A stretch of 64,000 nucleotides of DNA from Mycoplasmatota bacterium. Its GTDB lineage: Bacteria; Bacillota_I; Bacilli_A; Haloplasmatales; Haloplasmataceae. Where the stretch lies: NCBI GenBank assembly GCA_018394295.1, contig CP074573.1, positions 2,053,156 to 2,117,155 on the forward strand. The letters are read 5' to 3'. Position numbers and translations under genes: made by a program. How positions within the stretch are numbered: the first letter of the stretch is position 1; every line of letters starts with the position of its first letter. The notes beneath the pieces are model-generated. The model was given only the letters and a program-made list of their open reading frames with translations. It did not search any database and had not been told where the DNA came from. Below are positions 1-64,000 of this stretch, piece by piece.

Positions 1-282
1 ATCTAAATAATCATCACTATCAATAAAAACAACATACTCACCATGACAACTTTCAAAACCTCTTTTTCGACACACTTGTGCCCCTTGATTACTCTCATTT
101 TGCTCTAATATAAAACGCTTATCCACAATTGAATTTATTATTTCACAACTTTTATCAGTAGATGCATCATCAACAAAAATACATTCAAAATTTGGATAAC
201 TTTGGTCGATAATTGATTTAATTAATTGTGATAAATAATCTTCACTATTATAAACAGGACATATTATACTAACTGTTTTCAT
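1..282 (-). CDS. Family 2 glycosyltransferase, N-terminal part (cut by window start)
   Basis: The first 94 codons of a GT2 (GT-A fold) glycosyltransferase are visible and the reading frame is still open at base 1. The start reads MKTVSIICPVYNSEDYL, the classic nucleotide-sugar-binding first strand. It is followed by VDDAST and, at the window edge, by the metal-binding FIDSDDYLD. I chose the ATG at 282 over the adjacent ATG at 285 because its spacing to the GAGG ribosome site is better. It follows ugd but is separated from it by a strong terminator at 299-319, so it may be transcribed separately or only by read-through. It probably adds one sugar to a lipid-linked glycan on the cytoplasmic face. 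The acceptor and sugar cannot be told. Confidence 0.85.
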   Translation of the reverse strand, partial: MKTVSIICPVYNSEDYLSQLIKSIIDQSYPNFECIFVDDASTDKSCEIINSIVDKRFILEQNESNQGAQVCRKRGFESCHGEYVVFIDSDDYLD

Positions 283-298
283 CATTTACCTCACTTTG

Positions 299-319
299 AA
301 AAAAGAGGGTCACCCCTCT
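299..319 (-). terminator. Rho-independent terminator after ugd
   Basis: On the minus strand AGAGGG-GTGA-CCCTCT forms a perfect 6-bp stem closed by a GNRA-type GTGA tetraloop, followed directly by six T (bases 304 down to 299). It overlaps the stop codon of ugd. Confidence 0.85.
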
Positions 320-1610
320 ATCTACCGATTGAATAGTATTTGATATTTGCATCCTTCATATCTGAAACATTAAAACAATTTCTACCATCAAAAACAACAG
401 GATATTTCATATGTTTTACAAAATCATCAGGCTGTAAATTCTTAATTTCTTTCCACTCAGTAAAGATAAAACATAAATCTGCATCTTTTAATGCTTCAAG
501 TGCTGAATTTGTGTAATTTATCTCTTCTGGAAACAATTTTCTGAAGTTTTTAATCCCAACAGGATCATAGGCATTTATTTTCGCACGTTGCTCTAATAAT
601 GCTCTTACATTAGGAATAGAAGGTGCTTCACGTAAATCATCTGTTCCTGGTTTAAAAGTTAATCCTAATACAGCAATCGTTAATCCTTCTAAAGATTCAT
701 ATTCTTCCAAAGCTTTTTTATATAATTTATATTTTTGATTTTCATTAACTTCAATCGCAGCTTTAACTGTCTTTAACTCATATCCATACTGACTTGATAA
801 CCAATGAAGGGCTTTGGTATCTTTAGGAAAACAAGAACCACCATAACCGATTCCTGCTCGTAAAAACTCTTTGCCAATTCGATTATCATAACTCATCCCA
901 GTTGCCACATCTTCTACATTAGCACCAACGATTTCGCAAAGGTTAGCGATATCATTCATAAAAGATATTTTTAAAGCAAGGAAATCATTAGATGAGTATT
1001 TCACCATTTCTGCACTTTTTCTATTCATTACTAAAATAGGTTGATTAAATGGTGAATAAACAGCTTTTAATACCTTTTCTGCGTTTTCTGATTCAACACC
1101 AACCACAATTCGACTGGCTTGCAAAGTATCACGGACTGCAGTGCCTTGAGCTAGAAATTCTGGATTTGAAGCAACCTCAATAGAGACTGAGTGTGTTAAG
1201 CGATTTTTTATATATGATTCTACTTTATCATTAGTACCGATTGGTACGGTTGATTTTACGACAATGATTGTATCTTTTTGAACCGATTCAGCAATTTCTT
1301 TTGCAACTTGAAATACATAATCTAAATTAGCAGAACCGTCACTTCTCTCTGGTGTACCAACCCCAATAAAAATGACCTCACTATCAGAATAAGCTTCTTT
1401 GAAGTTTGTTGTAAATTTTAAACGATTTTCTCTAAGATTTTTTTGAAGGAGTGCTTCTAATCCTTCTTCATAAATTGGTGAAATACCCGCTTGCATTCTT
1501 TCAATCTTTGATTCATCTATATCAACACAAGTGACTAAATGTCCTACTTCTGCCAAACATACCCCAGTGACAAGTCCTACATACCCTGTTCCAGCAACCG
1601 CTATTTTCAT
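318..1610 (-). CDS. ugd: UDP-glucose 6-dehydrogenase
   Basis: This enzyme oxidises UDP-glucose twice with NAD+ to give UDP-glucuronate, a precursor for acidic polysaccharides. The 430 residues match the usual family length. The N-terminal Rossmann motif is GTGYVG (residues 7-12). NPEFLAQGTA (about 149-158) and the catalytic cysteine in GYGGSCFPKDTKA (Cys260) are present, and the C-terminal UDP-binding domain contains GLTFKPGTDDLREAPS. The start ATG has a GAGGTG ribosome site. The UDP-glucuronate 4-epimerase encoded at 4340-5326 would use its product to make UDP-galacturonate. Identification as a UDP-sugar 6-dehydrogenase is secure. Preference for UDP-Glc over UDP-HexNAc is inferred from the Ugd/TuaD-type motifs. 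Confidence 0.93.
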   Translation of the reverse strand: MKIAVAGTGYVGLVTGVCLAEVGHLVTCVDIDESKIERMQAGISPIYEEGLEALLQKNLRENRLKFTTNFKEAYSDSEVIFIGVGTPERSDGSANLDYVFQVAKEIAESVQKDTIIVVKSTVPIGTNDKVESYIKNRLTHSVSIEVASNPEFLAQGTAVRDTLQASRIVVGVESENAEKVLKAVYSPFNQPILVMNRKSAEMVKYSSNDFLALKISFMNDIANLCEIVGANVEDVATGMSYDNRIGKEFLRAGIGYGGSCFPKDTKALHWLSSQYGYELKTVKAAIEVNENQKYKLYKKALEEYESLEGLTIAVLGLTFKPGTDDLREAPSIPNVRALLEQRAKINAYDPVGIKNFRKLFPEEINYTNSALEALKDADLCFIFTEWKEIKNLQPDDFVKHMKYPVVFDGRNCFNVSDMKDANIKYYSIGR

Positions 1611-1628
1611 ATATTAACACCTCTAAAT

Positions 1629-2516
1629 TTAATTTTTAACAAGCACTTTGTTTTGTACGTCTTCTAAATAAAAATTCTTAAATTTTTTAAAGGATTTAAT
1701 ATGGTTTTGGTATAAAAACCATCTTTTACCTCTTGTATTACTACATATCATATCCATCGATTGGTCTTCTAAGTGAATAACCTTGATATGGTAATCAAAT
1801 AAAATCTTCTTCTGTTCTCTCTTACATCTTAATGCTAGGAAATCTTCTTCTAAGAATAGAAATGTATCTGGATGCATTGCTTGTCTATTAAAATGTTCTA
1901 AGTAACTTCTTGTAAAAAACATACAACTTCCATGTAGTTTTTTAATATAACGTCTTTCAGTAGGCGCTACATTACCTTTTCCATAAAGTTTACCCATTGT
2001 AGCTACAGCTAATACATAAAAAATCATATCTAGATGAATTCTATTTAAAAAAGATAAAATATAATACACAAAGAGGTAGATATTTATCCAAATCATCGAA
2101 TATTTAATCTCTGGTTGTGGATTTTGACTTCCCCCATCTTTTTGTACAATATTTGGGGCTAATAAGTCATATGGTTCTTCAATTTGATTAAGGTGTTCAT
2201 TTAAATTGTTAACATCAAAAATAATATCATTATTTAGAACACATACCAAGTCAACATCGTATTGTTCTAATAAACACCCTACACCATAATTAGCACCTTT
2301 AGCATATCCTAAATTATCTTGTGATTGAATTGTTGTCACTCGATCATCCTCTTGATAAGCTGATAATACATTTTCATAAGCTTTATTATTAGAATGATTA
2401 TCAACGATAAAAATATGATAATCATTATCATTCATAGTTTTTTTTATCGAATCAACACAAACATAAGTATCTTTATCATTATTATATTGTACGATGACAA
2501 ATCCTATTCTATCCAT
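1629..2516 (-). CDS. Family 2 glycosyltransferase (rhamnosyltransferase-like)
   Basis: A 295-residue GT2 enzyme. It begins IGFVIVQYNN and carries FIVDNHSNN (about 36-44) and VCVLNNDIIF (about 91-100), where NND stands at the DxD metal-binding position, as in rhamnosyltransferase-type GT2 proteins. A hydrophobic stretch at about 143-158 suggests membrane association. The C-terminal half holds FFTRSYLEHF and FLEEDFLA, typical of this subfamily. It starts with a GGGAGGGGTGAAG ribosome site and is followed 18 bases later by ugd, so the two are probably co-transcribed. A GT2 at 58818-59627 has the same architecture. The sugar is unknown. Confidence 0.85.
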   Translation of the reverse strand: MDRIGFVIVQYNNDKDTYVCVDSIKKTMNDNDYHIFIVDNHSNNKAYENVLSAYQEDDRVTTIQSQDNLGYAKGANYGVGCLLEQYDVDLVCVLNNDIIFDVNNLNEHLNQIEEPYDLLAPNIVQKDGGSQNPQPEIKYSMIWINIYLFVYYILSFLNRIHLDMIFYVLAVATMGKLYGKGNVAPTERRYIKKLHGSCMFFTRSYLEHFNRQAMHPDTFLFLEEDFLALRCKREQKKILFDYHIKVIHLEDQSMDMICSNTRGKRWFLYQNHIKSFKKFKNFYLEDVQNKVLVKN

Positions 2517-2544
2517 CTGACTTCACCCCTCCCTATTTTATTCC

Positions 2545-2580
2545 TCATTCATTATATAACATTTTTCTACTCTTTTCTAC
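2545..2580 (-). promoter_or_regulatory. Possible promoter for the GT2-ugd unit
   Basis: A TATAAT hexamer on the minus strand (2551-2556) lies about 35 bases before the GT2 start codon. No good -35 box is visible 16-18 bases further upstream, so this is a weak call resting on the -10 match and on the terminator remnant upstream. Confidence 0.35.
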
Positions 2581-2617
2581 ATGAAAGCGATTTTTTTTAA
2601 TTGGATAAATTTACATT

Positions 2618-2630
2618 AAAAAAAGACCTA
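2618..2630 (-). terminator. Distal half of a terminator hairpin split by the ISL3 insertion
   Basis: On the minus strand TAGGTC is followed by seven T (2624-2618). The matching arm GACCTA lies at 4136-4141 on the other side of the IS. Removing the element and one copy of its 8-bp duplication restores a perfect 6-bp stem with an 8-base loop followed by T7, placed after the polysaccharide operon that ends at 4340. Its three G-C pairs make it a modest terminator. Confidence 0.7.
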
Positions 2631-2638
2631 AATAATTA
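2631..2638. repeat. Left target-site duplication of the ISL3 element
   Basis: AATAATTA directly outside the left inverted repeat is identical to 4128-4135. An 8-bp duplication is the usual size for the ISL3 family. Confidence 0.92.
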
Positions 2639-2704
2639 GGTTCTATAATATTTGGTGTGGGTAATAAACTCACACCATTTAATTTGCATAAAAAAATGAG
2701 ACAG

Positions 2705-2763
2705 ATTTCCAATATCCTGATACAATTAATAACGACGAAATCACTAATGAAAGGATTGGAAAT
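2705..2763 (+). promoter_or_regulatory. Leader hairpin that could hide the transposase ribosome site
   Basis: ATTTCCAAT (2705-2713) is complementary to ATTGGAAAT (2755-2763), which lies between the AAAGGA ribosome site and the ATG at 2764. CC (2716-2717) and GG (2753-2754) extend the pairing across a 2-base bulge. A transcript entering from outside could fold this way and block initiation, as is known for some other transposase genes. Here the function is inferred from base pairing only. Confidence 0.45.
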
Positions 2764-4062
2764 ATGTCTCAATACAATTGTATCGTAAAAGTACTAAATT
2801 TAAAAGATGAAAATATTTCTTTTAATGAAAACTTTTACTCAGAAGAAATTATTAAGGGTGTTAGATCACAAATCTATTATGGAACTCTCACATATCAGCC
2901 TCAATATTGTTATTCATGTGGTTGTGTATTTGATAACCAGTTTGAAAAGCATGGCTTTAAGACATCTACAATAACTTTACCTAAAGTATCTAATATGAAT
3001 GCTTATTTAAAACTTAGAAAACAACGTTATAAATGTCATCATTGTAATAGTACCTTTACTCTCAAGACATCTATTGTTAATCAGCATTGTTATATATCTA
3101 ATAATACTAAAGTAGCTGTTGCTCTTGCAGCTTCTAATAAGATTTCTGAGTGTGATTTAGCCAAAGAACATAATGTATCACATTCCACTGTAAATCGTGT
3201 TATAAACAGTTTCTATGAAGTGCATAAGCCTAATTATAATTATTTACCTGAACAACTTTGTTTTGATGAATTTAAATCAGTTAAATCATCAGTAGGGGCT
3301 ATGTCTTTTCTTTTTTGTGATGCTCATAATGGAAGCATAATTGATATCGTTGAAGATAGACGCTTAAATTCATTAATCAAATATTTCCAACGATACACTA
3401 AAAAAGCAAGGAGAAGTGTAAAATTAATCGTTATCGACATGTACAAGCCCTACATTCAACTTATAAAGATGCTCTTTCCTAACGCTAAAATAGTTATGGA
3501 TAAATTCCATATTATTCAATTAATCTCTCGCTCATTAAATAAAACTAGAGTTAGAATTATGAATCAAGATAAAAAGAACTACAATAAGTTTAAACGTTAT
3601 TGGAAGCTTATATTGAAAGATCGGGCTAAATTAGACATCAAAAATTATAGAAAAGTTTATTGTTTTAAACAAATGATGTGTGAAGAAGATATTGTAAATT
3701 ATTTACTAGATCAAAGTAATGAACTTAGAGATACATATGAACTATATCAGGACCTTTTACATAGTATTAAAAACAAAAATCCAGAACTCTTTACAACTAC
3801 TCTTGATCAAATTGAACAAGAATACCCAAACATATCAGCTTATATGAAAACATCAGTTAAATCTATTCGTAAGAATAAATCCTATATTCTAAATCTAATG
3901 TCTACTAATTATACAAATGGTGTAATTGAAGGTATAAATAATAAAATAAAAGTTATCAAGCGTATAGCTTTTGGTTATAGAAGCTATCATCATTTTAAAC
4001 TACGAATTCTCATTTCTCATGGAATGGGAACAATGAAAAGAGGACTAAGTCATTCAGCTTAA
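2764..4062 (+). CDS. ISL3-family transposase
   Basis: This 432-residue DDE-type transposase is full length for the family. An N-terminal zinc ribbon has CYSCGCVFD and, further on, CHHCNSTF (about residues 46-100). A helix-turn-helix follows around ECDLAKEHNVSHSTVNRVI. The catalytic core begins with CFDEFKS and continues with LIVIDMYKPYI, FPNAKIVMDKFHIIQ, and the C-terminal TNGVIEGINNKIKVIKR carrying the final glutamate. The C-terminus FGYRSYHHFKLRILI is typical. No frameshift or internal stop is present, so the element may be active. The start follows an AAAGGA ribosome site that may be masked by a leader hairpin. Confidence 0.95.
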   Translation: MSQYNCIVKVLNLKDENISFNENFYSEEIIKGVRSQIYYGTLTYQPQYCYSCGCVFDNQFEKHGFKTSTITLPKVSNMNAYLKLRKQRYKCHHCNSTFTLKTSIVNQHCYISNNTKVAVALAASNKISECDLAKEHNVSHSTVNRVINSFYEVHKPNYNYLPEQLCFDEFKSVKSSVGAMSFLFCDAHNGSIIDIVEDRRLNSLIKYFQRYTKKARRSVKLIVIDMYKPYIQLIKMLFPNAKIVMDKFHIIQLISRSLNKTRVRIMNQDKKNYNKFKRYWKLILKDRAKLDIKNYRKVYCFKQMMCEEDIVNYLLDQSNELRDTYELYQDLLHSIKNKNPELFTTTLDQIEQEYPNISAYMKTSVKSIRKNKSYILNLMSTNYTNGVIEGINNKIKVIKRIAFGYRSYHHFKLRILISHGMGTMKRGLSHSA

Positions 4063-4127
4063 TCCTCGTAATTGATTTAATGTCAGTTTATTGGATATTC
4101 TCTACCCACACTACTTGACAAAGAGCC

Positions 4128-4135
4128 AATAATTA
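4128..4135. repeat. Right target-site duplication of the ISL3 element
   Basis: AATAATTA is identical to 2631-2638. It is followed by TAGGTC (4136-4141), the complement of GACCTA at 2625-2630. Confidence 0.92.
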
Positions 4136-4339
4136 TAGGTCAATTCCAATTAAACGAGCATATTCAATTGTAACATCTTAGTTTATAAATCTATGACATG
4201 TTTTTGTCAAGGTGTAGACTATCAATAGTGTTTATTTTTGGTCAAATAAATTACCAAAGCATAAAAAACCATGTTCTATACCTATCAAAACTCCTTATTT
4301 TATAAAGTAGATATATTAATTGTATATGAATCTTTAAAA

Positions 4340-5326
4340 TTATCTATTTTTTAATTTCCATTCAATAAATTGTTTAATTCCATGTTCAAATTTAGTTGTT
4401 GGGTTATACTGAAGAATTTTTTTAGCTTTAGAAATATCAGAAAAAGTTCTTTGTACATCCCCTGGTTGCATTGGCATTATATTTAACTTTGCTTTTTTGC
4501 CTAACGTATTTTCAATTGTTTTAACCATCATTGCCAGTGAAATTGTTTTTGATTCACCTAAATTAAAGATGTCATATTTTTTATCTTCTTTGCTAATCCA
4601 TTGTATTGTCTTTGTGATACCATCAATAATATCATCAATATAGGTATAATCTCTTTCTGTTGTTCCATCTCCATAGAAAGGAATCATTTTATCTTGAAGA
4701 ATCAAATTTGTAAATTTATGAATAGCTAAATCAGGGCGTTGTCGTGGTCCATATACTGTAAAAAATCTTAAACAAGCACAACTAATGTCGTATAAATGAT
4801 AATAAGTATGACATAAGACTTCACCTGATTTTTTAGTTGCTGCGTAAGGTGAGATAGGGTTATCGACAGAATCTAATTCTGAAAAAGGTACTTTTTTATT
4901 ATTTCCATATAATGAGGAACTAGAAGCAAAAATAAACTTGTTAACATGATGTAATCTACATGCTTCTAATAAATTCAAAGTTCCATTAACATTTACATCA
5001 ACATAATATTTAGGTTGTTCTATTGAATATCTTACTCCAGCCATAGCCGCTAAATGGATGACCATATCTATTTTATTCTCTGAAAAAACATTATCTACAA
5101 GCTTTTGGTCTCTAATATCACCTTCATAGATGATAAATTTCCCCTCTTCTATTTGTAAATTATTCATTGTTTTTTTTATCTCAAGAATATTATTTCTTTT
5201 TATAGTAGGATCATAATAATCATTAAAATTATCAATTATAATCACATTATGACCATTTTTTAACAATGATTCAGCTAAATGTGAACCAATAAATCCTGCG
5301 CCTCCTGTAACCAAAATAGCTTTCAT
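4340..5326 (-). CDS. UDP-glucuronate 4-epimerase (extended SDR)
   Basis: This NAD-dependent extended SDR interconverts UDP-glucuronate and UDP-galacturonate. Visible motifs are GGAGFIG (residues 8-14), the SSSSLYG catalytic serine region (about 135-141) and the YxxxK pair (Tyr161/Lys165 in SPYAATKK). AGVRYSIEQPKYYVDVN and RQRPDLAIHKF are characteristic of the CapI/LpsL glucuronate-epimerase subgroup rather than of GalE. Its length of 328 residues is normal. The start has an AAAGGAG ribosome site. It is the last gene of the long minus-strand operon, and its substrate would come from ugd on the far side of the ISL3 element. Substrate assignment is family-based. Confidence 0.85.
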   Translation of the reverse strand: MKAILVTGGAGFIGSHLAESLLKNGHNVIIIDNFNDYYDPTIKRNNILEIKKTMNNLQIEEGKFIIYEGDIRDQKLVDNVFSENKIDMVIHLAAMAGVRYSIEQPKYYVDVNVNGTLNLLEACRLHHVNKFIFASSSSLYGNNKKVPFSELDSVDNPISPYAATKKSGEVLCHTYYHLYDISCACLRFFTVYGPRQRPDLAIHKFTNLILQDKMIPFYGDGTTERDYTYIDDIIDGITKTIQWISKEDKKYDIFNLGESKTISLAMMVKTIENTLGKKAKLNIMPMQPGDVQRTFSDISKAKKILQYNPTTKFEHGIKQFIEWKLKNR

Positions 5327-5330
5327 TTAA

Positions 5331-6287
5331 TCAACTCCTTTGTATTTGTCTTCTTTTACCAATTAAGTAAAATGGGATACCCGTTAAACTAAATAATAGA
5401 AGATTAACTCTTGATATAATAGACGCTGCTAAAATATATTCCGTATTGTATCCAAATATAGTTCCATATATAAATAAAGCAACACCTTCTGAAACACCAA
5501 TTGAATTAATTGATATTGGTAATACACCACATACTCTCATTAAAGCTACTGTAAAAATGATAATTACTATATTAATATCATAATCTATGGCTCTATAAAC
5601 AATAACTTGCATAAATACTGCCACTAGGTGAAAACCAAAAGAAATCATCAGCCATTTTAATATCAACTTTTTATTATCAATGTTTATTATATTGTTGATA
5701 ATTTCTAAAATTTTGTTTTGAATATGATTTAAAACACGTGGTTTTTTAAAAATATTAATTTTTATTTTTTTTCGATAAAAAAACAAAAATATAACTAATA
5801 ATATTGTTATTATAAAGCTACCTAATACAATTAAATTGAAAATTACATTATTCATTCCAGTAAAGATATAATATAGACCAATTATAAAAATAACAGGAAA
5901 CAATATAGAAAAACCCATACCTCTTTCTAAAATGATTGAAGTAATCGATTTAGCTTTCGAGTGATTTTCATTGTTTAAATAGAATACTTTATAACCATCC
6001 CCACCTATACTACTAGGTAGAAAATTATTAAAAAATGAACTTGTATAATATAACTTTAACGTTTCAAAAAACGGTAGGTTAATTCCATAGTACTTTAATG
6101 TAGATTGCCATTTTAAAGAACTTAAAAAAACACCAATATTCCATAATAAATAGATTATTAGAAAATATATTAAATTGATTCGTTTTAAAACATCCAACAC
6201 ATTTCTTATATCAACAGATTTAAAAATTATAAACAACAATATTGACATAATTATTAGTTTTATTATCGTTGTCTTATGTTTCATCAT
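5331..6287 (-). CDS. Lysylphosphatidylglycerol synthase TM-region-like membrane protein
   Basis: A 318-residue polytopic membrane protein with about eight hydrophobic segments. SSFFNNFLPSSIGGDGYKV (about 88-106) and PISINSIGVSEGVALFIYG (about 257-275) are the conserved blocks of the UPF0104/LPG_synthase_TM family. The soluble lysyl-transfer domain of MprF is absent. Stand-alone members often sit in glycan clusters and have been proposed to move or modify lipid-linked sugars, but the reaction is not established. It is the second-last gene of the operon, 4 bases before the epimerase gene, with an AGGTG ribosome site. Confidence 0.8.
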   Translation of the reverse strand: MMKHKTTIIKLIIMSILLFIIFKSVDIRNVLDVLKRINLIYFLIIYLLWNIGVFLSSLKWQSTLKYYGINLPFFETLKLYYTSSFFNNFLPSSIGGDGYKVFYLNNENHSKAKSITSIILERGMGFSILFPVIFIIGLYYIFTGMNNVIFNLIVLGSFIITILLVIFLFFYRKKIKINIFKKPRVLNHIQNKILEIINNIINIDNKKLILKWLMISFGFHLVAVFMQVIVYRAIDYDINIVIIIFTVALMRVCGVLPISINSIGVSEGVALFIYGTIFGYNTEYILAASIISRVNLLLFSLTGIPFYLIGKRRQIQRS

Positions 6288-6293
6288 TTACAC

Positions 6294-7328
6294 CTATTCT
6301 TTTTTATTGTTAGATTTTTGATTATTAATATATTCAATTAATGACTTTGCATAAACACTTGTAAAATCAGATTGTTCTTCAACTTTTTCCCAATGTCCAT
6401 CTACATATGTAAAGTAGAATTCAGAACGTAATATAGTAATTGGACCAAAATGTAGTGCTTGATACTCTATTAAATAGGTATCCTCATCATTTATAGCGAT
6501 ATCTAATGAAATAAATGGTGTATCTAATTGAGAATAGATTTTCTTGGCAAAGTCTAGTAACCGTTTAGGAGGTTCAGCTAAAAAGTTAAACTTTCCACTT
6601 CCACTTGCTCGAAAATCATTTTTACGTACTTTCCTATTTAGAATATAATATTTGTTGTTAAATACAAGGATTTTCCAATCCTCTTCTAAATTAGGAATGA
6701 ATTGTTGAACTACTAAACGAGAATAATATTTTTCCTCTAGTAAAAACTCTTTTGAATAAGAAATTTTATCAAAGAATTTATAATATATATATTTTTTATA
6801 GAACTCAATAAAATATTTCTTTATAGCGATTTTTTTAAATTTTTTCTTCAATTCACGTTCATTATTTACTTTATAAACAGAGAAAGAACCTGAACCTGTT
6901 ACTTTTTTTAGTACTACAGGATATTTTACTTTGTGTGAATGATTTAATAAATCTTTATAAGTAGATATATATAAAGAATCTAAACTTTTAATTCCTAACA
7001 TTTTTTTGTGAAGATCTTGAAAAGCCTTATTTTCATGACACATAAATAATTCATACTTTGGTATTAATGTATTGTTAAGATTTAAATTGTATAAAATATC
7101 ATTTATATATTCTTTATATTCATAATTTTGTGAACTTGTATAGATGATGAAATTATTTTTAACGTTTTCAATTCCTACTTCATTAACTAATTGATCAAAA
7201 CTCATAATTTCTAAATCCATTTGATTTTCAATAAATATGTCTTTAATCTTATTAATATCAATACTTCTATACTTTTTAATTCCTTGTCTAAGAGCTTTTC
7301 TATAATCAGTGAGTAACAGTACTTTCAT
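6294..7328 (-). CDS. ATP-grasp family protein
   Basis: This 344-residue protein has ATP-grasp features. The segment YPVVLKKVTGSGSFSVYKV (about 136-154) matches the lysine and flexible glycine-rich loop. RLVVQQFIPNLEEDWKILV supplies the hinge acidic residues. FISLDIAINDEDTYLIEYQ near the C-terminus fits the metal-binding strand. Such enzymes form amide or other bonds through an acyl-phosphate intermediate. In a polysaccharide operon it may attach an amino acid or other amine to a sugar acid, which is my inference. It starts inside the end of the upstream GT4 gene (23-base overlap) with a GGAGGTGG ribosome site. Confidence 0.72.
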   Translation of the reverse strand: MKVLLLTDYRKALRQGIKKYRSIDINKIKDIFIENQMDLEIMSFDQLVNEVGIENVKNNFIIYTSSQNYEYKEYINDILYNLNLNNTLIPKYELFMCHENKAFQDLHKKMLGIKSLDSLYISTYKDLLNHSHKVKYPVVLKKVTGSGSFSVYKVNNERELKKKFKKIAIKKYFIEFYKKYIYYKFFDKISYSKEFLLEEKYYSRLVVQQFIPNLEEDWKILVFNNKYYILNRKVRKNDFRASGSGKFNFLAEPPKRLLDFAKKIYSQLDTPFISLDIAINDEDTYLIEYQALHFGPITILRSEFYFTYVDGHWEKVEEQSDFTSVYAKSLIEYINNQKSNNKKE

Positions 7329-8469
7329 TTTCTTCCACCTCCATTACCCTATTATAAATACTTTCATAACTTTGAACTACTTTTTCCAAAGAATAAGCAT
7401 TTTCAATTAATTTTCTACTGTTTAATCCTAGTTTTATTCGTAATTCTTTATCGTTAATTAACTCTGTAAAGTTTTTAACTGTTTGTTCTTTTAAAGAAGG
7501 ATTTATAATAAAACCATTATCCTGAATTAATTCCTTACTTCCTTCACATTTAGTCATTAATATAGGTAATCCACAAGACATCGCTTCTAAAACAACATTA
7601 GGCATACCTTCTTTTGATGATGGTAAAACGAATAAATCAGCATTTTGATAATATTGTAGCAGTTGATCATGGTTTTTATGACCCTCAAAATTTACAAGGT
7701 CTACAACATTATATTCTTTACAAAGTTGGATGAGATAATCACAATATGGACCCCCACCTACTACGGTGAGTACAACTTTTTTATTACTTTTCTCTTTAAT
7801 TTCAGGAAGAAGTGGAATAATATGTTGTAATCCTTTTCTTTCAATTAATCGAGAAACAAATAAAATATTAATTTCTTCATCATTTTCTTTATGTTTAGGT
7901 GTGAATTCATGTATATTTACACCATTATGGACTACTGCTATTTGTGATTTTCTATCAAAATCTAAAGCTAATCTTTTTAGTCCTTCACTATTAGCTATTA
8001 AAGAATTAGCATTCTTCCAGATTTTCCTTAAAAAAGGATTAGTTAATTTATAGATGTACTTGAATCTTTTTTGAAATCCAGGTACATCTCCTCCACCCAT
8101 TCTTACTACATATGGAAGATTAAATTTCCGTTTTAAATGTAATCCGATAGGTCCTGCTGGAATTCCAAAAAATACTTGACATATATCGTAATGATTCTTT
8201 TTGTGTAGAACTTCAGCTACTTTCATAGCTTTTTTTAAATAAGAAAACATTTCAACAAATGATGAAGAAGTTTTACTCTTCCGTCTAGTATTTAAACGGA
8301 TAACATTTACACCATTTTCATTCATTTCACCAACTAATTCTTCAAATCCGGTTGTTAATACTGTCACGGTATGACCATTGTTAACTAGACTTTTCGATAG
8401 ATAAAAACAAGCATTTGCACCTCCGCCACCTATAGGAGGATACTCATGTGAAACGATTAAGATTTTCAT
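7306..8469 (-). CDS. Family 4 glycosyltransferase
   Basis: A 387-residue GT-B fold enzyme. Its N-terminus SHEYPPIGGGGANACFYLS is the acceptor-side glycine-rich loop of GT4 proteins. The C-terminal domain has INILFVSRLIERKGLQHII and the E-x7-E motif within KEGMPNVVLEAMSCGLP, which holds the nucleotide sugar. It is expected to transfer a sugar with retention of configuration to a lipid-linked intermediate at the inner membrane face. It overlaps the downstream ATP-grasp gene and just touches the upstream GT2 gene, so the three are tightly coupled. The AAGGAAG ribosome site supports the start. Confidence 0.9.
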   Translation of the reverse strand: MKILIVSHEYPPIGGGGANACFYLSKSLVNNGHTVTVLTTGFEELVGEMNENGVNVIRLNTRRKSKTSSSFVEMFSYLKKAMKVAEVLHKKNHYDICQVFFGIPAGPIGLHLKRKFNLPYVVRMGGGDVPGFQKRFKYIYKLTNPFLRKIWKNANSLIANSEGLKRLALDFDRKSQIAVVHNGVNIHEFTPKHKENDEEINILFVSRLIERKGLQHIIPLLPEIKEKSNKKVVLTVVGGGPYCDYLIQLCKEYNVVDLVNFEGHKNHDQLLQYYQNADLFVLPSSKEGMPNVVLEAMSCGLPILMTKCEGSKELIQDNGFIINPSLKEQTVKNFTELINDKELRIKLGLNSRKLIENAYSLEKVVQSYESIYNRVMEVEENESTVTH

Positions 8470-9443
8470 TGTCTTTCTTCCTTATCTAATATTTCCTCTA
8501 CATTATAAATATTTTTATTTTGTCCCTCGAAATAAACTCTTGAAATCATTTCAGCAAGTACTCCAGTCAATATTGATTGAAAACCAGCAATAACAAACAA
8601 GATAGAAATCATAAAGAATGGGTTTCCTGTAATATCAAAATGATTATAAAACTTCATATATAATGTTACAACAGCTGATATCAGAGATATCATAAAGGAT
8701 ATAAATCCAATTTTCCCAAAAAAATGAATAGGTTTATGCATATATTTTAATAAATAGTTTACTAGAATTAAATCTAATATCACTTTAAAAGTTCTCGAAA
8801 TACCATATTTCGATTTACCAAACTCTCTAGCATGATGATTTACAGTAACTTCTTTTATTTTAACTCCTACGAGATTTGCAACAGCTGGGATAAAACGATG
8901 TAATTCACCATACAAATTGACTTGTTTTAATACATCTGCTTTATAAGCCTTTAATGTACATCCATAGTCATGTAATTGTACTCCTGTTATTTTAGAGATT
9001 AACCTATTTGCGATTTTTGAGGGAATCTTTCTCATAATCATTTTATCTTTTCTATTTTTTCTCCACCCACTTACAATATCATAACCTTCTTTCATATTCT
9101 CAACAAGTTTGGGAATATCTTTTGGGTCATTTTGCATATCTGCATCCATAGTTATAATAATTCTTCCATTTGACATGTCTATTCCCGCTGTCATGGCTGG
9201 GGTTTGTCCAAAATTCTTTCTGAATTTTACAATTTTTAAATCATCTACTTTTTGGAATAAGTCATTTAATTTTATATAAGTTTGATCTTTACTTCCATCA
9301 TCAACAAAAATAATTTCATATGTATTATCCATTTTTGATAATACGTCATGTAAAGCATTATATAATCTATTAATATTTTCTTCTTCGTTATAAATTGGAA
9401 CGATAATTGATATATCATACATGTATTTATTTTGCATCATCAT
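8466..9443 (-). CDS. Membrane-anchored family 2 glycosyltransferase (GtrB/DPM1-like)
   Basis: This GT2 enzyme has SIIVPIYNEEENINRL, FVDDGSKDQT and the DxD motif in TMDADMQNDP, then two C-terminal transmembrane helices (about residues 245-310). This layout matches polyprenyl-phosphate glucosyl/mannosyl transferases such as GtrB. It would make undecaprenyl-phosphate-hexose for use outside the membrane. The next gene upstream encodes a YfhO protein, a family linked to using such lipid donors, and the pair is commonly adjacent. I set the start at the ATG at 9443, 7 bases after GGAG. A GTG at 9449 is also in frame. The gene overlaps the end of the YfhO gene. Confidence 0.85.
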   Translation of the reverse strand: MMMQNKYMYDISIIVPIYNEEENINRLYNALHDVLSKMDNTYEIIFVDDGSKDQTYIKLNDLFQKVDDLKIVKFRKNFGQTPAMTAGIDMSNGRIIITMDADMQNDPKDIPKLVENMKEGYDIVSGWRKNRKDKMIMRKIPSKIANRLISKITGVQLHDYGCTLKAYKADVLKQVNLYGELHRFIPAVANLVGVKIKEVTVNHHAREFGKSKYGISRTFKVILDLILVNYLLKYMHKPIHFFGKIGFISFMISLISAVVTLYMKFYNHFDITGNPFFMISILFVIAGFQSILTGVLAEMISRVYFEGQNKNIYNVEEILDKEERQ

Positions 9444-12174
9444 AAACACTCCTTATTCTTTTCTCGTATATTAAAATAAAAGTTAAAAGAATCCCACTAA
9501 TAATAGTAGTTGCCAACCCCAAAGAAAAGTAAGGTGGTCTATACTGTAACTCTATATTATGATTACCTTCTGGTAAAAATAATCCTATAAAGCCAACATT
9601 AACTTTTTCATACGGATATTCTTTTCCGTCTACTTTAACTGACCATCCTTTACTATAAGGAATTGATAAAACTAATAACTTTTCTTTTTCTAGTGATATT
9701 CTACCAGAAATATTACTATCATTAAATTTTGTAATTTCAAAAGAATTCTCTTTCAATTTTTTAATATCATCTTCATATTCTTTTTTGTAATTAGAATTAT
9801 CCTCTATAATAAATTTTGATATTTGATATTTTCCTGGGCTATCTCCTATATCTAAACGTAATGCTGTTATTAATGAAGGATTTTTAAAATTTAAATGAAC
9901 TGTATAATCATGTGAACCGCTACCAATAATAAAATTCTTTGAATCCTCTTCATTAAAGGAGCTATCATTAGTTTTCCAAAATATCTGACCCACTCTATCG
10001 GATTGTGAACTAATAGTTAAGTCAATTGATATTATGGAGTTTTCAGGAAATGTTACAGGTAAAATAATTTGTGGGTCATTTCCTGTTGCTGTGTAACTAA
10101 AATCCTTAGGGAAATTATTTGTATGTATATCTATATTTCTATAGAACGCATTTTTTATTTGATCCTCAGTTATAGAAATCGTATCAGATTTATTTTCTAA
10201 ATTACTTAAATCGAATTTTGTTAAATTGTTTACAGAACCTGAATCCGAATTAATAACTGCTGCTTTTAAAAGCAATTCATCTTTTTCATTATTATTTAAT
10301 GTGTTGAAATTATCTAATGATATATAATGGTCATAAGTATATCCTAAAGGAAGATAATATTCATTTTCATATATATAAATATCATTAACCTTGTTAATTT
10401 GTTTATAACCAAATTTATTAATATCTTTTTTTGAAAGTAAATATTTAACGCCGACTAAAGTATTTAAATTTTCTCTACCATCAAATCCTTTTATATAATG
10501 TTGAACGCCTGGAATAAGTAAAGGCACATCCAAATTATCAAGAAATTCAATATAACTAGGTGTATTGAACCCACTATATATTTTCGTTCCAGAATAATCT
10601 TGAATTTGAGAATCATTTAAAAATTTAGACCAATATGTTTTATTTACTCTATAAAACGAGGTATCTATACTTTTTATATAAGATAATGCTTGATTAGTGG
10701 AATCATAATACATTTCACCATTAGAGATGATTTTAGGACTAACAGTAAATCTTTTATTGGTAGAATAATAAGAAAATAGAGTCAATTCAGTGATAATCAA
10801 ACCTAATAATAAGAGTTTAATTTCATATTTAAACCTACTACATAAGAAGATAAATAAAGCTGTGTAAATGATTATCAAGATTAAAATTTTATAGTATTCA
10901 TCTGTTTGTATATTAGATAAAAAAATTAGTAATCCAAAAGAAGTTAAAATGACTAAAGTTTTATTTAGTTTGAATTTCAATTGAAATAAACTATCTAATG
11001 TATACATTGATAAGAAAATTAAAGCAGCACTTACCCAAAATGATGATATTTTATAATATCCACCTGAGAAACCATTTAAAAAGTACCTAAAGTAAGGATT
11101 TACTAAATACACAAAGATTAATATTAATAATAATAAATGGGGAATATGTTTTTTGAAATCTCTTTTTATATAAATAAATAATTGAGGGATTAATATAATT
11201 GAAAATAATCCTATATAATAATTAGGTGCCTCTAAATAATTTAAAATACCTTTAAATCTACTCCCTATTCCTAATATATTTCCTGACAAGAATGAACTAA
11301 ATCCTACAAATAAACTATTGATATCATTAAGAGAAAATATTTTTGAATGAAGAAATGCATTAGTTTTAGAATAATCACCACTTACTCTAGGACTATTTAA
11401 TAAATTATAAATAGAGGGGAAAAGAATAAATGCATTTATAGCTAAACTAATCGCATAAAGAAATGCAAAAGATAATGAAAATTTTAAAAATGATTTCAGT
11501 TCTATTTTGTTAGTTACATAGAAATATCTTGTAAATCCATAAACACAAAGTATAAGTGAATATAGATAAACGTAATACATTCCTCTTGAACCTATAATTA
11601 AAAAGAAAACAAGTGGCATCATAAATTTATTTTTATTATGTAAAAATAATTCAAAAGCATATAGTAATAAAATTAAAACTAAACCATCTATTGAATAATG
11701 GTACCATGTACCTCTTATGACTATATGTGCACAAAAAGTGTATAAAATAGATGCAATGATTGAGGGAAATGGTTTAATACCTAATTTTGTTGTATATTTA
11801 TAAACGAATAATGAAATAAGTAATCTTTTTATTACTTCCATATAGGGTAATATATATATAACTAATTTAGGACCAAATAACATTGGAATTAATGTGAATG
11901 GATTGAAGATATAGTTCCCATAGACATCTTTTCCTAAACCACTTGTAAAAGACCAAAATGGAAAATCAAAATTTGAGATTTGTCGGGATATCATAACCAT
12001 ACTTGGCCAAAATTGATTGACTGTATCTGAGCCAATATCATCGTACAAAAATAAATCTTGAAAAGTTAAGAAATTCCAAAACGTTATAACTAATATCAAT
12101 AGAGATATCCCTAAATTTGTTAATAGACCTAACTTTTTATGCATTATTTTTTCAATTATATCGTTAATTTTCAT
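9427..12174 (-). CDS. YfhO-family membrane glycosyltransferase
   Basis: A 915-residue integral membrane protein with a long N-terminal array of hydrophobic helices and a large extracellular C-terminal region ending in one more helix (about 890-910). Conserved YfhO features include YDDIGSDTVNQFWP near the start and the C-terminal SIPYSKGWSVKVDGKEYPY, followed by GLFLPEGNHNIELQY. YfhO proteins are GT-C-like. In Bacillus and Listeria they decorate teichoic acids using undecaprenyl-phosphate sugars. The partner donor synthase would be the GtrB-like protein encoded immediately downstream. The start overlaps the stop of the giant methyltransferase-GT2 gene. Confidence 0.85.
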   Translation of the reverse strand: MKINDIIEKIMHKKLGLLTNLGISLLILVITFWNFLTFQDLFLYDDIGSDTVNQFWPSMVMISRQISNFDFPFWSFTSGLGKDVYGNYIFNPFTLIPMLFGPKLVIYILPYMEVIKRLLISLFVYKYTTKLGIKPFPSIIASILYTFCAHIVIRGTWYHYSIDGLVLILLLYAFELFLHNKNKFMMPLVFFLIIGSRGMYYVYLYSLILCVYGFTRYFYVTNKIELKSFLKFSLSFAFLYAISLAINAFILFPSIYNLLNSPRVSGDYSKTNAFLHSKIFSLNDINSLFVGFSSFLSGNILGIGSRFKGILNYLEAPNYYIGLFSIILIPQLFIYIKRDFKKHIPHLLLLILIFVYLVNPYFRYFLNGFSGGYYKISSFWVSAALIFLSMYTLDSLFQLKFKLNKTLVILTSFGLLIFLSNIQTDEYYKILILIIIYTALFIFLCSRFKYEIKLLLLGLIITELTLFSYYSTNKRFTVSPKIISNGEMYYDSTNQALSYIKSIDTSFYRVNKTYWSKFLNDSQIQDYSGTKIYSGFNTPSYIEFLDNLDVPLLIPGVQHYIKGFDGRENLNTLVGVKYLLSKKDINKFGYKQINKVNDIYIYENEYYLPLGYTYDHYISLDNFNTLNNNEKDELLLKAAVINSDSGSVNNLTKFDLSNLENKSDTISITEDQIKNAFYRNIDIHTNNFPKDFSYTATGNDPQIILPVTFPENSIISIDLTISSQSDRVGQIFWKTNDSSFNEEDSKNFIIGSGSHDYTVHLNFKNPSLITALRLDIGDSPGKYQISKFIIEDNSNYKKEYEDDIKKLKENSFEITKFNDSNISGRISLEKEKLLVLSIPYSKGWSVKVDGKEYPYEKVNVGFIGLFLPEGNHNIELQYRPPYFSLGLATTIISGILLTFILIYEKRIRSVYDDAK

Positions 12175-15100
12175 GTTTCATCCTCTTGAGTAGTAAAGAT
12201 TTCATTACTACTAATTTTAAAATCTGTATCTTCTTTTGATAAATTTATATTGTAATAGGGATCTTTTTTAATAATACTACTCCACTTTCTTTCCATAAAC
12301 TTAATTTCACCATGAAATCTTTTAATTTTCTTTGGAGAGTCATCTTTACCTCTTGATTTAGATTCATAATGATACAGTTCAACTTGAGGTAAAAATATAT
12401 TATAATAACCTTTTTCTAAAAGTTTTAAATTTAAGTCTACATCATTAAAAGCTACTTGAAGTTCTTCTTCTAGACCATGAACTTCAAAGAATTTTTCTTT
12501 TGAAATTAGTAAACAAGCCGCTGTTACAGCACTATAATTATACGGCACCTTTAGTCTTGCGTAATATCCTGGGCTTGTCCTATGATGATTTAGAAAAGCA
12601 TGATTTGCTATTCCTCCAATACCTAAAATAACCCCACCATGTTGAATAGTCTGATCAGGATAAAGTAGTTTAGCACCCACGGCTCCAATATGATTTTGCT
12701 TAGCATATCCAGCCATGATTTCAAGCCAATTTGGAGTAATAACTTCTATATCATTATTTAGTAATAATAATAAATTCCCTTTAGCTATTTTTGCTGCTTC
12801 ATTGTTTAATTTAGAATAATTAAATGGTATATCTAATCTTATTACTCTAAAGTTTTTATACGTTTGTTTATAATGCTCAAATAAATTAAGAGTATCTGTT
12901 TCTATACTACCATTATCAACGATAATTATTTCATAATTTTTAAATGTTGATTTTTCATAAATTGATATCAGACATTTTTCTAATAAATCAGCATGATCCT
13001 TTGTGGGAATAATAATTGAAATAAAATCATCTTCAATTAATTTATAATCCATCATATAATAAGGTACTTCATTATGTTCTATTACATTTGCTTTTAAATT
13101 TCGTCTTAATATGGTATCTTCTAAAGCTTTCTTCCCAGCTACATATGCATAATTTTTACTAGTATTATTCATTGCTGTAGATCCTTCAATCATACGCCAA
13201 TGATATAAGATTTTAGGGATATGAATAATTTTATCTGTACTAGTCTTTTCTAAAAATCTTAATAATAAATCATAATCCTGAGATCCTTCATATCCAGTTC
13301 TAAAACCACCAATTTCATCAACAATTGATTTACGATATACCCCTAAATGACTAATGTAATTAGATGATAAAATCGTATCCGGTGAATAATCTGGTTTAAA
13401 ATGTGGGTCACTTCTTTTACCGTTAATATCTATTTTATCTTCATCACTATAGATTAAATCAAGACCAGGGTTTACATTTAATGCCTTAACAATTTCATAA
13501 AGTGAAAATGGTGGTAATTCATCATCATTATCTAATAATGCTATAAAGTCTCCTGAGGCGAGTGTTAAAGCTGAATTACTTGCTCTTGATATATGACCAT
13601 TTTTTTCTCTATAAATAACTTTGATTCTAGGATCAAGTTTTGTAAAGAAATTTAAAAATGTTTTAATATATTTATAGGTTGAATGATCATCTGCAATACA
13701 TAGTTCCCAGTTAAAATAATATTGATTTCTAATAGATTCTATACATTTTTCCAGCCATTTCTTTTCTACATTATAAACTGGCATAATAATAGAAATCTTT
13801 GGTTGATATTTAAAAGATTTGATCTCTTTTATACATTTTTCTTTATTATATTTCTCATTATTATTTATCCACTCTTGATAAACTTTGAAAGAATCATAAT
13901 TCATAATTTCTTGTTTAAATAAAAATCCTTTTGCATGACGAATGGTTTTTATTAAACCGTGTTTTCTTTGATACTTTAATGTATTTGTAAAATTCTTCCA
14001 TGAGAAGACATATCTAAATTTAGATATGGTACTTTTCCTTTTTTTAAATATCATTCTGGTATTAATTTCAATAATTTTCTCATGCAAGTCGTTATCAGCA
14101 AAAAACCTAATAATTACCTTATCTTTTTTTTGTATTTTGTTAATTTGAATAATAAATCCACTATTTAAAGCTGAATCATATTTACCCTCAAAAGAATTAA
14201 AGACATCATCTCGTTTGCACTTTTCTAATTGACAACATTTATAACTTGGGCTTAATATTGAAATATTTAATTCATTTTTTTTATGAAAAGACCAACCATA
14301 TACATATAAATTCTTTCCTTTAATAAAGCAGTTATCTATATGCATATAGATAGTTTTATCATCAATATGAGTCATTATCTCACTTGAATTATGTTTTTTT
14401 TGCCCTCTTAAAAAGTTAAAACTATTTTTAAAAAAATAAGTGATTTGCCATGAAAATGAACGATAAACATAACTTAATTCTTGAATTAGTTCAGTAATGT
14501 ATGCGTTTAAATTCATCGTATTTTTTTTAAAAGTTTCATATTTTTTTTGTATAACCTCATAATTTTTAGATATTGCTGTAACTTGATTATTCTTTTCTAA
14601 AATATTGTTGTTTAACTGAATAGTATTTTCTTGTAAATCATTTATAACTTTCTGCTTATGATTCATCTCATATTTTATTTCTTGTAGATTTTCGTTTAAT
14701 GTATTAACTAGTTTCTCTAACTCTATAACTTGCTTATTTTTTTGATCTAATTCATTTAATTGATTTATTAACATATTTTCTTTATTTTTTATATATTGGG
14801 CATTTAATTTAAAAGAATCTACAGTTGATAAATCTATTTCAAAATCGATAAGCTTGTAGGAAATTTTAATTTTCTTTATTTCATATGACTTGCTTTCAAA
14901 ATTAATTTGCGGGTCTATATCGATAAAAAAATAGGTTTGTTCAATGTTATAAATTGAATTTGTATGATAAGTCAATTTTATTTCTTTATGATTAGCATCA
15001 TAAAACTCTATCTTGTCTAATTGAACAATACCATTAGTATTAATTGGATCAAATCTTAATCCTTCTATACCTTTATATGAAGTTAAATCAAATTCAATGA

Positions 15101-15917
15101 TATTATTATTTTCTAGATTATAATATTTAATAGAATCCTGTTCAGTAAAACCATTCCCTAAATCAATATAGAGTTGTGCAAAATAATAATTATTCTCTTT
15201 TATAATATCATTATGAACTTGAATATTGTGCTCTTTTACATATGATAATTTTTGTAGTCTAAAGACAAATTGATAGATTTCTCCATATTTTTTTGTTTTT
15301 AAATACTTTGCTACTTCTAGAGGTAAATCTGAATATGTATTTTTTATTTCAATTTCATTTACACTTGCTTTTGTACCGAACTGTTTTACTTGGACTAAAT
15401 CAAGTTTCTTAAAAAAATCTAGGATACTACGATAAGTAAAAAAACGTATATGTGTATTATCAAGAAGTCCTATTTCATTGTAATTAAATTTATCATTGAA
15501 TAAATCTATTAAAATAGAATTATGCGCAACATTTGGCACAGACATTAAAAATGAACCATCATCTTTAAGTAAATCCTTAGAAACTTCTATTACTTTATGC
15601 GGATTGTATAGATGCTCTAAAACATCTGCAAATAGGATATAGTCAAATTTAACTCCTTTGAACTTCTCCACCCAATGATATTCTTCTATATCACCAATTA
15701 CATAATCTACAGCATATCTCGTTGCATCCAATATAGCAGTTTCATCTATCTCTACAATATAAACTTGACAATTCAATTCTTCATTTAAATATTTTGTTAA
15801 TCTACCATGAGCAGGTCCAAACTCCAAAACTATAGAACTTGGTTTTATTTCCTTAGCAATTAAAGATAAAGAATTTTCTGCATTTAAATTTAACTCAAAA
15901 TCATATTTATTAGACAT
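12171..15917 (-). CDS. Methyltransferase-coiled coil-double GT2 fusion protein
   Basis: This 1248-residue protein has several modules. Residues about 1-200 are a class I SAM-dependent methyltransferase, with motif I VLEFGPAHGRL and LFADVLEHLYNPHKVI. A beta-rich section follows (about 220-375), then a Lys/Asn/Glu-rich coiled coil (about 380-475). A first GT2 domain starts near residue 708 (ISIIMPVYNVEKKWLEK, then LLDNDDELP). A second starts near 968 (ISIIIPTKDHADLLEKC, then LLLNNDIEV). Such proteins build or cap the growing chain in ABC-transporter-dependent O-antigen or rhamnan systems, with the coiled coil acting as spacer or ruler. That role is inferred here. It sits directly after the exporter ATPase gene, as expected for a cap-and-export system. 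Confidence 0.88.
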   Translation of the reverse strand: MSNKYDFELNLNAENSLSLIAKEIKPSSIVLEFGPAHGRLTKYLNEELNCQVYIVEIDETAILDATRYAVDYVIGDIEEYHWVEKFKGVKFDYILFADVLEHLYNPHKVIEVSKDLLKDDGSFLMSVPNVAHNSILIDLFNDKFNYNEIGLLDNTHIRFFTYRSILDFFKKLDLVQVKQFGTKASVNEIEIKNTYSDLPLEVAKYLKTKKYGEIYQFVFRLQKLSYVKEHNIQVHNDIIKENNYYFAQLYIDLGNGFTEQDSIKYYNLENNNIIEFDLTSYKGIEGLRFDPINTNGIVQLDKIEFYDANHKEIKLTYHTNSIYNIEQTYFFIDIDPQINFESKSYEIKKIKISYKLIDFEIDLSTVDSFKLNAQYIKNKENMLINQLNELDQKNKQVIELEKLVNTLNENLQEIKYEMNHKQKVINDLQENTIQLNNNILEKNNQVTAISKNYEVIQKKYETFKKNTMNLNAYITELIQELSYVYRSFSWQITYFFKNSFNFLRGQKKHNSSEIMTHIDDKTIYMHIDNCFIKGKNLYVYGWSFHKKNELNISILSPSYKCCQLEKCKRDDVFNSFEGKYDSALNSGFIIQINKIQKKDKVIIRFFADNDLHEKIIEINTRMIFKKRKSTISKFRYVFSWKNFTNTLKYQRKHGLIKTIRHAKGFLFKQEIMNYDSFKVYQEWINNNEKYNKEKCIKEIKSFKYQPKISIIMPVYNVEKKWLEKCIESIRNQYYFNWELCIADDHSTYKYIKTFLNFFTKLDPRIKVIYREKNGHISRASNSALTLASGDFIALLDNDDELPPFSLYEIVKALNVNPGLDLIYSDEDKIDINGKRSDPHFKPDYSPDTILSSNYISHLGVYRKSIVDEIGGFRTGYEGSQDYDLLLRFLEKTSTDKIIHIPKILYHWRMIEGSTAMNNTSKNYAYVAGKKALEDTILRRNLKANVIEHNEVPYYMMDYKLIEDDFISIIIPTKDHADLLEKCLISIYEKSTFKNYEIIIVDNGSIETDTLNLFEHYKQTYKNFRVIRLDIPFNYSKLNNEAAKIAKGNLLLLLNNDIEVITPNWLEIMAGYAKQNHIGAVGAKLLYPDQTIQHGGVILGIGGIANHAFLNHHRTSPGYYARLKVPYNYSAVTAACLLISKEKFFEVHGLEEELQVAFNDVDLNLKLLEKGYYNIFLPQVELYHYESKSRGKDDSPKKIKRFHGEIKFMERKWSSIIKKDPYYNINLSKEDTDFKISSNEIFTTQEDET

Positions 15918-15923
15918 CTATAT

Positions 15924-17126
15924 CTAACTCCATTCATGTGGTAAGATAAATACTCCTTCACCAATGTATTCACCTTTAACCCAGAATTCTTTGACTTTAC
16001 TTATATAATTAATTGGAACTGTACCTGTTTGATCAAAAATTGCTACATCAAAATAATATTGCCCTCCTAGAATCATCATCTGGTCATAGACAAGGGTCAT
16101 TTCATTTATTCCTTTATTCCATGAAATTTTTACTTTATCCAATAGTGTATTTAAGCCACATATATATTTATTATCAATACCATATATCGCAATCCCGAGC
16201 ACGGGATTTTTTATGGAAGTATCAAGCACTTCATAAGTTATTTTTACTGATGTTTTTTCATTAATTACAATTGTATCAACAGATTGATTAATTGAATTTA
16301 ATAATTCAATTTTTTTAATTTCTGCGATATTATTATTGCTATTAACAACAATACTTTGAGGTTCTGACTCCTCTTTTTTATCATCTATCTTTTTTAAGAA
16401 ACTTTCATAATGTTCACAAACAAGCTGTGCGTTTGCATATTCCATTACTTTACCTTCATGAAGCCAAATTGCCTTCTTACAAAATCTTTTAACAGCATTT
16501 AAATCATGTGATACAAATAAAATGGTAACTCCTTTTTCCATTAGTTCTGTAAATTTATCCATACATTTAAGTGAAAATTGTAGATCACCTACAGCTAATG
16601 CCTCATCAACAATCAGAATTTCAGGCTCAACGTTAATAGCAGTAGCAAATGCCAACCGAACAAACATACCTGTTGAATATGTTTTTACTGGTTGATGAAT
16701 AAAATTACCTATATCCGCAAAATTAATTATATCATCAATTTTTTTATTCATTTCTTCACGAGAAAAGCCCATTAAAATCCCATTTAAATAAATATTTTCA
16801 ATTCCCGTATATTCCATATTAAAGCCCGCGCCTAATTCTAGAAGTGCAGAGACTGTTCCCTGAACTTCAATATCACCGGTTGTAGGCGTAATTATTCCTG
16901 TAACAAGCTTTAAAAGTGTAGATTTCCCAGCGCCATTTTTACCGATTATTCCTAAAGTCTCACCTTTTTTTACATTAAATGAAACATCATTTAAAGAATA
17001 AAATTCATTATGATATTTTTTATGCCTAAAAATGGATAAAGACTCTTTTAAACGATCTTTTGGACTATTATAAATTTTATACACTTTTGATAATTCTTTA
17101 ACTTTTATAACATAATTATTCATCAT
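15924..17126 (-). CDS. Polysaccharide ABC exporter ATP-binding subunit (Wzt/TagH-like)
   Basis: The 400-residue ATPase has Walker A GKNGAGKST (about residues 62-70), signature YSTGMFVRLAFA, Walker B ILIVDEALAVGD and the switch histidine in LFVSHDL. The first 240 residues are the nucleotide-binding domain. The remaining 160 form a beta-rich Wzt-type C-terminal domain (DTIVINEKTSVKITYEV onward), which in Wzt proteins recognises the cap on the finished glycan. With the permease 6 bases upstream it forms an ABC-2 exporter of lipid-linked polysaccharide. The methyltransferase domain in the next gene could supply that terminal cap. An AGGTGAT ribosome site precedes the start. Confidence 0.92.
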   Translation of the reverse strand: MMNNYVIKVKELSKVYKIYNSPKDRLKESLSIFRHKKYHNEFYSLNDVSFNVKKGETLGIIGKNGAGKSTLLKLVTGIITPTTGDIEVQGTVSALLELGAGFNMEYTGIENIYLNGILMGFSREEMNKKIDDIINFADIGNFIHQPVKTYSTGMFVRLAFATAINVEPEILIVDEALAVGDLQFSLKCMDKFTELMEKGVTILFVSHDLNAVKRFCKKAIWLHEGKVMEYANAQLVCEHYESFLKKIDDKKEESEPQSIVVNSNNNIAEIKKIELLNSINQSVDTIVINEKTSVKITYEVLDTSIKNPVLGIAIYGIDNKYICGLNTLLDKVKISWNKGINEMTLVYDQMMILGGQYYFDVAIFDQTGTVPINYISKVKEFWVKGEYIGEGVFILPHEWS

Positions 17127-17131
17127 ATCAC

Positions 17132-17947
17132 CTACAAAACATCTGCAAAATGTCGTCTTAATTTAGCAAAAAAATAGGCTCCTAGCAATAATGTGATTAA
17201 GGTAAAAGCCCAAAAGTATATTAAATCATTTATTCGATTAAAAAACCAAATCTGATTTATAAAGGAGTCCCTAAAACCATCTACAATATAAAATAATGGA
17301 TTTAATTTTAACAACCATACTTTGGATTCAGGTATAGTTTGTTTATAATTCCATAAAATGGGTGTTAACCATATTAATATTTGTAATAATATTTCAACAA
17401 ATTGACCTACGTCTTTTAAAAATACAGCTAAAGAAGAGGTAACCCAAGATAAGCCAATTAGTAGAATAATCATAGCAAATGTATAATAGATAACTTGTAT
17501 ACTATAAATTGTAATAGGATATTTATAGAAGATGTACATCAAAAAAATTAATATAAAAAAGAAGATATGGACAAAAAAAGATGATAGAATTTTAACCATA
17601 GGTAAAACACTAACTCTAAATTTGACTTTCTTAACTAAATAACTATATTCATATAAACTATTAGTTGCACCTAAAAGTGCATCACTAAAAAAGAACCAAG
17701 GGATAAGTGCTGTAATCAGCCATAAAACAAATGGAAAGTTTTCTATTGGTGTTGACTTCAAACCAACTTGAAATACAAACCAGAAAACAATAATAATGAC
17801 TACGGGTTTAATAAAAGCCCATATTCCACCCAAAATTGAACCAGCGTATTTTGTTTTAAAATCATTATAGGCTAAGCTAAAAATAATTTTCCGATTTCTT
17901 AGTAAATGTTTAATAAATAAACTGAATTCGCTAGTAATTTTTGACAT
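17132..17947 (-). CDS. Polysaccharide ABC exporter permease (Wzm/TagG-like)
   Basis: This ABC-2 type permease has six predicted membrane helices. The conserved N-terminal block LAYNDFKTKYAGSILGGIWA is the amphipathic lead-in typical of Wzm/TagG. WLTPILWNYKQTIP and LNPLFYIVDGFRDSF complete the family pattern. I place the start at the ATG at 17947 because GGTGAT lies just before it. An in-frame ATG at 17992 would overlap rmlB by 62 bases and lacks a ribosome site. The encoded protein is then 271 residues. It pairs with the ATPase encoded 6 bases downstream. Confidence 0.9.
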   Translation of the reverse strand: MSKITSEFSLFIKHLLRNRKIIFSLAYNDFKTKYAGSILGGIWAFIKPVVIIIVFWFVFQVGLKSTPIENFPFVLWLITALIPWFFFSDALLGATNSLYEYSYLVKKVKFRVSVLPMVKILSSFFVHIFFFILIFLMYIFYKYPITIYSIQVIYYTFAMIILLIGLSWVTSSLAVFLKDVGQFVEILLQILIWLTPILWNYKQTIPESKVWLLKLNPLFYIVDGFRDSFINQIWFFNRINDLIYFWAFTLITLLLGAYFFAKLRRHFADVL

Positions 17948-18965
17948 CTTTATCACCATATTGTTTTTCATAATATTTTTGATATTCACCACTAATAATA
18001 TTTTCCCACCAATTTCTATTATTCAAATACCAATTTATGGTTTGACGAATTCCAGTATCAAATGAATATCGTGGTTTCCAACCGAGTTCAGTTACAATTT
18101 TTGTAGGATCGATCGCATAACGTTGATCATGTCCAGGTCGGTCTTTTACAAAGGTGATTAAACTTTCTGGTTTATCTAATTCATGTAATATTCTTTTAAC
18201 AACTTCTAAATTGGTAAGTTCATTATGTCCACCTATATTGTAAACTTCTCCAACTTTTCCATCATGAATGATTAAATCAATCGCTGTACAATGATCATAT
18301 ACATGGAGCCAATCACGTACGTTTTGGCCGTTCCCATAAACAGGTAAATTCTGTTTATTTAAAGCACGACTAATCATAAGTGGAATTAATTTTTCTGGAA
18401 AATGATAAGGTCCATAATTATTAGAACAACGACTTATCGTAATCGGCATTCTATAAGTACGATGATATGCCATACATAATAAATCAGCACTTGCTTTACT
18501 TGCTGAATAAGGGCTAGAAGTATGGAGAGGAGTTTCCTCTGTAAAAAATAAATCAGGGCGATCAAGTGGTAAATCACCATATACTTCATCTGTTGATATT
18601 TGGTGATATCTTTTTACATTATACTTTTTCGATGCATCTAGTAATATTTGTGTTCCCATTACATTAGTTTTAATAAAAGTTCCAGGATCAGTTATCGAAC
18701 GATCCACATGAGACTCAGCAGCAAAGTTAACAACAACATCAAATAATTCATCAGTAAATAAGTCATAGATAAAATCTCTATCACTAATATCGCCTTTAAC
18801 AAACTTAAATTGAGGATTATCCATCACATTTTTTAATGTTTCTATATTACCAGCATATGTGAGTAAATCTAAACAAACGATTTTATATTTTGGATATTTT
18901 TCTAACATATAATGTACAAAATTTCCACCAATAAAACCTGCGCCACCTGTAACTAATACTTTCAT
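17931..18965 (-). CDS. rmlB: dTDP-glucose 4,6-dehydratase
   Basis: This extended SDR makes dTDP-4-keto-6-deoxyglucose, the second step to dTDP-L-rhamnose. Motifs are TGGAGFIGGNF at the N-terminus, the ISTDEVYGDL block with the catalytic Thr-Asp-Glu, and YSASK (Tyr and Lys). NNYGPYHFPEKLIPL and GHNELTNLEVV are RmlB signatures. Its 344 residues are normal. It overlaps the stop of rmlD by 4 bases and the permease start by about 17 bases, so all belong to one transcript. Confidence 0.95.
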   Translation of the reverse strand: MKVLVTGGAGFIGGNFVHYMLEKYPKYKIVCLDLLTYAGNIETLKNVMDNPQFKFVKGDISDRDFIYDLFTDELFDVVVNFAAESHVDRSITDPGTFIKTNVMGTQILLDASKKYNVKRYHQISTDEVYGDLPLDRPDLFFTEETPLHTSSPYSASKASADLLCMAYHRTYRMPITISRCSNNYGPYHFPEKLIPLMISRALNKQNLPVYGNGQNVRDWLHVYDHCTAIDLIIHDGKVGEVYNIGGHNELTNLEVVKRILHELDKPESLITFVKDRPGHDQRYAIDPTKIVTELGWKPRYSFDTGIRQTINWYLNNRNWWENIISGEYQKYYEKQYGDKDVKNY

Positions 18966-19816
18966 TTCACTTCACCTAATTCTTTCAAATAACGATTGAG
19001 GGCATCTTGCCAGGTTGGCAATAAATTAAAGCCTTCATCTATTAACGATCTTTTTGATAATCTTGAATTTTTTGGTCTAGTCGCTTTTGTTGGATAATGT
19101 TCTGTTGAAAGTGGATTAACATTTATATCAATATTTGCTTGGTTAAATATTTCACAGGCAAAATCATACCAACTACAAAATCCTTCATTAGTTGCGTGAT
19201 AAATACCATAATGATTAGTCATCATCATGTCACACAATAATTTAGCCAAATCATAAGTATAGGTAGGAGAACCAATTTGGTCACTAACAACAGATAATTC
19301 ATTTTTAGTTTTTCCAAGCTTTAACATGGTCTTCACAAAATTGTGACCATTTATTCCAAAAACCCATGATATACGGATGATAAAATGTTTTTCGGTATGT
19401 TTCAATACTTCTTTTTCACCTAGATATTTGGTTTCTCCATAATAATTAACTGGATTAGGTTTATCGTTTATCGAAAATGGATTATCCCCTTTACCATCAA
19501 AAACATAATCTGTACTGACATAAAATAGCGTAGCGTCTACTTTTTTACATGCCTTGGAAATATATTTTGTACCATTCACATTTACATCATAACATAGTTC
19601 TTTATGATCTTCAGCGGCATCAACAGCGGTATAAGCAGCACAGTGAAATACTATATCAAAAGGTTGTTGTGTTATAAAAGAATTTACATCATCTTCTTTG
19701 GTAATGTCTAATTCTTCTTTATCAATGCCAACCACGTCATTAAATCCCCGTTTATTTAATTCTTTTAAGACATCATACCCTAATTGACCCTTAACACCTG
19801 TCACAAGTATTTTCAT
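18962..19816 (-). CDS. rmlD: dTDP-4-dehydrorhamnose reductase
   Basis: It reduces dTDP-4-dehydro-L-rhamnose to dTDP-L-rhamnose with NAD(P)H, the last pathway step. The protein begins MKILVTGVKGQLGYDV and has FYVSTDYVFDG and the YxxxK pair in YYGETKYLGEKEV. RISWVFGINGHNFVKTML is also typical. I chose the ATG at 19816 because AAAGGAG lies just before it. An upstream in-frame start would add 19 residues lying inside the GT2 gene. The product is 284 residues, the normal size. The first 26 bases overlap the upstream GT2 gene. Confidence 0.94.
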   Translation of the reverse strand: MKILVTGVKGQLGYDVLKELNKRGFNDVVGIDKEELDITKEDDVNSFITQQPFDIVFHCAAYTAVDAAEDHKELCYDVNVNGTKYISKACKKVDATLFYVSTDYVFDGKGDNPFSINDKPNPVNYYGETKYLGEKEVLKHTEKHFIIRISWVFGINGHNFVKTMLKLGKTKNELSVVSDQIGSPTYTYDLAKLLCDMMMTNHYGIYHATNEGFCSWYDFACEIFNQANIDINVNPLSTEHYPTKATRPKNSRLSKRSLIDEGFNLLPTWQDALNRYLKELGEVK

Positions 19817-20675
19817 TTTGCACTCCTTTGGTATTAATAATTTTATTATTGTAATTTCCTCTAAGAAAATCAATTATTCCTGCTAAAATCAATCTTAATT
19901 TCTTTAATTTTTGTTTTTCAAATATAATAACTAAAAAAGTAAAATATAAAATTCCTACTAAGTGGATAAAAATAAATTTAAATCCACGTTTACGATACTT
20001 AAAAGCAATGTAAAGACGATTACGTACGAAAAAATACTTCCGAAAAGGAGCATGATGACGTACAATATGTTTTTTAAACAAAAATTTGCGTACAACTGGT
20101 GCCCCAATTCGATGTTCTAAAGTTAAATCAGAAGTTTGAATAACTTGATAACCAGCATCTATCACACGATATGAAATATCTAAGTCAACCATGTCTATAA
20201 ACAATTTGTTATCAAAACCACCAGCATCCTTTAAAGCTTGTACAAGATTTAAAGAGCCTGAGGTAATAACATGAGACACCGGTCTTGTTTCTGTTACATT
20301 ACTTAATTTATTTTCTCCTAATTCTTTTTCAATAATATTAGGACCGACGATTCCAACTTTTTCATTTTTATTAAAATGGTTTAATAAAACCTCAACATAA
20401 CCATCTTTTAGGTATGAATCTTGATCCATGGTCAAGATATATTCATAATTATTTATAAATGCGTAATCTAATGCAATATTTAATGCCTTCGCAATTCCAA
20501 CATTTTCTTCATTTTCGATTATATTTAATTGAACATTTTGATTAATTACATCTAAATTAATTTTTACCCCATTATTAACGATAAGTATATGATCTACTTG
20601 TTCATCTAGTTTTTTTAAATTAAAATTTAAGATATCATAGTCTGGATTATATGTTACAATAGCACCAAGTATCAT
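19791..20675 (-). CDS. Family 2 glycosyltransferase, probable rhamnosyltransferase
   Basis: A 294-residue GT2 protein starting ILGAIVTYNPDYDILNFNL. It has ILIVNNG, NVGIAKALNIALDYA and YILTMDQDSYLKDGY, where DQD stands at the metal site. This pattern is the RfbF/WbbL-like rhamnosyltransferase group, in which D-Q-D is common. A C-terminal hydrophobic segment near residues 235-255 suggests membrane contact. The gene sits between rmlC and rmlD, overlapping both (ATGA overlap with rmlC), which supports use of dTDP-rhamnose. Donor assignment remains an inference. Confidence 0.87.
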   Translation of the reverse strand: MILGAIVTYNPDYDILNFNLKKLDEQVDHILIVNNGVKINLDVINQNVQLNIIENEENVGIAKALNIALDYAFINNYEYILTMDQDSYLKDGYVEVLLNHFNKNEKVGIVGPNIIEKELGENKLSNVTETRPVSHVITSGSLNLVQALKDAGGFDNKLFIDMVDLDISYRVIDAGYQVIQTSDLTLEHRIGAPVVRKFLFKKHIVRHHAPFRKYFFVRNRLYIAFKYRKRGFKFIFIHLVGILYFTFLVIIFEKQKLKKLRLILAGIIDFLRGNYNNKIINTKGVQNENTCDRC

Positions 20676-21220
20676 AAGAAATTAATATCTGAATCACTTA
20701 GTAAAGGTGCATTTTTATCTTTATCTGATAAAATCATTTCAAAATCTGGCCATTCAATATTTAATTCAGGATCTTTATAATTAATTGAACGATCATGTTC
20801 TTTAGAATAAACTTCATCAACCTTATATTGAACTTCCACATCATCAGTTAATGTTAAAAATGCATGTCCAAATCCTTTAGGGATAAGTAATTGCTTAAAA
20901 TTTTCACTACTTAATTCTACTTGCACATATTGTTTATATGTAGGAGAATTTTTCCTTAAATCAACCACAACATCCAAAATTTTTCCTCTTGTACAACGAA
21001 CTAGTTTGGTTTGGGCTTTGGGGTTAATTTGAAAATGAATTCCACGTAGTACACCTTTATCTTGACTATAGGAATGATTATCTTGTACAAAGTGATAGTT
21101 AAAGCCAGCTTCCATCATCTTCTTTTGATTATAAGATTCGGTAAAATAACCTCTATTATCTTTAAACACTCTTGGTGTTAAAATAAAAACACCGTCTAGT
21201 TTTGTTTTTTCTATATTCAT
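20672..21220 (-). CDS. rmlC: dTDP-4-dehydrorhamnose 3,5-epimerase
   Basis: A cupin-fold epimerase converting dTDP-4-keto-6-deoxyglucose to dTDP-4-keto-L-rhamnose. The 182 residues include the catalytic base His62 in GVLRGIHFQ, FFTES-type substrate residues in RGYFTESYN, and VVDLRKNSPTYKQY. LLIPKGFGHAFLTL is the C-terminal cupin signature. It lies 11 bases after rmlA and overlaps the GT2 start by four bases. Confidence 0.96.
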   Translation of the reverse strand: MNIEKTKLDGVFILTPRVFKDNRGYFTESYNQKKMMEAGFNYHFVQDNHSYSQDKGVLRGIHFQINPKAQTKLVRCTRGKILDVVVDLRKNSPTYKQYVQVELSSENFKQLLIPKGFGHAFLTLTDDVEVQYKVDEVYSKEHDRSINYKDPELNIEWPDFEMILSDKDKNAPLLSDSDINFL

Positions 21221-21231
21221 TACAGCACATC

Positions 21232-22116
21232 CTAATAATGTATTTTACCTTCAAGAACTTTTTGAAGGTATTTTCCATATTGATTTTTCTTTAAGCGTTC
21301 TAATTGACTTTTTAACTGTTCCTTGGTAATCCATTGATTGATATAGGCAATTTCTTCTGGACAGGATATCTTTAACCCTTGATGTTGTTCGATGAGTTGA
21401 ACAAACGTTGATGCTTCAAGTAAAGATTCATGCGTTCCTGTGTCTAACCAAGTAAAACCACGTCCTAGAGTTTCAACATGTAATCGATTATGATTTAAAT
21501 AAAGTTGATTGACATCTGTAATCTCTAATTCACCACGAGCTGATGGTTTAATTGATTTAGCAAAATCAATTACTTTATTATCGTAAAAATATAAACCTGT
21601 CACTGCATAATGACTTTTTGGGTTTTGTGGTTTTTCTTCAATTGATATTGCTTTTCCAAATTCATCAAACTCAACAACGCCAAATCTTTCAGGGTCTTCA
21701 ACATAATACCCAAAGACAGTCGCCGTTCCATTTTCAGCTTGTTTTACCGCTTGATGAAGTTTATTTCGTAAACCATTTCCATAAAAGATATTATCACCTA
21801 ATACCAACGCAACTGAACTATCACCAATGAACTTCTCACCAATGATAAAGGCTTGTGCAAGTCCATCTGGAGAGGGTTGTTCTTCATAACTTAATTGAAT
21901 GCCAAAATTATGACCATCGCCTAATAAACCCTTGAAGCGTGGTAAATCCTCAGGTGTTGAAATAATTAATATTTCTTTTATTCCTGCAAGCATTAACACT
22001 GACAGTGGATAATAAATCATTGGTTTATCATAAACTGGTAATAATTGTTTACTTGTTACGGTTGTCAGTGGATACAATCTAGTTCCACTACCACCCGCTA
22101 AAATAATTCCTTTCAT
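21232..22116 (-). CDS. rmlA: Glucose-1-phosphate thymidylyltransferase
   Basis: The first enzyme of the dTDP-rhamnose pathway couples dTTP and glucose-1-phosphate. The 294 residues begin [17 protein letters not shown] with the GxGTRxxPxT nucleotide-binding loop. [19 protein letters not shown] and VTGLYFYDN follow, together with the [13 protein letters not shown] block. This length fits the RmlA short form. The AAAGGAG ribosome site supports the start. It opens the rml gene block (order A, C, GT2, D, B) and is separated from the upstream DUF2304 gene by 81 bases containing a hairpin. Confidence 0.96.
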
Positions 22117-22173
22117 ATATAACTCCTTTTATATTTGATATTATAATAATTAATTGTTTCATCTTATGAAAAT

Positions 22174-22196
22174 ATCCATGCTGTCATGACATGGAT
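22174..22196 (-). terminator. Weak intergenic hairpin between the DUF2304 gene and rmlA
   Basis: ATCCATG (22174-22180) and CATGGAT (22190-22196) form a 7-bp stem with a 9-base loop. On the minus strand it is followed only by ATTTTC, so it may be a weak terminator or a processing site that separates 22.2-26.7 kb from the rml genes. Confidence 0.4.
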
Positions 22197-22197
22197 T

Positions 22198-22575
22198 TTA
22201 ATGTTCATTTTTTACTTTGATTGCCTCTAAAAGATCTTTATTCAATCTCTTTTGTTCGAGTTGTTGAATCGCGATAATTTGTGATAATTCTTTTATTTTA
22301 TCCTCATGTTGAGATAATATAGCAGAGTGATTAAACATGAGAAAGTAACTAAATGAAACAATCAAAATAAATAAAAAGATAGAGGGATCTTTAATCCCGA
22401 TTAGACTTTGGGTCCAACTTGAAACAGCTGGTACAAATGCGAAAATTGAAAGAGCAATTGTCCAGAGAATCCAAAACACCGCATCTTTAATCCGAAATTT
22501 TGAGGCTCTTATCATTATCATAATTAAGACGAATGTGATTATTCCAACAACTAAAGTATCAATAGAAATATACAT
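22198..22575 (-). CDS. DUF2304 family small membrane protein
   Basis: The 125-residue protein has about three hydrophobic segments (residues 5-22, 30-50, 65-83) and a charged C-terminal helix rich in Glu, Gln and Lys. The block KDAVFWILWTIALSIFAFVP followed by SLIGI is characteristic of DUF2304. These proteins are almost always encoded next to a DPM1-like GT2 and are thought to help it at the membrane. Here the GT2 gene lies 9 bases upstream. The AGGTGAT ribosome site supports the start. Confidence 0.85.
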   Translation of the reverse strand: MYISIDTLVVGIITFVLIMIMIRASKFRIKDAVFWILWTIALSIFAFVPAVSSWTQSLIGIKDPSIFLFILIVSFSYFLMFNHSAILSQHEDKIKELSQIIAIQQLEQKRLNKDLLEAIKVKNEH

Positions 22576-22584
22576 CTAAATCAC

Positions 22585-23280
22585 CTACAATGTTCTTTTC
22601 GGTCTAAGCATTTGGACAATAAGAATTGATATTGCCATATATATAATAAATAAAGTGCCTGAAATAAAATTAAAATAACTTAACCCAGCTAATCGCTTCC
22701 CCATCACTACTTGTACTTCAGCTACCTTTGCACCACGTCGAATATGATAAACTAAATCATCAGGCTCTGGAGCTGCATTAATTTCTCTGGCGTAATATTC
22801 CAGCATTTTACGATTATAGACTTTCATCCCAGATGTTGGATCTGAGATAAAACGTTTTGTAGTGAAATAAATTAACCCTGTTAAGATTTTTGAACCCCAC
22901 ATCCGTAAGCTATGTCCACGTTTTACAGTTAAAAAACGTGAACCGATGACAATGTGATATCCTTCACTTGCTTTTTCAACTAAGGGTTCTATATATTTAG
23001 GATAGTGTTGTCCATCACAGTCAAACTGAACCGCATAATCATAGTCATTATATAAGGCATATTTAAAACCAGTTTGAACGACCATCCCAATGCCAGTATT
23101 TATTGGTAAGTCTATGAAATTATAATTATTCCGTCGACAAATCTCAGGTGTTCTATCGGTTGAACCATCATTGATTACAACATAGTCATAATTAGGACAA
23201 GTCTTTATAACACCATTCACTACTTTTTCAATGTTCTCTTCTTCATTAAAAGCAGGAAGGATTAATAATACTTTTTTCAT
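22585..23280 (-). CDS. Family 2 glycosyltransferase, DPM1-like, partner of DUF2304
   Basis: It begins MKKVLLILPAFNEEENIEKV and carries VINDGSTDRTPEICR and the DxD motif in VQFDCDGQHYPKY. A single C-terminal hydrophobic helix (about 205-225) replaces the two helices of GtrB types. These features fit polyprenyl-phosphate mannose/glucose synthases. I use the ATG at 23280; the in-frame ATG at 23289 and GTG at 23292 lack a clearly better ribosome site. The adjacent O-antigen ligase-like and large membrane proteins could use the lipid-linked sugar. Product identity is unknown. Confidence 0.85.
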   Translation of the reverse strand: MKKVLLILPAFNEEENIEKVVNGVIKTCPNYDYVVINDGSTDRTPEICRRNNYNFIDLPINTGIGMVVQTGFKYALYNDYDYAVQFDCDGQHYPKYIEPLVEKASEGYHIVIGSRFLTVKRGHSLRMWGSKILTGLIYFTTKRFISDPTSGMKVYNRKMLEYYAREINAAPEPDDLVYHIRRGAKVAEVQVVMGKRLAGLSYFNFISGTLFIIYMAISILIVQMLRPKRTL

Positions 23281-23347
23281 AATTCCCATCACATCTTTCT
23301 AAATTCCCCAACCATTTTACCACAAAGTAAAATAAAATTCTATATAA

Positions 23348-25330
23348 TCATTGAATTAAATAGACAATTATAGACTCAGTACTTAGGCTTTCTGATTGGT
23401 GATAATACTTTTGTAGATTACTATTAATTGGATTATTTTTATATACAATAATACACTCTATATGATATTTTTTGACTAAACTAGTAAAAGTATGTGCCAT
23501 AAATTGATTCTTATTGTTAATCATTAGAATGAGTTCTAATAATTCCTCATTATCATACGCCTTATATTCTACTTGACGCATATCATTGACTGTAAAAACA
23601 AATTCATAATTGTTTGTGACCATTGACAATTCATTAATGAAGTCCTCTTCAGCAATGATTCTGTAAGGTTTATCTAATTTATGACCTATATCAACTACAT
23701 CATTTTTAACTTTATAATAAAAATTACTATTATTAATTGGATGTAACCCATGAAAAATAGAGATAAAAGGAATGATGATCACAAATAGCCAGATTAATAA
23801 TTTCTTTTTATTTTTAATATTCACAAAATATAATACAATCATAAAATGAATGGGTAAAATAAATAAGATTCGATGAAATGTTCTAAAAGAGGTGATTAAT
23901 CCTCCCACTAAAGGAAAATTGAAAGGATTCAAGAAAACTAGTAACATGATTAATACATAGGAGTAAAAAAGGAATTGGAAGTTTGGATACTTCTTATGGA
24001 CATAGATAAGGCCTAAAATGGCTAATATATAGAAGATAACTAAATTATATCCATATAAATAAATGATTTCTAAAGGATTCGGTAGTAAAGCAACTGAATT
24101 ATAAATATCATTACTTCTAGTTGCTAGTAGGTAAATCCCACCACTAATTGAAGCTACTCCAATTAAAATTAAACATCCATAAAATATATTTTTTATCACT
24201 TTTTGATTTTTGTTTATGACTTCATTCCCATAATAATATAAAAACAAACCAATAAGTATAATAACTATAAATAAACTTTCAATACCAATGATAAAAAGCG
24301 TACTTTTTAGATAAAAATCTGAAGCGAATATAATAAATTGATAATTAATAATAATAGGGATTAATAAAGTTAGGATTATAAATCCATAAAAACGGTCCGT
24401 TTGACGCTTCTGATAAATTATAAAATAGATAATGACTACTAAACTCATGATAAGTTGTAAAAATAACGCAGAAGCGGTTAACCCTGGGGTAATTAAGTTA
24501 AATAAACCTAAAAAAAGGATATCTCGCTTATTTTGATAAGATACAATTCTATTCAGTAAATAAAATAGTAAAATAACAAGTCCATTTAAATAAATGGTTT
24601 TACCTGTATAACTATTAGTTATAAAATTAAACGCATTATGTGTAAAAAAGACACGATGTAAATTACTATTTAAAAAGATAAAAACAAATAAATAAATTAA
24701 GAATGCATAATTAGTTTTCACTTTATCTTTAATAATTTTCTTTAAAAAGGTATATGATGTTATTAATATAATAACTAAATGACAAAAGGTAACCACATTT
24801 ACTGTAAAGATGGTACTATCCATTCTAAATAGATGAGATAAAGTACCAATAAAGAGTTCATAGGTTACAAAATAATACATATACCCCATTTGACTTGTAA
24901 TCCCACTCCATGGTTCTATCATATAGATATTTTTTTGTGTTGTAACAGAACGAATGAGTGGTAAATAAAACGAGGAATCTCCTGGAATAATGAAGTCAAA
25001 TAAGAAGTATATACCAATAAAAATAATAATTGAGGTTAGAAGGAAATAATTAATTTCCTTATGAAAAATAAAATTTTTATATGAAAAGGTATAACTTAAT
25101 ATGATAAATAATCCGAGTAATGGGTAGGTGATATAATAAATCATTTGTACCGGTGCATTTAATATCGTTGGAATGACAGATATTACATGAAATAGACCAA
25201 AAGTAATAAACATACCGATGACAAGTTCAAAACCTTTGAGATAAGAAAAATGGTTTGTGATAAGTTTACCTATGGAATAATACACAGATAAGAATAACAA
25301 AATTAAACAGATTATTTTTATAATTAGCAT
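23348..25330 (-). CDS. Large polytopic membrane protein of the polysaccharide operon
   Basis: This 660-residue protein has roughly sixteen hydrophobic segments and a soluble C-terminal tail (about 545-660). The early extracytoplasmic loop contains FIIPGDSSFYLPLIRSVTT, with an acidic residue after the second or third helix, as in GT-C transferases. I do not recognise a specific family with confidence; DUF6077-like or GT39-like are possible. Position between an O-antigen ligase-like gene and a dolichol-phosphate-sugar-synthase-like gene makes a GT-C transferase using lipid-linked sugar plausible. The AAGGTGATT ribosome site supports the start. Confidence 0.65.
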   Translation of the reverse strand: MLIIKIICLILLFLSVYYSIGKLITNHFSYLKGFELVIGMFITFGLFHVISVIPTILNAPVQMIYYITYPLLGLFIILSYTFSYKNFIFHKEINYFLLTSIIIFIGIYFLFDFIIPGDSSFYLPLIRSVTTQKNIYMIEPWSGITSQMGYMYYFVTYELFIGTLSHLFRMDSTIFTVNVVTFCHLVIILITSYTFLKKIIKDKVKTNYAFLIYLFVFIFLNSNLHRVFFTHNAFNFITNSYTGKTIYLNGLVILLFYLLNRIVSYQNKRDILFLGLFNLITPGLTASALFLQLIMSLVVIIYFIIYQKRQTDRFYGFIILTLLIPIIINYQFIIFASDFYLKSTLFIIGIESLFIVIILIGLFLYYYGNEVINKNQKVIKNIFYGCLILIGVASISGGIYLLATRSNDIYNSVALLPNPLEIIYLYGYNLVIFYILAILGLIYVHKKYPNFQFLFYSYVLIMLLVFLNPFNFPLVGGLITSFRTFHRILFILPIHFMIVLYFVNIKNKKKLLIWLFVIIIPFISIFHGLHPINNSNFYYKVKNDVVDIGHKLDKPYRIIAEEDFINELSMVTNNYEFVFTVNDMRQVEYKAYDNEELLELILMINNKNQFMAHTFTSLVKKYHIECIIVYKNNPINSNLQKYYHQSESLSTESIIVYLIQ

Positions 25331-25384
25331 ACAATCACCTTATCCAAATATCTATTATTATAACACAAAATACGACCTTTAGCG

Positions 25385-26689
25385 CTATTTTTTGACAATT
25401 ATCTTCATTTTGAGACAATCATCTTCATCTCCCTGTCGATAGATTTCTACCACTCCAATGAGTGTATAGAAGTATACTCCAAAGAAAAATAAATCAAAAC
25501 TAACATCAAATAATTGATGCGTTAACACCCCAATAATAGAACATACGATACATAAAATTAAAGAGTTATTTCTTTTATTTAATATCTTAACCCAATGGTA
25601 GACAATAACAGTAAATAATATTAGTCCAACAATTCCAAGGGTTGCAGCGATTTGAAGTAAGAAATTATGATAATGTGCATATGGCCTATGTAAATAATGA
25701 TTAATCATATATTCACTAGATTTTATGCCTTGACCAAATATTGGACCTTGTTTAAATTTTTCCCACCCTAACGCATAAATTTGATGTCTACTACGATCAT
25801 TAAAGAAATTTCTCCCCTTTAAATATTTCAAAATAATACTGTAAAATTTATTTTTATACAATAAAATAGGTGTTGAAATTAATAATAAAAGACCTCCATA
25901 TCGTAATACTCTCTTCTTACGTAGAAAAACAATACTAAAAAGAAGGATTGATATGAAAACACCTAAATAAGCACCCCGTGATAAAGTCATCAATAATCCT
26001 AGAAAGTTCAGTATATCAATAAGTAAATAGATAAAAAATGCTCTCTTCTTGTTTATATATTTATATAAAGCAATAGGTATTAATAATACATAAATTGATG
26101 CGAGTATATTTGACATGGACCATCCTAAACGAAGGAGGTTTTTATTATCTAAAATAGGAGTGATTCCATATCTAATATAGAGTGAGAATATTTCTAAAGA
26201 TAGGGTAAGCATTAAAAAAGAGGCGATATAAGTTATACAATCAATTTTTTTAATTTTAGTACTTCGGTTGGTAATTATAAAGTAAGCCAGATATCCTTCT
26301 ATTATCGCAAATAAGCCATTTATTCCATATTTAAGCATAGGCGTCCATAATAAAGATAGACTATTATAAATTAAGTAGATTAAAAGCGGGAAAAATAAAT
26401 TTCCTATAACGATTCTTTTTTCCCTTATACAATAAAAAAGAGTTAAACAAAAAAGAAATTGAATGAGACAATATTCAACCAGAATAAAACTTGTACTAGA
26501 TTGTTTTGACATAACTGAAAATAGAACAATTATTAAATAGTAGTTGATTGATTTCTTTTTATAAATGAAATAACAAAAAATAACCCCATAAATTAATAGG
26601 AGGATATAAGGATGTATATTTAAAAACCAGATGATAAATGTTAAAAGTGTCAATAAAAACAACTTTATCTCTAATGAATATGTCTTCAT
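25385..26689 (-). CDS. O-antigen ligase / polymerase family membrane protein (Wzy_C)
   Basis: This integral membrane protein has about 11 helices and the large extracytoplasmic loop typical of WaaL/Wzy_C proteins. The loop contains GRNFFNDRSRHQIYALGWEKF and FGQGIKSSEYM, then YAHYHNFLLQIAATLGIVGL with the conserved histidine. The family joins finished or growing glycans to an acceptor outside the cell. I place the start at ATG 26689 (434 residues) because the upstream in-frame TTG at 26752 has no ribosome site and adds a hydrophilic, asparagine-rich lead. It is the first gene of the long minus-strand operon. Polymerase versus ligase cannot be decided. Confidence 0.8.
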   Translation of the reverse strand: MKTYSLEIKLFLLTLLTFIIWFLNIHPYILLLIYGVIFCYFIYKKKSINYYLIIVLFSVMSKQSSTSFILVEYCLIQFLFCLTLFYCIREKRIVIGNLFFPLLIYLIYNSLSLLWTPMLKYGINGLFAIIEGYLAYFIITNRSTKIKKIDCITYIASFLMLTLSLEIFSLYIRYGITPILDNKNLLRLGWSMSNILASIYVLLIPIALYKYINKKRAFFIYLLIDILNFLGLLMTLSRGAYLGVFISILLFSIVFLRKKRVLRYGGLLLLISTPILLYKNKFYSIILKYLKGRNFFNDRSRHQIYALGWEKFKQGPIFGQGIKSSEYMINHYLHRPYAHYHNFLLQIAATLGIVGLILFTVIVYHWVKILNKRNNSLILCIVCSIIGVLTHQLFDVSFDLFFFGVYFYTLIGVVEIYRQGDEDDCLKMKIIVKK

Positions 26690-26770
26690 ATAATGACCTG
26701 TTTCTCTATTTAATTCGCTATTATTGTTTGAATAATTACCAAATTTATACAATTAACATCTATACATCCC

Positions 26771-26827
26771 AACTTTCAAGATTTCGTTATGAAAGTTAAA
26801 AAGGAACCTTCACATAGAAAGTTCCTT
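26771..26827. promoter_or_regulatory. Paired inverted repeats in the leader between the operon and the LytTR gene
   Basis: AACTTTC (26771-26777) and GAAAGTT (26791-26797) form a 7-bp stem. AAGGAAC (26801-26807) and GTTCCTT (26821-26827) form another, extended inside by TTC/GAA after one mismatch. The second stem is followed by TTTTT on the minus strand, so it could act as a terminator in the leader of the 22-kb operon. GAAAGTT recurs at 26817-26823, so AACTTTC on either strand can pair in two ways, which would allow alternative folds. The repeated AAAGTT could equally be a binding box for the divergent LytTR regulator. Function is inferred. Confidence 0.5.
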
Positions 26828-26923
26828 CATATTATTATTCATTTTTATGCTTCATGATTAGGATATAAGCTGTACTTGATTATTAAAAAATCTATGTTTT
26901 ATTGATTAATAATAATAACATTA

Positions 26924-26952
26924 TTTACTAATCATTACGTTTTTTATATAAT
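26924..26952 (+). promoter_or_regulatory. Predicted promoter of the LytTR/GHKL operon
   Basis: TTTACT (26924-26929) and TATAAT (26947-26952) are spaced by 17 bases, followed closely by the GAGGTGG ribosome site of the regulator gene. The AT-rich background makes chance matches common. Confidence 0.4.
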
Positions 26953-26971
26953 TATAATTGAGGTGGTATAT

Positions 26972-27682
26972 ATGAGAATTGCGATATGTGATGATGAAAC
27001 CATTTGTTTAGAATATTTAAAAGAAGTAATCGAAAGATTTAGTGTTACACAAAATGTTCCTATAAATATTGAAGTATTTCACAATGCCGAGGAAATGCTT
27101 TTTGAGACGGGGGATACCACTCCCTATGATTTACTAATATTGGATATTCAAATGGGTAAAATGAATGGGATGGAACTTGCAAAGAGGATTAGAAAAACTG
27201 ATCCAAATGTATATATTGTTTTTTTAACCGGTGTAGCTGATTATGTATATGATGGTTATGAGGTAGGTGCATTACGCTACTTATTAAAACCATTAAAGGA
27301 AAAACAACTATATAATATATTAAGTGATGTTATAAGCAGATTAGAATCCAATGAAAATCAATATTTAATAATAAAAATAAACAGAGAGAACGTAAAGATT
27401 AGTTTAGATGATATCATTTTTATCGAAGCCATGGGACATTATGTTATTATTCACACTGAAGATAAGGTCTATGATGTAAAAATGAGTATCAACAATATAG
27501 AAAATGAAATACATTTTACTTTTTTTATTAGAGTTCATCGCTCATATATAGTTAATATAAAACATGTCGATAAGATAAATAAAGAAAATTGTGTTTTATC
27601 AAATAATGATACAGTTAATGTAAGTAGAGGAAATTATAATAAGTTAAATGAAGCATTTATTAATTATTATCGGGGTATATAA
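26972..27682 (+). CDS. LytTR-family response regulator
   Basis: A 236-residue two-component response regulator. The receiver domain (about 1-120) has the acidic pair in CDDE near the start, phospho-acceptor Asp58 in LLILDIQMGKMNG, and Lys in RYLLKPL. The C-terminal LytTR DNA-binding domain (about 130-232) shows IKINRENVKISLDDIIFIEA, HYVIIHT and IRVHRSYIVNIKHV. I chose the ATG at 26972 because GAGGTGG ends 5 bases before it. A GTG at 26963 lies inside that site. The gene is 2 bases from the GHKL kinase gene. It may bind the repeated GAAAGTT motifs upstream, which lie between it and the polysaccharide operon. That target is a guess. Confidence 0.93.
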   Translation: MRIAICDDETICLEYLKEVIERFSVTQNVPINIEVFHNAEEMLFETGDTTPYDLLILDIQMGKMNGMELAKRIRKTDPNVYIVFLTGVADYVYDGYEVGALRYLLKPLKEKQLYNILSDVISRLESNENQYLIIKINRENVKISLDDIIFIEAMGHYVIIHTEDKVYDVKMSINNIENEIHFTFFIRVHRSYIVNIKHVDKINKENCVLSNNDTVNVSRGNYNKLNEAFINYYRGI

Positions 27683-27684
27683 AA

Positions 27685-28851
27685 ATGATTGAAGGTATCT
27701 ATTTCACACTAATATTTTTAATTTATTGGTATTATTTATCTTATTTCTATAAAGTTAAAAAAGTCCATACAATAATTCCATTATGTATTGGCATTTGTTT
27801 AAATATTTTATTCTATTACTTTAATTTAGAGATATTAGCATTATTATTTAATCTTCTGATTTTTGTTAGTTATCTTCTCTTTTATGCGAAAGAAAAAATT
27901 TATAAAATAGAAATATTACTCTTTTTTGCTTTCTTCCTTTTAAACGGTTCAATCTACTTAGTTTTAGATGTCTTATTTAATTCTAATACTTCATTAATAC
28001 TTGCCTATAACTTTTCTTTATTAATTGTGTTTACATTGATCCATGTATATAAAAATAAAGTTTCTCTTTTATTTTATCTTTTATTTTTAATCACAATTAT
28101 CTTTATAAGTTATATAAGTCAAATTTATTTGATTAAACATATTTATATTAATTTTATTGTTTCTACCTTAGTTTTTTTAATCTCTCAAAATAATCAAAAA
28201 TATATTAGATTAAACTATGAACAAAGAGAGAATGAATATCAAAATAAAATAATCAGTCAACATGTTGAGGAAGTTGAAAATATCTATGAAATAATGCGGG
28301 GTTGGCGCCATGATTATCACAATCATATGCAAACCTTAAAAGCTCATCTATCTTTAAAACGATATGATTTAATGGAAGGGTACTTAAATGAATTAGAAAA
28401 TGATTTAGATAGTGTCAATATAATTATTCAATCCAATAACACTTATTTAGATGCTATTTTAAATAGTAAATTATCGCTAGCGTTAGTTAAAAATATTGAG
28501 ATAAATGTTAAAGCTGTCGTTCCAAAAAAACTTTATGTAAGCAATATAGATTTATGTGTACTTATAGGTAATTTACTTGATAATGCGATTGAATCCTGTG
28601 AGGAAATGACTAATGAAACAAAATTTATTCGAGTTTTTATTGGTGTTTTTAAAAAACAATTATATATATCAGTTACTAACTCTACTAAAGAATTAATTCG
28701 TAAATTAGATTCAGAATATATCACAAATAAAAGAGGAAATCATGGTCATGGATTAAATAGAATTGACAATATTGTAAAAAAATATGATGGTTTCATTAAT
28801 AGAAAAAACGAACCAGGTGTGTTTGTGACTGAAGTCATGTTGCCACTATGA
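27685..28851 (+). CDS. GHKL-domain sensor histidine kinase (AgrC-like)
   Basis: A 388-residue sensor with about five to six N-terminal membrane helices (residues 1-170), then a coiled segment and the phospho-acceptor region WRHDYHNHMQTL (His209). The GHKL ATPase domain has the N box LIGNLLDNAIESC (about 293-305) and G box GNHGHGLNRI (351-360). This is the AgrC/ComD/VirS type, usually a peptide sensor that phosphorylates a LytTR partner, here encoded 2 bases upstream. No AgrD- or ComC-like peptide gene is evident nearby. The stop is TGA, showing that TGA is not read as Trp here. Confidence 0.92.
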   Translation: MIEGIYFTLIFLIYWYYLSYFYKVKKVHTIIPLCIGICLNILFYYFNLEILALLFNLLIFVSYLLFYAKEKIYKIEILLFFAFFLLNGSIYLVLDVLFNSNTSLILAYNFSLLIVFTLIHVYKNKVSLLFYLLFLITIIFISYISQIYLIKHIYINFIVSTLVFLISQNNQKYIRLNYEQRENEYQNKIISQHVEEVENIYEIMRGWRHDYHNHMQTLKAHLSLKRYDLMEGYLNELENDLDSVNIIIQSNNTYLDAILNSKLSLALVKNIEINVKAVVPKKLYVSNIDLCVLIGNLLDNAIESCEEMTNETKFIRVFIGVFKKQLYISVTNSTKELIRKLDSEYITNKRGNHGHGLNRIDNIVKKYDGFINRKNEPGVFVTEVMLPL

Positions 28852-28860
28852 TACAATTCG

Positions 28861-28892
28861 TGCACGAATTAAGGCGATTCGTGCATTTTTTT
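28861..28892 (+). terminator. Rho-independent terminator after the two-component genes
   Basis: TGCACGAAT (28861-28869) pairs perfectly with ATTCGTGCA (28877-28885), loop of 7, followed by T7 (28886-28892). The left arm also belongs to a 14-bp palindrome ATTCGTGCACGAAT (28856-28869), giving an alternative fold. Confidence 0.9.
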
Positions 28893-28948
28893 ATTCGTTT
28901 AAAATAATTACTTATATAATATAGGTAATGAGTAAAGGAGTGATACAA

Positions 28949-30763
28949 ATGAAGTATTCATTGTTTAATAATGTGAAGTATGTATTTCATCATGTTTTTT
29001 GTAGTAATAAAAAGCTTAAGATAATGATTCCCTTATTGGTTTTAAGTTCTATTTTAGTTCCAATATTTGAAACAATTATCCCTTCTATTGTAGTTGGGTT
29101 TATCACCCAAAAATCTGGGTTGACGAATTATTTAATTGTTATCAGTTCAATATTTATTGCTTATAGTGTATTTTTATATTTTAAACAGTTTTTATTTACG
29201 ATAACTACTTCAGAATATGCAATGATCAGAATTAGAGAATTTTACTTTGGTATTAGTTCCAAATTAATGAAAACTGATTATATAAATGTTGAGCCACAAG
29301 AAAAACAAATTATAATTCACAAAGCTATGAGTTCACTTCATTCAAATTGGGTAGGAATAGAATTTATGATGAAAAATGCGCCTACGTTTTTTATAAATAT
29401 TGTAGGTTTAATTATTTATAGTACTTTTATTTTAACATTAAATTATTTTATTTTAATTGTTTTAATAGTAATGTCAATATTAAATTATTTGTTAAATACC
29501 TATGCTCAAAAATATGAGATTAAACATAAAAACGATTATGCTAAACTTGATAAACAAATTAATTACTTATATGAAAACTCTACTTCTATAACAAATGGAA
29601 AAGATATTAGAATTTATAAAATGAAAAATTGGTTTTATCATGTGTTTCATGAATTAATAAAAAAACGAGTTAATTGGAGTAGAAAAATAGAATATCGTTA
29701 TTTTTTACCTTCAATTTCTGACAATATATTACTATTTATTAGAGATATTATCGCCTATAGTATTTTAATTAATTTAGTTTTAAATAATAAAATTAATGTT
29801 GCAACATTTACTTTATATATTGGAATCATTGGTGGATTTTCTATTTGGCTGAATAATTCAGTTACAGCATTGTCTAATTTAAAAAGAGCTAATATAGGTG
29901 TTAATGATTACCGAAGATTCATGGATATAGAAGAGGTATTTAACCACAATGATGGTCACCCAATTCCAACTAAAAGTTATTTTCCCCTTGATATTGAGTT
30001 TAAAAACGTATCATTTCGATATCCTGGATTTAGTGAAGATACACTTAAAAATTTAAATTTTAAAATTACAAAGGGTAGTAAAATAGCCTTTGTTGGGAAT
30101 AATGGGGCTGGAAAAACAACACTTGTGAAACTAGTAACAGGTTTATATTATCCTACAGAAGGAGAAATTCTTGTTGGTGGAAAATCAATTAAAAACTATA
30201 ATATCGAGGAATATCATCATATAGTTGGCGTAGTTTTTCAAGAAGTAGAAACTTTAGCTTTTGCTATCGCTAAAAATGTAGCTGCCTCAAAAGAACGCAA
30301 TATTGATCATGATAAATTATGGAAAAGCTTAGAGTTAGCTGGTTTAAAGAATAAAATTGAATCTTTAAAAAATAAGGAACAAACCTATTTAACTCAATAT
30401 TTAGATAAAGATGGCATATTACTATCAGGTGGAGAAATGCAAAAATTAATGCTTGCTAGAGCATTATATAAAAATGCACCGATAATGATTTTAGATGAGC
30501 CAACTGCAGCATTAGACCCACTTGCTGAAGCTGAGTTATACGAAAAATACAATGATTTGACAAAGGAAAAAACATCATTATTTATTTCTCATCGATTATC
30601 AAGCACAAAATTCTGTGATCAAATTTTATATTTAGAAAATGGTGAAATAAAAGAAGATGGAACTCATGAAGAGTTAATGAAAATTAATGGTATGTATGCA
30701 AATATGTTCAAAATTCAAAGTCATTACTATAAAGATAATTTGGAGGTGACTGAAAATGAATAA
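28949..30763 (+). CDS. ABC exporter half-transporter 1 (TMD-NBD)
   Basis: A 604-residue fused ABC exporter with six N-terminal membrane helices and a C-terminal ATPase. Walker A is GNNGAGKTT, the Q loop is VVFQEVETLAF, the signature is LSGGEMQKLMLARAL, Walker B is IMILDEPTAALD and the switch region is LFISHRL. I chose the ATG at 28949 because AAAGGAG precedes it; an ATG at 28928 lies before that site. The gene overlaps the next ABC gene by 8 bases, so a heterodimer is likely. It follows the LytTR/GHKL pair after a terminator. Such pairs export peptides, lipids or drugs. The substrate here is unknown. Confidence 0.92.
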   Translation: MKYSLFNNVKYVFHHVFCSNKKLKIMIPLLVLSSILVPIFETIIPSIVVGFITQKSGLTNYLIVISSIFIAYSVFLYFKQFLFTITTSEYAMIRIREFYFGISSKLMKTDYINVEPQEKQIIIHKAMSSLHSNWVGIEFMMKNAPTFFINIVGLIIYSTFILTLNYFILIVLIVMSILNYLLNTYAQKYEIKHKNDYAKLDKQINYLYENSTSITNGKDIRIYKMKNWFYHVFHELIKKRVNWSRKIEYRYFLPSISDNILLFIRDIIAYSILINLVLNNKINVATFTLYIGIIGGFSIWLNNSVTALSNLKRANIGVNDYRRFMDIEEVFNHNDGHPIPTKSYFPLDIEFKNVSFRYPGFSEDTLKNLNFKITKGSKIAFVGNNGAGKTTLVKLVTGLYYPTEGEILVGGKSIKNYNIEEYHHIVGVVFQEVETLAFAIAKNVAASKERNIDHDKLWKSLELAGLKNKIESLKNKEQTYLTQYLDKDGILLSGGEMQKLMLARALYKNAPIMILDEPTAALDPLAEAELYEKYNDLTKEKTSLFISHRLSSTKFCDQILYLENGEIKEDGTHEELMKINGMYANMFKIQSHYYKDNLEVTENE

Positions 30764-32597
30764 ATTTTATACTTCGTTAAAAGATATAAAAAATCTTTTA
30801 AAAATTATTACTAGCATATCGAAGTTATTTTTACCATTTACAATTTTAGCGAATTTGGTTAAAGCAAGTTTACCTTTCATTAATATTATTTATGGCTATT
30901 TAATATTAGATGGTCTAGTATTAGGTTATAGTAAAGAAAAAATATTTAGATATATTATCCTAATGGTTACATTAAATCTTATTTTAGGATTATTAAGTGC
31001 ATTATTAGGTCAAATTGTTAAAATAAAAAGTGATTTTATTAATATCACCATTAAATCTAGAATAGCACTCAAATCTTTATCATTAGATTATGAAGAACTA
31101 GAAAAGAAGAAAAACATTGAATTATTATTCAAAGCCAAAGAAGGGTCAAACTCTAATGGGGGAATTTCATCATTTTGTTTAACTATTTCCCAGTTCATTA
31201 ACTGCTTATTTACTTTAATTTATTCAATTGTTTTACTTTCAGGATTATTTGTGATATACCCTGTTTCAAATCCTACGATGCTTGAAAGGATTTATAATTC
31301 ACCTATTACAACCATTTTATTATTTTTATTACTGTCTGGTTCATTGATAATTAATTTTAAGTTTATGAGAAGAATTAACAACGAATCCTACAAAAACTTT
31401 GAGGAAAATGTTGAAAATAATCGTAAATTTTCCTATTTTATGTATTTATCTTATAACTATAAGTTTGGAAAAGATATAAGAGTTTATAAAATGAGTGATA
31501 TGATTGAAGAAGAAATGATTAACTCTAATGAAAAAGCAGAAATAGGTTTAAGAAAGATTGCGATTTTCGAGGGAAAATATAGTGGGTATACGGTAATAAT
31601 AAATCAACTAGTTGTATTCTTGACTTATGCTTTTGTTGGTATAAAAGCGATATTAGGGCTTATAACTATAGGAAGTGTTTTAAAATTTGTTAGTTCACTT
31701 AATAAATTATATACCTCAGTAAATGAGATAATTAATATATGGGTTCAATTAGATATTCAAAGACAATATTTAAATAATTATACAACTTTTTTAAATTTAG
31801 AAAATAAAAAGTATGAGGGAACATTACCTATCGAAAAAAGAGATGATAATAACTACGAATTAGAGTTTAGAAATGTATCTTTTCATTATCCAAATAGTGA
31901 GGATATGATTTTAAAAAATATCAATTTAAAATTACATGTAGGAAGAAAAATGGCTATTGTTGGAAGAAATGGTGCTGGTAAAACAACATTTATTAAATTA
32001 TTATGTCGGTTATATGACCCAACAGAAGGTGAAATTTTATTAAATGGAATCAACATCAAAAAATATGATTATCAGGAATATTTAAGTATATTTAGTGTTG
32101 TATTTCAAGACTTCAAATTATTTTCTTTTAGCGTTGGTCAAAATGTAGCAACAAATGTGAATTATGAAGAAAATCTAGTATGGAATGTTTTAGAAAAAGC
32201 TGGTGTATCAGAAAGAGTTCATGACATGAAGAAAGGTTTAGAAACAACAATTTATCAAAATGAAGAAGATGGTGTTGAAATTTCTGGTGGAGAAGCACAA
32301 AAAATTGCCATCGCTAGAGCACTATATAAAAATGCACCTTTAGTTGTATTAGATGAGCCTACAAGTGCATTAGATCCGATTTCAGAATATGAGATTTACT
32401 CTCGCTTTGATCACCTAGTATCAAATAAATCCTCAATCTATATTTCACATCGTATGTCTAGTTGTCGTTTTTGTGATAACATCATTGTATTTGACAAAGG
32501 AGAAATTATTCAAATAGGAAATCATGAATCATTAATGAAAAATACAGGTGGACTATATAGTGATTTATGGAATGCTCAATCAAAATATTATCAATAA
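30756..32597 (+). CDS. ABC exporter half-transporter 2 (TMD-NBD)
   Basis: A 613-residue partner of the preceding gene with the same layout. Walker A is GRNGAGKTT, the Q loop is VVFQDFKLFSF, the signature is ISGGEAQKIAIARAL, Walker B is LVVLDEPTSALD and the H loop is IYISHRM. Both partners keep the catalytic glutamate after Walker B and a normal signature, so neither site looks degenerate. This differs from many heterodimeric exporters with one dead site. Both also share KD(I)RxYKM in the domain-linking region. GGAGGTGACTG is the ribosome site. The gene ends 24 bases before a long bidirectional terminator. Confidence 0.92.
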   Translation: MNKFYTSLKDIKNLLKIITSISKLFLPFTILANLVKASLPFINIIYGYLILDGLVLGYSKEKIFRYIILMVTLNLILGLLSALLGQIVKIKSDFINITIKSRIALKSLSLDYEELEKKKNIELLFKAKEGSNSNGGISSFCLTISQFINCLFTLIYSIVLLSGLFVIYPVSNPTMLERIYNSPITTILLFLLLSGSLIINFKFMRRINNESYKNFEENVENNRKFSYFMYLSYNYKFGKDIRVYKMSDMIEEEMINSNEKAEIGLRKIAIFEGKYSGYTVIINQLVVFLTYAFVGIKAILGLITIGSVLKFVSSLNKLYTSVNEIINIWVQLDIQRQYLNNYTTFLNLENKKYEGTLPIEKRDDNNYELEFRNVSFHYPNSEDMILKNINLKLHVGRKMAIVGRNGAGKTTFIKLLCRLYDPTEGEILLNGINIKKYDYQEYLSIFSVVFQDFKLFSFSVGQNVATNVNYEENLVWNVLEKAGVSERVHDMKKGLETTIYQNEEDGVEISGGEAQKIAIARALYKNAPLVVLDEPTSALDPISEYEIYSRFDHLVSNKSSIYISHRMSSCRFCDNIIVFDKGEIIQIGNHESLMKNTGGLYSDLWNAQSKYYQ

Positions 32598-32621
32598 TAG
32601 TTATCTAATATTTATATATAC

Positions 32622-32657
32622 ATAATAAAAAAAGGAAATATTTCCTTTTTTTATTAT
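32622..32657. terminator. Bidirectional terminator, 36-bp perfect palindrome
   Basis: The sequence is perfectly symmetric about GGAAATATTTCC (32634-32645), with A7 on the left and T7 on the right followed by ATTAT. It can end both the plus-strand ABC operon and the minus-strand ImmA unit that converge here. Confidence 0.88.
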
Positions 32658-32667
32658 TCTCAATAAT

Positions 32668-32706
32668 TTAATGGATAACAACATCTGTGTCTAATGATGC
32701 ATTCAT
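32668..32706 (-). pseudogene. 12-codon remnant resembling the start of a PIN-domain gene
   Basis: The ATG overlaps the stop of the ImmA gene as TAATG, a translational-coupling arrangement. The frame reads MNASLDTDVVIH and then TAA. LDTDVVI resembles the first strand of PIN-domain nucleases, with the catalytic aspartate in LDTN/DVLI. XRE-ImmA pairs are sometimes followed by such a toxin gene. Everything after residue 12 is missing and replaced by the palindromic terminator, so I read this as a deletion remnant. Twelve residues are few, so the family call is weak. Confidence 0.45.
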
Positions 32707-33509
32707 TACTCAAACTCCTCAAAGATATCATCAAGATCTAAGATTTCCTCATCATTTTCCTCTTTTTTAAATATTGATGAATCCATTCCAATAAGAGCAA
32801 AGGCTTTTTCTAAACTTGAATAAGGGATGTATTTTTTGTCATAGTTACTAGTAACATATTCTAGATAACTCGGTGGAACTTCAATCACATTAGTAGGTTT
32901 TAATAGTCTCTCATCAGCGTCTAATTTTTTAAATAACGTTCTTGATGTCATCTCATTTCTTTTGTCAAAAAGTCTACTTTTATGGCTTGAGTTAATGAAA
33001 TCTAAATCATATAATCTAACTACCAAAGCTGCGTAACTTACTTGAAATTCTAATTGCATTCTCACAATATCAAGGACATTTAATTCTTGATGCGTTTTCT
33101 TCAATTCATATTTTATAAATTTATTTAATTCTTCTTCAGGCATTAAAAAATAGTTCGCAAAGTAAAAAGCTCTTGCTTCTGATATATCTTCAGAACTGTC
33201 TTTTATTTCAACATCAATTTTCACATTGGTGTATTCATTTTCAAAGTCATAAATAGTATGACCTAGTTCATGAGCTATTGTAAATATTTCTCTAGATAAT
33301 ATTTCTGATGAATTAGAAACAATAATTTTCTTCCCTTCAAAGCAAGTAGAAAAACCTAATAGGTTATCTTTACCAAAAGGATATCGAATCAAATGTATGT
33401 CTCTTTGCGCAACTAGACTAAAAATATCCTTCACTCCGTAGGTATGTATATTTTTTCTAACTTGTAAAGCTTGCTTCTCAATTTCAGTTTTATCAATCCT
33501 CATAGACAT
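32706..33509 (-). CDS. ImmA/IrrE-family zinc metallopeptidase
   Basis: A protein of about 267 residues with the HExxH zinc motif in IFTIAHELGHTIYDFE (His-Glu-Leu-Gly-His near residues 80-84) and downstream acidic ligand candidates in ISEARAFYFANYFLMPEEE. This is the DUF955/ImmA family, which cleaves or inactivates a partner XRE repressor to induce genes. The start is taken at ATG 33509, after GAGGAATCGTG; an upstream GTG is possible. It overlaps the XRE gene by about 17 bases. The acidic tail EEILDLDDIFEEFE is unusual but intact. It likely relieves repression by the neighbouring XRE protein. Confidence 0.88.
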   Translation of the reverse strand: MSMRIDKTEIEKQALQVRKNIHTYGVKDIFSLVAQRDIHLIRYPFGKDNLLGFSTCFEGKKIIVSNSSEILSREIFTIAHELGHTIYDFENEYTNVKIDVEIKDSSEDISEARAFYFANYFLMPEEELNKFIKYELKKTHQELNVLDIVRMQLEFQVSYAALVVRLYDLDFINSSHKSRLFDKRNEMTSRTLFKKLDADERLLKPTNVIEVPPSYLEYVTSNYDKKYIPYSSLEKAFALIGMDSSIFKKEENDEEILDLDDIFEEFE

Positions 33510-33849
33510 CACGATTCCTCATTTGATGATACAATTTTTCATGAGCATGAAAAACTCTTAAAATCTCTTCGATTTTAGCTACCAACCCAATAACATCTTC
33601 ACCGGTATTCTTCTCTTTGAAAAATGTAACCAGTTCTTTTTTTTCTTCTGCTGCGCTTGTTATATCAGTTACAGATACACCAAAATAATCAGCAATCTTT
33701 TTTATAATCACATAAGAAATATCTATCTGACCATTTTCTAAGCGAGCGTATCTTTGTCTAGTAGTATCTAATACATCAGCCATTTTTTCCTGACTTATTT
33801 TATGGTTTATACGTAATTCTTTAATTCTACTACCTATTGCATAGATCAT
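33493..33849 (-). CDS. XRE-family transcriptional regulator
   Basis: A 118-residue protein with an N-terminal helix-turn-helix (about residues 5-60). SRIKELRINHKISQEKMADVL, TTRQRYARLENGQIDISYVIIKKIADYFGVSV shows the recognition helix and the dimerising part in sequence. The C-terminus is charged. The ATG at 33849 has an AGGAGGG ribosome site 6-7 bases upstream; an earlier in-frame start lies in the promoter palindrome. It overlaps the ImmA gene. The 10-bp-arm palindrome covering its promoter is a likely self-operator. Confidence 0.9.
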   Translation of the reverse strand: MIYAIGSRIKELRINHKISQEKMADVLDTTRQRYARLENGQIDISYVIIKKIADYFGVSVTDITSAAEEKKELVTFFKEKNTGEDVIGLVAKIEEILRVFHAHEKLYHQMRNRDVYED

Positions 33850-33861
33850 ATTAAGCCCTCC

Positions 33862-33889
33862 TATAATGTTATTGTTATATAACATTATA
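33862..33889. promoter_or_regulatory. Operator palindrome over the XRE promoter
   Basis: TATAATGTTA (33862-33871) and TAACATTATA (33880-33889) are perfect 10-bp inverted arms separated by 8 bases. On the minus strand a -35 TTGATT lies upstream, with 17 bases to a -10 TATAAC inside the palindrome. Binding here would block the -10 box, fitting autorepression by the XRE protein. Confidence 0.65.
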
Positions 33890-34023
33890 TTCATTAAATC
33901 AATATTTGTGTTATATTTTTATCACTTAAATTTATCTTTACCTATTTTTAAAATTTAATACTAAACTGAATTTATATAAGTCTGTACATATACGCATAAC
34001 TTTTCCCACTAATGTTCACCCAT

Positions 34024-34051
34024 AAAAAAATCTATTGATTTATTCAATAGA
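34024..34051 (-). terminator. Rho-independent terminator after the zinc-ribbon genes
   Basis: TCTATTGA (34031-34038) and TCAATAGA (34044-34051) form a perfect 8-bp stem with a 5-base loop. On the minus strand it is followed by T7 (34030-34024). Confidence 0.85.
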
Positions 34052-34091
34052 CTTATTAATCAAAATATATTAATTCAATTATCGCAGTATA

Positions 34092-34382
34092 TTACCACTT
34101 ACTAAAGCGATTTTTCCCGCAATTTGGGCACTCATCAAATTTGGCTAAAAAAAGGTGATTACATGATTGACAATTAACCTTTGATTCAAGTGAATGAACT
34201 ACCATATCTCTCCCACTCTTAAAATCAAAATATGTCTTCTTTTTAATTTCTACAGAGAGTGGGGGATTTTCATCTAATCTCACTATTCCTTTACCTTTAC
34301 TTTTTGTTTTTACTAAGTTAGAAACTAATTTATTTGATTCATTCATTATTTTTGTGCAATCTTCTAACTCTTTAAAAGTCAC
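34092..34382 (-). CDS. Small C-terminal zinc-ribbon protein, unknown function
   Basis: A 96-residue protein, basic in the middle, ending in a zinc ribbon CQSCNHLFLAKFDECPNCG (two CxxC pairs, about residues 73-91). The annotated start is a GTG with no clear ribosome site, 14 bases after the end of the broken zinc-ribbon ORF at 34397-34727. It may depend on translation of that frame or be a fragment. I do not recognise a family. It is followed by a good terminator at 34024-34051. Confidence 0.55.
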   Translation of the reverse strand: MTFKELEDCTKIMNESNKLVSNLVKTKSKGKGIVRLDENPPLSVEIKKKTYFDFKSGRDMVVHSLESKVNCQSCNHLFLAKFDECPNCGKNRFSKW

Positions 34383-34396
34383 AGTAAATGTTTCAA

Positions 34397-34727
34397 TTAC
34401 TTTTGATCAAAAATTGAAAGCCCAGAACATTGTTTGTTTTTATATTTTTCATAAATTTCTTGGTATTCCTTTTTTAATAATTCAATTGAATGGTCAGTGA
34501 TTAACTCCATTCTCAAATCTTGAATTTTATTAAAAAATCCTATCATGATTGTAATATTAGCTACTACATCTTCTATTGTTTTATTATCGCAACACCCTGA
34601 CTCTATAAAATAATAGTCACCACATATTTCACAAATTTTAACTTTTTTTATTAGTCATAAAGCATTGATAACACAATGGATGCTGATCGCAAGTAGTTGG
34701 TTGACCACATATTTCACATTTTCTCAT
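34397..34727 (-). pseudogene. Cysteine-rich zinc-finger gene broken at an A7 run
   Basis: Read with one A removed from the seven-base run at 34643-34649, this gives one open frame of about 109 residues. It has MRKCEICGQPTCDQHPLCYQC at the start, KICEICGDYYFIESGCCDN in the middle and a helical C-terminus ending GLSIFDQK. In the actual sequence the frame stops two codons after the run, leaving 28 residues. The 331-base length is one more than a multiple of three. A GGAGGGT ribosome site precedes the ATG. Either a single-base insertion broke the gene, a sequencing error is present, or slippage on A7 restores the frame in part of the transcripts. Confidence 0.65.
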
Positions 34728-34886
34728 AAATACCATACCCTCCTATTATTCTCTCGAGTCTCCACCTTCTAACATTTTTATAAACTCAATAATATAAATA
34801 AATTTTTAAAAAAACATTAAAAATTAATTCCTCTTAAGATATAGCTATCATAAACATATTAAATAGCACAATATTATCCCCTAGTA

Positions 34887-35597
34887 TTACCAAATCATAT
34901 CATCAGGAAAATCTAAATCTAATTGAACGTCCATTAATGGAATATGATTTTCCAATGCGTATGTAGTAATATCTTTTTTTATACTTTCATATTCTTCATC
35001 TTGTTGAATCATTTGATTGATAAAACTCCCCAGTTTTCTTATCCGTTTATTATCATCTATCATCATAAACTCATAATTTAGATTATCGATAAATTGTGTA
35101 ATGTAAGATTTAAAGTAATATGGTTGTAACTGCATACCTTTTTTAAATTTTTGAAATGCTGTTTTTGATAAGATATCTTGTAAACAAATTGTAATTGCAC
35201 TTTGTAAATTTATTACTTGAGCAATAGTAGGATTCCATTCTAATACTTTATATCGCTTTTTCATTAACCTAATGAAATCATTTAGTACAAAACAGATATA
35301 TATGATTTCTGGCCATAGAACATTAAATTTCCAGTACACATTTTCTTTAGGTAAATCTTCTCTACCAGGATATATACCTGGACCATTATCCATAAATTCA
35401 TGTTCTCTATCTCCCATAATCGCATGTCGAATGTCATAACAAAAACCAAGAATCCTCACTTTCGATAGTTCGTAATCTTCATATTCTCCTTCACTACCGA
35501 CAATATCATATAAAGTAGTTAGCAGTTTTTCAAAATCATTAAAATCTCCATAAACAGATACACCCAAATGGTGTGGCGTGTCTTTCAAATAAATCAT
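34887..35597 (-). CDS. Uncharacterised protein, DUF6904-like
   Basis: A 236-residue soluble protein. The start MIYLKDTPHHLGVSVYGDF and the segment RILGFCYDIRHAIMGDREHEF resemble, from memory, the DUF6904 group. No catalytic motif is evident. The first third is beta-rich and acidic and the rest largely helical, with many aromatic residues. The AAGGAA ribosome site supports the start. It lies 15 bases after the 63-residue gene upstream, so both are probably one unit. Function unknown. Confidence 0.65.
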   Translation of the reverse strand: MIYLKDTPHHLGVSVYGDFNDFEKLLTTLYDIVGSEGEYEDYELSKVRILGFCYDIRHAIMGDREHEFMDNGPGIYPGREDLPKENVYWKFNVLWPEIIYICFVLNDFIRLMKKRYKVLEWNPTIAQVINLQSAITICLQDILSKTAFQKFKKGMQLQPYYFKSYITQFIDNLNYEFMMIDDNKRIRKLGSFINQMIQQDEEYESIKKDITTYALENHIPLMDVQLDLDFPDDMIW

Positions 35598-35612
35598 ATC
35601 ATAATTCCTTCC

Positions 35613-35804
35613 TTAAAATGGTAAATTATTATCTTCATTATAAATGTTAAGATTGTCTATTATATCAAGTTCTTCTGCTTGTTCCCATGTGATTCCAAAT
35701 GGATCACCATTTTCAGTATAACCAGCTATGAAAGCAAAATATTCATTGCTCTCAATTAAATCATCCATTTCATGTTTAAATTTTTGTTTTCTTTTTCCAT
35801 TCAT
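35613..35804 (-). CDS. Small acidic protein of unknown function
   Basis: A 63-residue protein with a basic first ten residues (MNGKRKQKFKHEMDDL) and an acidic remainder containing FIAGYTENGDPFGITWEQAEE. The GAGGAAAATAG ribosome site is good. The closeness to the DUF6904-like gene suggests a shared transcript, possibly a two-gene module. I do not recognise a family. Confidence 0.6.
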   Translation of the reverse strand: MNGKRKQKFKHEMDDLIESNEYFAFIAGYTENGDPFGITWEQAEELDIIDNLNIYNEDNNLPF

Positions 35805-36182
35805 CTATTTTCCTCGTCTATTTTAAATTTATTGATAAGTATTTGAATATTACATATTCTCAAAAGTAAAGTCATCTAAATCAAACTTTATCTTTTTCAT
35901 TATTGTTCACTTTCATTATGATAGATGGATTTTTTATTAATACTCGACCCTACTTAGTTACTCATATTAGTGTAACTTTAAGGTAATTATATCAGAAATG
36001 GCATGAATTTTCATCTCATGATTACGAATAAATTCATATGTTTGAAATCTGTTAAATAGTATGGATTGAAGACCTGCTTCGTATAAATGAATAATAATGT
36101 ATATAGAATATTAAAAAACAAATAAAAAACATAATAATCCATAACAATTATTATGTTTCTATTCAGTACTAAGACTCTAACC
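35805..36182. other. 378-base non-coding stretch in the accessory island
   Basis: No convincing gene is present. It holds a terminator for the upstream 64-residue gene (36124-36157) and a 16-codon minus-strand frame (35850-35900) without a ribosome site. A promoter for the 35.8-34.9 kb unit must lie here but I cannot pick it out. Confidence 0.5.
36124..36157 (-). terminator. Rho-independent terminator after the 64-residue gene
   Basis: AACATAATAAT (36128-36138) and ATTATTATGTT (36147-36157) form a perfect 11-bp stem with an 8-base loop. On the minus strand it continues into a run of T. The stem is AU-rich. Confidence 0.7.
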
Positions 36183-36377
36183 TTACCAAGTTTTATAAGC
36201 TTCTCGTATTTTATGGTTTAATATACTACTTGTATAGCTTTTATCACTTCTATTCATAATTCTTCTTTTACGTATTTTACTGTTTTTCATAGCTTCTATC
36301 ATTGCTTTTAACTCTTGAATTTTTTTTTCATCTTCAAGTTGACTTTGTTCATCATTTTTATTTATTTTATCTGACAT
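36183..36377 (-). CDS. Small charged helical protein of unknown function
   Basis: A 64-residue protein that is mostly charged helix: an acidic first half (DEQSQLEDEKKIQELKAMIE) then a basic segment (KIRKRRIMNRSDKSY). The ATG at 36377 follows GGAGG by 7 bases; an upstream in-frame ATG lies inside that ribosome site. It follows the beta-helix-like gene by about 30 bases and ends before a terminator. No family recognised. Confidence 0.6.
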   Translation of the reverse strand: MSDKINKNDEQSQLEDEKKIQELKAMIEAMKNSKIRKRRIMNRSDKSYTSSILNHKIREAYKTW

Positions 36378-36407
36378 AAAAGCCTCCAATATATTAGTTA
36401 TAAGAAA

Positions 36408-37622
36408 TTATAAATCTAATAATTCATTATCTTCAAAATTAATTGTACATTCATCAAATTGAGTTTCTCTTAAATTTAAAAAACACTTGGTTAATTTATC
36501 ATTATAGGAGTCTATATTTTTATATAGTTTATTTATAAAATCTACGTCATCATCGATAAGATCTTTATCATCTATATTTAGTATGACTCCCTCTTTATAT
36601 TGATATTGATTCATCATTTTATTAATATGTTTAATTATTTGATCTAACAGTTCTTTTCTAACTTTTATTTTTTCTAATAGCCTTTTTCTAGCTTTGATTT
36701 TCCTAAACAATTTCTTTCTATTTTTAATTTTACTTAATAGTTTTTTATTAACTTGATTTTGTTCTAATGAATTCTTTCTGTTTTCAATTCCAACGATAAA
36801 TATTTTTAAGAACTCTTTTTTGACTTGATGACTATAGTATTTTAAAATTTCATGAATATATTCTTCTTTAATGCTTTTATGTGTGTTTCTAAAATAACTT
36901 ATTAAGTCATCTATTTGATTTACTACTATCTGTTTATAATAACCAATTACATGATTATTATTGGATATCTCAACCACTGCATGACTTCCCATCACACATT
37001 TTGATAGTTCTAATAGGTTTGTAATAAAGTTTCCACTAATTTGTAAATACCCAATATCAAAAGTACAATTTATTATTTTTGAAGAAAGCATCTCATTAAG
37101 ATAAAAAAGATATTTATTTCCATTAATTTCACAATTATTCATATAAAATAACTCATTCACATCATTTTCATTGATTTTGACATCTCCATTAAAATGACTA
37201 TCAGTAATAGAAAGCACTTCAAAACCACAATAATTAATTTTAAATGAATTATTTATGATTGTTTTTTCTATGACGAGATCATATAATTTTTCTTTTTTAT
37301 TATTAATTATATCTTCATAATATGAACACATAAGAAGTTCTATTGAATCAAATTCACATTTTATAATTTTAATAACACTGTCTCTATCTAAAACTGGTGA
37401 GAAATTGATTAATTCTATTTTGCAGGTAGATTCACATAATTCAAATTCAAGATCGTTACATAAATAAATGTTACTATCTTCATTATTATTCAAATCTATA
37501 TTACTACAAATATTAAATTGATAGAAATGACATCCTTTAAAAAATATTTTATTTACTATATAACTTTTACTGGTTTCATTATTTTCTTCTATTATATCAA
37601 CAAAACAATCTTTAAAATGCAT
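36408..37622 (-). CDS. Beta-helix/pentapeptide-like protein, probably missing its N-terminus
   Basis: A 404-residue protein. Its first half has scattered cysteine-centred repeats such as KDCFV, KGCHF, IKCEF, NYCGF, TDSHF, NNCEI and INCTF, resembling a degenerate right-handed beta-helix. Residues about 293-332 hold four tandem decapeptides of the pattern K-K/R-L-L/F-x-K-I-K-x-R, and the C-terminus is acidic. The open frame continues 13 codons upstream of the ATG to a TAA near the IS21 end. No clear ribosome site precedes the ATG. The 55 codons beyond the IS (39847-40013) may encode the original N-terminus. Function unknown. Confidence 0.6.
   Translation of the reverse strand: MHFKDCFVDIIEENNETSKSYIVNKIFFKGCHFYQFNICSNIDLNNNEDSNIYLCNDLEFELCESTCKIELINFSPVLDRDSVIKIIKCEFDSIELLMCSYYEDIINNKKEKLYDLVIEKTIINNSFKINYCGFEVLSITDSHFNGDVKINENDVNELFYMNNCEINGNKYLFYLNEMLSSKIINCTFDIGYLQISGNFITNLLELSKCVMGSHAVVEISNNNHVIGYYKQIVVNQIDDLISYFRNTHKSIKEEYIHEILKYYSHQVKKEFLKIFIVGIENRKNSLEQNQVNKKLLSKIKNRKKLFRKIKARKRLLEKIKVRKELLDQIIKHINKMMNQYQYKEGVILNIDDKDLIDDDVDFINKLYKNIDSYNDKLTKCFLNLRETQFDECTINFEDNELLDL
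36627..36746 (-). repeat. Four imperfect 30-bp tandem repeats coding for decapeptides
   Basis: The repeats encode KKLLSKIKNR, KKLFRKIKAR, KRLLEKIKVR and KELLDQIIKH inside the beta-helix-like protein. The spacing is exactly 10 codons. They probably form a very basic helix. Confidence 0.8.
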
Positions 37623-37661
37623 TTCATATTTCCCATATTTTTCTAATAAATTATTAAATTG

Positions 37662-37665
37662 TTAA
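37662..37665. repeat. Left target-site duplication (TTAA) of the IS21 element
   Basis: TTAA abuts the left 5'-TG end and is repeated at 39847-39850. Four bases is within the range of the IS21 family. The motif is palindromic and common in AT-rich DNA. Confidence 0.7.
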
Positions 37666-37730
37666 TGTCAATATAAATTTCACCAATTTTGATTATGATA
37701 GATTCACCAATTATGGTAATTTACTCATAA

Positions 37731-38492
37731 TCATTTTTTATTAGGTTCAATACTTTCTATTTTATCTTTAGTTCTGTATGATCTACCGACAATATTTATC
37801 ACATGAGAATGGTGAAGTAATCGATCTAGAATGGCGTTAGCTAATACACTATCTCCAAATATTTCTCCCCATTTAGAGAGTGGTTTGTTTGTTGTTATAA
37901 TTGTAGACTTTTTTTCATACCGTCTAGCGATTAATTGAAATAATAAATTAGATGATTCTGTATCAAGAGGTAAAAATCCAACTTCATCAATTACTAATAC
38001 CCTGTATTTGGTGAAAAATTTTAATCTTGTTTCTAATCTGTTTTCTAAATGTGCTCGTTTAAGTTGTAAAATTATATCGTTACAACTTATAAAATAAGTA
38101 CTTTTTCTTGATTTAGCTGCTTCAATTCCTATTGACGTAGCTAAATGAGTTTTACCAACCCCTGGAGATCCGATTAGAAGAATATTTTCATTATTCTCAA
38201 TGAATTTTAAATATTTGAAATTTAATATTTCGTCTTTATTTATAGATGGTTGAAACCCAAAATCAAAATCATCTAATGTTTTAAGAAAGGGGAAATTAGC
38301 GACTTTAACACATGACGTTATTGCACGTTCTCGTTTAAAATTCATTTCATACTCTGTAAGTTCATATAACGAATCTACTATATTCTTTTCGCCTTTTGCG
38401 ATAAGATTCAAATAAGAGTCGATATTGGCTCTAAAAAGGTTTAAATTTAGGGTTTCTAAGTTATTTAATAATTTATTATAATTATTTAACAT
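37731..38492 (-). CDS. istB: IstB-like ATPase of the IS21 element
   Basis: A 253-residue AAA+ transposition helper. Walker A is GSPGVGKTHLA (about residues 107-117), Walker B is VLVIDEVGFLP, and sensor motif STIITTNKPLSKWGEIFGD is present. The C-terminus LLHHSHVINIVGRSYR is the usual IstB ending. It binds target DNA and activates IstA. The GAGGAGTACGCG ribosome site supports the start, about 24 bases after istA. The gene is intact, although its partner is not. Confidence 0.95.
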   Translation of the reverse strand: MLNNYNKLLNNLETLNLNLFRANIDSYLNLIAKGEKNIVDSLYELTEYEMNFKRERAITSCVKVANFPFLKTLDDFDFGFQPSINKDEILNFKYLKFIENNENILLIGSPGVGKTHLATSIGIEAAKSRKSTYFISCNDIILQLKRAHLENRLETRLKFFTKYRVLVIDEVGFLPLDTESSNLLFQLIARRYEKKSTIITTNKPLSKWGEIFGDSVLANAILDRLLHHSHVINIVGRSYRTKDKIESIEPNKK

Positions 38493-38516
38493 CGCGTACT
38501 CCTCATCTTTCTACTA

Positions 38517-39724
38517 TTATCGTGTTATTTGATCTAATAATGCTAGATTTTCTTTTGCGATTTGATCAATATCTAAATTATCATTTTTAATGGTGATACC
38601 AAGTGCAGCTTTATAATGGCTCTCATTATAATTAAATTTCTTGTTGGATATATTATGTATTATGATTAAATCAGTGTTATAATAGATATAGAGTTTATCA
38701 TCAATGGGTATCAATTTAACTCTTTTGTTTATAAACTTACTGGGTACAGAATATCCATTTCCTTTATAATTTACAAGCAGTGTTTGCGGCACTGATTGTA
38801 TATCTACGTTTTCTACGTAGGATTCTAACAGAATTTTGTTAGGTAAAGGATTTAGATATTCTTTTTCTTTTTCAAATAAGACACTCGGTGGTATATTGGT
38901 GGTTTGATTATTCTCTAGATTGACCTTGTTGTTTATCTTGTTCAATATATTGATCAGTTCCTCTTCATCTTCAAATTCACCATCATAAGGACGTAACCAA
39001 GCCAAGAATCGGTTAGCGGACTCATCTTTACCTTTTGTTTCTGGAGTCCTTGCCTTACATAATCTTATCGAAATTCCAAAATCCCGTTCAAATTGTTTTA
39101 TTTTAGAATGTTTCTTTTTAGTTCCATTTGTGATGCTAACGACAGCTGACATATTATCCGTTAAAATATGTTTAGGGATACCCCTAGATGATTTAATGTA
39201 TCGATTACACAACGGATGAAGTCTTCTGTCGTTTTTGTTTTTGAATAAACGAATTTATGATACCTTGAGAATCCTAGAGTAGAAGTTAATACATTAAACT
39301 CAAATACTTCTCCGTACTTACTTATTAGTTTCATACTTTCTTTCCAATCTACTTGTAGTTGGTCTCCTGGCCTGGTTTCATATCTAACATGTGGAGTGGT
39401 GCTTTTAGGTATGGTAATATGATTATTTTGAGTATAGTGTCTAAAGGTTGAATATGCCGGTATATTTTCATATTTATCTCTTAAATATTCATGAACTGCT
39501 TTCTTTGTTACGCCAGATTTATTCATCAAATGTGATATTTCTTCTTTATATTGATCAAATCCACTTTCGCGTTTTCTTGTAATCAATTTCTTTCCTCCAT
39601 CTTCATAATATTTTTTAATAGTATGTCGGTCTAATCCATAGATTCTTGCTAATTCACTATAATTTGGTTTCATATCATACGTTCTCAATATATCTAACAT
39701 TCCTAGTACATTTATTTCAGTCAC
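38517..39724 (-). pseudogene. istA: IS21 transposase istA, split by a one-base frameshift
   Basis: The N-terminal frame (39161-39724) starts at a GTG after GAGGTAAAAAAA. It encodes the HTH region YSELARIYGLDRHTIKKYY and the first catalytic aspartate in LQVDWKES. It drifts out of frame after CVIDTLNHLG at a G4 run (39181-39184). The other frame (to 38517) resumes with GIPKHILTDNMSAV (second aspartate) and KGKDESANRFLAWL (glutamate). Adding one G restores a single IstA of normal length, about 400 residues. The DDE triad is thus split between frames. The alternative is a sequencing error. Confidence 0.85.
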
Positions 39725-39846
39725 TTTTTTTACCTCGCTTCAGTTCAACTGAAACTATTATACTAAAAAAGATAACCTAATTGATTATGTTATTACCAAA
39801 ATTGGTAACTTTCTCATAATCAAGATTGGTTATCTTTATATTATCA

Positions 39847-40013
39847 TTAATATTAAATAACTCACCATTAATATATGTTTCATTAATAGATATAGAATTT
39901 TTATCAGCTTTAAAATCACTAATTTGCTTACAATGATAAATCTTTTTGAAGTTTCTTTCATATAATACCATAACTTCTGTTGAAGTTTTTTCTATATCAA
40001 CGATTTTTAACAT
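39847..40013 (-). pseudogene. 5' fragment of a gene cut by the IS21 element
   Basis: Fifty-five codons start at an ATG preceded by a strong GGAGGAG ribosome site, then run into the IS end, which supplies a stop at 39777. The visible protein is MLKIVDIEKTSTEVMVLYER and then a beta-rich part (KADKNSISINETYINGELFNI). Joined across the IS, the frame would reach TAG after seven more codons. One extra base in the TTT run at the junction would join it to the 36408-37622 frame. It is probably the original start of that gene. Confidence 0.6.
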
Positions 40014-40332
40014 AACTCCTCCTAATATTCTTTATCACACTAATAATTATAATGGATTATTTACTTCATACCTGTCGAAAAAAGTTGAATTTTATAAATA
40101 ACACAAGAATTAACAATTAAACAAAGACGTTGCTAATTTTTAATAATGTTAGTTTAATTTCATAAATATTTAAAAATCTTAAGAGTAAGTTATTAATTAC
40201 ATTCTTCTTTGTATTCACAAAATACAAAAAGTGTTACGCATTATCATATGTAATGCGTAACACTTTCTTTTTTAGTTTAACTATTCCAAGCAACAACAAT
40301 TTATACCTTGATAAATTCATAATATCACACTT
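40014..40332. other. 319-base intergenic region between operon C and the island
   Basis: It contains the strong hairpin terminator of the capsule operon (40228-40266) and, near 40020, the GGAGGAG ribosome site of the interrupted gene. A TATAAT on the minus strand near 40045-40050 may be part of that gene's promoter, but no -35 is convincing. Confidence 0.5.
40228..40266. terminator. Terminator with 16-bp stem after capG
   Basis: AAAGTGTTACGCATTA (40228-40243) pairs perfectly with TAATGCGTAACACTTT (40251-40266), loop of 7. The minus strand then reads TTTTTG and the plus strand CTTTTTT, so it can work in both directions. It ends the 14-kb polysaccharide operon. Confidence 0.92.
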
Positions 40333-41457
40333 CTACTTACTCCAAACAACTCTATTAACATAATCTGTATAAGATAACATAATTCTCAACACTTTATCTG
40401 AAACATTAGGCATACTATAATCTCCAACCTGTCTTAAAGTGTCTATTTCTTGTGTATCTAAAATATCTAATCCTTGCATTATTCTTTCTTTTTTAAGTCC
40501 AACCATCATAACCGACGCTTCTTCCATAGCTTCTGGTCTTTCATGAGCTTGTCGTATATTTAATGCTTTAAATCCTAGAATAGATGATTCTTCACTAATT
40601 GTTCCACTATCACTAAGTACTGCTTTAGCTTTGGTTTGTAGTTTTACATAATCATTAAATCCTAATGGTTTCATTGTTTTCACTAATGAATTAAATTTAA
40701 TTCTTTTTGCATTAATCATATTTCTAGTTCTAGGGTGTGTACTCACTATTATTGGCATATTGTATTTTTCAGCTACAGCGTTTAAGCTATCAACTAAATC
40801 CATGAAGTTTTCTTCTGAACTGATATTTTCTTCTCTGTGAGCAGAAACAACAAAATATTTTCCTTCATGTAAATCCAGTCTTTCTAATACATCTGTTTTT
40901 TCAATATCATCTTTTCTAGAGTTAATTACTTCAAACATAGGACTTCCAGTCTTTATAATTCTATCAGCAGGTAATCCCTCTCTTAATAAATATTCCCTAG
41001 CAATATCACTATAGGTTAAATTAATATCTGATATATGATCTACAATCTTTCTATTAGTCTCTTCAGGTACTCTTTGATCAAAGCATCTATTCCCTGCTTC
41101 CATATGAAATATAGGAATATGTCTTTTCTTAGCAGCTATTGCACATAAACAACTATTTGTATCTCCAAGCACTAAAAATGCATCAGGTTTAACTTCTTCC
41201 ATAATAGGATCTATTTTAATCAAAATATTTCCTATTGTTTCTACTGCTGCTCCTGTAGCAGCATTTAAAAAGAAATCTGGCTTTTTTAAATTGAAATCTT
41301 TAAAAAATACTTCATTTAGTTCATAATCATAGTTTTGTCCAGTATGTACGAGAATGTGATCAATTGCTTCGGATTCTTCTAATTTATTTATAACAGCTGA
41401 TAACCTTATTATTTCAGGTCTTGTACCAACTACTGTCATTACTTTTAGTTTTTTCAT
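40333..41457 (-). CDS. capG: UDP-N-acetylglucosamine 2-epimerase family, CapG/FnlC-like
   Basis: A 374-residue WecB-family epimerase. Conserved parts are VGTRPEIIRLSAVI (about 6-19), HTGQNYDYELNEVFF, HMEAGNRCFDQRVPEETNR and the C-terminal LSDSGTISEESSILG. The order CapE, CapF, CapG on the transcript is that of the UDP-L-FucNAc pathway in Staphylococcus aureus types 5/8. The role is therefore C2 epimerisation of UDP-6-deoxy-L-talNAc to UDP-L-FucNAc. It lies 3 bases after capF and is the last gene before a strong terminator. Function by context is strong, but a generic WecB role is possible. Confidence 0.9.
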   Translation of the reverse strand: MKKLKVMTVVGTRPEIIRLSAVINKLEESEAIDHILVHTGQNYDYELNEVFFKDFNLKKPDFFLNAATGAAVETIGNILIKIDPIMEEVKPDAFLVLGDTNSCLCAIAAKKRHIPIFHMEAGNRCFDQRVPEETNRKIVDHISDINLTYSDIAREYLLREGLPADRIIKTGSPMFEVINSRKDDIEKTDVLERLDLHEGKYFVVSAHREENISSEENFMDLVDSLNAVAEKYNMPIIVSTHPRTRNMINAKRIKFNSLVKTMKPLGFNDYVKLQTKAKAVLSDSGTISEESSILGFKALNIRQAHERPEAMEEASVMMVGLKKERIMQGLDILDTQEIDTLRQVGDYSMPNVSDKVLRIMLSYTDYVNRVVWSK

Positions 41458-41460
41458 TAT

Positions 41461-42570
41461 TTAAACCTCCAAATAATAAGTGTCTGGTTTTTCTGGATCA
41501 AATGGCTCATTTGCCCACATAACTGTCACAAGGTCAGTTTCTCCAACATTAACAATAGAATGAGTATATCCTGTAGGAATATCAACGACTTGTAGTTTTT
41601 CTCCACTTACTTTATACTCAATGATTCTCGTTTCATCAATTTTTCTGAATCTTATAAGCCCTTCTCCACTTACAACTAAAAATTTTTCATTCTTAGTATG
41701 ATGCCAATGGTTACCTTTTGTAATTCCTGGTTTTGATACATTTACAGATACTTGCCCTCTTTCTGGGGTTCTAATGAATTCTGTAAATGAACCTCTATGA
41801 TCAACATTCATCTTAAGATTATAAGCAAAATCATCTTCTGGTAAAAAGCTTAAATAGGTACTATATAACTTCTTAGTAATTTCATCTTTCATCGTTGGAA
41901 TACTTAAATCTTTTCTGCTTTCTTTAAAACTTCTAATCTTTCTTGCTAACTCACCAAGTTTTATTTGATGATCTACAGGTACTATACAATAATTATCTTC
42001 TTTAGTTGGATTTCCATCTAAAGCATTTATAAATTCTTCTAAAACATCATCAATATAACAAAGATGTAAATCTACTTCAGGGTTATTAATTTTAATTTGC
42101 ATATCTCTAGCTATATTATGACAAAATGTAGCTACAACAGTATTATAATTAGGTCTACTCCATTTACCAAATAAATTAGGTAGTCTATATACATAAACTT
42201 TAGCGCCCGTTTCTTTACTATAGTTAAATAGTAAATCTTCACCTGCTTTTTTACTTTTTCCATAAGGATTATCTAATTTTGCTTGGATAGAAGATGTTAT
42301 GAGTACAGGTGCTTTATTGTTATGTTTCTTAAGTAAATCTAATAGTTCTGAAGTAAAACCGAAGTTTCCTTCCATAAACTCTTTTTCATCTTTTGGTCGA
42401 TTTACACCTGCAAGATGATACACAAACTCGCATTCATTTGTATATTTATCGAGTAGTGACTTATCAGTATCAATATCAAATTTATAAACATCTAAATAAC
42501 CTTTATTTTTAAGTTCGGCAATTAAATTTTTACCAACAAAACCATTCGAGCCAGTAACTAATATTTTCAT
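41461..42570 (-). CDS. capF: Bifunctional SDR-cupin enzyme CapF
   Basis: A 369-residue protein with an N-terminal SDR reductase (TGSNGFVGKNLI at residues 7-18, YGKSKKAGEDL with the Tyr/Lys pair near 103-107) and a C-terminal cupin (about 255-369). The cupin has NVSKPGITKGNHWHHTKNEK with clustered histidines for metal. This two-domain layout is specific to CapF/FnlB. It reduces the 4-keto intermediate, giving UDP-6-deoxy-L-talNAc, while the cupin epimerises at C3. Start and stop overlap capE in TAATG fashion. Identification is strong. Confidence 0.94.
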   Translation of the reverse strand: MKILVTGSNGFVGKNLIAELKNKGYLDVYKFDIDTDKSLLDKYTNECEFVYHLAGVNRPKDEKEFMEGNFGFTSELLDLLKKHNNKAPVLITSSIQAKLDNPYGKSKKAGEDLLFNYSKETGAKVYVYRLPNLFGKWSRPNYNTVVATFCHNIARDMQIKINNPEVDLHLCYIDDVLEEFINALDGNPTKEDNYCIVPVDHQIKLGELARKIRSFKESRKDLSIPTMKDEITKKLYSTYLSFLPEDDFAYNLKMNVDHRGSFTEFIRTPERGQVSVNVSKPGITKGNHWHHTKNEKFLVVSGEGLIRFRKIDETRIIEYKVSGEKLQVVDIPTGYTHSIVNVGETDLVTVMWANEPFDPEKPDTYYLEV

Positions 42571-43589
42571 TATTTACCCCAGCTTTCTAACTCTTTTTTA
42601 ACATAATCAAGTGCTAGTAGTTTTTCTTTTATTTGTTCTACATTAAGTCTCTCTGTATTATCAGAGTTATATTCTTCTTGTGAAGACAACTTTTGACTTC
42701 CATCTACGAAATATTTATCGTAGTTAAGATCTCTTTTATCTGCAGGTACTCTGTAGAAACCACCCATATCTTGCGCTACAATATATTCTTCTTTTGTTAG
42801 TAATGTTTCATATCTCTTTTCACCATGACGAGTACCGATTATTTTTATTTCATTATCAGCATTAAACAATTCTTTAACAGCTTGTGCTAAATCACCAATA
42901 GTAGATGCAGGAGCTTTTTGTACCATAATATCTCCAGCTTCTGCATTTTGAAATGCAAATACTACAAGCTCCACAGCTTCTTCTAAACTCATAAGAAATC
43001 TAGTCATATTTGGATCAGTTACTGTCAAAGGTTGTCCATTTTTTATTTGTTCAATAAATAAAGGAATAACCGAGCCTCTAGATGCCATAACATTTCCATA
43101 ACGAGTTCCACAAATAAGTGTTTCTTCTGGATTTACAGTTTTTGATTTAGCTACAAACACTTTTTCCATCATAGCTTTAGATATCCCCATAGCATTAATA
43201 GGATAAGCAGCTTTATCTGTAGATAAACATATAACTTTCTTTACTCCTGTTTGTATAGCAGAATTTAAAACATTATCTGTTCCAAATACATTTGTTTTAA
43301 CAGCTTCCATAGGAAAAAACTCACATGAAGGCACTTGTTTAAGGGCTGCAGCATGAAATACATAATCAACTCCACGCATTGCATCTTTTATACTGTCACA
43401 GTTTCTTACATCTCCAATATAAAATTTTATCTTCTGATTATTATATCTCTTACGCATATCATGCTGTTTTTTTTCATCTCTTGAAAAAATTCGAACTTCT
43501 TTAATATCTGTCATAAGAAATCGTTCAAGTACAGCATTACCAAAAGAACCCGTACCACCTGTGATTAATAAAGTTTTGTTTTTAAACAT
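42570..43589 (-). CDS. capE: UDP-GlcNAc 4,6-dehydratase/5-epimerase CapE
   Basis: This 339-residue extended SDR without a membrane domain starts NKTLLITGGTGSFGNAVLER. It has CLSTDKAAYPINAMGISKAMMEK, where a Met takes the place of the usual Tyr (MxxxK), as in the CapE/FlaA1 group. CGTRYGNVMASRGSVIPLF is also family-typical. It converts UDP-GlcNAc to the 4-keto-6-deoxy-talo intermediate, the first step to UDP-L-FucNAc. It is followed at once by capF and capG. Confidence 0.93.
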   Translation of the reverse strand: MFKNKTLLITGGTGSFGNAVLERFLMTDIKEVRIFSRDEKKQHDMRKRYNNQKIKFYIGDVRNCDSIKDAMRGVDYVFHAAALKQVPSCEFFPMEAVKTNVFGTDNVLNSAIQTGVKKVICLSTDKAAYPINAMGISKAMMEKVFVAKSKTVNPEETLICGTRYGNVMASRGSVIPLFIEQIKNGQPLTVTDPNMTRFLMSLEEAVELVVFAFQNAEAGDIMVQKAPASTIGDLAQAVKELFNADNEIKIIGTRHGEKRYETLLTKEEYIVAQDMGGFYRVPADKRDLNYDKYFVDGSQKLSSQEEYNSDNTERLNVEQIKEKLLALDYVKKELESWGK

Positions 43590-43612
43590 AATAGCTCTCC
43601 TTTTAAGGTAAT

Positions 43613-44863
43613 TTAAATTTTAGATCTTAATTTACTTGTTTGTTTCAAAGACTTTTTATATAAAATAAATATTATTATTGTCCCCACTCCATTTCCAAAA
43701 GTGTGAAATAATTGATTGTTTGCTGGTATCATAAAACAAAATATTAGAAACTGACCCATCAAAGCATATGCGAATGGATTACTATTAAAGATTGCTTCTT
43801 TCCATACTTTTTTCATATAATAACCGATGAAAAACATAAGTAAAGGTATCAACCAAAAAGAAATATCCGAAGCTAACCAAGGAAATACTGTAGACCATAT
43901 TCGTAATGCATCCCATCCATTAACTGCTTGATTTCGCACTAAGTAACTATTTGAAAACAAACTGTTAACACCAAAATAAGGTAAAATTGTATTCATTATT
44001 CCCCTAAATGTTGTATGTCCCCATGTACATTTAAATGGCAGATTTAAGCTATAAGATAAACCAACATACCCATGGGATAAATAGAATAATAATCCTAATA
44101 ATCCTGAAAGCATTATGCCTGTATTTGTATCATTATTTAATGTAAACACATGACGACTACCAAGAAAATAACTTAATAGTAACACAGCTACAATTGATGC
44201 AACGGGAAATAACATTTTATTTTTTAACAAACTCCTTTTTCGAAGATTTTGTGATTCATGAACTTTATATAGTAAAAATGGAATTGTTGATATAAAAAAC
44301 GCACCAACATTTATCATTGCACCAATTAAAAGTGAATGAATAAAGTAAATAAAAATAGTAATAAAAACCATAAACTTTTCTTTATTCTTCAATTTTTCCC
44401 AGTACATGATTGATAAGCCACCAACAAAATATTTGGTGAAGGTAAAAACATTCAATATTATTCCGATAAAAGACTCCAATAAAGAAGTATTCACAACTAC
44501 TGAATTTCTTCTTAAAAATTTAACATATTCATATGCCTCTCCTGGTTTGGTAATATACGACAATATCTCAGAAAAACTATTATAAAAAGCAAAAATATTA
44601 TTTAAAGATATTATAATTGTTAATAAACAACATATCATAATAAATGTTCTAATTTGTTTATTTAACGTAAATGGTCTATCTGAAATATTCATTTTCCAAT
44701 TTGGATAAAATCCTGTCAACAACGCCAAATAGTTTGCAGTAACGTAAATTACAGTTATAAACATATTACTACTTTGTTTATAGTACATCATAATATATAT
44801 AAATAAAGTTGTAAATAAGTAAATAATTATATATTTTATTGGTTGATTAATTAGTTTTCGCAT
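43613..44863 (-). CDS. wzy: Oligosaccharide repeat-unit polymerase (Wzy-like)
   Basis: A 416-residue integral membrane protein with about 11-12 hydrophobic helices and an extracellular loop near residues 275-340 (GHTTFRGIMNTILPYFGVNS, then NAVNGWDALRIW-like region). GFYPNW near the start and LRRNSVVVNTSLLE are also seen. This matches oligosaccharide repeat-unit polymerases of capsule loci in topology and location. The ATG at 44863 fits the AGGTGA site better than a GTG at 44875. Wzy proteins are poorly conserved, so the call rests on topology and the adjacent Wzx. Confidence 0.78.
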   Translation of the reverse strand: MRKLINQPIKYIIIYLFTTLFIYIMMYYKQSSNMFITVIYVTANYLALLTGFYPNWKMNISDRPFTLNKQIRTFIMICCLLTIIISLNNIFAFYNSFSEILSYITKPGEAYEYVKFLRRNSVVVNTSLLESFIGIILNVFTFTKYFVGGLSIMYWEKLKNKEKFMVFITIFIYFIHSLLIGAMINVGAFFISTIPFLLYKVHESQNLRKRSLLKNKMLFPVASIVAVLLLSYFLGSRHVFTLNNDTNTGIMLSGLLGLLFYLSHGYVGLSYSLNLPFKCTWGHTTFRGIMNTILPYFGVNSLFSNSYLVRNQAVNGWDALRIWSTVFPWLASDISFWLIPLLMFFIGYYMKKVWKEAIFNSNPFAYALMGQFLIFCFMIPANNQLFHTFGNGVGTIIIFILYKKSLKQTSKLRSKI

Positions 44864-44864
44864 A

Positions 44865-46109
44865 CTAGTCTTCACCTACCTTGCTAGTTTTTCTTGAAAC
44901 TCTATGATATCTCTGTAACATAATTATAAAATAAACAAAACTTGCAGTAATTCGAGAAATAGCTAATCCCCATAATTCTAGATATGGAACAAGAAGAGCT
45001 GCTAATACAATTTGAGTAATTCCACTAAAATAAGCACCTTTTTTAATACTTGATCCTTCTCCATGTGCATTAAGAAAATTATTAAAATAATCTCCAAATC
45101 CATGAAATAAATAACCTAATGATAACGCCAGAACAAAAGAAGGCGTCCCTAAATATCTATCTTTGTATACTATCGGAAAAAACATTAACATAATAATATT
45201 TAAACCTAAATAAGCTAACAAACCAATGATTACTGTAATTCCTATTTCTTTTTTATCAAGTTTATTAGTGTTTGCATATTTTTTGAATTGAATAACTCCC
45301 ATTATAGCAGGTATCTGTAGTATAGGTGAGGAAAAACTTAAAGCTAAAGTATATACAGCATAATGTGCTTTCATAGTAATTGAACCAATAATAACGTTTA
45401 AAGCATCAGCTGAAAATACAGCCAATAATGACCCTTTATATATCTCAAACCCATTTCGTTTTTGTTCAGAATATATGTTCTTAGTTTCTTTCTTTATACC
45501 GGTTAAAAACCGAATTCTAAGTCTCGCAATAGTTATAAAATCAGTAATTATAAAAACACAAGCGTATATACACAACGAAGTTAAAAAATTCATATGTTTA
45601 AAATTAATTATAAACACAAATGAGTAAATAGTTAGCATCAATATTTGCGGTAAAATAGTTTGTAATGAAACATCAAATATTTTATTTGATCCCTTTAGCA
45701 TATAAATAAATGTCCTTTGTATCATTACCGTATAAATTAGGGGTAAAGCATACAAAAAAGTTGGATCAATATTATGAAAAAAACATGTTATTATTTTATA
45801 TACCACAAAAATTACCACAGCTACAAAAACTGAAATAAAAAACATCATTGCTATTGTGGCACCGTATAAATCTCTTTCCCTTTCTTTATTCGCATTAGTA
45901 AGAAGTCTTGCGGTGGAATAATATATACCTAAATTTGAAAATGAAACAATCATAATTATTGTATTTATTATATATCTATAAGTACCATAATCGTTTTCAG
46001 TTAACAAGCTTGTCATTAAAATATTTGTTATAAATGCAAAAAACATAGTACCAAAATTTGCAACTGTAAGTAGTCCATATTGTTGTACTTTTTTATTTTT
46101 TAAGATCAT
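44865..46109 (-). CDS. wzx: Polysaccharide flippase (Wzx-like, MOP family)
   Basis: A 414-residue membrane protein with about 12 helices. The start QYGLLTVANFGTMFFAFITN and TSLLTENDYGTYRYI are the typical RfbX/PST first helix and loop (the xxENDYGxY pattern). It would move lipid-linked repeat units across the membrane to the adjacent Wzy polymerase. The AGAGGTAATG ribosome site precedes the ATG. A second Wzx of a different branch is encoded at 54992-56437. Confidence 0.85.
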   Translation of the reverse strand: MILKNKKVQQYGLLTVANFGTMFFAFITNILMTSLLTENDYGTYRYIINTIIMIVSFSNLGIYYSTARLLTNANKERERDLYGATIAMMFFISVFVAVVIFVVYKIITCFFHNIDPTFLYALPLIYTVMIQRTFIYMLKGSNKIFDVSLQTILPQILMLTIYSFVFIINFKHMNFLTSLCIYACVFIITDFITIARLRIRFLTGIKKETKNIYSEQKRNGFEIYKGSLLAVFSADALNVIIGSITMKAHYAVYTLALSFSSPILQIPAIMGVIQFKKYANTNKLDKKEIGITVIIGLLAYLGLNIIMLMFFPIVYKDRYLGTPSFVLALSLGYLFHGFGDYFNNFLNAHGEGSSIKKGAYFSGITQIVLAALLVPYLELWGLAISRITASFVYFIIMLQRYHRVSRKTSKVGED

Positions 46110-46119
46110 TCCATTACCT

Positions 46120-47199
46120 CTATTCGATATATAATGACTCGTATACTTCCGACAAAGTTTTATATAATCTTTCTTGAGAGAATTTTTCTCTAATTATTCT
46201 TTCAGAATGAGATGAGAAGTTATTTTTCAATTTTTTATCATTTTTTATTAATTTAATACATCTAACAATTTCAGCCACATTTTTTGGGGGAATAAGAAAG
46301 CCATTTTTACCATCTTCTACTACTTCAACATTTCCCCCAATTCTTGTTGCAACTACTGGTAATCCAACAGCCATTGCTTCAAGTAGAGCATTTGATAGGT
46401 TTTCATGTAATGTTGCAAATAAAAATAGATCGCATCCAGATAAAATATTAAGTACATCACTACGTTTCCCAAGTAATACTACTCTTTCCTTTTGAACTAA
46501 ATTCTCATGTTTTTTTCTTAAAATTTCATGATATTCTCCATCACCAATAAAAACAAATTTTATTTTAGGATCATGTATTTTATCAATAGCTTCTGAGATA
46601 AATGAAATACCTTTGTCATATACCATCCTACCTGATATTACAACAAGAAAATCATCCTCAGAAGCATCTATTTCATGTCTAAATATACTACCAGTTTTTT
46701 TTACACCAAAGTCTATATCGGGAGCCGCATTATGAATTACGCCAATATATTTTTTTTTGTATTTTTGAACCATCTTTCGTGATGCTGCTTCTTCACAAAC
46801 AGTATAAAATTTTGTACACATTCTTAGTGTCAATGGTTCAATAATTTTATTGAAAATAAATCTCTTTAAAGGATTTATACCTATTGAATCACCTGAAAAT
46901 CCTCTAATTGTTATCAAAATATTTTTACACCCAGCTAATCTTGCAGCTACTATGGCATGAAATCCTGAAGATTGTAACCCTGACAAGTGAACTAAATCTG
47001 GATTTAGTTCACTAAATTGTCGCTTTAAATCTTTAATTAATCTCAAATTAATTTTTGATTTGGCTAAAAAAGTTTGATTGACAAATTCAAAATCATAAAT
47101 ATTTTTCATCCAAGATTGTGCCATTCTTCTGTTGGCAGTATTCGGGCCACTAACTTGATTAGGCATTATAATATGTAAGGCAATTTTTTTCTTTTTCAT
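46120..47199 (-). CDS. Family 4 glycosyltransferase
   Basis: A 359-residue GT-B enzyme. MPNQVSGPNTANRRMAQSW lies in the acceptor domain, FLVVISGRMVYDKGISFISEA in the donor domain, and ATLHENLSNALLEAMAVGLP holds the E-x7-E motif. It would add one sugar of the repeat unit. It lies 11 bases before wzx in transcript order and has a GAGGGAGT ribosome site. Sugar unknown. Confidence 0.9.
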   Translation of the reverse strand: MKKKKIALHIIMPNQVSGPNTANRRMAQSWMKNIYDFEFVNQTFLAKSKINLRLIKDLKRQFSELNPDLVHLSGLQSSGFHAIVAARLAGCKNILITIRGFSGDSIGINPLKRFIFNKIIEPLTLRMCTKFYTVCEEAASRKMVQKYKKKYIGVIHNAAPDIDFGVKKTGSIFRHEIDASEDDFLVVISGRMVYDKGISFISEAIDKIHDPKIKFVFIGDGEYHEILRKKHENLVQKERVVLLGKRSDVLNILSGCDLFLFATLHENLSNALLEAMAVGLPVVATRIGGNVEVVEDGKNGFLIPPKNVAEIVRCIKLIKNDKKLKNNFSSHSERIIREKFSQERLYKTLSEVYESLYIE

Positions 47200-47230
47200 A
47201 GTTACTCCCTCATTTATCTCAGATTTAGTT

Positions 47231-48373
47231 TTATTTATTAATTAATAATTTATCTAAAAAAGAATTTGCTTCAGTTATATAATTTCTATAATCAAATCTA
47301 TTAGTCTCTACTTTCATTTGATTATTACTATTCAATATATTTTGTAGCTCACTGTTTAAATCATTTAATGTAACAAGATATCCATTAATATCGTTACTAA
47401 TATATTTTTCTATATCACTATTACTATTAGCAATGACTGGTGTACCACAAGTAATACTTTCAACAAACTTCGTTGGAAATCCCGCTTTAGTCACCCTATT
47501 ATTATCTCTAATTAAAAAAGAGTAATCTGCTTCCTTAACGTATTTAATGACTAAATTATGGTCTACCCTTCCTAAAAAGTTTACAGTATCAAAAAATTCT
47601 TTTTCAAAATTTTTTATATCCAATTTATATATGGATAAAAACTGTTCTAAAGTGATGCCAAATACATTTAGTTTCACTGGATAATTTTTTTTCATCGATA
47701 AAACTGATTTAACAATAATATCTAGTCGTTCTTTTTCACCACTAGGGGTACCTGCATATATAAATGTAGTTACCCCTTCTTTTTTATTGTATTTAATTTT
47801 CCATTTTATATCTAATACATCCGTCAATGGTGGTATACATACAGTGTTAGTAAATCCTTTATAATAATTTTCAAGGAAACTACTAATAACTATCAAACCA
47901 TCCATCTTTTTATGGACAAATCTCATTCGTAAAGTAGAATCAGTTCCTTTAATAACTTTGTATAGAATGGAACGTTTTTTTGTTCCATACCATTCAGAAA
48001 CATCAGCAATACATTTTATACCATTCTTTTTACAATAATCTTTAATTCGATATAAGGCAATTGCAGGATAATTATAAGCAATTATCATATTAACATCATC
48101 GAAATGATTTAAGCTTGATATCACATCAGATATATCATATAACCCTTTTAACAAAGTTTTTTTATTTTGAATATTATGTAGTTCAATACATTCAAATCCA
48201 AAATAATTCTTAAAACATTTCTCTTTGTTTTGGTCAGAGGGTAACTTATTAATAAAAACTACATTATAGCCTAAGTCACGCATAATTTTCGCATTATTTA
48301 TTACTCTATGTGCTGCAGCATTACCATCCGGTAATCTGAAACCACCTACATATAAGATTGTTCCTTTTGACAT
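47231..48373 (-). CDS. Glycosyltransferase, GT4-like
   Basis: A 380-residue GT-B protein with LYVGGFRLPDGNAAAHRVIN (acceptor loop), VTTFIYAGTPSGEKERLDII and the C-terminal GFPTKFVESITCGTPVIAN donor-site motif, in which FVES replaces the usual GxxxLEAM pattern. It is more divergent than its neighbours but the fold signature is clear. The upstream 319 bases are non-coding, and an inverted repeat lies there, so transcription may be adjusted at this point. Sugar unknown. Confidence 0.82.
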   Translation of the reverse strand: MSKGTILYVGGFRLPDGNAAAHRVINNAKIMRDLGYNVVFINKLPSDQNKEKCFKNYFGFECIELHNIQNKKTLLKGLYDISDVISSLNHFDDVNMIIAYNYPAIALYRIKDYCKKNGIKCIADVSEWYGTKKRSILYKVIKGTDSTLRMRFVHKKMDGLIVISSFLENYYKGFTNTVCIPPLTDVLDIKWKIKYNKKEGVTTFIYAGTPSGEKERLDIIVKSVLSMKKNYPVKLNVFGITLEQFLSIYKLDIKNFEKEFFDTVNFLGRVDHNLVIKYVKEADYSFLIRDNNRVTKAGFPTKFVESITCGTPVIANSNSDIEKYISNDINGYLVTLNDLNSELQNILNSNNQMKVETNRFDYRNYITEANSFLDKLLINK

Positions 48374-48692
48374 ACTTCATACCATTCCCTTCGCTTCAAA
48401 ATGCATAGCTATAATAATGTAGTTAGCTTAAAGCAAGATAAATATATAGTCTATAAATACTATATATTAAACATCTCTAAGGATCTAAAATAAAGACAAA
48501 AATACGATTGTAAATGTCCCCTTAATTTATAAAACTTGTAATATTTTATCTTATAACAATTTTTCTACAAATCTATACCAGTTTCATCTTCAAAATAGAA
48601 TATTCGTCTATAACCACAATTCTCTTAGTTGGTTTCTGCTTCGTTTTTAAGATACCAAAAGAGAATGGAGTGGCTATTTTGAACTATATCAT
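48374..48692. other. 319-base non-coding gap inside the capsule operon
   Basis: AATATATAGT (48441-48450) and ACTATATATT (48459-48468) form a perfect 10-bp inverted repeat with an 8-base loop. No T-run follows it. Near 48580-48690 both strands carry short frames with stops (for example ENCGYRRIFYFEDETGIDL on the minus strand) that could be remnants of a deleted gene or transposase. I see no intact gene. Confidence 0.45.
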
Positions 48693-49667
48693 TTATAAAT
48701 TATCAATATACCATTCTATCGCTGCCACAATCCCTTTTTCAAAACTCCACTCAGGATTATATCCCAGCAGTTCTTTGGCTTTACTAATATCAGCATTACT
48801 ATGTTTAATATCACCTTTACGATTTGTACTGTAAATTGGCTTAATATCTTTACCTAAGGCTTCACACAGTCTATCATAAATATCAATAAGATATTCTCTG
48901 CCACCATAAGCAATATTGTAAGCCTGGCCTGCAGCCTCTTGTGAAGCTACACAAGCTTTTAAATTGGCTTCAATTACATTTTCGATATAAGTGAAATCTC
49001 TACTTTGTTTCCCATCTCCATATATGGTTGGTTGTTCATCATTAAGTAATTGTTTAATAAACTTAGGAATCACTGCTGCATAAGCACCGTCTGGATTTTG
49101 TCTTTTACCAAATACATTAAAATATCTTAATCCATAAGTCTCTAATCCATATAATCTAGTATATTGTTTACCATATTCTTCATCTACTCTCTTAGTAAGA
49201 GCATAAGGAGAGAGCAGATTACCTTCTATTCCTTCTTTTTTAGGTAAGTTTGGTTCATCCCCATAGACAGATGAACTTGAGGCATAAACAAATTTTTTAA
49301 CATTATTTTGTCTTGCTGCTTCCATCATGTTAAGTGTTCCTTTTATATTAATCTCTTCATATAGTAAGGGCATTTCAATACTTCTTGGAACGCTCCCCCA
49401 AGCTGCTTGATTTAGTACATAATCAACACCTTTACAGGCTTCCATACACGTATCAAAATTACGTATATCTCCTTCAATAAGTTTAAAGTTAGTATTTTTC
49501 ATAAACAAGTCTAAATTTTCCTTTTTACCAGTTGAAAAATTATCCAATCCTCTAACTTTATATCCTAAATCTAAAATTGCTTCTACAAGATTTGATCCAA
49601 TGAAGCCAGCAGCACCAGTTACTAAAAACTTTGAATTCTTTGGAAATTTTATGTCTTGATAACCCAT
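48693..49667 (-). CDS. UDP-N-acetylglucosamine 4-epimerase (WbpP/TviC-like)
   Basis: A 324-residue extended SDR. GAAGFIGSNLVEAI is at residues about 14-28, the catalytic region is YASSSSVYGD and the YxxxK pair is in SPYALTKRVDEEY. AWGSVPRSIEMPLLYEEIN and NVFGKRQNPDGAYAAVIP match the WbpP/TviC subgroup. It would convert UDP-GlcNAc (or UDP-GlcNAcA) to the galacto form. The ATG at 49667 follows GGAGG; an upstream in-frame ATG lies inside this ribosome site. Its partner 6-dehydrogenase ends 2 bases upstream. Together they make UDP-GalNAcA. Confidence 0.85.
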   Translation of the reverse strand: MGYQDIKFPKNSKFLVTGAAGFIGSNLVEAILDLGYKVRGLDNFSTGKKENLDLFMKNTNFKLIEGDIRNFDTCMEACKGVDYVLNQAAWGSVPRSIEMPLLYEEINIKGTLNMMEAARQNNVKKFVYASSSSVYGDEPNLPKKEGIEGNLLSPYALTKRVDEEYGKQYTRLYGLETYGLRYFNVFGKRQNPDGAYAAVIPKFIKQLLNDEQPTIYGDGKQSRDFTYIENVIEANLKACVASQEAAGQAYNIAYGGREYLIDIYDRLCEALGKDIKPIYSTNRKGDIKHSNADISKAKELLGYNPEWSFEKGIVAAIEWYIDNL

Positions 49668-49669
49668 TG

Positions 49670-50980
49670 TTATAGCCTCCAATATAAGAAATTATTGCTT
49701 TCTGCTTCATTTTTATCAAACATACCTTTTACATCAATAAGTGGATGTCTATTATTAGCATAAAGTTTTTTAATATTCTCTATTTTTAAATCCTTGAACT
49801 CTTCGTGGGGTACAGCAAAAATTAAAGCATCCATACCTTGAATTTCATCTAGAGAACATGGATTAATTCTATATTCCCTCCACAAATCTTCTTTATCTGC
49901 TACAGGATCTACTACCTTTGTCTCTATTCCATATTCATGTAATTCATTAATTACATCTACAACTTTTGTATTTCTAACATCTGGACAATTTTCTTTAAAT
50001 GTCACACCAAAAATTCCAACTTTTGAACCTTTGATTTGTTTATCAGCTTTAATAAGCATTTTAACAGTCTGTTCAGCCACGTATTTCCCCATATCATCAT
50101 TGATTTTTCTACCTGACAGAATAATTTGAGAATGATAACCAATTTCTTCAGCTTTATATGTCAAGTAGTATGGATCAACACCTATGCAGTGACCCCCTAC
50201 TAATCCAGGGTAAAAATTAAGAAAATTCCACTTTGTTTTTGAAGCTTCAAGAACAGACTTTGTATCAATTCCCATTTTATTAAAGATAATTGAGAGTTCA
50301 TTCATGAAAGCAATATTAATATCTCTTTGTGAGTTTTCAATCACCTTAGCTGCCTCAGCAACTTTTATACTTTCTGCTTTATGTACTCCTGCTTTAATTA
50401 TCATCTCATATACTTTAGCTATAATATCTAAAGAATCTTTATCCATTCCAGATACAACTTTAACAATAGTGTCTAATCTATGTACTTTATCACCAGGATT
50501 TATTCTCTCTGGAGAGTAACCAACTTTAAAATCAACTCCACATTTTAATCCTGATTCTTCTTCAAGAATTGGAACACAGATATCTTCAGTAACACCTGGG
50601 AAAACAGTTGATTCAAAAACTACAATTGATCCTTCAGTCAAGTTTCTACCAACAGTTCTACTTGCTCCTATAACCGGTCTTAAGTCAGGAGTCTTATCCC
50701 TATTAATAGGTGTTGGTACAGCAACTACATGAAATTTACAATCTCTTAAATACTTTTCTTCCCATGTGAATAAAGCAGTTGTTTCTTGAATAGCTTCATC
50801 ACCAACTTCTTTTGTCACATCAATACCTTCCAAATATTGTTTAACCTTTGATTCAGATATATCAAAACCAACAACATCAGCCTTTTTAGCAAATGCAATT
50901 GCCAAAGGCATACCCACATATCCTAAACCAACAACTGATATTTTTTCTTTTCTTGATAAAATAGACTCTGACAAAATCAT
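49670..50980 (-). CDS. UDP-N-acetylhexosamine 6-dehydrogenase (WbpO/TviB-like)
   Basis: A 436-residue nucleotide-sugar dehydrogenase of the HexNAc type. VVGLGYVGMPLAIAFAKK (about 16-33), FESTVFPGVTEDICVPIL, GYSPERINPGDKVHRL and the catalytic Cys265 in GLVGGHCIGVDPYYLTYKA identify it. The PGD and GGHCIGVDPYYL segments separate it from UDP-Glc dehydrogenases such as the ugd at 318. It makes UDP-GalNAcA or UDP-GlcNAcA, paired with the neighbouring 4-epimerase. A ManNAcA role would need a 2-epimerase; the only one here (capG) fits FucNAc. Good AAAGGAAG ribosome site. Confidence 0.9.
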   Translation of the reverse strand: MILSESILSRKEKISVVGLGYVGMPLAIAFAKKADVVGFDISESKVKQYLEGIDVTKEVGDEAIQETTALFTWEEKYLRDCKFHVVAVPTPINRDKTPDLRPVIGASRTVGRNLTEGSIVVFESTVFPGVTEDICVPILEEESGLKCGVDFKVGYSPERINPGDKVHRLDTIVKVVSGMDKDSLDIIAKVYEMIIKAGVHKAESIKVAEAAKVIENSQRDINIAFMNELSIIFNKMGIDTKSVLEASKTKWNFLNFYPGLVGGHCIGVDPYYLTYKAEEIGYHSQIILSGRKINDDMGKYVAEQTVKMLIKADKQIKGSKVGIFGVTFKENCPDVRNTKVVDVINELHEYGIETKVVDPVADKEDLWREYRINPCSLDEIQGMDALIFAVPHEEFKDLKIENIKKLYANNRHPLIDVKGMFDKNEAESNNFLYWRL

Positions 50981-51001
50981 ATATAATACTTCCTTTCAAT
51001 T

Positions 51002-52108
51002 TTATAAATTCATCGTTTCCATTATTAATTTATTAACTATTTTTACATCATATTTATTTTGTGCTATCTCAAGACTTTTCTTACCCATTACCTTATTTAT
51101 TTCTGGATTAGAAATAAAATACTCCATTTTATTGGCTAAGCTCTTGAAGTCTCTTATGTCTATCAAATAACCATTCTCACCATCTATCACAGTCTCTCGA
51201 CAACCTGGAGCATTAGTTGTAATAATAGCTCGTCCCATTGCCATAGCTTCTAGAACTGTTTTAGGGGTTCCTTCATGATAAGAAGGTAATATATACGTAC
51301 TACACTGAGAAATAAAAGGTCTCACATCTTTCTGTTCTCCATAATACTCAATAATATTATTATCAATATATGGTTTTAACTCCTCTGGCTTAATAGCTGA
51401 AGGATTACTATCATAAGGACCTATTAATAAGCATCGAACTTTTTTATGCTTCTTCTTAATTTCTTTACAGGCTTCTAAATACTCCATTATACCTTTATCT
51501 TTAATTAATCTTCCTATAAAAAGGAATATAGGTTCTTGCGGGAGTGGTGTAGGTTTAAATTTTTCTAAATTAACTCCTGACCCATTAATAATAACTGTTT
51601 TGTTCTTTTTTATTATTCCATAACTAATAAATTTGTTTTTATCGTCATTATTTTGAAAAAATACTTTTTTGCTACATTTAAAAGCAACCCAGTATTGCAC
51701 CTTTAATATTGATTTAATAATTTTATTCTTAAAACCAGTTCCTCTAAATATAGAACCTAAACCTGCTATCAAAGAATATATTTCTGTAATTCCATTCAAC
51801 TTAGCTGCTATGCTACCGTATACGACTGTTTTAGCTTGATATAAAAAGACTTTATCCGGTTTCTCTTTTTTAATAAACCTATAAAGTTCTCTAATTGTTT
51901 TAATATCTTTTAATGGATTTAATCCATTCCGTTCAACATGTAATTGTCTATATATGACATTGTTATCTTGAAACTTATATTTCCAGTTATTTTCAGGCTC
52001 TGAGCCTAAAGCAATAACTGTGTTCCCTTTTTTTATAAAGTCTTTCATCATATCCATACGAAACCAAAACAATGATGACGTATGGCTTGAAATTATAGCT
52101 ATCTTCAT
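51002..52108 (-). CDS. Family 4 glycosyltransferase (second step)
   Basis: A 368-residue GT-B enzyme starting IISSHTSSLFWFRMDMMKDF. Donor motifs are EPIFLFIGRLIKDKGIMEYL and SYHEGTPKTVLEAMAMGRA. The N-terminal block and SLIAGLGSIFRGTGF are like PglA/CapM/WbpT enzymes that add the second sugar to the undecaprenyl-linked sugar made by a PglC/WcaJ-type transferase. The latter is encoded 77 bases upstream. AGGAGCAATGG serves as ribosome site. Confidence 0.9.
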   Translation of the reverse strand: MKIAIISSHTSSLFWFRMDMMKDFIKKGNTVIALGSEPENNWKYKFQDNNVIYRQLHVERNGLNPLKDIKTIRELYRFIKKEKPDKVFLYQAKTVVYGSIAAKLNGITEIYSLIAGLGSIFRGTGFKNKIIKSILKVQYWVAFKCSKKVFFQNNDDKNKFISYGIIKKNKTVIINGSGVNLEKFKPTPLPQEPIFLFIGRLIKDKGIMEYLEACKEIKKKHKKVRCLLIGPYDSNPSAIKPEELKPYIDNNIIEYYGEQKDVRPFISQCSTYILPSYHEGTPKTVLEAMAMGRAIITTNAPGCRETVIDGENGYLIDIRDFKSLANKMEYFISNPEINKVMGKKSLEIAQNKYDVKIVNKLIMETMNL

Positions 52109-52185
52109 ACCATTGCTCCTACTCTCATTAGCAGTCTTTTATAAAATCTCTAAATATTTTGGACTTCATATTATGATTTTCTAAA

Positions 52186-52800
52186 CTACTTACATTTATC
52201 AGCCTCTCTACCTCTGGTCCCACCTTCAACAACTCCATCCTTTTTTAATACACTAACTATAGTCCCTAAGAAACATTTAATGTCTATCTTCAACCCAATC
52301 ATACTAGCGTACTCCCCATCAAGTTTAGCCTTAACTTCAATAGGAAGTTCATCTCTACCATTAATTTGAGCCCATCCAGTAAGTCCAACTGGTACATCAT
52401 TGGCACCATATTTATCTCTTTCCATTATCAAATCATATTGATTCCATAATGCAGGTCTAGGACCAATTATACTCATATTACCTTTTAAGATATTTATGAT
52501 CTGAGGTAACTCATCAAGAGATGTTTTCCTTAAGAATTTACCGACTTTTGTGATCCATTGTTCAGGGTTCTCTAATAAATGTGTAGGGGTATCTTTTGGT
52601 GTATCAATTCTCATTGTCCTAAACTTCAATATACTGAAATGAGTCTTATGAATACCCACTCTTTTTTGTTTAAATAACACAGGACCTTTAGAATTTAACT
52701 TAATCGCTATTATTAATATAAAAAACACTGGAGATAATAAAATTAAACCTAAAAATGAAAGAATTATATCAATCAGTCTTTTAATTATCAAGTAAAACAT
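52186..52800 (-). CDS. Undecaprenyl-phosphate sugar phosphotransferase (initiating)
   Basis: A 204-residue PglC-type monotopic phosphoglycosyl transferase. One N-terminal hydrophobic segment (about 6-32) is followed by the basic VGIHKTHFSILKFRTM and then TSLDELPQIINILKGNMSIIGPRPA, with the Asp-Glu pair used in catalysis. The short form lacks the CoA-binding/transmembrane domain of WcaJ/WbaP. It transfers a HexNAc-1-phosphate to undecaprenyl phosphate, starting the repeat unit. The next gene upstream, a WbpM-type dehydratase, may supply its 6-deoxy sugar. Confidence 0.93.
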   Translation of the reverse strand: MFYLIIKRLIDIILSFLGLILLSPVFFILIIAIKLNSKGPVLFKQKRVGIHKTHFSILKFRTMRIDTPKDTPTHLLENPEQWITKVGKFLRKTSLDELPQIINILKGNMSIIGPRPALWNQYDLIMERDKYGANDVPVGLTGWAQINGRDELPIEVKAKLDGEYASMIGLKIDIKCFLGTIVSVLKKDGVVEGGTRGREADKCK

Positions 52801-52853
52801 ACTCTATTACCTCCATAATTGTTCATCTGAACTACAATTTAATTAATAATATA

Positions 52854-54692
52854 TTAACCTTCTCTTTTAAATGTAGGTACAAATTGTACCATTTCATCTT
52901 GAATATTGACATTTTGTTTTTCAGTTAATGAATTTAATTCAATTAAATTCTTATTAATTTCTTCCATATGAATACCATTTACTTGGCTTACAAATATCTT
53001 ATCATTACGTGTTCCAAGTAATCCTTCTTCATCCATGAGAAGTTCTTCATATAATTTTTCACCTGGTCTTAAACCAGTGAATTCTATATTAATTTCACTA
53101 TAAGGCTCATAACCACTAAATCTAATAAGTTTTTCTGCTAGTTCAAGTATTTTAACTGGTTCACCCATATCTAAGACAAATATTTCTCCACCATTGGCAT
53201 AAGTTCCTGCTTGAAGGACAAGTTGTACAGCTTCAGGTATTGTCATGAAATATCTAATTATTTCTTTATGGGTAACTGTAACTGGTCCACCTTCAGCTAT
53301 TTGTTTCTTAAATAGTGGAATTACTGAACCATTACTACCTAATACATTCCCAAATCTTACGGCTGCATACTGTGTCTTACTTTCTTTATTAAATGCTTGA
53401 ATAATCATTTCGGCAAAACGCTTTGTGGCACCCATTATGTTAGTAGGATTAACTGCTTTATCTGATGAAATTAACACAAACTTCTTAACATTATATTGAT
53501 CTGATATTTTAGCTACATTACAAGTCCCAAAAATATTATTCTTAATTGCTTCTTTTGGACTTATTTCCATTAATGGAACATGCTTATGTGCTGCTGCATG
53601 GAAAACAACTGTCGGTTTATATTCACTAAATACTTCCACTAATCTTTTTTCATCACGAACTGATGCGATTAAAACAATTAACTCAGGAAAACCTGTATCA
53701 TGTGTTTTATGCATTAACAACTCATTTTGTATATCATAAGCATTGTTTTCGTATATATCTAAAATAATTAATTGTTTAGGATGGTATTTCACAATTTGTC
53801 TACATAATTCAGACCCAATTGAACCTCCACCACCAGTAACTAATACCACTTCATCTTGTATAAAATCACTGATGCCTTTATCATCAATCTTAATTTCATC
53901 TCGTCCTAATAAGTCCTCTATTTGTACATCCCTGATTTTATTAGTATTAAATTTCTTATCAATTACTTCATAAAATGGTGGTAATATCTTCGTTTTTATT
54001 TTTAATTCATCACATTTAGTCAAAACATTTTTAATTTCTGATCTATTAGCACTTGGTAGTGCGACAATAATTTCATCTATCTTATAAATAGAAACGATCT
54101 CTTTTAAATCATCTGTTGATCCAACAACTTTAATCCCTTGAATAATTTTGCCTTTTTTAGATTTATCATCATCTATTAAACAAACCACTTTATGATTTAA
54201 TTTCGGATTATTTTTAATTTCCTTAATCATTAAGTGGCCTGCATTTCCAGCACCTATTATTAACGTTCTTGAATAACTCTGATTTAACCTATTATAAGCT
54301 GTATAAACTCTTAACGTTCTGTAACTATAACGAATTCCCATTAACCCTAAAAAGACTAATAAATTTGCGACAATAATAATATTCATTCCAAGATCTATTT
54401 TCGTAATTAGTCTTACTAAAGAAATAACTGTATATGAAACTAATACAGATAACAAAACATTCACTGCTTCTTCAACACTAGCATATCGCCATAAACTCTT
54501 ATATAAACGAAAAATCATAAAAGAAAGAATATATACAGGAATAATCCAGTATAAGTTCTCTATTAAATGATTAATACTTTTATTATTTATGTTAAAGTTT
54601 GTGATTAACAAAGAAGATGCGATATATGACAAAAATATAATGGTTGTATCTAATATAAAAAGAAAGATTAATCTAGTTTTAATCGTATTCAT
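52854..54692 (-). CDS. Membrane-bound UDP-GlcNAc 4,6-dehydratase (WbpM/PglF/FlaA1-like)
   Basis: A 612-residue protein with four N-terminal membrane helices (about 8-120), a first Rossmann domain (RTLIIGAGNAGHLMIKEI), and a catalytic SDR domain (VLVTGGGGSIGSELCRQIVK). The usual YxxxK is replaced by MxxxK in VNPTNIMGATKRFAEM, characteristic of the family. LRPGEKLYEELL is near the C-terminus. It makes UDP-2-acetamido-2,6-dideoxy-4-keto-hexose. It is the first gene of the 14-kb operon, with an AAGGAGATG ribosome site. A close homologue lies at 62164-64000. Confidence 0.92.
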   Translation of the reverse strand: MNTIKTRLIFLFILDTTIIFLSYIASSLLITNFNINNKSINHLIENLYWIIPVYILSFMIFRLYKSLWRYASVEEAVNVLLSVLVSYTVISLVRLITKIDLGMNIIIVANLLVFLGLMGIRYSYRTLRVYTAYNRLNQSYSRTLIIGAGNAGHLMIKEIKNNPKLNHKVVCLIDDDKSKKGKIIQGIKVVGSTDDLKEIVSIYKIDEIIVALPSANRSEIKNVLTKCDELKIKTKILPPFYEVIDKKFNTNKIRDVQIEDLLGRDEIKIDDKGISDFIQDEVVLVTGGGGSIGSELCRQIVKYHPKQLIILDIYENNAYDIQNELLMHKTHDTGFPELIVLIASVRDEKRLVEVFSEYKPTVVFHAAAHKHVPLMEISPKEAIKNNIFGTCNVAKISDQYNVKKFVLISSDKAVNPTNIMGATKRFAEMIIQAFNKESKTQYAAVRFGNVLGSNGSVIPLFKKQIAEGGPVTVTHKEIIRYFMTIPEAVQLVLQAGTYANGGEIFVLDMGEPVKILELAEKLIRFSGYEPYSEINIEFTGLRPGEKLYEELLMDEEGLLGTRNDKIFVSQVNGIHMEEINKNLIELNSLTEKQNVNIQDEMVQFVPTFKREG

Positions 54693-54718
54693 TTAATACA
54701 TCTCCTTATGTAATAATA

Positions 54719-54747
54719 TAAACCCCTAAATTCCCTTTAGGGGTTTA
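54719..54747 (-). promoter_or_regulatory. Leader hairpin before the capsule operon
   Basis: AAACCCCTAA (54720-54729) and TTAGGGGTTT (54737-54746) form a perfect 10-bp stem with a 7-base loop, extended by one T-A pair. It lies about 28 bases before the first gene. Only weak T enrichment follows, so it may be a poor terminator from the upstream wzx unit or a leader element. The 299-base gap around it has no gene; TGAAACGCTTTCA (54952-54964) is an isolated palindrome there. Confidence 0.55.
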
Positions 54748-54991
54748 TAAACAATAAACAAAGAAAGAATAAAACAATTCTATCTTAGTTATTACAAGTC
54801 ATCTTTACTTCTACCAATATCTATTACACCTATTTAATCATCTATTATTTACCCTAAAAAGATAATCAATCTATTTTCTATTTAAAAACATTTTATCACA
54901 AAATACGACTTTTTTATACCTTTTTTTGTGTTTTAACTGTTATTTTATTTCTGAAACGCTTTCATAATAATAAATAACTAAAAATATCTTT

Positions 54992-56437
54992 TTATGCATG
55001 ACTAAATTTAATTATATCTTTTAGAAATGATAAAAATATTAAAATAAAGATTAATAATAAATATAACATAAAACCCTGTAGGATATTGTGGAAATTCGCT
55101 GAAAAAAAGTAAATGCTATAGGATATGATTATCATTACATATTTCTTAAAGTTTCTTATTTTAAAATAAATCATTAAATAAATATCAGATATTATATACC
55201 AAAATACAAACGTTAATAAAGTTGCATAACTAAAGGCATATAATGAATGAAATATATTAAAGAATAAAATATTTAATACAATCGCTATTAGTAATACAAT
55301 AATTGCGATTGTAAAAAAAACCTTTTGTTTCTTTAAAGACTTAAATAAATTATTAAAAACAATATCAATCTCTCCTCTTAATATAACCCCTGGTAATAAT
55401 ATTAAAAAAATGGTAATACTTCCTTTAAACTGAGGGAGATAGTTTGTAATAATATAATGAACTGGAAAATATAAAGATAGCGCAAGTATTGAAAATAAAC
55501 TGGTAAGTTTACTTAAATTTTGATAATACATTTTGTAATTGCCTACATCTTTTCTTTTTAAATAGGGATATAGAAGCATTGAAACACTCGTTACAAATAC
55601 TAATATAATACTTAAAAATTGAACTGCTAAACTATAAACTGAAAAATCTTTAATTGGTAATAATAAATCAATCATAAACCGATCAATATTAAAAATCATA
55701 ATAATGATAAAATTACCTAACGTTAACGTAATACCAAGTGATAATATTCTTTTAATTTCCTTTCTATTTTGATTTTCCTTATCCCCAAATACAATATCTT
55801 TATAAGTAATTATAAATAGCAAAATTAAGAATATATTTATTATGGTCTGTGATAAAATCACATACTGAAATAATTTAATCTTAATAAAATATAAAAATAA
55901 AATTGGAATAATTAAAGCAGTCTTTTCTACTAAATAAGCCATACTGTATAAAACAAATCTTTTGGTGATTTGACTGATATAACTAAAATATTTAGCTAAA
56001 TTAAGTAAAACCATATTGATAGATACAAAACTAAAAATAAAAAATCTATTTTGATTATTAAAAAGAAAATAAATTAAAATAAAAAGAAAAATAGCGACTA
56101 ATAATTGTTGATAAAACAAATAACGAAAATACATTCTAAATTGTGACTTCTTTAAGTCCTTATAATCAAATCCTCCATATTCTAAATAAATCCCATCATT
56201 AAAACCAAAATGAAGGAGACCCACATAAGATAAATAAAGCGTAAACTGTTTATAGTAACCATAATTTTCTATATTTAATAAACAAGGAATTAGTAAACTT
56301 AAAACAGCGCCAATTAATAAACTGATGAAATTAGCACTAAAAACATATAGAATCCCTTTATGTTTTTTCAATAAACTAAATAGTTGACATGACCCTTTTA
56401 ATGTACATAATTCCTTCGTCTTACTTAATACAATCAT
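54992..56437 (-). CDS. Polysaccharide flippase (Wzx/MOP family), second copy
   Basis: A 481-residue membrane protein with about 12-14 helices. ILYVFSANFISLLIGAVLSL and CLLNIENYGYYKQFTLYL (with the ENYGxY pattern) mark the RfbX/PST start. HFGFNDGIYLEYGG is common in capsule flippases. The ATG at 56437 follows GGGTGAG; a GTG at 56446 is less likely. It overlaps the upstream wzy-like gene by 17 bases, so the pair is translationally linked. It differs clearly from the flippase at 44865. Confidence 0.85.
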   Translation of the reverse strand: MIVLSKTKELCTLKGSCQLFSLLKKHKGILYVFSANFISLLIGAVLSLLIPCLLNIENYGYYKQFTLYLSYVGLLHFGFNDGIYLEYGGFDYKDLKKSQFRMYFRYLFYQQLLVAIFLFILIYFLFNNQNRFFIFSFVSINMVLLNLAKYFSYISQITKRFVLYSMAYLVEKTALIIPILFLYFIKIKLFQYVILSQTIINIFLILLFIITYKDIVFGDKENQNRKEIKRILSLGITLTLGNFIIIMIFNIDRFMIDLLLPIKDFSVYSLAVQFLSIILVFVTSVSMLLYPYLKRKDVGNYKMYYQNLSKLTSLFSILALSLYFPVHYIITNYLPQFKGSITIFLILLPGVILRGEIDIVFNNLFKSLKKQKVFFTIAIIVLLIAIVLNILFFNIFHSLYAFSYATLLTFVFWYIISDIYLMIYFKIRNFKKYVMIIISYSIYFFSANFHNILQGFMLYLLLIFILIFLSFLKDIIKFSHA

Positions 56438-57731
56438 TTTTCTCACCCAATTTATTTGTATAATGATAATAAAACAAGGTTATAGTAAGCAAGATAAATG
56501 CTGCTATTAAAGTATTATAATTTAATAAACTTGTAAATAATGATAATACACTAATACAATAAAATAATATCAAATAGATAAATGATAAAATTGAGTTTTT
56601 ATATTGACTATAAGCAATACCTGCTAAGATTGAGAATATAAAGATTAGAACCCCTGAGCCTATCATTGAAAAATCAATAATTAGTCCTCTAAATGCTGTA
56701 TAAACATTTGAAGCGAGTGGTTCTTCTGATATAACCGAAAAATCAGTAAAAATACCAGGTCTTCTTTCATAAATATGAAAGAAAGAAAATATTCCTGCGA
56801 ATGTAAATCTTCCAAACCCAAGTGGCGTGATATGACTAATATGATATTTAAACCAAATACTAAAAGCAGATATATGACCAAATGCATATACTTTAAAGAC
56901 TTTCATCACATGTTTGACACCAGAATAATCACTTAATCCATAACGACTCATCTGAACATAAATAAATATCATAATCATAAAAAAGAATAAACTTATAAAT
57001 AATATAGAATTTTTAAGTGAAATCTTAAATTCATCTTTAGCTAGGGCATTATAAGTTACCATAAAACTTGATAAAAATAATAAAGTAGTATAAATAATCA
57101 CTGCTTTTTCAGTCGTTATAATTGATATTAATATAGAGGTCATGATGGATATAAAGTAAATGTAAAAATGTTTCCTTTTTTTATTTAGAACGAAATAGCC
57201 AAAATAACTCCCATTTAATAACGCTGCAAAATAATTCAAACCTAAAAACATTTGAACAGATATAGGAAACTGAAATCCTTCTTTATAGCGTATGTAAGAA
57301 ACATACATTGATAGATGCCTTAGATATTTAAAATTAAATAAGGAGAGTAAATCCCCCTTAATACTAACAATCATCATTGGAACGACCAAAAATCCCACGA
57401 GTGATAAAAATATGGCGATTGGTTTTAACTGATTAATAATAAAGGGCAATTGGTATATATTATTATTCTCTTTTTTATTTAACTTTAAATCCATTCCTAT
57501 ATAACTCCCCATATAAACAATTACACACATCAATAAAATAAAAGCACTCGCAGCGTAGTAAAGATAAAAATCATGAACAAAAAACATTAAAACAAAAAAG
57601 TTTGAAAACCAGACTAAAATAAAAAAATTACTAGGAGTAAAAATACTCCTACTATTTTTAAAACTAATATATAGTAAATAGATAAAACATAAGAAAATAA
57701 CGTAATTCATGATTTTATCCACAGTAATCAT
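56421..57731 (-). CDS. O-antigen polymerase-like membrane protein (Wzy), second copy
   Basis: A 436-residue protein with about 12 hydrophobic segments and a long extracellular loop (about 300-350) containing ITPLGFGRFTFAGIF and TAFRGLIIDFSMIG, features of oligosaccharide repeat-unit polymerases (the FxGxxxD-type block). The start could be the ATG at 57731 or an internal ATG at 57710. Coupling to the wzx-like gene supports the role. With 43613-44863 this makes two Wzy candidates, besides the Wzy_C protein encoded at 25385. Confidence 0.78.
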   Translation of the reverse strand: MITVDKIMNYVIFLCFIYLLYISFKNSRSIFTPSNFFILVWFSNFFVLMFFVHDFYLYYAASAFILLMCVIVYMGSYIGMDLKLNKKENNNIYQLPFIINQLKPIAIFLSLVGFLVVPMMIVSIKGDLLSLFNFKYLRHLSMYVSYIRYKEGFQFPISVQMFLGLNYFAALLNGSYFGYFVLNKKRKHFYIYFISIMTSILISIITTEKAVIIYTTLLFLSSFMVTYNALAKDEFKISLKNSILFISLFFFMIMIFIYVQMSRYGLSDYSGVKHVMKVFKVYAFGHISAFSIWFKYHISHITPLGFGRFTFAGIFSFFHIYERRPGIFTDFSVISEEPLASNVYTAFRGLIIDFSMIGSGVLIFIFSILAGIAYSQYKNSILSFIYLILFYCISVLSLFTSLLNYNTLIAAFILLTITLFYYHYTNKLGEKNDCIK

Positions 57732-57811
57732 TCACTTTCAAAATTATTCTACTATTATTTTCCATATTTTGTTAATTTCTATTCATAAATTAGTTAAGTA
57801 TTAAAAGAAAA

Positions 57812-57833
57812 ATCAACCACCTCGGTGGTTGAT
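57812..57833 (-). terminator. Rho-independent terminator after the MurR-like gene
   Basis: ATCAACCACC and GGTGGTTGAT form a stem of 9-10 bp closed by CTCG. On the minus strand TTTTTCTTTT follows. It lies between the regulator gene and the downstream wzy-wzx pair. Confidence 0.9.
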
Positions 57834-57836
57834 AAT

Positions 57837-58670
57837 TTAATAACGTTTTGACGCAACAGACATTGCGGTTAATTTACGATTTTCTAAATATTCTTTATTT
57901 TGCGCAATATATTCCATAAATAAGATATCTATTACGAATAATTGTGATATTTTTTCTACTAAAGACCCCCCACTAGATAAACTCATTTTCCCCGATGTTA
58001 AAAGCACGATATCAGAATATTTAGTAATCGGTGATTTCTGAAAATTCGTGATTGCGATAACTTTTGCTCCTCGTTTCTTAGCTGAAGCAACCGCATCAAC
58101 AATATCTTTTGTACTACCAGAAATGGTTATGACAATGATTAAATCCTCTTCACTCATAATTTGCGATGCCATTGTTTGAAAATGATTATCCGTTACTACA
58201 TGAAATTTATGAGCAATTCTAAAAAATTTACTTTGTGCTTCTTGTGCTGTTATTCCAGATGCTCCTAACCCATAAAAATATACACTTCTAGCTTCTTCAA
58301 TCATTTCAATTGTTTTATCAATTGAGTCGTGATCTAAAAGATTTTTGGAATCTTCTAATACTGTCATCATATTTTGAAATACTCTGTCACATACTGGTTG
58401 TTCTTCATTATTAAGATTATTAATTTTTTTCGTTATTGTAAAATCTTGTGCGATCGCTAGTTTAAAATCATGATATCCCTTATATCCTAATTTCTTACAA
58501 AAGCGGACAATCGTTGTTTCTCCTACACCAGTTTCATCAGAAAACTCAGTAACCGATAAATGAATTGTTTCCTTAAGATTTTTACTTAAATAATTAATTA
58601 TTTTTTTTTCACTTTTTGTGTAGGAACCACTTTTTGTGTAGGAACCACTTATAATTTTCCCTTGATACAT
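57837..58670 (-). CDS. MurR/RpiR-family transcriptional regulator
   Basis: A 277-residue regulator with an N-terminal RpiR helix-turn-helix (about 12-75: VTEFSDETGVGETTIVRFCKKLGYKGY) and a C-terminal SIS sugar-phosphate-binding domain (about 115-255: SVYFYGLGASGITAQEAQSKF and LIIVITISGSTKDIVDA). The family senses phosphosugars such as MurNAc-6-phosphate. No murQ or PTS gene is near, so it may regulate the polysaccharide genes, which is inference. The ATG at 58670 follows GGGGAGGT. An 18-bp tandem duplication near the start repeats GSYTKS. It has its own promoter and terminator. Confidence 0.9.
   Translation of the reverse strand: MYQGKIISGSYTKSGSYTKSEKKIINYLSKNLKETIHLSVTEFSDETGVGETTIVRFCKKLGYKGYHDFKLAIAQDFTITKKINNLNNEEQPVCDRVFQNMMTVLEDSKNLLDHDSIDKTIEMIEEARSVYFYGLGASGITAQEAQSKFFRIAHKFHVVTDNHFQTMASQIMSEEDLIIVITISGSTKDIVDAVASAKKRGAKVIAITNFQKSPITKYSDIVLLTSGKMSLSSGGSLVEKISQLFVIDILFMEYIAQNKEYLENRKLTAMSVASKRY
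58611..58646. repeat. Perfect 18-bp tandem duplication in the MurR-like gene
   Basis: ACTTTTTGTGTAGGAACC occurs twice in a row (58611-58628 and 58629-58646), keeping the frame and repeating six residues (GSYTKS) just before the HTH. Confidence 0.95.
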
Positions 58671-58768
58671 CGTTACCTCCCCATTGGTTAAAAAAAACAT
58701 TCATACTTATTCCTTAAATGCTTAATCACATATAATAATTTACATTATATTGGAAATATTTTCAAGTG

Positions 58769-58798
58769 ATTATATTATTTTTTTATCATATAAAACAA
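58769..58798 (-). promoter_or_regulatory. Predicted promoter of the MurR-like gene
   Basis: On the minus strand TTGTTT (58798-58793) and TATAAT (58774-58769) are separated by 18 bases, about 100 bases before the start codon. Confidence 0.45.
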
Positions 58799-58817
58799 CT
58801 TTTTCTTAAATAACCCT

Positions 58818-59627
58818 TTAATAGTACTCCTTATATAAATATTCCATAGAATCAAAATAAAACTGATTGATTCTTTTTCTTTTCTCTTTACTGATGGTTG
58901 CATGTTCATGATGATTTACTTTTAACCGGTTATCAAAAAAAACCTTCCCCTCTAATTGTCTTACTTGTTCAGAAATAAATAATTCTTCTCCAAACAAGAA
59001 ACTTCCATATTCTAAATTTCCCCCTTTTTCAAAATAACATTTATTGATAATTAAACAAGAACCATGAGCTGAATAGATTTCTTGATTGGGAAGTAATGAA
59101 ATTTTCCTTAACTGAAATTTATTTTTAATGTTGTTTAATGCATCAAAACATCTCTCAATAAAGGTAAATTTGAATACATAAGTTAAGAAAAACATCTTTA
59201 ATTTCGTATACCTATTAATCACTAATGGATTTTGATAACTATTATTTTCCAAAGAATAAATACAAGGGGCAACAACACAATCATATCCATCTGGATAAAA
59301 GGTAAATAACTTCTCAAAAAATTCATTATCTTGATATGTAATATCGGTATTACTAATTACAATCCACTCTGGTCTAGAATGTGTTTCTAAATACTTTTTT
59401 AAACCATAATTAATCCCATGTATATACCCTAAATTCTTACTTGATTGATAGACATATATATCATCTAAATGCATTTTTAAAAATTGAAATTCATCTTTAC
59501 TTTCACTATTATCTGTTACAACAACATCTATTTGTTCATAAACTGTTTGTTTTCTTAAATGAGTAATATAATCGATCACTTCTTGAGGATTATGATAATT
59601 TACACAACAGATTAAAATTTGTTTCAT
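58818..59627 (-). CDS. Family 2 glycosyltransferase (rhamnosyltransferase-like)
   Basis: A 269-residue GT2 enzyme with ILICCVNYHNPQEVIDYI, VVVTDNSESKDEF, KNLGYIHGINYGLKKYL and WIVISNTDITYQD (NTD at the metal site). SAHGSCLIINKCYF and LFGEELFISEQVR near the C-terminus match the gene at 1629-2516. It follows the sugar transferase gene, overlapping it by 4 bases, and uses a GGGGGC ribosome site. Likely the second glycosyltransferase of the region A glycan. Sugar unknown. Confidence 0.87.
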   Translation of the reverse strand: MKQILICCVNYHNPQEVIDYITHLRKQTVYEQIDVVVTDNSESKDEFQFLKMHLDDIYVYQSSKNLGYIHGINYGLKKYLETHSRPEWIVISNTDITYQDNEFFEKLFTFYPDGYDCVVAPCIYSLENNSYQNPLVINRYTKLKMFFLTYVFKFTFIERCFDALNNIKNKFQLRKISLLPNQEIYSAHGSCLIINKCYFEKGGNLEYGSFLFGEELFISEQVRQLEGKVFFDNRLKVNHHEHATISKEKRKRINQFYFDSMEYLYKEYY

Positions 59628-60256
59628 GATATGCCCCCTATAAATGTTTTTAAAATATATTTAATATCTTGTTTAAACTTATAATGTTTAATATAATCCA
59701 AATTTATATTCACTTTATCTTTAAAAATAACTTTATTATATGCTTCTGGATTACTAACACTAGCTAAAATCTCCTCTTCATTTTTATATTTAATCGTTGC
59801 TGGTCCTGTAATTCCAGGTCTAATTGATAAAACCAACCAATCATCCCCGCTTAAATCATCATACATTTCTACTACATCAGGTCTAGGACCAACAAAACTC
59901 ATTTTACCAAATAAAACATTAAATAATTGTGGTAATTCATCAATCTTATATTTTCTAAATAATCGTCCTGAGTAGGTGATTCTTGGGTCAAGTGATGTCG
60001 TTACATTAGTTTTAAATCCTCTAATCTTTTTCATCGTTTTAATTTTAATAATTTTAAACTCAACAAAATCTTTTCCAACACGATTTTGGGTAAACAAACC
60101 AAAACTTTTAGTTTCAATACTTGCGATTAAAAACGCAAGTAACATAATAGGAAATGTTAAAACAATTCCTATTAACGAAAAGGTCAAATCAAAACTTCTT
60201 TTTAGTAATTCTTGTTTTAAAGAAATGGCTCTTACATGCCTAATTGAATAATACAT
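59624..60256 (-). CDS. Undecaprenyl-phosphate sugar phosphotransferase, second copy
   Basis: A 210-residue short phosphoglycosyl transferase. The membrane segment lies at about 21-46 (FDLTFSLIGIVLTFPIMLLA), followed by TQNRVGKDFVEFKIIKIKTM and KIDELPQLFNVLFGKMSFVGPRPD, with the same Asp-Glu pair as the copy at 52186. SIRPGITGPATIKYKNEE is like WbpL-independent PglC/EpsL types. No ribosome site precedes the ATG, which comes directly after the stop of the fusion gene, so translation is probably coupled. Confidence 0.92.
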   Translation of the reverse strand: MYYSIRHVRAISLKQELLKRSFDLTFSLIGIVLTFPIMLLAFLIASIETKSFGLFTQNRVGKDFVEFKIIKIKTMKKIRGFKTNVTTSLDPRITYSGRLFRKYKIDELPQLFNVLFGKMSFVGPRPDVVEMYDDLSGDDWLVLSIRPGITGPATIKYKNEEEILASVSNPEAYNKVIFKDKVNINLDYIKHYKFKQDIKYILKTFIGGIS

Positions 60257-62167
60257 TTATCTAAGTAACAAACGTTTCTTTAGAGCATGTAGTACATAGA
60301 AAGTAAAGACATAAAAAGTTTTAATAATTGATAATCTCTCTATCTCTCGATATACTTTCCAATTACTTCTTAACGCCTTGAATTTATTACTTGAAATCGA
60401 ACCATTCACTTTTCTGTATTTAGCTAAGTTTTGATTTATCCCATAGGCAACATGACCTTCTTTTAAGATTTGTAGCCAAGTTGCATAATCTTGACTATCT
60501 CTAACGAGTGGCATTCTAAAATCACCAATCTTCTGTTTATCTAATACAACGGTTAGACAACCAATTATCGTATTTTTTAATAAACCAGCATAATTAATCA
60601 CTTCTGGTACTTTAATAATCCGTTCATAAGCCTTCCCTTCTACATCCATCATTTGATAAGATGTAAAACTAAATCCAATATTGTTTTCTTTCATAAATTT
60701 AATTTGTATTTCTAACTTATGTTTATCCCAAATATCATCACTATCTAAGAACGCTATAAAACGCCCCCTCGCTTTGACTAAAGCAATATTTCGACTAAAT
60801 GCTGCACCACTATTACTATCCAAGCGAATGTATTTTATTCGCTTATCTTTTTCTTGATATTCTTTGATGATTGTTCCACTAGAATCTGTTGAACAATCAT
60901 CCACACAGATCATCTCAAAATTTACATACGTTTGATTTAACACACTTTCTATTGTCTCCTTAATAAATAGTTCACTATTATATACTGGCGTTATAATAGA
61001 AACTAATGGGGTTACATCATTATCTAATAAGCTGACGACCTCATTTATATCTTCAACGTTTAAATTCGTACTACATGGGATATTTAAAATATGATCGCGA
61101 TAAAATGATGCTTTTTCAATCTTATAGGTTTCAAATTGTTTGAGATGTTTTTGTTCATGCATTAACCCCCATAAAGGTCTTGTTTGAACATTTCTTTCAT
61201 GAAGTCTATGTAGCAAGGCATCACGACTTTCTTTATAATCCTTCGTTACTAATACCGAATAAAACCATTCATTACATCTTGAATCTCTATTATAAGAAAG
61301 CATTTTTAATCCTTTGATAGAATCAATCTTTGTTTTATAAACTTTATAATTATCTTGTTTAATTTTAATAAATTCTTCTAAATGATCAATTTGTGATACA
61401 CCTAAAGCAGCATTTAAGTTTAACATCCGGTAATTATAACCTATTTCATTATGAATAAAAGATAGGGGATTTGTTTTAGATTGCACACTCCAAAAACGCA
61501 TCTTATCTAATAAATCCTTATCCGGTGATACAATCGCTCCTCCCCCACCTGTTGTGATAATTTTATTAGCGTTAAAGCTGTAGACCCCAGCATGACCAAT
61601 GGTTCCACAAAACTTTCCACGATACCTTCCTTTTGTATAATAAGATCCTAATGCTTCAGCTGCATCTTCAACAACAATTAAATTATATACATCCGCAATA
61701 TCCATCACTCGTTCCATATCCATTGGATTTCCAAAGACATGTACAACAACAAGTCCTTTTACATGTTTTTTGGTTTTTTTATTGATTAGCTTACCATTAA
61801 TAAAATCACATTGATAAAAACAAAAATCTTCTAATTTGTCTAAATCCATATTTAATGTCTCATCACAATCCATAAATATTGGATTTGCCTTTACATAAAG
61901 CAAGGGGTTAATTGAAGCAATAAATGTCACCGTCGGACAAATGACTTCACAATCTGTGAAATTGTAATACTGATACACTAAATGGAGAGCAGCAGTCCCG
62001 CTTTGTACCCCTACTATATCCTTTACTTTTAAATACCTAGCTAATTTCTCTTCAAACTTACTAATAAATGTTCCCCCAGTTGAAATCCAACCTGATTTTA
62101 TACATTCAGTTAAATTACTCACAATTTCTAAGTCTAAATTAGGTACACTTAAGGGAATCTGTTTCAT
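60257..62167 (-). CDS. Sugar aminotransferase-GT2 fusion protein
   Basis: A 636-residue two-domain protein. Residues about 1-385 are a DegT/DnrJ/EryC1-type PLP aminotransferase: GVQSGTAALHLVY, VVEDAAEALGSYY and the PLP lysine Lys202 in YSFNANKIITTGGGGAIV. It resembles the LegC/PglE group. Residues about 392-636 are a GT2 domain: VSIITPVYNSELFIKETI, CVDDCSTDSSG and FIAFLDSDDIWDK. Both halves look complete and no stop or start separates them. It would aminate the 4-keto sugar made by the downstream-overlapping dehydratase gene and perhaps hand the product to its own transferase, which is inference. AGAAGGT is the ribosome site. Confidence 0.9.
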   Translation of the reverse strand: MKQIPLSVPNLDLEIVSNLTECIKSGWISTGGTFISKFEEKLARYLKVKDIVGVQSGTAALHLVYQYYNFTDCEVICPTVTFIASINPLLYVKANPIFMDCDETLNMDLDKLEDFCFYQCDFINGKLINKKTKKHVKGLVVVHVFGNPMDMERVMDIADVYNLIVVEDAAEALGSYYTKGRYRGKFCGTIGHAGVYSFNANKIITTGGGGAIVSPDKDLLDKMRFWSVQSKTNPLSFIHNEIGYNYRMLNLNAALGVSQIDHLEEFIKIKQDNYKVYKTKIDSIKGLKMLSYNRDSRCNEWFYSVLVTKDYKESRDALLHRLHERNVQTRPLWGLMHEQKHLKQFETYKIEKASFYRDHILNIPCSTNLNVEDINEVVSLLDNDVTPLVSIITPVYNSELFIKETIESVLNQTYVNFEMICVDDCSTDSSGTIIKEYQEKDKRIKYIRLDSNSGAAFSRNIALVKARGRFIAFLDSDDIWDKHKLEIQIKFMKENNIGFSFTSYQMMDVEGKAYERIIKVPEVINYAGLLKNTIIGCLTVVLDKQKIGDFRMPLVRDSQDYATWLQILKEGHVAYGINQNLAKYRKVNGSISSNKFKALRSNWKVYREIERLSIIKTFYVFTFYVLHALKKRLLLR

Positions 62168-64000
62168 ACAATACCTTCTTTCATTGAAAGATTACGATAA
62201 GTTGGAATTAATTTGGAGATAACTTGCGGAATATTTACATTCTGTAACGTTAAAGCATAATTTAACTCTTCTAAGTAGTCCTCGATTTGATCTAAATAAA
62301 TAAGTTTCTGACGTAAAAAATAGATTTTCTCATGCTTTGTTTCCTGTAAATTTTCATCAGCCATTAATAACTCTTCATATAATTTATCTCCAGGACGTAA
62401 ACCAGTTATTAATATATTGATATCACGATACGGTTCATAACCACTTAATCGAATTAAATTCTCTGCTAATTCTAATATTTTCATCGGTTTTCCCATATCT
62501 AATACAAAAATTTCACCACCACGAGCATAAGCACCTGCTTGTAATACAAGTGATACTGCTTCACTAATTGTCATGAAATAACGAATGACTTCTTTATGTG
62601 TGACAGTAACAGGTCCCCCATTTTTAATTTGTTTTTTAAATAGTGGAACAACAGACCCATTACTCCCTAAGACATTACCAAATCGTACAGCAGCATAATG
62701 GGTTAAACTAATCCCATTGAAGGCATTAATAATCATCTCAGAGAGTCGTTTAGTAGCCCCCATTATATTGGTAGGATTTACTGCTTTATCCGATGATATC
62801 AAAACAAACTTCTTTACCTTATATTCATGAGCTAATTTAGCGATTGTATAAGTTCCATAGACATTATTTTTAATTGCTTCTTTTGGACTTACTTCCATGA
62901 GGGGCACATGTTTATGTGCTGCTGCATGGAAGATTACTGAAATTGAATACATACTAAATATTTCTATTAAACGAAATTCATCTTGAACAGATCCGATTAA
63001 AACTTCAATATCAGGTTTTACATCCAATTTTTCTATATCTCTTAATAATTCATTTTGTATCTCATAAGCATTATTTTCATATTGATCAAAAATAATTATT
63101 TTTTTGGGATGAAATTTAACAATCTGACGGCACAATTCAGACCCAATAGAGCCACCCCCACCACTAACGAAAATAACTTCATCGCTTAAAAAATCAAGTA
63201 ACCCCAGATTATCAATCATTACTTCATCTCGTCCTAACAAATCTACAATCTCAACTTCTCGTATTTTGTTTACTGAAAAATTAAGACAATCTTCATTAAT
63301 TAATTGATAAAATGGTGGAAAGACTTTAACTTTAATCGTTAAATCTTCGCAAGATTTTAATATACTTTGAAACTCAAATTGACTTGCACTAGGAATTGAA
63401 ACGATGATTTCTTCTATTTTATACTTAAATACTAAATACTTTAGTTGTCTTGTCGTCCCAACCACTTTCACCCCATGAATCATTTTTCCTAACTTCTTAA
63501 TATCATCATCAACTAAACAAATCACGTGATTTAATATAGCTTTATTTCCATTTAATTCTTTAATCAATAAATTAGAAGCACTACCTGCACCAATAACTAA
63601 GGTCCTTATTCTATTTTCATCTCTATTTAATAAATGAATAAAACAATTCTTTAGACGATAAATATACCGTACACCAATTAACAATAAAAACAGGATAATA
63701 TGACTTAAAATAAGTAAATTAGGTTGAAGTGAAAGATTAAAACTGATTCTGATTAAGTTTACTAAAATAAACCCTATGACAACCGCTAAAAACACATTTA
63801 ATGCTTCTTCAATACTCGCATATTCCCAGACCGATACATATAATTTAAATAAGATAAATATAAGTACATAAAGCGGTAATAACCAGATAAATGATTGTAT
63901 AACCGTTTCAATTTCATCATGCATTCTAAAATCATGAAGTAATAACGAGGCAAATAAGAAAGCATAATAAACAAAACCGATATCTATCATCATAATTAAA
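62164..64000 (-). CDS. Membrane-bound UDP-HexNAc 4,6-dehydratase (WbpM/PglF-like), N-terminus beyond window
   Basis: A second FlaA1/WbpM-type protein with at least 609 visible residues. The frame is open to the window edge. By alignment with the copy at 52854 it lacks only about 7-15 N-terminal residues, so the ATG at 63993 is probably internal. Four N-terminal helices are followed by RTLVIGAGSASNLLIKELNG and the catalytic domain (FVSGGGGSIGSELCRQIVKF and VNPTNIMGATKRLSEM with the MxxxK variant). LRPGDKLYEELL is near the end. It would provide the 4-keto substrate of the aminotransferase fusion, whose gene overlaps its stop by 4 bases. Confidence 0.9.
   Translation of the reverse strand, partial: LIMMIDIGFVYYAFLFASLLLHDFRMHDEIETVIQSFIWLLPLYVLIFILFKLYVSVWEYASIEEALNVFLAVVIGFILVNLIRISFNLSLQPNLLILSHIILFLLLIGVRYIYRLKNCFIHLLNRDENRIRTLVIGAGSASNLLIKELNGNKAILNHVICLVDDDIKKLGKMIHGVKVVGTTRQLKYLVFKYKIEEIIVSIPSASQFEFQSILKSCEDLTIKVKVFPPFYQLINEDCLNFSVNKIREVEIVDLLGRDEVMIDNLGLLDFLSDEVIFVSGGGGSIGSELCRQIVKFHPKKIIIFDQYENNAYEIQNELLRDIEKLDVKPDIEVLIGSVQDEFRLIEIFSMYSISVIFHAAAHKHVPLMEVSPKEAIKNNVYGTYTIAKLAHEYKVKKFVLISSDKAVNPTNIMGATKRLSEMIINAFNGISLTHYAAVRFGNVLGSNGSVVPLFKKQIKNGGPVTVTHKEVIRYFMTISEAVSLVLQAGAYARGGEIFVLDMGKPMKILELAENLIRLSGYEPYRDINILITGLRPGDKLYEELLMADENLQETKHEKIYFLRQKLIYLDQIEDYLEELNYALTLQNVNIPQVISKLIPTYRNLSMKEGIV

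Follow-up and report, generated by a model that had tools for sequence, protein, structure and literature searches.

A predicted WsaE-type polymerase-terminator beside Wzm/Wzt in a Gram-positive-type genome

The question raised by this locus is whether a polysaccharide can be extended and capped by a single protein chain encoded next to an ABC exporter that reads the cap. An earlier note on the window, the whole stretch of 64,000 nucleotides analyzed here, had proposed this for a 1248-residue protein, with a built-in spacer between the two activities and a cap-recognition-type Wzt beside it. The domains of the protein, its neighbours and all 40 related methyltransferase loci that we read support this proposal as a prediction.

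Domain architecture of the 1248-residue protein

The open reading frame of the 1248-aa protein lies exactly at 12171..15917, as noted earlier; it runs on the minus strand and starts with ATG; the plus strand of the same interval contains stops throughout. Domain search and AlphaFold2 modelling confirmed the order methyltransferase, beta-rich region, coiled coil, GT2 and GT2, with a small beta domain between the coiled coil and the first GT2. The N-terminal part (residues 1-228; 15234..15917, minus strand) is a class I SAM-dependent methyltransferase with the motif VLEFGPAHGRL, identified by domain search (Methyltransf_23, residues 17-175, E 2.3e-16), the model and a PDB match. At the C-terminal end, Glycos_transf_2 was matched twice, at residues 709-869 and about 966-1188 (overall E 1.3e-49). 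The DXD-type LLDNDDE and the QDYD motif are intact in the first GT2 module (residues 702-940; 13098..13814, minus strand), and LLNNDIEV, NDVD and YHYES are intact in the second (residues 964-1232; 12222..13028, minus strand).

AlphaFold2 was run on residues 1-720 and also on the beta domain. The model of residues 1-720, whose top PDB match was the putative methyltransferase 3cc8 (E 3.4e-13), contained a Rossmann methyltransferase (16-230) followed by a beta sandwich (246-359), then two stretches of long helix (363-439 and 450-504) and a further small beta domain (522-619). The methyltransferase and the beta sandwich were modelled with good confidence and the first helix with moderate confidence; past about residue 440 confidence was poor. 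The beta sandwich (residues 229-368; 14814..15233, minus strand), seen by AlphaFold2, has no Pfam model, and an assignment to a known fold was dropped since nothing in the PDB matched it at E 0.001. We also ruled out a kinase in this position, because residues 229-368, which link methyltransferase and coil, were modelled as this beta sandwich. Further cap enzymes carry the same domain, and some Wzm proteins have it at their N-terminus. Such a recurrent beta domain lacking a Pfam model was a less expected observation, and it may tie terminator, glycan and exporter together.

The presumed spacer is a predicted coiled coil with long helices (residues 363-504; 14406..14831, minus strand). The heptad pattern of residues 363-486 exceeded that of all 5000 shuffles, and together with the model, of moderate confidence in this part, it bears out a coiled coil between terminator and polymerase. 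The small beta domain that follows (residues 522-625; 14043..14354, minus strand), delimited by the model and homologue comparison, stands before the GT pair in split homologues as well. From the methyltransferase to the first GT, the spacer measures 510 residues in the window protein versus 359-402 in most Lactobacillales relatives, so that the pairing does not depend on a long coiled coil.

Exporter, operon neighbours and host envelope

The gene for the 1248-aa protein comes after those for Wzm and Wzt, both immediate neighbours. The Wzt (15924..17126, minus strand) consists, by domain search, of an ABC ATPase (about residues 5-242) and a C-terminal Wzt_C domain (residues 265-392, E 2e-15), so the C-terminal domain claimed earlier is indeed present. 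Its top PDB match, spanning both domains, was the Wzt of Aquifex aeolicus (8dku), a protein that binds the cap (PMC9445017). In one pairwise alignment the Aquifex cap pocket was partly kept in the window Wzt, Asn being matched by Asn and a cap-contacting His being aligned with Phe. Wzm (17132..17992, minus strand; domain search) is an ABC-2 type permease.

The same operon contains rml genes, all on the minus strand: an RmlB-like dTDP-glucose 4,6-dehydratase (17931..18965; named from sequence and 52-80% identical to the matching gene of related loci), an RmlD-like dTDP-rhamnose synthase (18962..19873), an RmlC-like epimerase (20672..21220) and an RmlA-like thymidylyltransferase (21232..22116). 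A further GT2 glycosyltransferase is encoded at 19791..20675 (minus strand; domain search). Elsewhere in the window, domain searches revealed a Wzy_C (O-antigen ligase family) membrane protein (25385..26752, minus strand), which is a candidate ligase for the exported glycan, a Bac_transf (PF02397) sugar-phosphate transferase (52186..52800, minus strand), which is a candidate initiator, and a second PF02397 protein (59624-60256). No Rfam matches were found within the window.

The host is a monoderm with peptidoglycan genes: LpxC was not found, and the mur cluster (MurE, MraY, MurD, FtsW and MurG) is present, in agreement with the earlier description of the genome as Gram-positive-type.

Distribution of the methyltransferase and the glycosyltransferase half

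Genome-contig homologues were found by an alignment-based scan; a single-protein scan gave none. The methyltransferase family is present in 40 of 395 Lactobacillales genomes, 40-51% identical to the window methyltransferase, and is fused to glycosyltransferases in 26 loci and separate in 14. Wzm and a Wzt with a C-terminal domain lie directly upstream in 36 of 36 loci and in four Enterococcus loci. Thus, the expectation that methyltransferase-bearing homologues always neighbour such a Wzt was confirmed in 40/40 loci read. No full-length homologue was found in the host's own family or order (8 genomes), and in a phylum sample of 392 genomes, searched at E 1e-10, the N-terminal half matched nothing outside the host genome. 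Plasmid records carry mainly the GT half, and none covers 80% of the query.

The GT half by itself occurs more often than the methyltransferase form. Among 13 other genomes of the phylum sample with a GT half, none has the fusion and two have a separate adjoining methyltransferase gene. Therefore, one part of what the earlier note named as refuting its proposal was observed, since GT-half homologues mostly lack the methyltransferase; the other part, a prevailing Wzx/Wzy context, was not, since 46 of 96 loci, counting the window, have a Wzt close to the GT pair, so that these homologues are not tied to Wzx/Wzy. Across 45 diverse loci Wzt_C and a nearby methyltransferase co-occurred (14/17 versus 2/28). 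The Wzt tree reduced this co-occurrence to two to four independent changes, and the association was no longer used as independent evidence after this re-test.

Proposed mechanism and comparison with known systems

In the Gram-positive Geobacillus stearothermophilus, WsaE is described as a trifunctional enzyme, encoded beside wzm/wzt, that combines a 2-O-methyltransferase with two rhamnosyltransferases (PMC2943079). The window protein has the corresponding features, i.e., an N-terminal SAM methyltransferase, two intact GT2 modules in one chain, and adjoining Wzm/Wzt and rml genes. Judged by domain order, motifs and gene order, it is most likely a WsaE-type polymerase-terminator, and there is a good probability that the GT2 modules extend, the methyltransferase caps, the coiled coil keeps the sites apart and Wzt_C selects capped chains. 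Accordingly worded as a pathway, both C-terminal GT2 modules would extend a lipid-linked primer in the cytoplasm, with dTDP-L-rhamnose from the adjacent rml genes as the probable donor. Once the chain spans the coiled coil, its non-reducing end would meet the N-terminal methyltransferase, and O-methylation of the terminal sugar would stop growth. With no kinase domain separating the methyltransferase from the coiled coil, a plain methyl ether is the expected cap, in contrast to WbdD O9a or Klebsiella O7, where it is methyl-phosphate. The Wzt C-terminal domain would then bind the capped end, and Wzm/Wzt would export the chain. We infer the sugar, the capping reaction and the recognition of the cap from these likenesses; the least certain element is that the coiled coil sets the chain length.

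On this last point, capping may occur while the coiled coil is a plain linker or an oligomerization stalk, with length depending on methylation versus polymerization rates or on another factor. This variant of the WsaE-type explanation, compatible with it, is a serious possibility that we rate slightly below even. Fused homologues have spacers of anything from about 359 to 825 residues, split forms carry the methyltransferase as a separate protein, and a review of WsaE raises the possible need for a further factor (PMC2943079). However, the heptad pattern of the window coil is clear, and for the Klebsiella and E. coli systems it is established that the coiled coil acts as a ruler, its presence marking the strategy (PMC11231755).

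Two further readings appear less probable. The methyltransferase could merely decorate the glycan, on internal residues or on some of the chains, and neither end growth nor license export; Wzt_C would then recognize the repeat unit or another end group. This is consistent with the chain-length-independent methylation by WsaE in vitro (PMC2943079), with the partial conservation of the Aquifex pocket, and with three loci (L041, L068 and L117) that have Wzt_C and no methyltransferase detected nearby; but the methyl of the WsaE product sits on the terminal rhamnose (PMC2943079), and the constant adjacency to a Wzt with the C-terminal domain and the fusion or adjacency of methyltransferase and polymerase make this reading unlikely. 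It is very unlikely that the protein is a rhamnan polymerase of the EPA core type with a product anchored to peptidoglycan. The gene order (Wzm, Wzt, methyltransferase protein, GT-GT) is alike, and the ATPase domain of the window Wzt is 62% identical to that of a Lactobacillales Wzt from an epa-type operon; yet an LCP ligase was sought in the genome and not found, and its sole PF00953 protein is MraY, so that neither TagO-type initiation nor LCP anchoring applies and both were rejected for this host. The window has the Wzy_C ligase and PF02397 initiators instead.

That such a system would be new to Gram-positives is not supported: the earlier note took cap-dependent length control to be known from Gram-negative systems, whereas WsaE comes from a Gram-positive, and a WbdD paper already mentions glycan assembly by comparable systems in Gram-positives (PMC3482155). 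WsaE of strain NRS 2004/3a (S-layer glycan cluster; PMC2943079, PMC3898925) shares with the window protein a Gram-positive host, an N-terminal methyltransferase and two glycosyltransferase domains per chain, adjoining wzm/wzt and rml genes in the cluster, a likeness drawn from published descriptions. The PF02397 initiators and the candidate ligase of the window may be comparable to WsaP and WsaB. In contrast to the WsaE system, no SLH protein was found in the window genome (the search covers SLH-type S-layer proteins), and the beta sandwich and coiled coil of the window protein are absent from these descriptions of WsaE.

Published work on epaN places such methyltransferase loci in the enterococcal epa core (PMC7188991, PMC3433357), where Wzm, Wzt, EpaN and EpaO (E. 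faecalis EF2183-EF2180) have the same gene order as the window. In E. avium, E. plantarum and E. termitis, the methyltransferase is 43-44% identical to that of the window and the Wzt has a C-terminal domain. EpaN-like proteins come in two sizes (about 1047-1089 and 527-553 aa), which fits a published comparison in which the epaN of E. faecium is the shorter and that of E. faecalis the longer. A methyltransferase in this EpaN-like setting was less expected, being without mention in these EPA papers. The enterococcal fusions have a second GT2 without its motifs, and their active GT pair is the next protein, whereas methyltransferase and active GTs form one chain in the window; moreover, TagO and LCP are absent from the window genome. 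We tentatively suggest, with slightly more doubt than confidence, that in about a tenth of sampled Lactobacillales species, enterococci included, a methyl cap made by an EpaN-like protein ends the surface rhamnan and Wzt_C reads it, so that a Gram-positive wall polysaccharide would be subject to O-antigen-like control of length and licensing of export. If so, cap-dependent chain termination would be an ordinary Gram-positive strategy, operating in an enterococcal locus important for biofilm, phage adsorption and envelope integrity, and methyl cap, capping enzyme and receptor domain would become directly testable. The window protein would be a compact model, because capping and both extension modules share one chain.

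Among Gram-negative systems, ORF6 of Klebsiella pneumoniae O7 combines a methyltransferase-kinase, a CBM, a coiled coil and two GT2 domains in one chain (PMC11231755). The N-terminal methyltransferase, Ig-like/CBM-like beta domain, coiled coil, two C-terminal GT2 domains and ABC export are common to both proteins. ORF6 differs in that a kinase of about 223 residues separates its methyltransferase from the CBM, in that it adds methyl-phosphate, and in its product, a Gram-negative O antigen. The WbdD/WbdA system of E. coli O9a and O8 (PMC3482155) likewise has a coiled coil with the terminator at one end and the polymerase at the other, and a Wzt that reads the cap; it differs in using two proteins, in the kinase of O9a WbdD, and in mannose versus the rhamnose predicted here. 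The split loci L024, L057 and L099 are Gram-positive look-alikes of WbdD/WbdA.

Architecture and surroundings of the window protein

The window contains a genuine ORF at 12171-15917 on the minus strand, encoding 1248 residues, in which Pfam identified a methyltransferase (17-175) and two GT2 domains. The AlphaFold2 model, covering residues 1-720, placed the methyltransferase first, followed by a beta sandwich (246-359), both with good confidence, then two long helices (363-439, 450-504) and another beta domain at 522-619, with low confidence for everything beyond about residue 440. The methyltransferase assignment is backed by its fold too, since it matched 3cc8 (E 3.4e-13), and when residues 363-486 were shuffled 5000 times, no shuffle reached the heptad signal of the real sequence. 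These analyses bear out the earlier note, which had described a methyltransferase, a coiled coil and two GT2 domains in one chain beside Wzt. Both GT2 modules have intact motifs, conserved in eleven relatives and in 36 Lactobacillales GT pairs.

Immediately upstream in the same operon lie a Wzt with a Wzt_C domain and then Wzm, and beyond Wzm are RmlB, RmlD, a GT2 protein, RmlC and RmlA, the rml (dTDP-rhamnose) names being assigned from sequence. The earlier note had already given this Wzt a C-terminal recognition domain; the best PDB match of Wzt, spanning both its domains, was the cap-binding transporter of Aquifex aeolicus, whose C-terminal domain has a 3-O-methyl sugar as ligand (PMC9445017). 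Downstream, the start of a YfhO gene shares four bases with the stop of the window gene. Farther upstream there is a gene for a Wzy_C ligase-family protein, and the window holds two PF02397 initiating transferases at other places. The genome search returned no LpxC, LCP protein or SLH domain, and the one PF00953 protein is MraY, within the murein gene cluster; the source organism is a monoderm with peptidoglycan genes and without the TagO/LCP route.

The polysaccharide operon also encodes a protein of 344 aa that weakly resembles ATP-grasp proteins (6294-7328), and a transposase-like gene (2764-4062, 432 aa) lies at its edge. An IS21-like pair at 37731-39724 has a transposase frame broken into 187 and 231 aa. 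Separate Wzx/Wzy-type polysaccharide genes at 40333-57731 encode two flippase-like proteins, polymerase-like membrane proteins and a PF02397 initiator.

Distribution of the methyltransferase and GT halves

The N-terminal methyltransferase half and the C-terminal GT pair are distributed differently, the GT pair being commoner. In a 392-genome phylum sample (E at most 1e-40), the pair occurred in 13 other genomes, with a methyltransferase protein adjacent in two and a fused methyltransferase in none. One of those two, locus L024, has the order Wzm, Wzt, a 423-aa methyltransferase and beta-domain protein, and a GT pair 60% identical in the GTs to the window protein; it is a split counterpart of the window gene. 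On the conjugative E. coli plasmid pEC81-2 (L189:1724-9686), an ABC export locus of the capsule type encodes a methyltransferase protein of 912 aa together with a GT pair (804 aa) that shares about 50% identity with the GT half of the window protein.

Of 395 genomes from Lactobacillales, the order to which Enterococcus avium belongs, 40 have the methyltransferase half, 40-51% identical along its full length; it is fused to GT modules in 26 and separate in 14; the enterococcal evidence comes from E. avium, E. plantarum, E. termitis and further relatives. In the fused proteins the motifs of the second GT2 are lost. All 40 loci read (36 + 4) have the order Wzm, Wzt with a C-terminal domain, methyltransferase protein and GT pair, answering, for methyltransferase-bearing homologues, the earlier note's question of whether they adjoin such a Wzt. 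This order and the two protein sizes fit the core of epa, the enterococcal polysaccharide antigen (EPA) locus, where the epaN of E. faecium is described as shorter than its E. faecalis counterpart (PMC3433357). Within that core, EF2181 and EF2180 have been related only to the C-terminal domain of WsaE (PMC7188991), the Geobacillus stearothermophilus polymerase-terminator, and none of the EPA papers that we read mentions a methyltransferase or a cap. The operon at L042, L043, L045, L074 and L150-L185, with Wzm, Wzt with a C-terminal domain, the methyltransferase protein and the GT pair, hints that EPA-type rhamnans carry a methyl cap.

In the 45 loci where a GT pair lies close to a Wzt, counted without the window, a methyltransferase was nearby in 14 of 17 with Wzt_C versus 2 of 28 without (Fisher p 4e-7). 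This association is not independent proof, since on the Wzt ATPase-domain tree it mostly separates one clade from another, and the independent changes number two to four. The Lactobacillales pairing is likewise one family.

The beta-sandwich domain

The beta-sandwich domain of the window protein and its relatives lacks a Pfam model. In the window protein it is confidently predicted as a ten-strand sandwich, for which a PDB fold search gave nothing significant. At relatives' loci it also occurs on a glycerophosphotransferase-like protein, GT2 proteins and some Wzm. The Wzm permeases at L057:5297-6664, L099:5189-6622 and L117:7332-8714 have at their N-terminus a copy of this domain as found in the terminator proteins. 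Adjoining Wzt at L027:12392-13537, a CDP-glycerol glycerophosphotransferase-like domain is fused to the same domain, possibly giving a glycerol-phosphate cap in place of methyl. The protein at L025:7048-9144, between Wzt and the GT pair, comprises a methyltransferase, ~300 residues without assignment and the beta domain, an order resembling the methyltransferase-kinase-CBM of Klebsiella O7 ORF6. The CBM-like domain of ORF6 occupies the same position as the window protein's sandwich (PMC11231755).

Proposed chain extension and capping compared with known systems

The best-supported reading is that the window protein is a WsaE-type polymerase-terminator; its architecture, motifs, neighbours and conserved pairing are observed, and we infer the sugar identity, the cap and its recognition. 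WsaE forms two linkages, and its methyltransferase domain, which acts on alpha-1,3-linked rhamnose, is assigned to the 2-O-methyl cap (PMC2943079). As a kinase is absent from both the 1-720 model and the beta-domain model, the predicted capping product would be a methyl ether instead of methyl-phosphate.

The mechanism in the earlier note, extension and capping in one chain with a built-in spacer, was largely right; a role of the coiled coil as a ruler is the weakest link. For the E. coli O9 and Klebsiella O12 systems a coiled-coil ruler is described, and terminators sit at the far end of the coil (PMC11231755); against such a role here, chain length had no influence on WsaE methylation in vitro (PMC2943079), and the relatives' spacers are shorter than that of the window protein. 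Presenting cap-dependent control as new for Gram-positives was an overstatement, because WsaE is already such a case and a WbdD paper already mentions Gram-positive systems (PMC3482155). In Gorillibacterium and Saccharibacillus, the methyltransferase, beta domain and coiled coil form one protein and the GT pair the next, a split resembling WbdD and WbdA.
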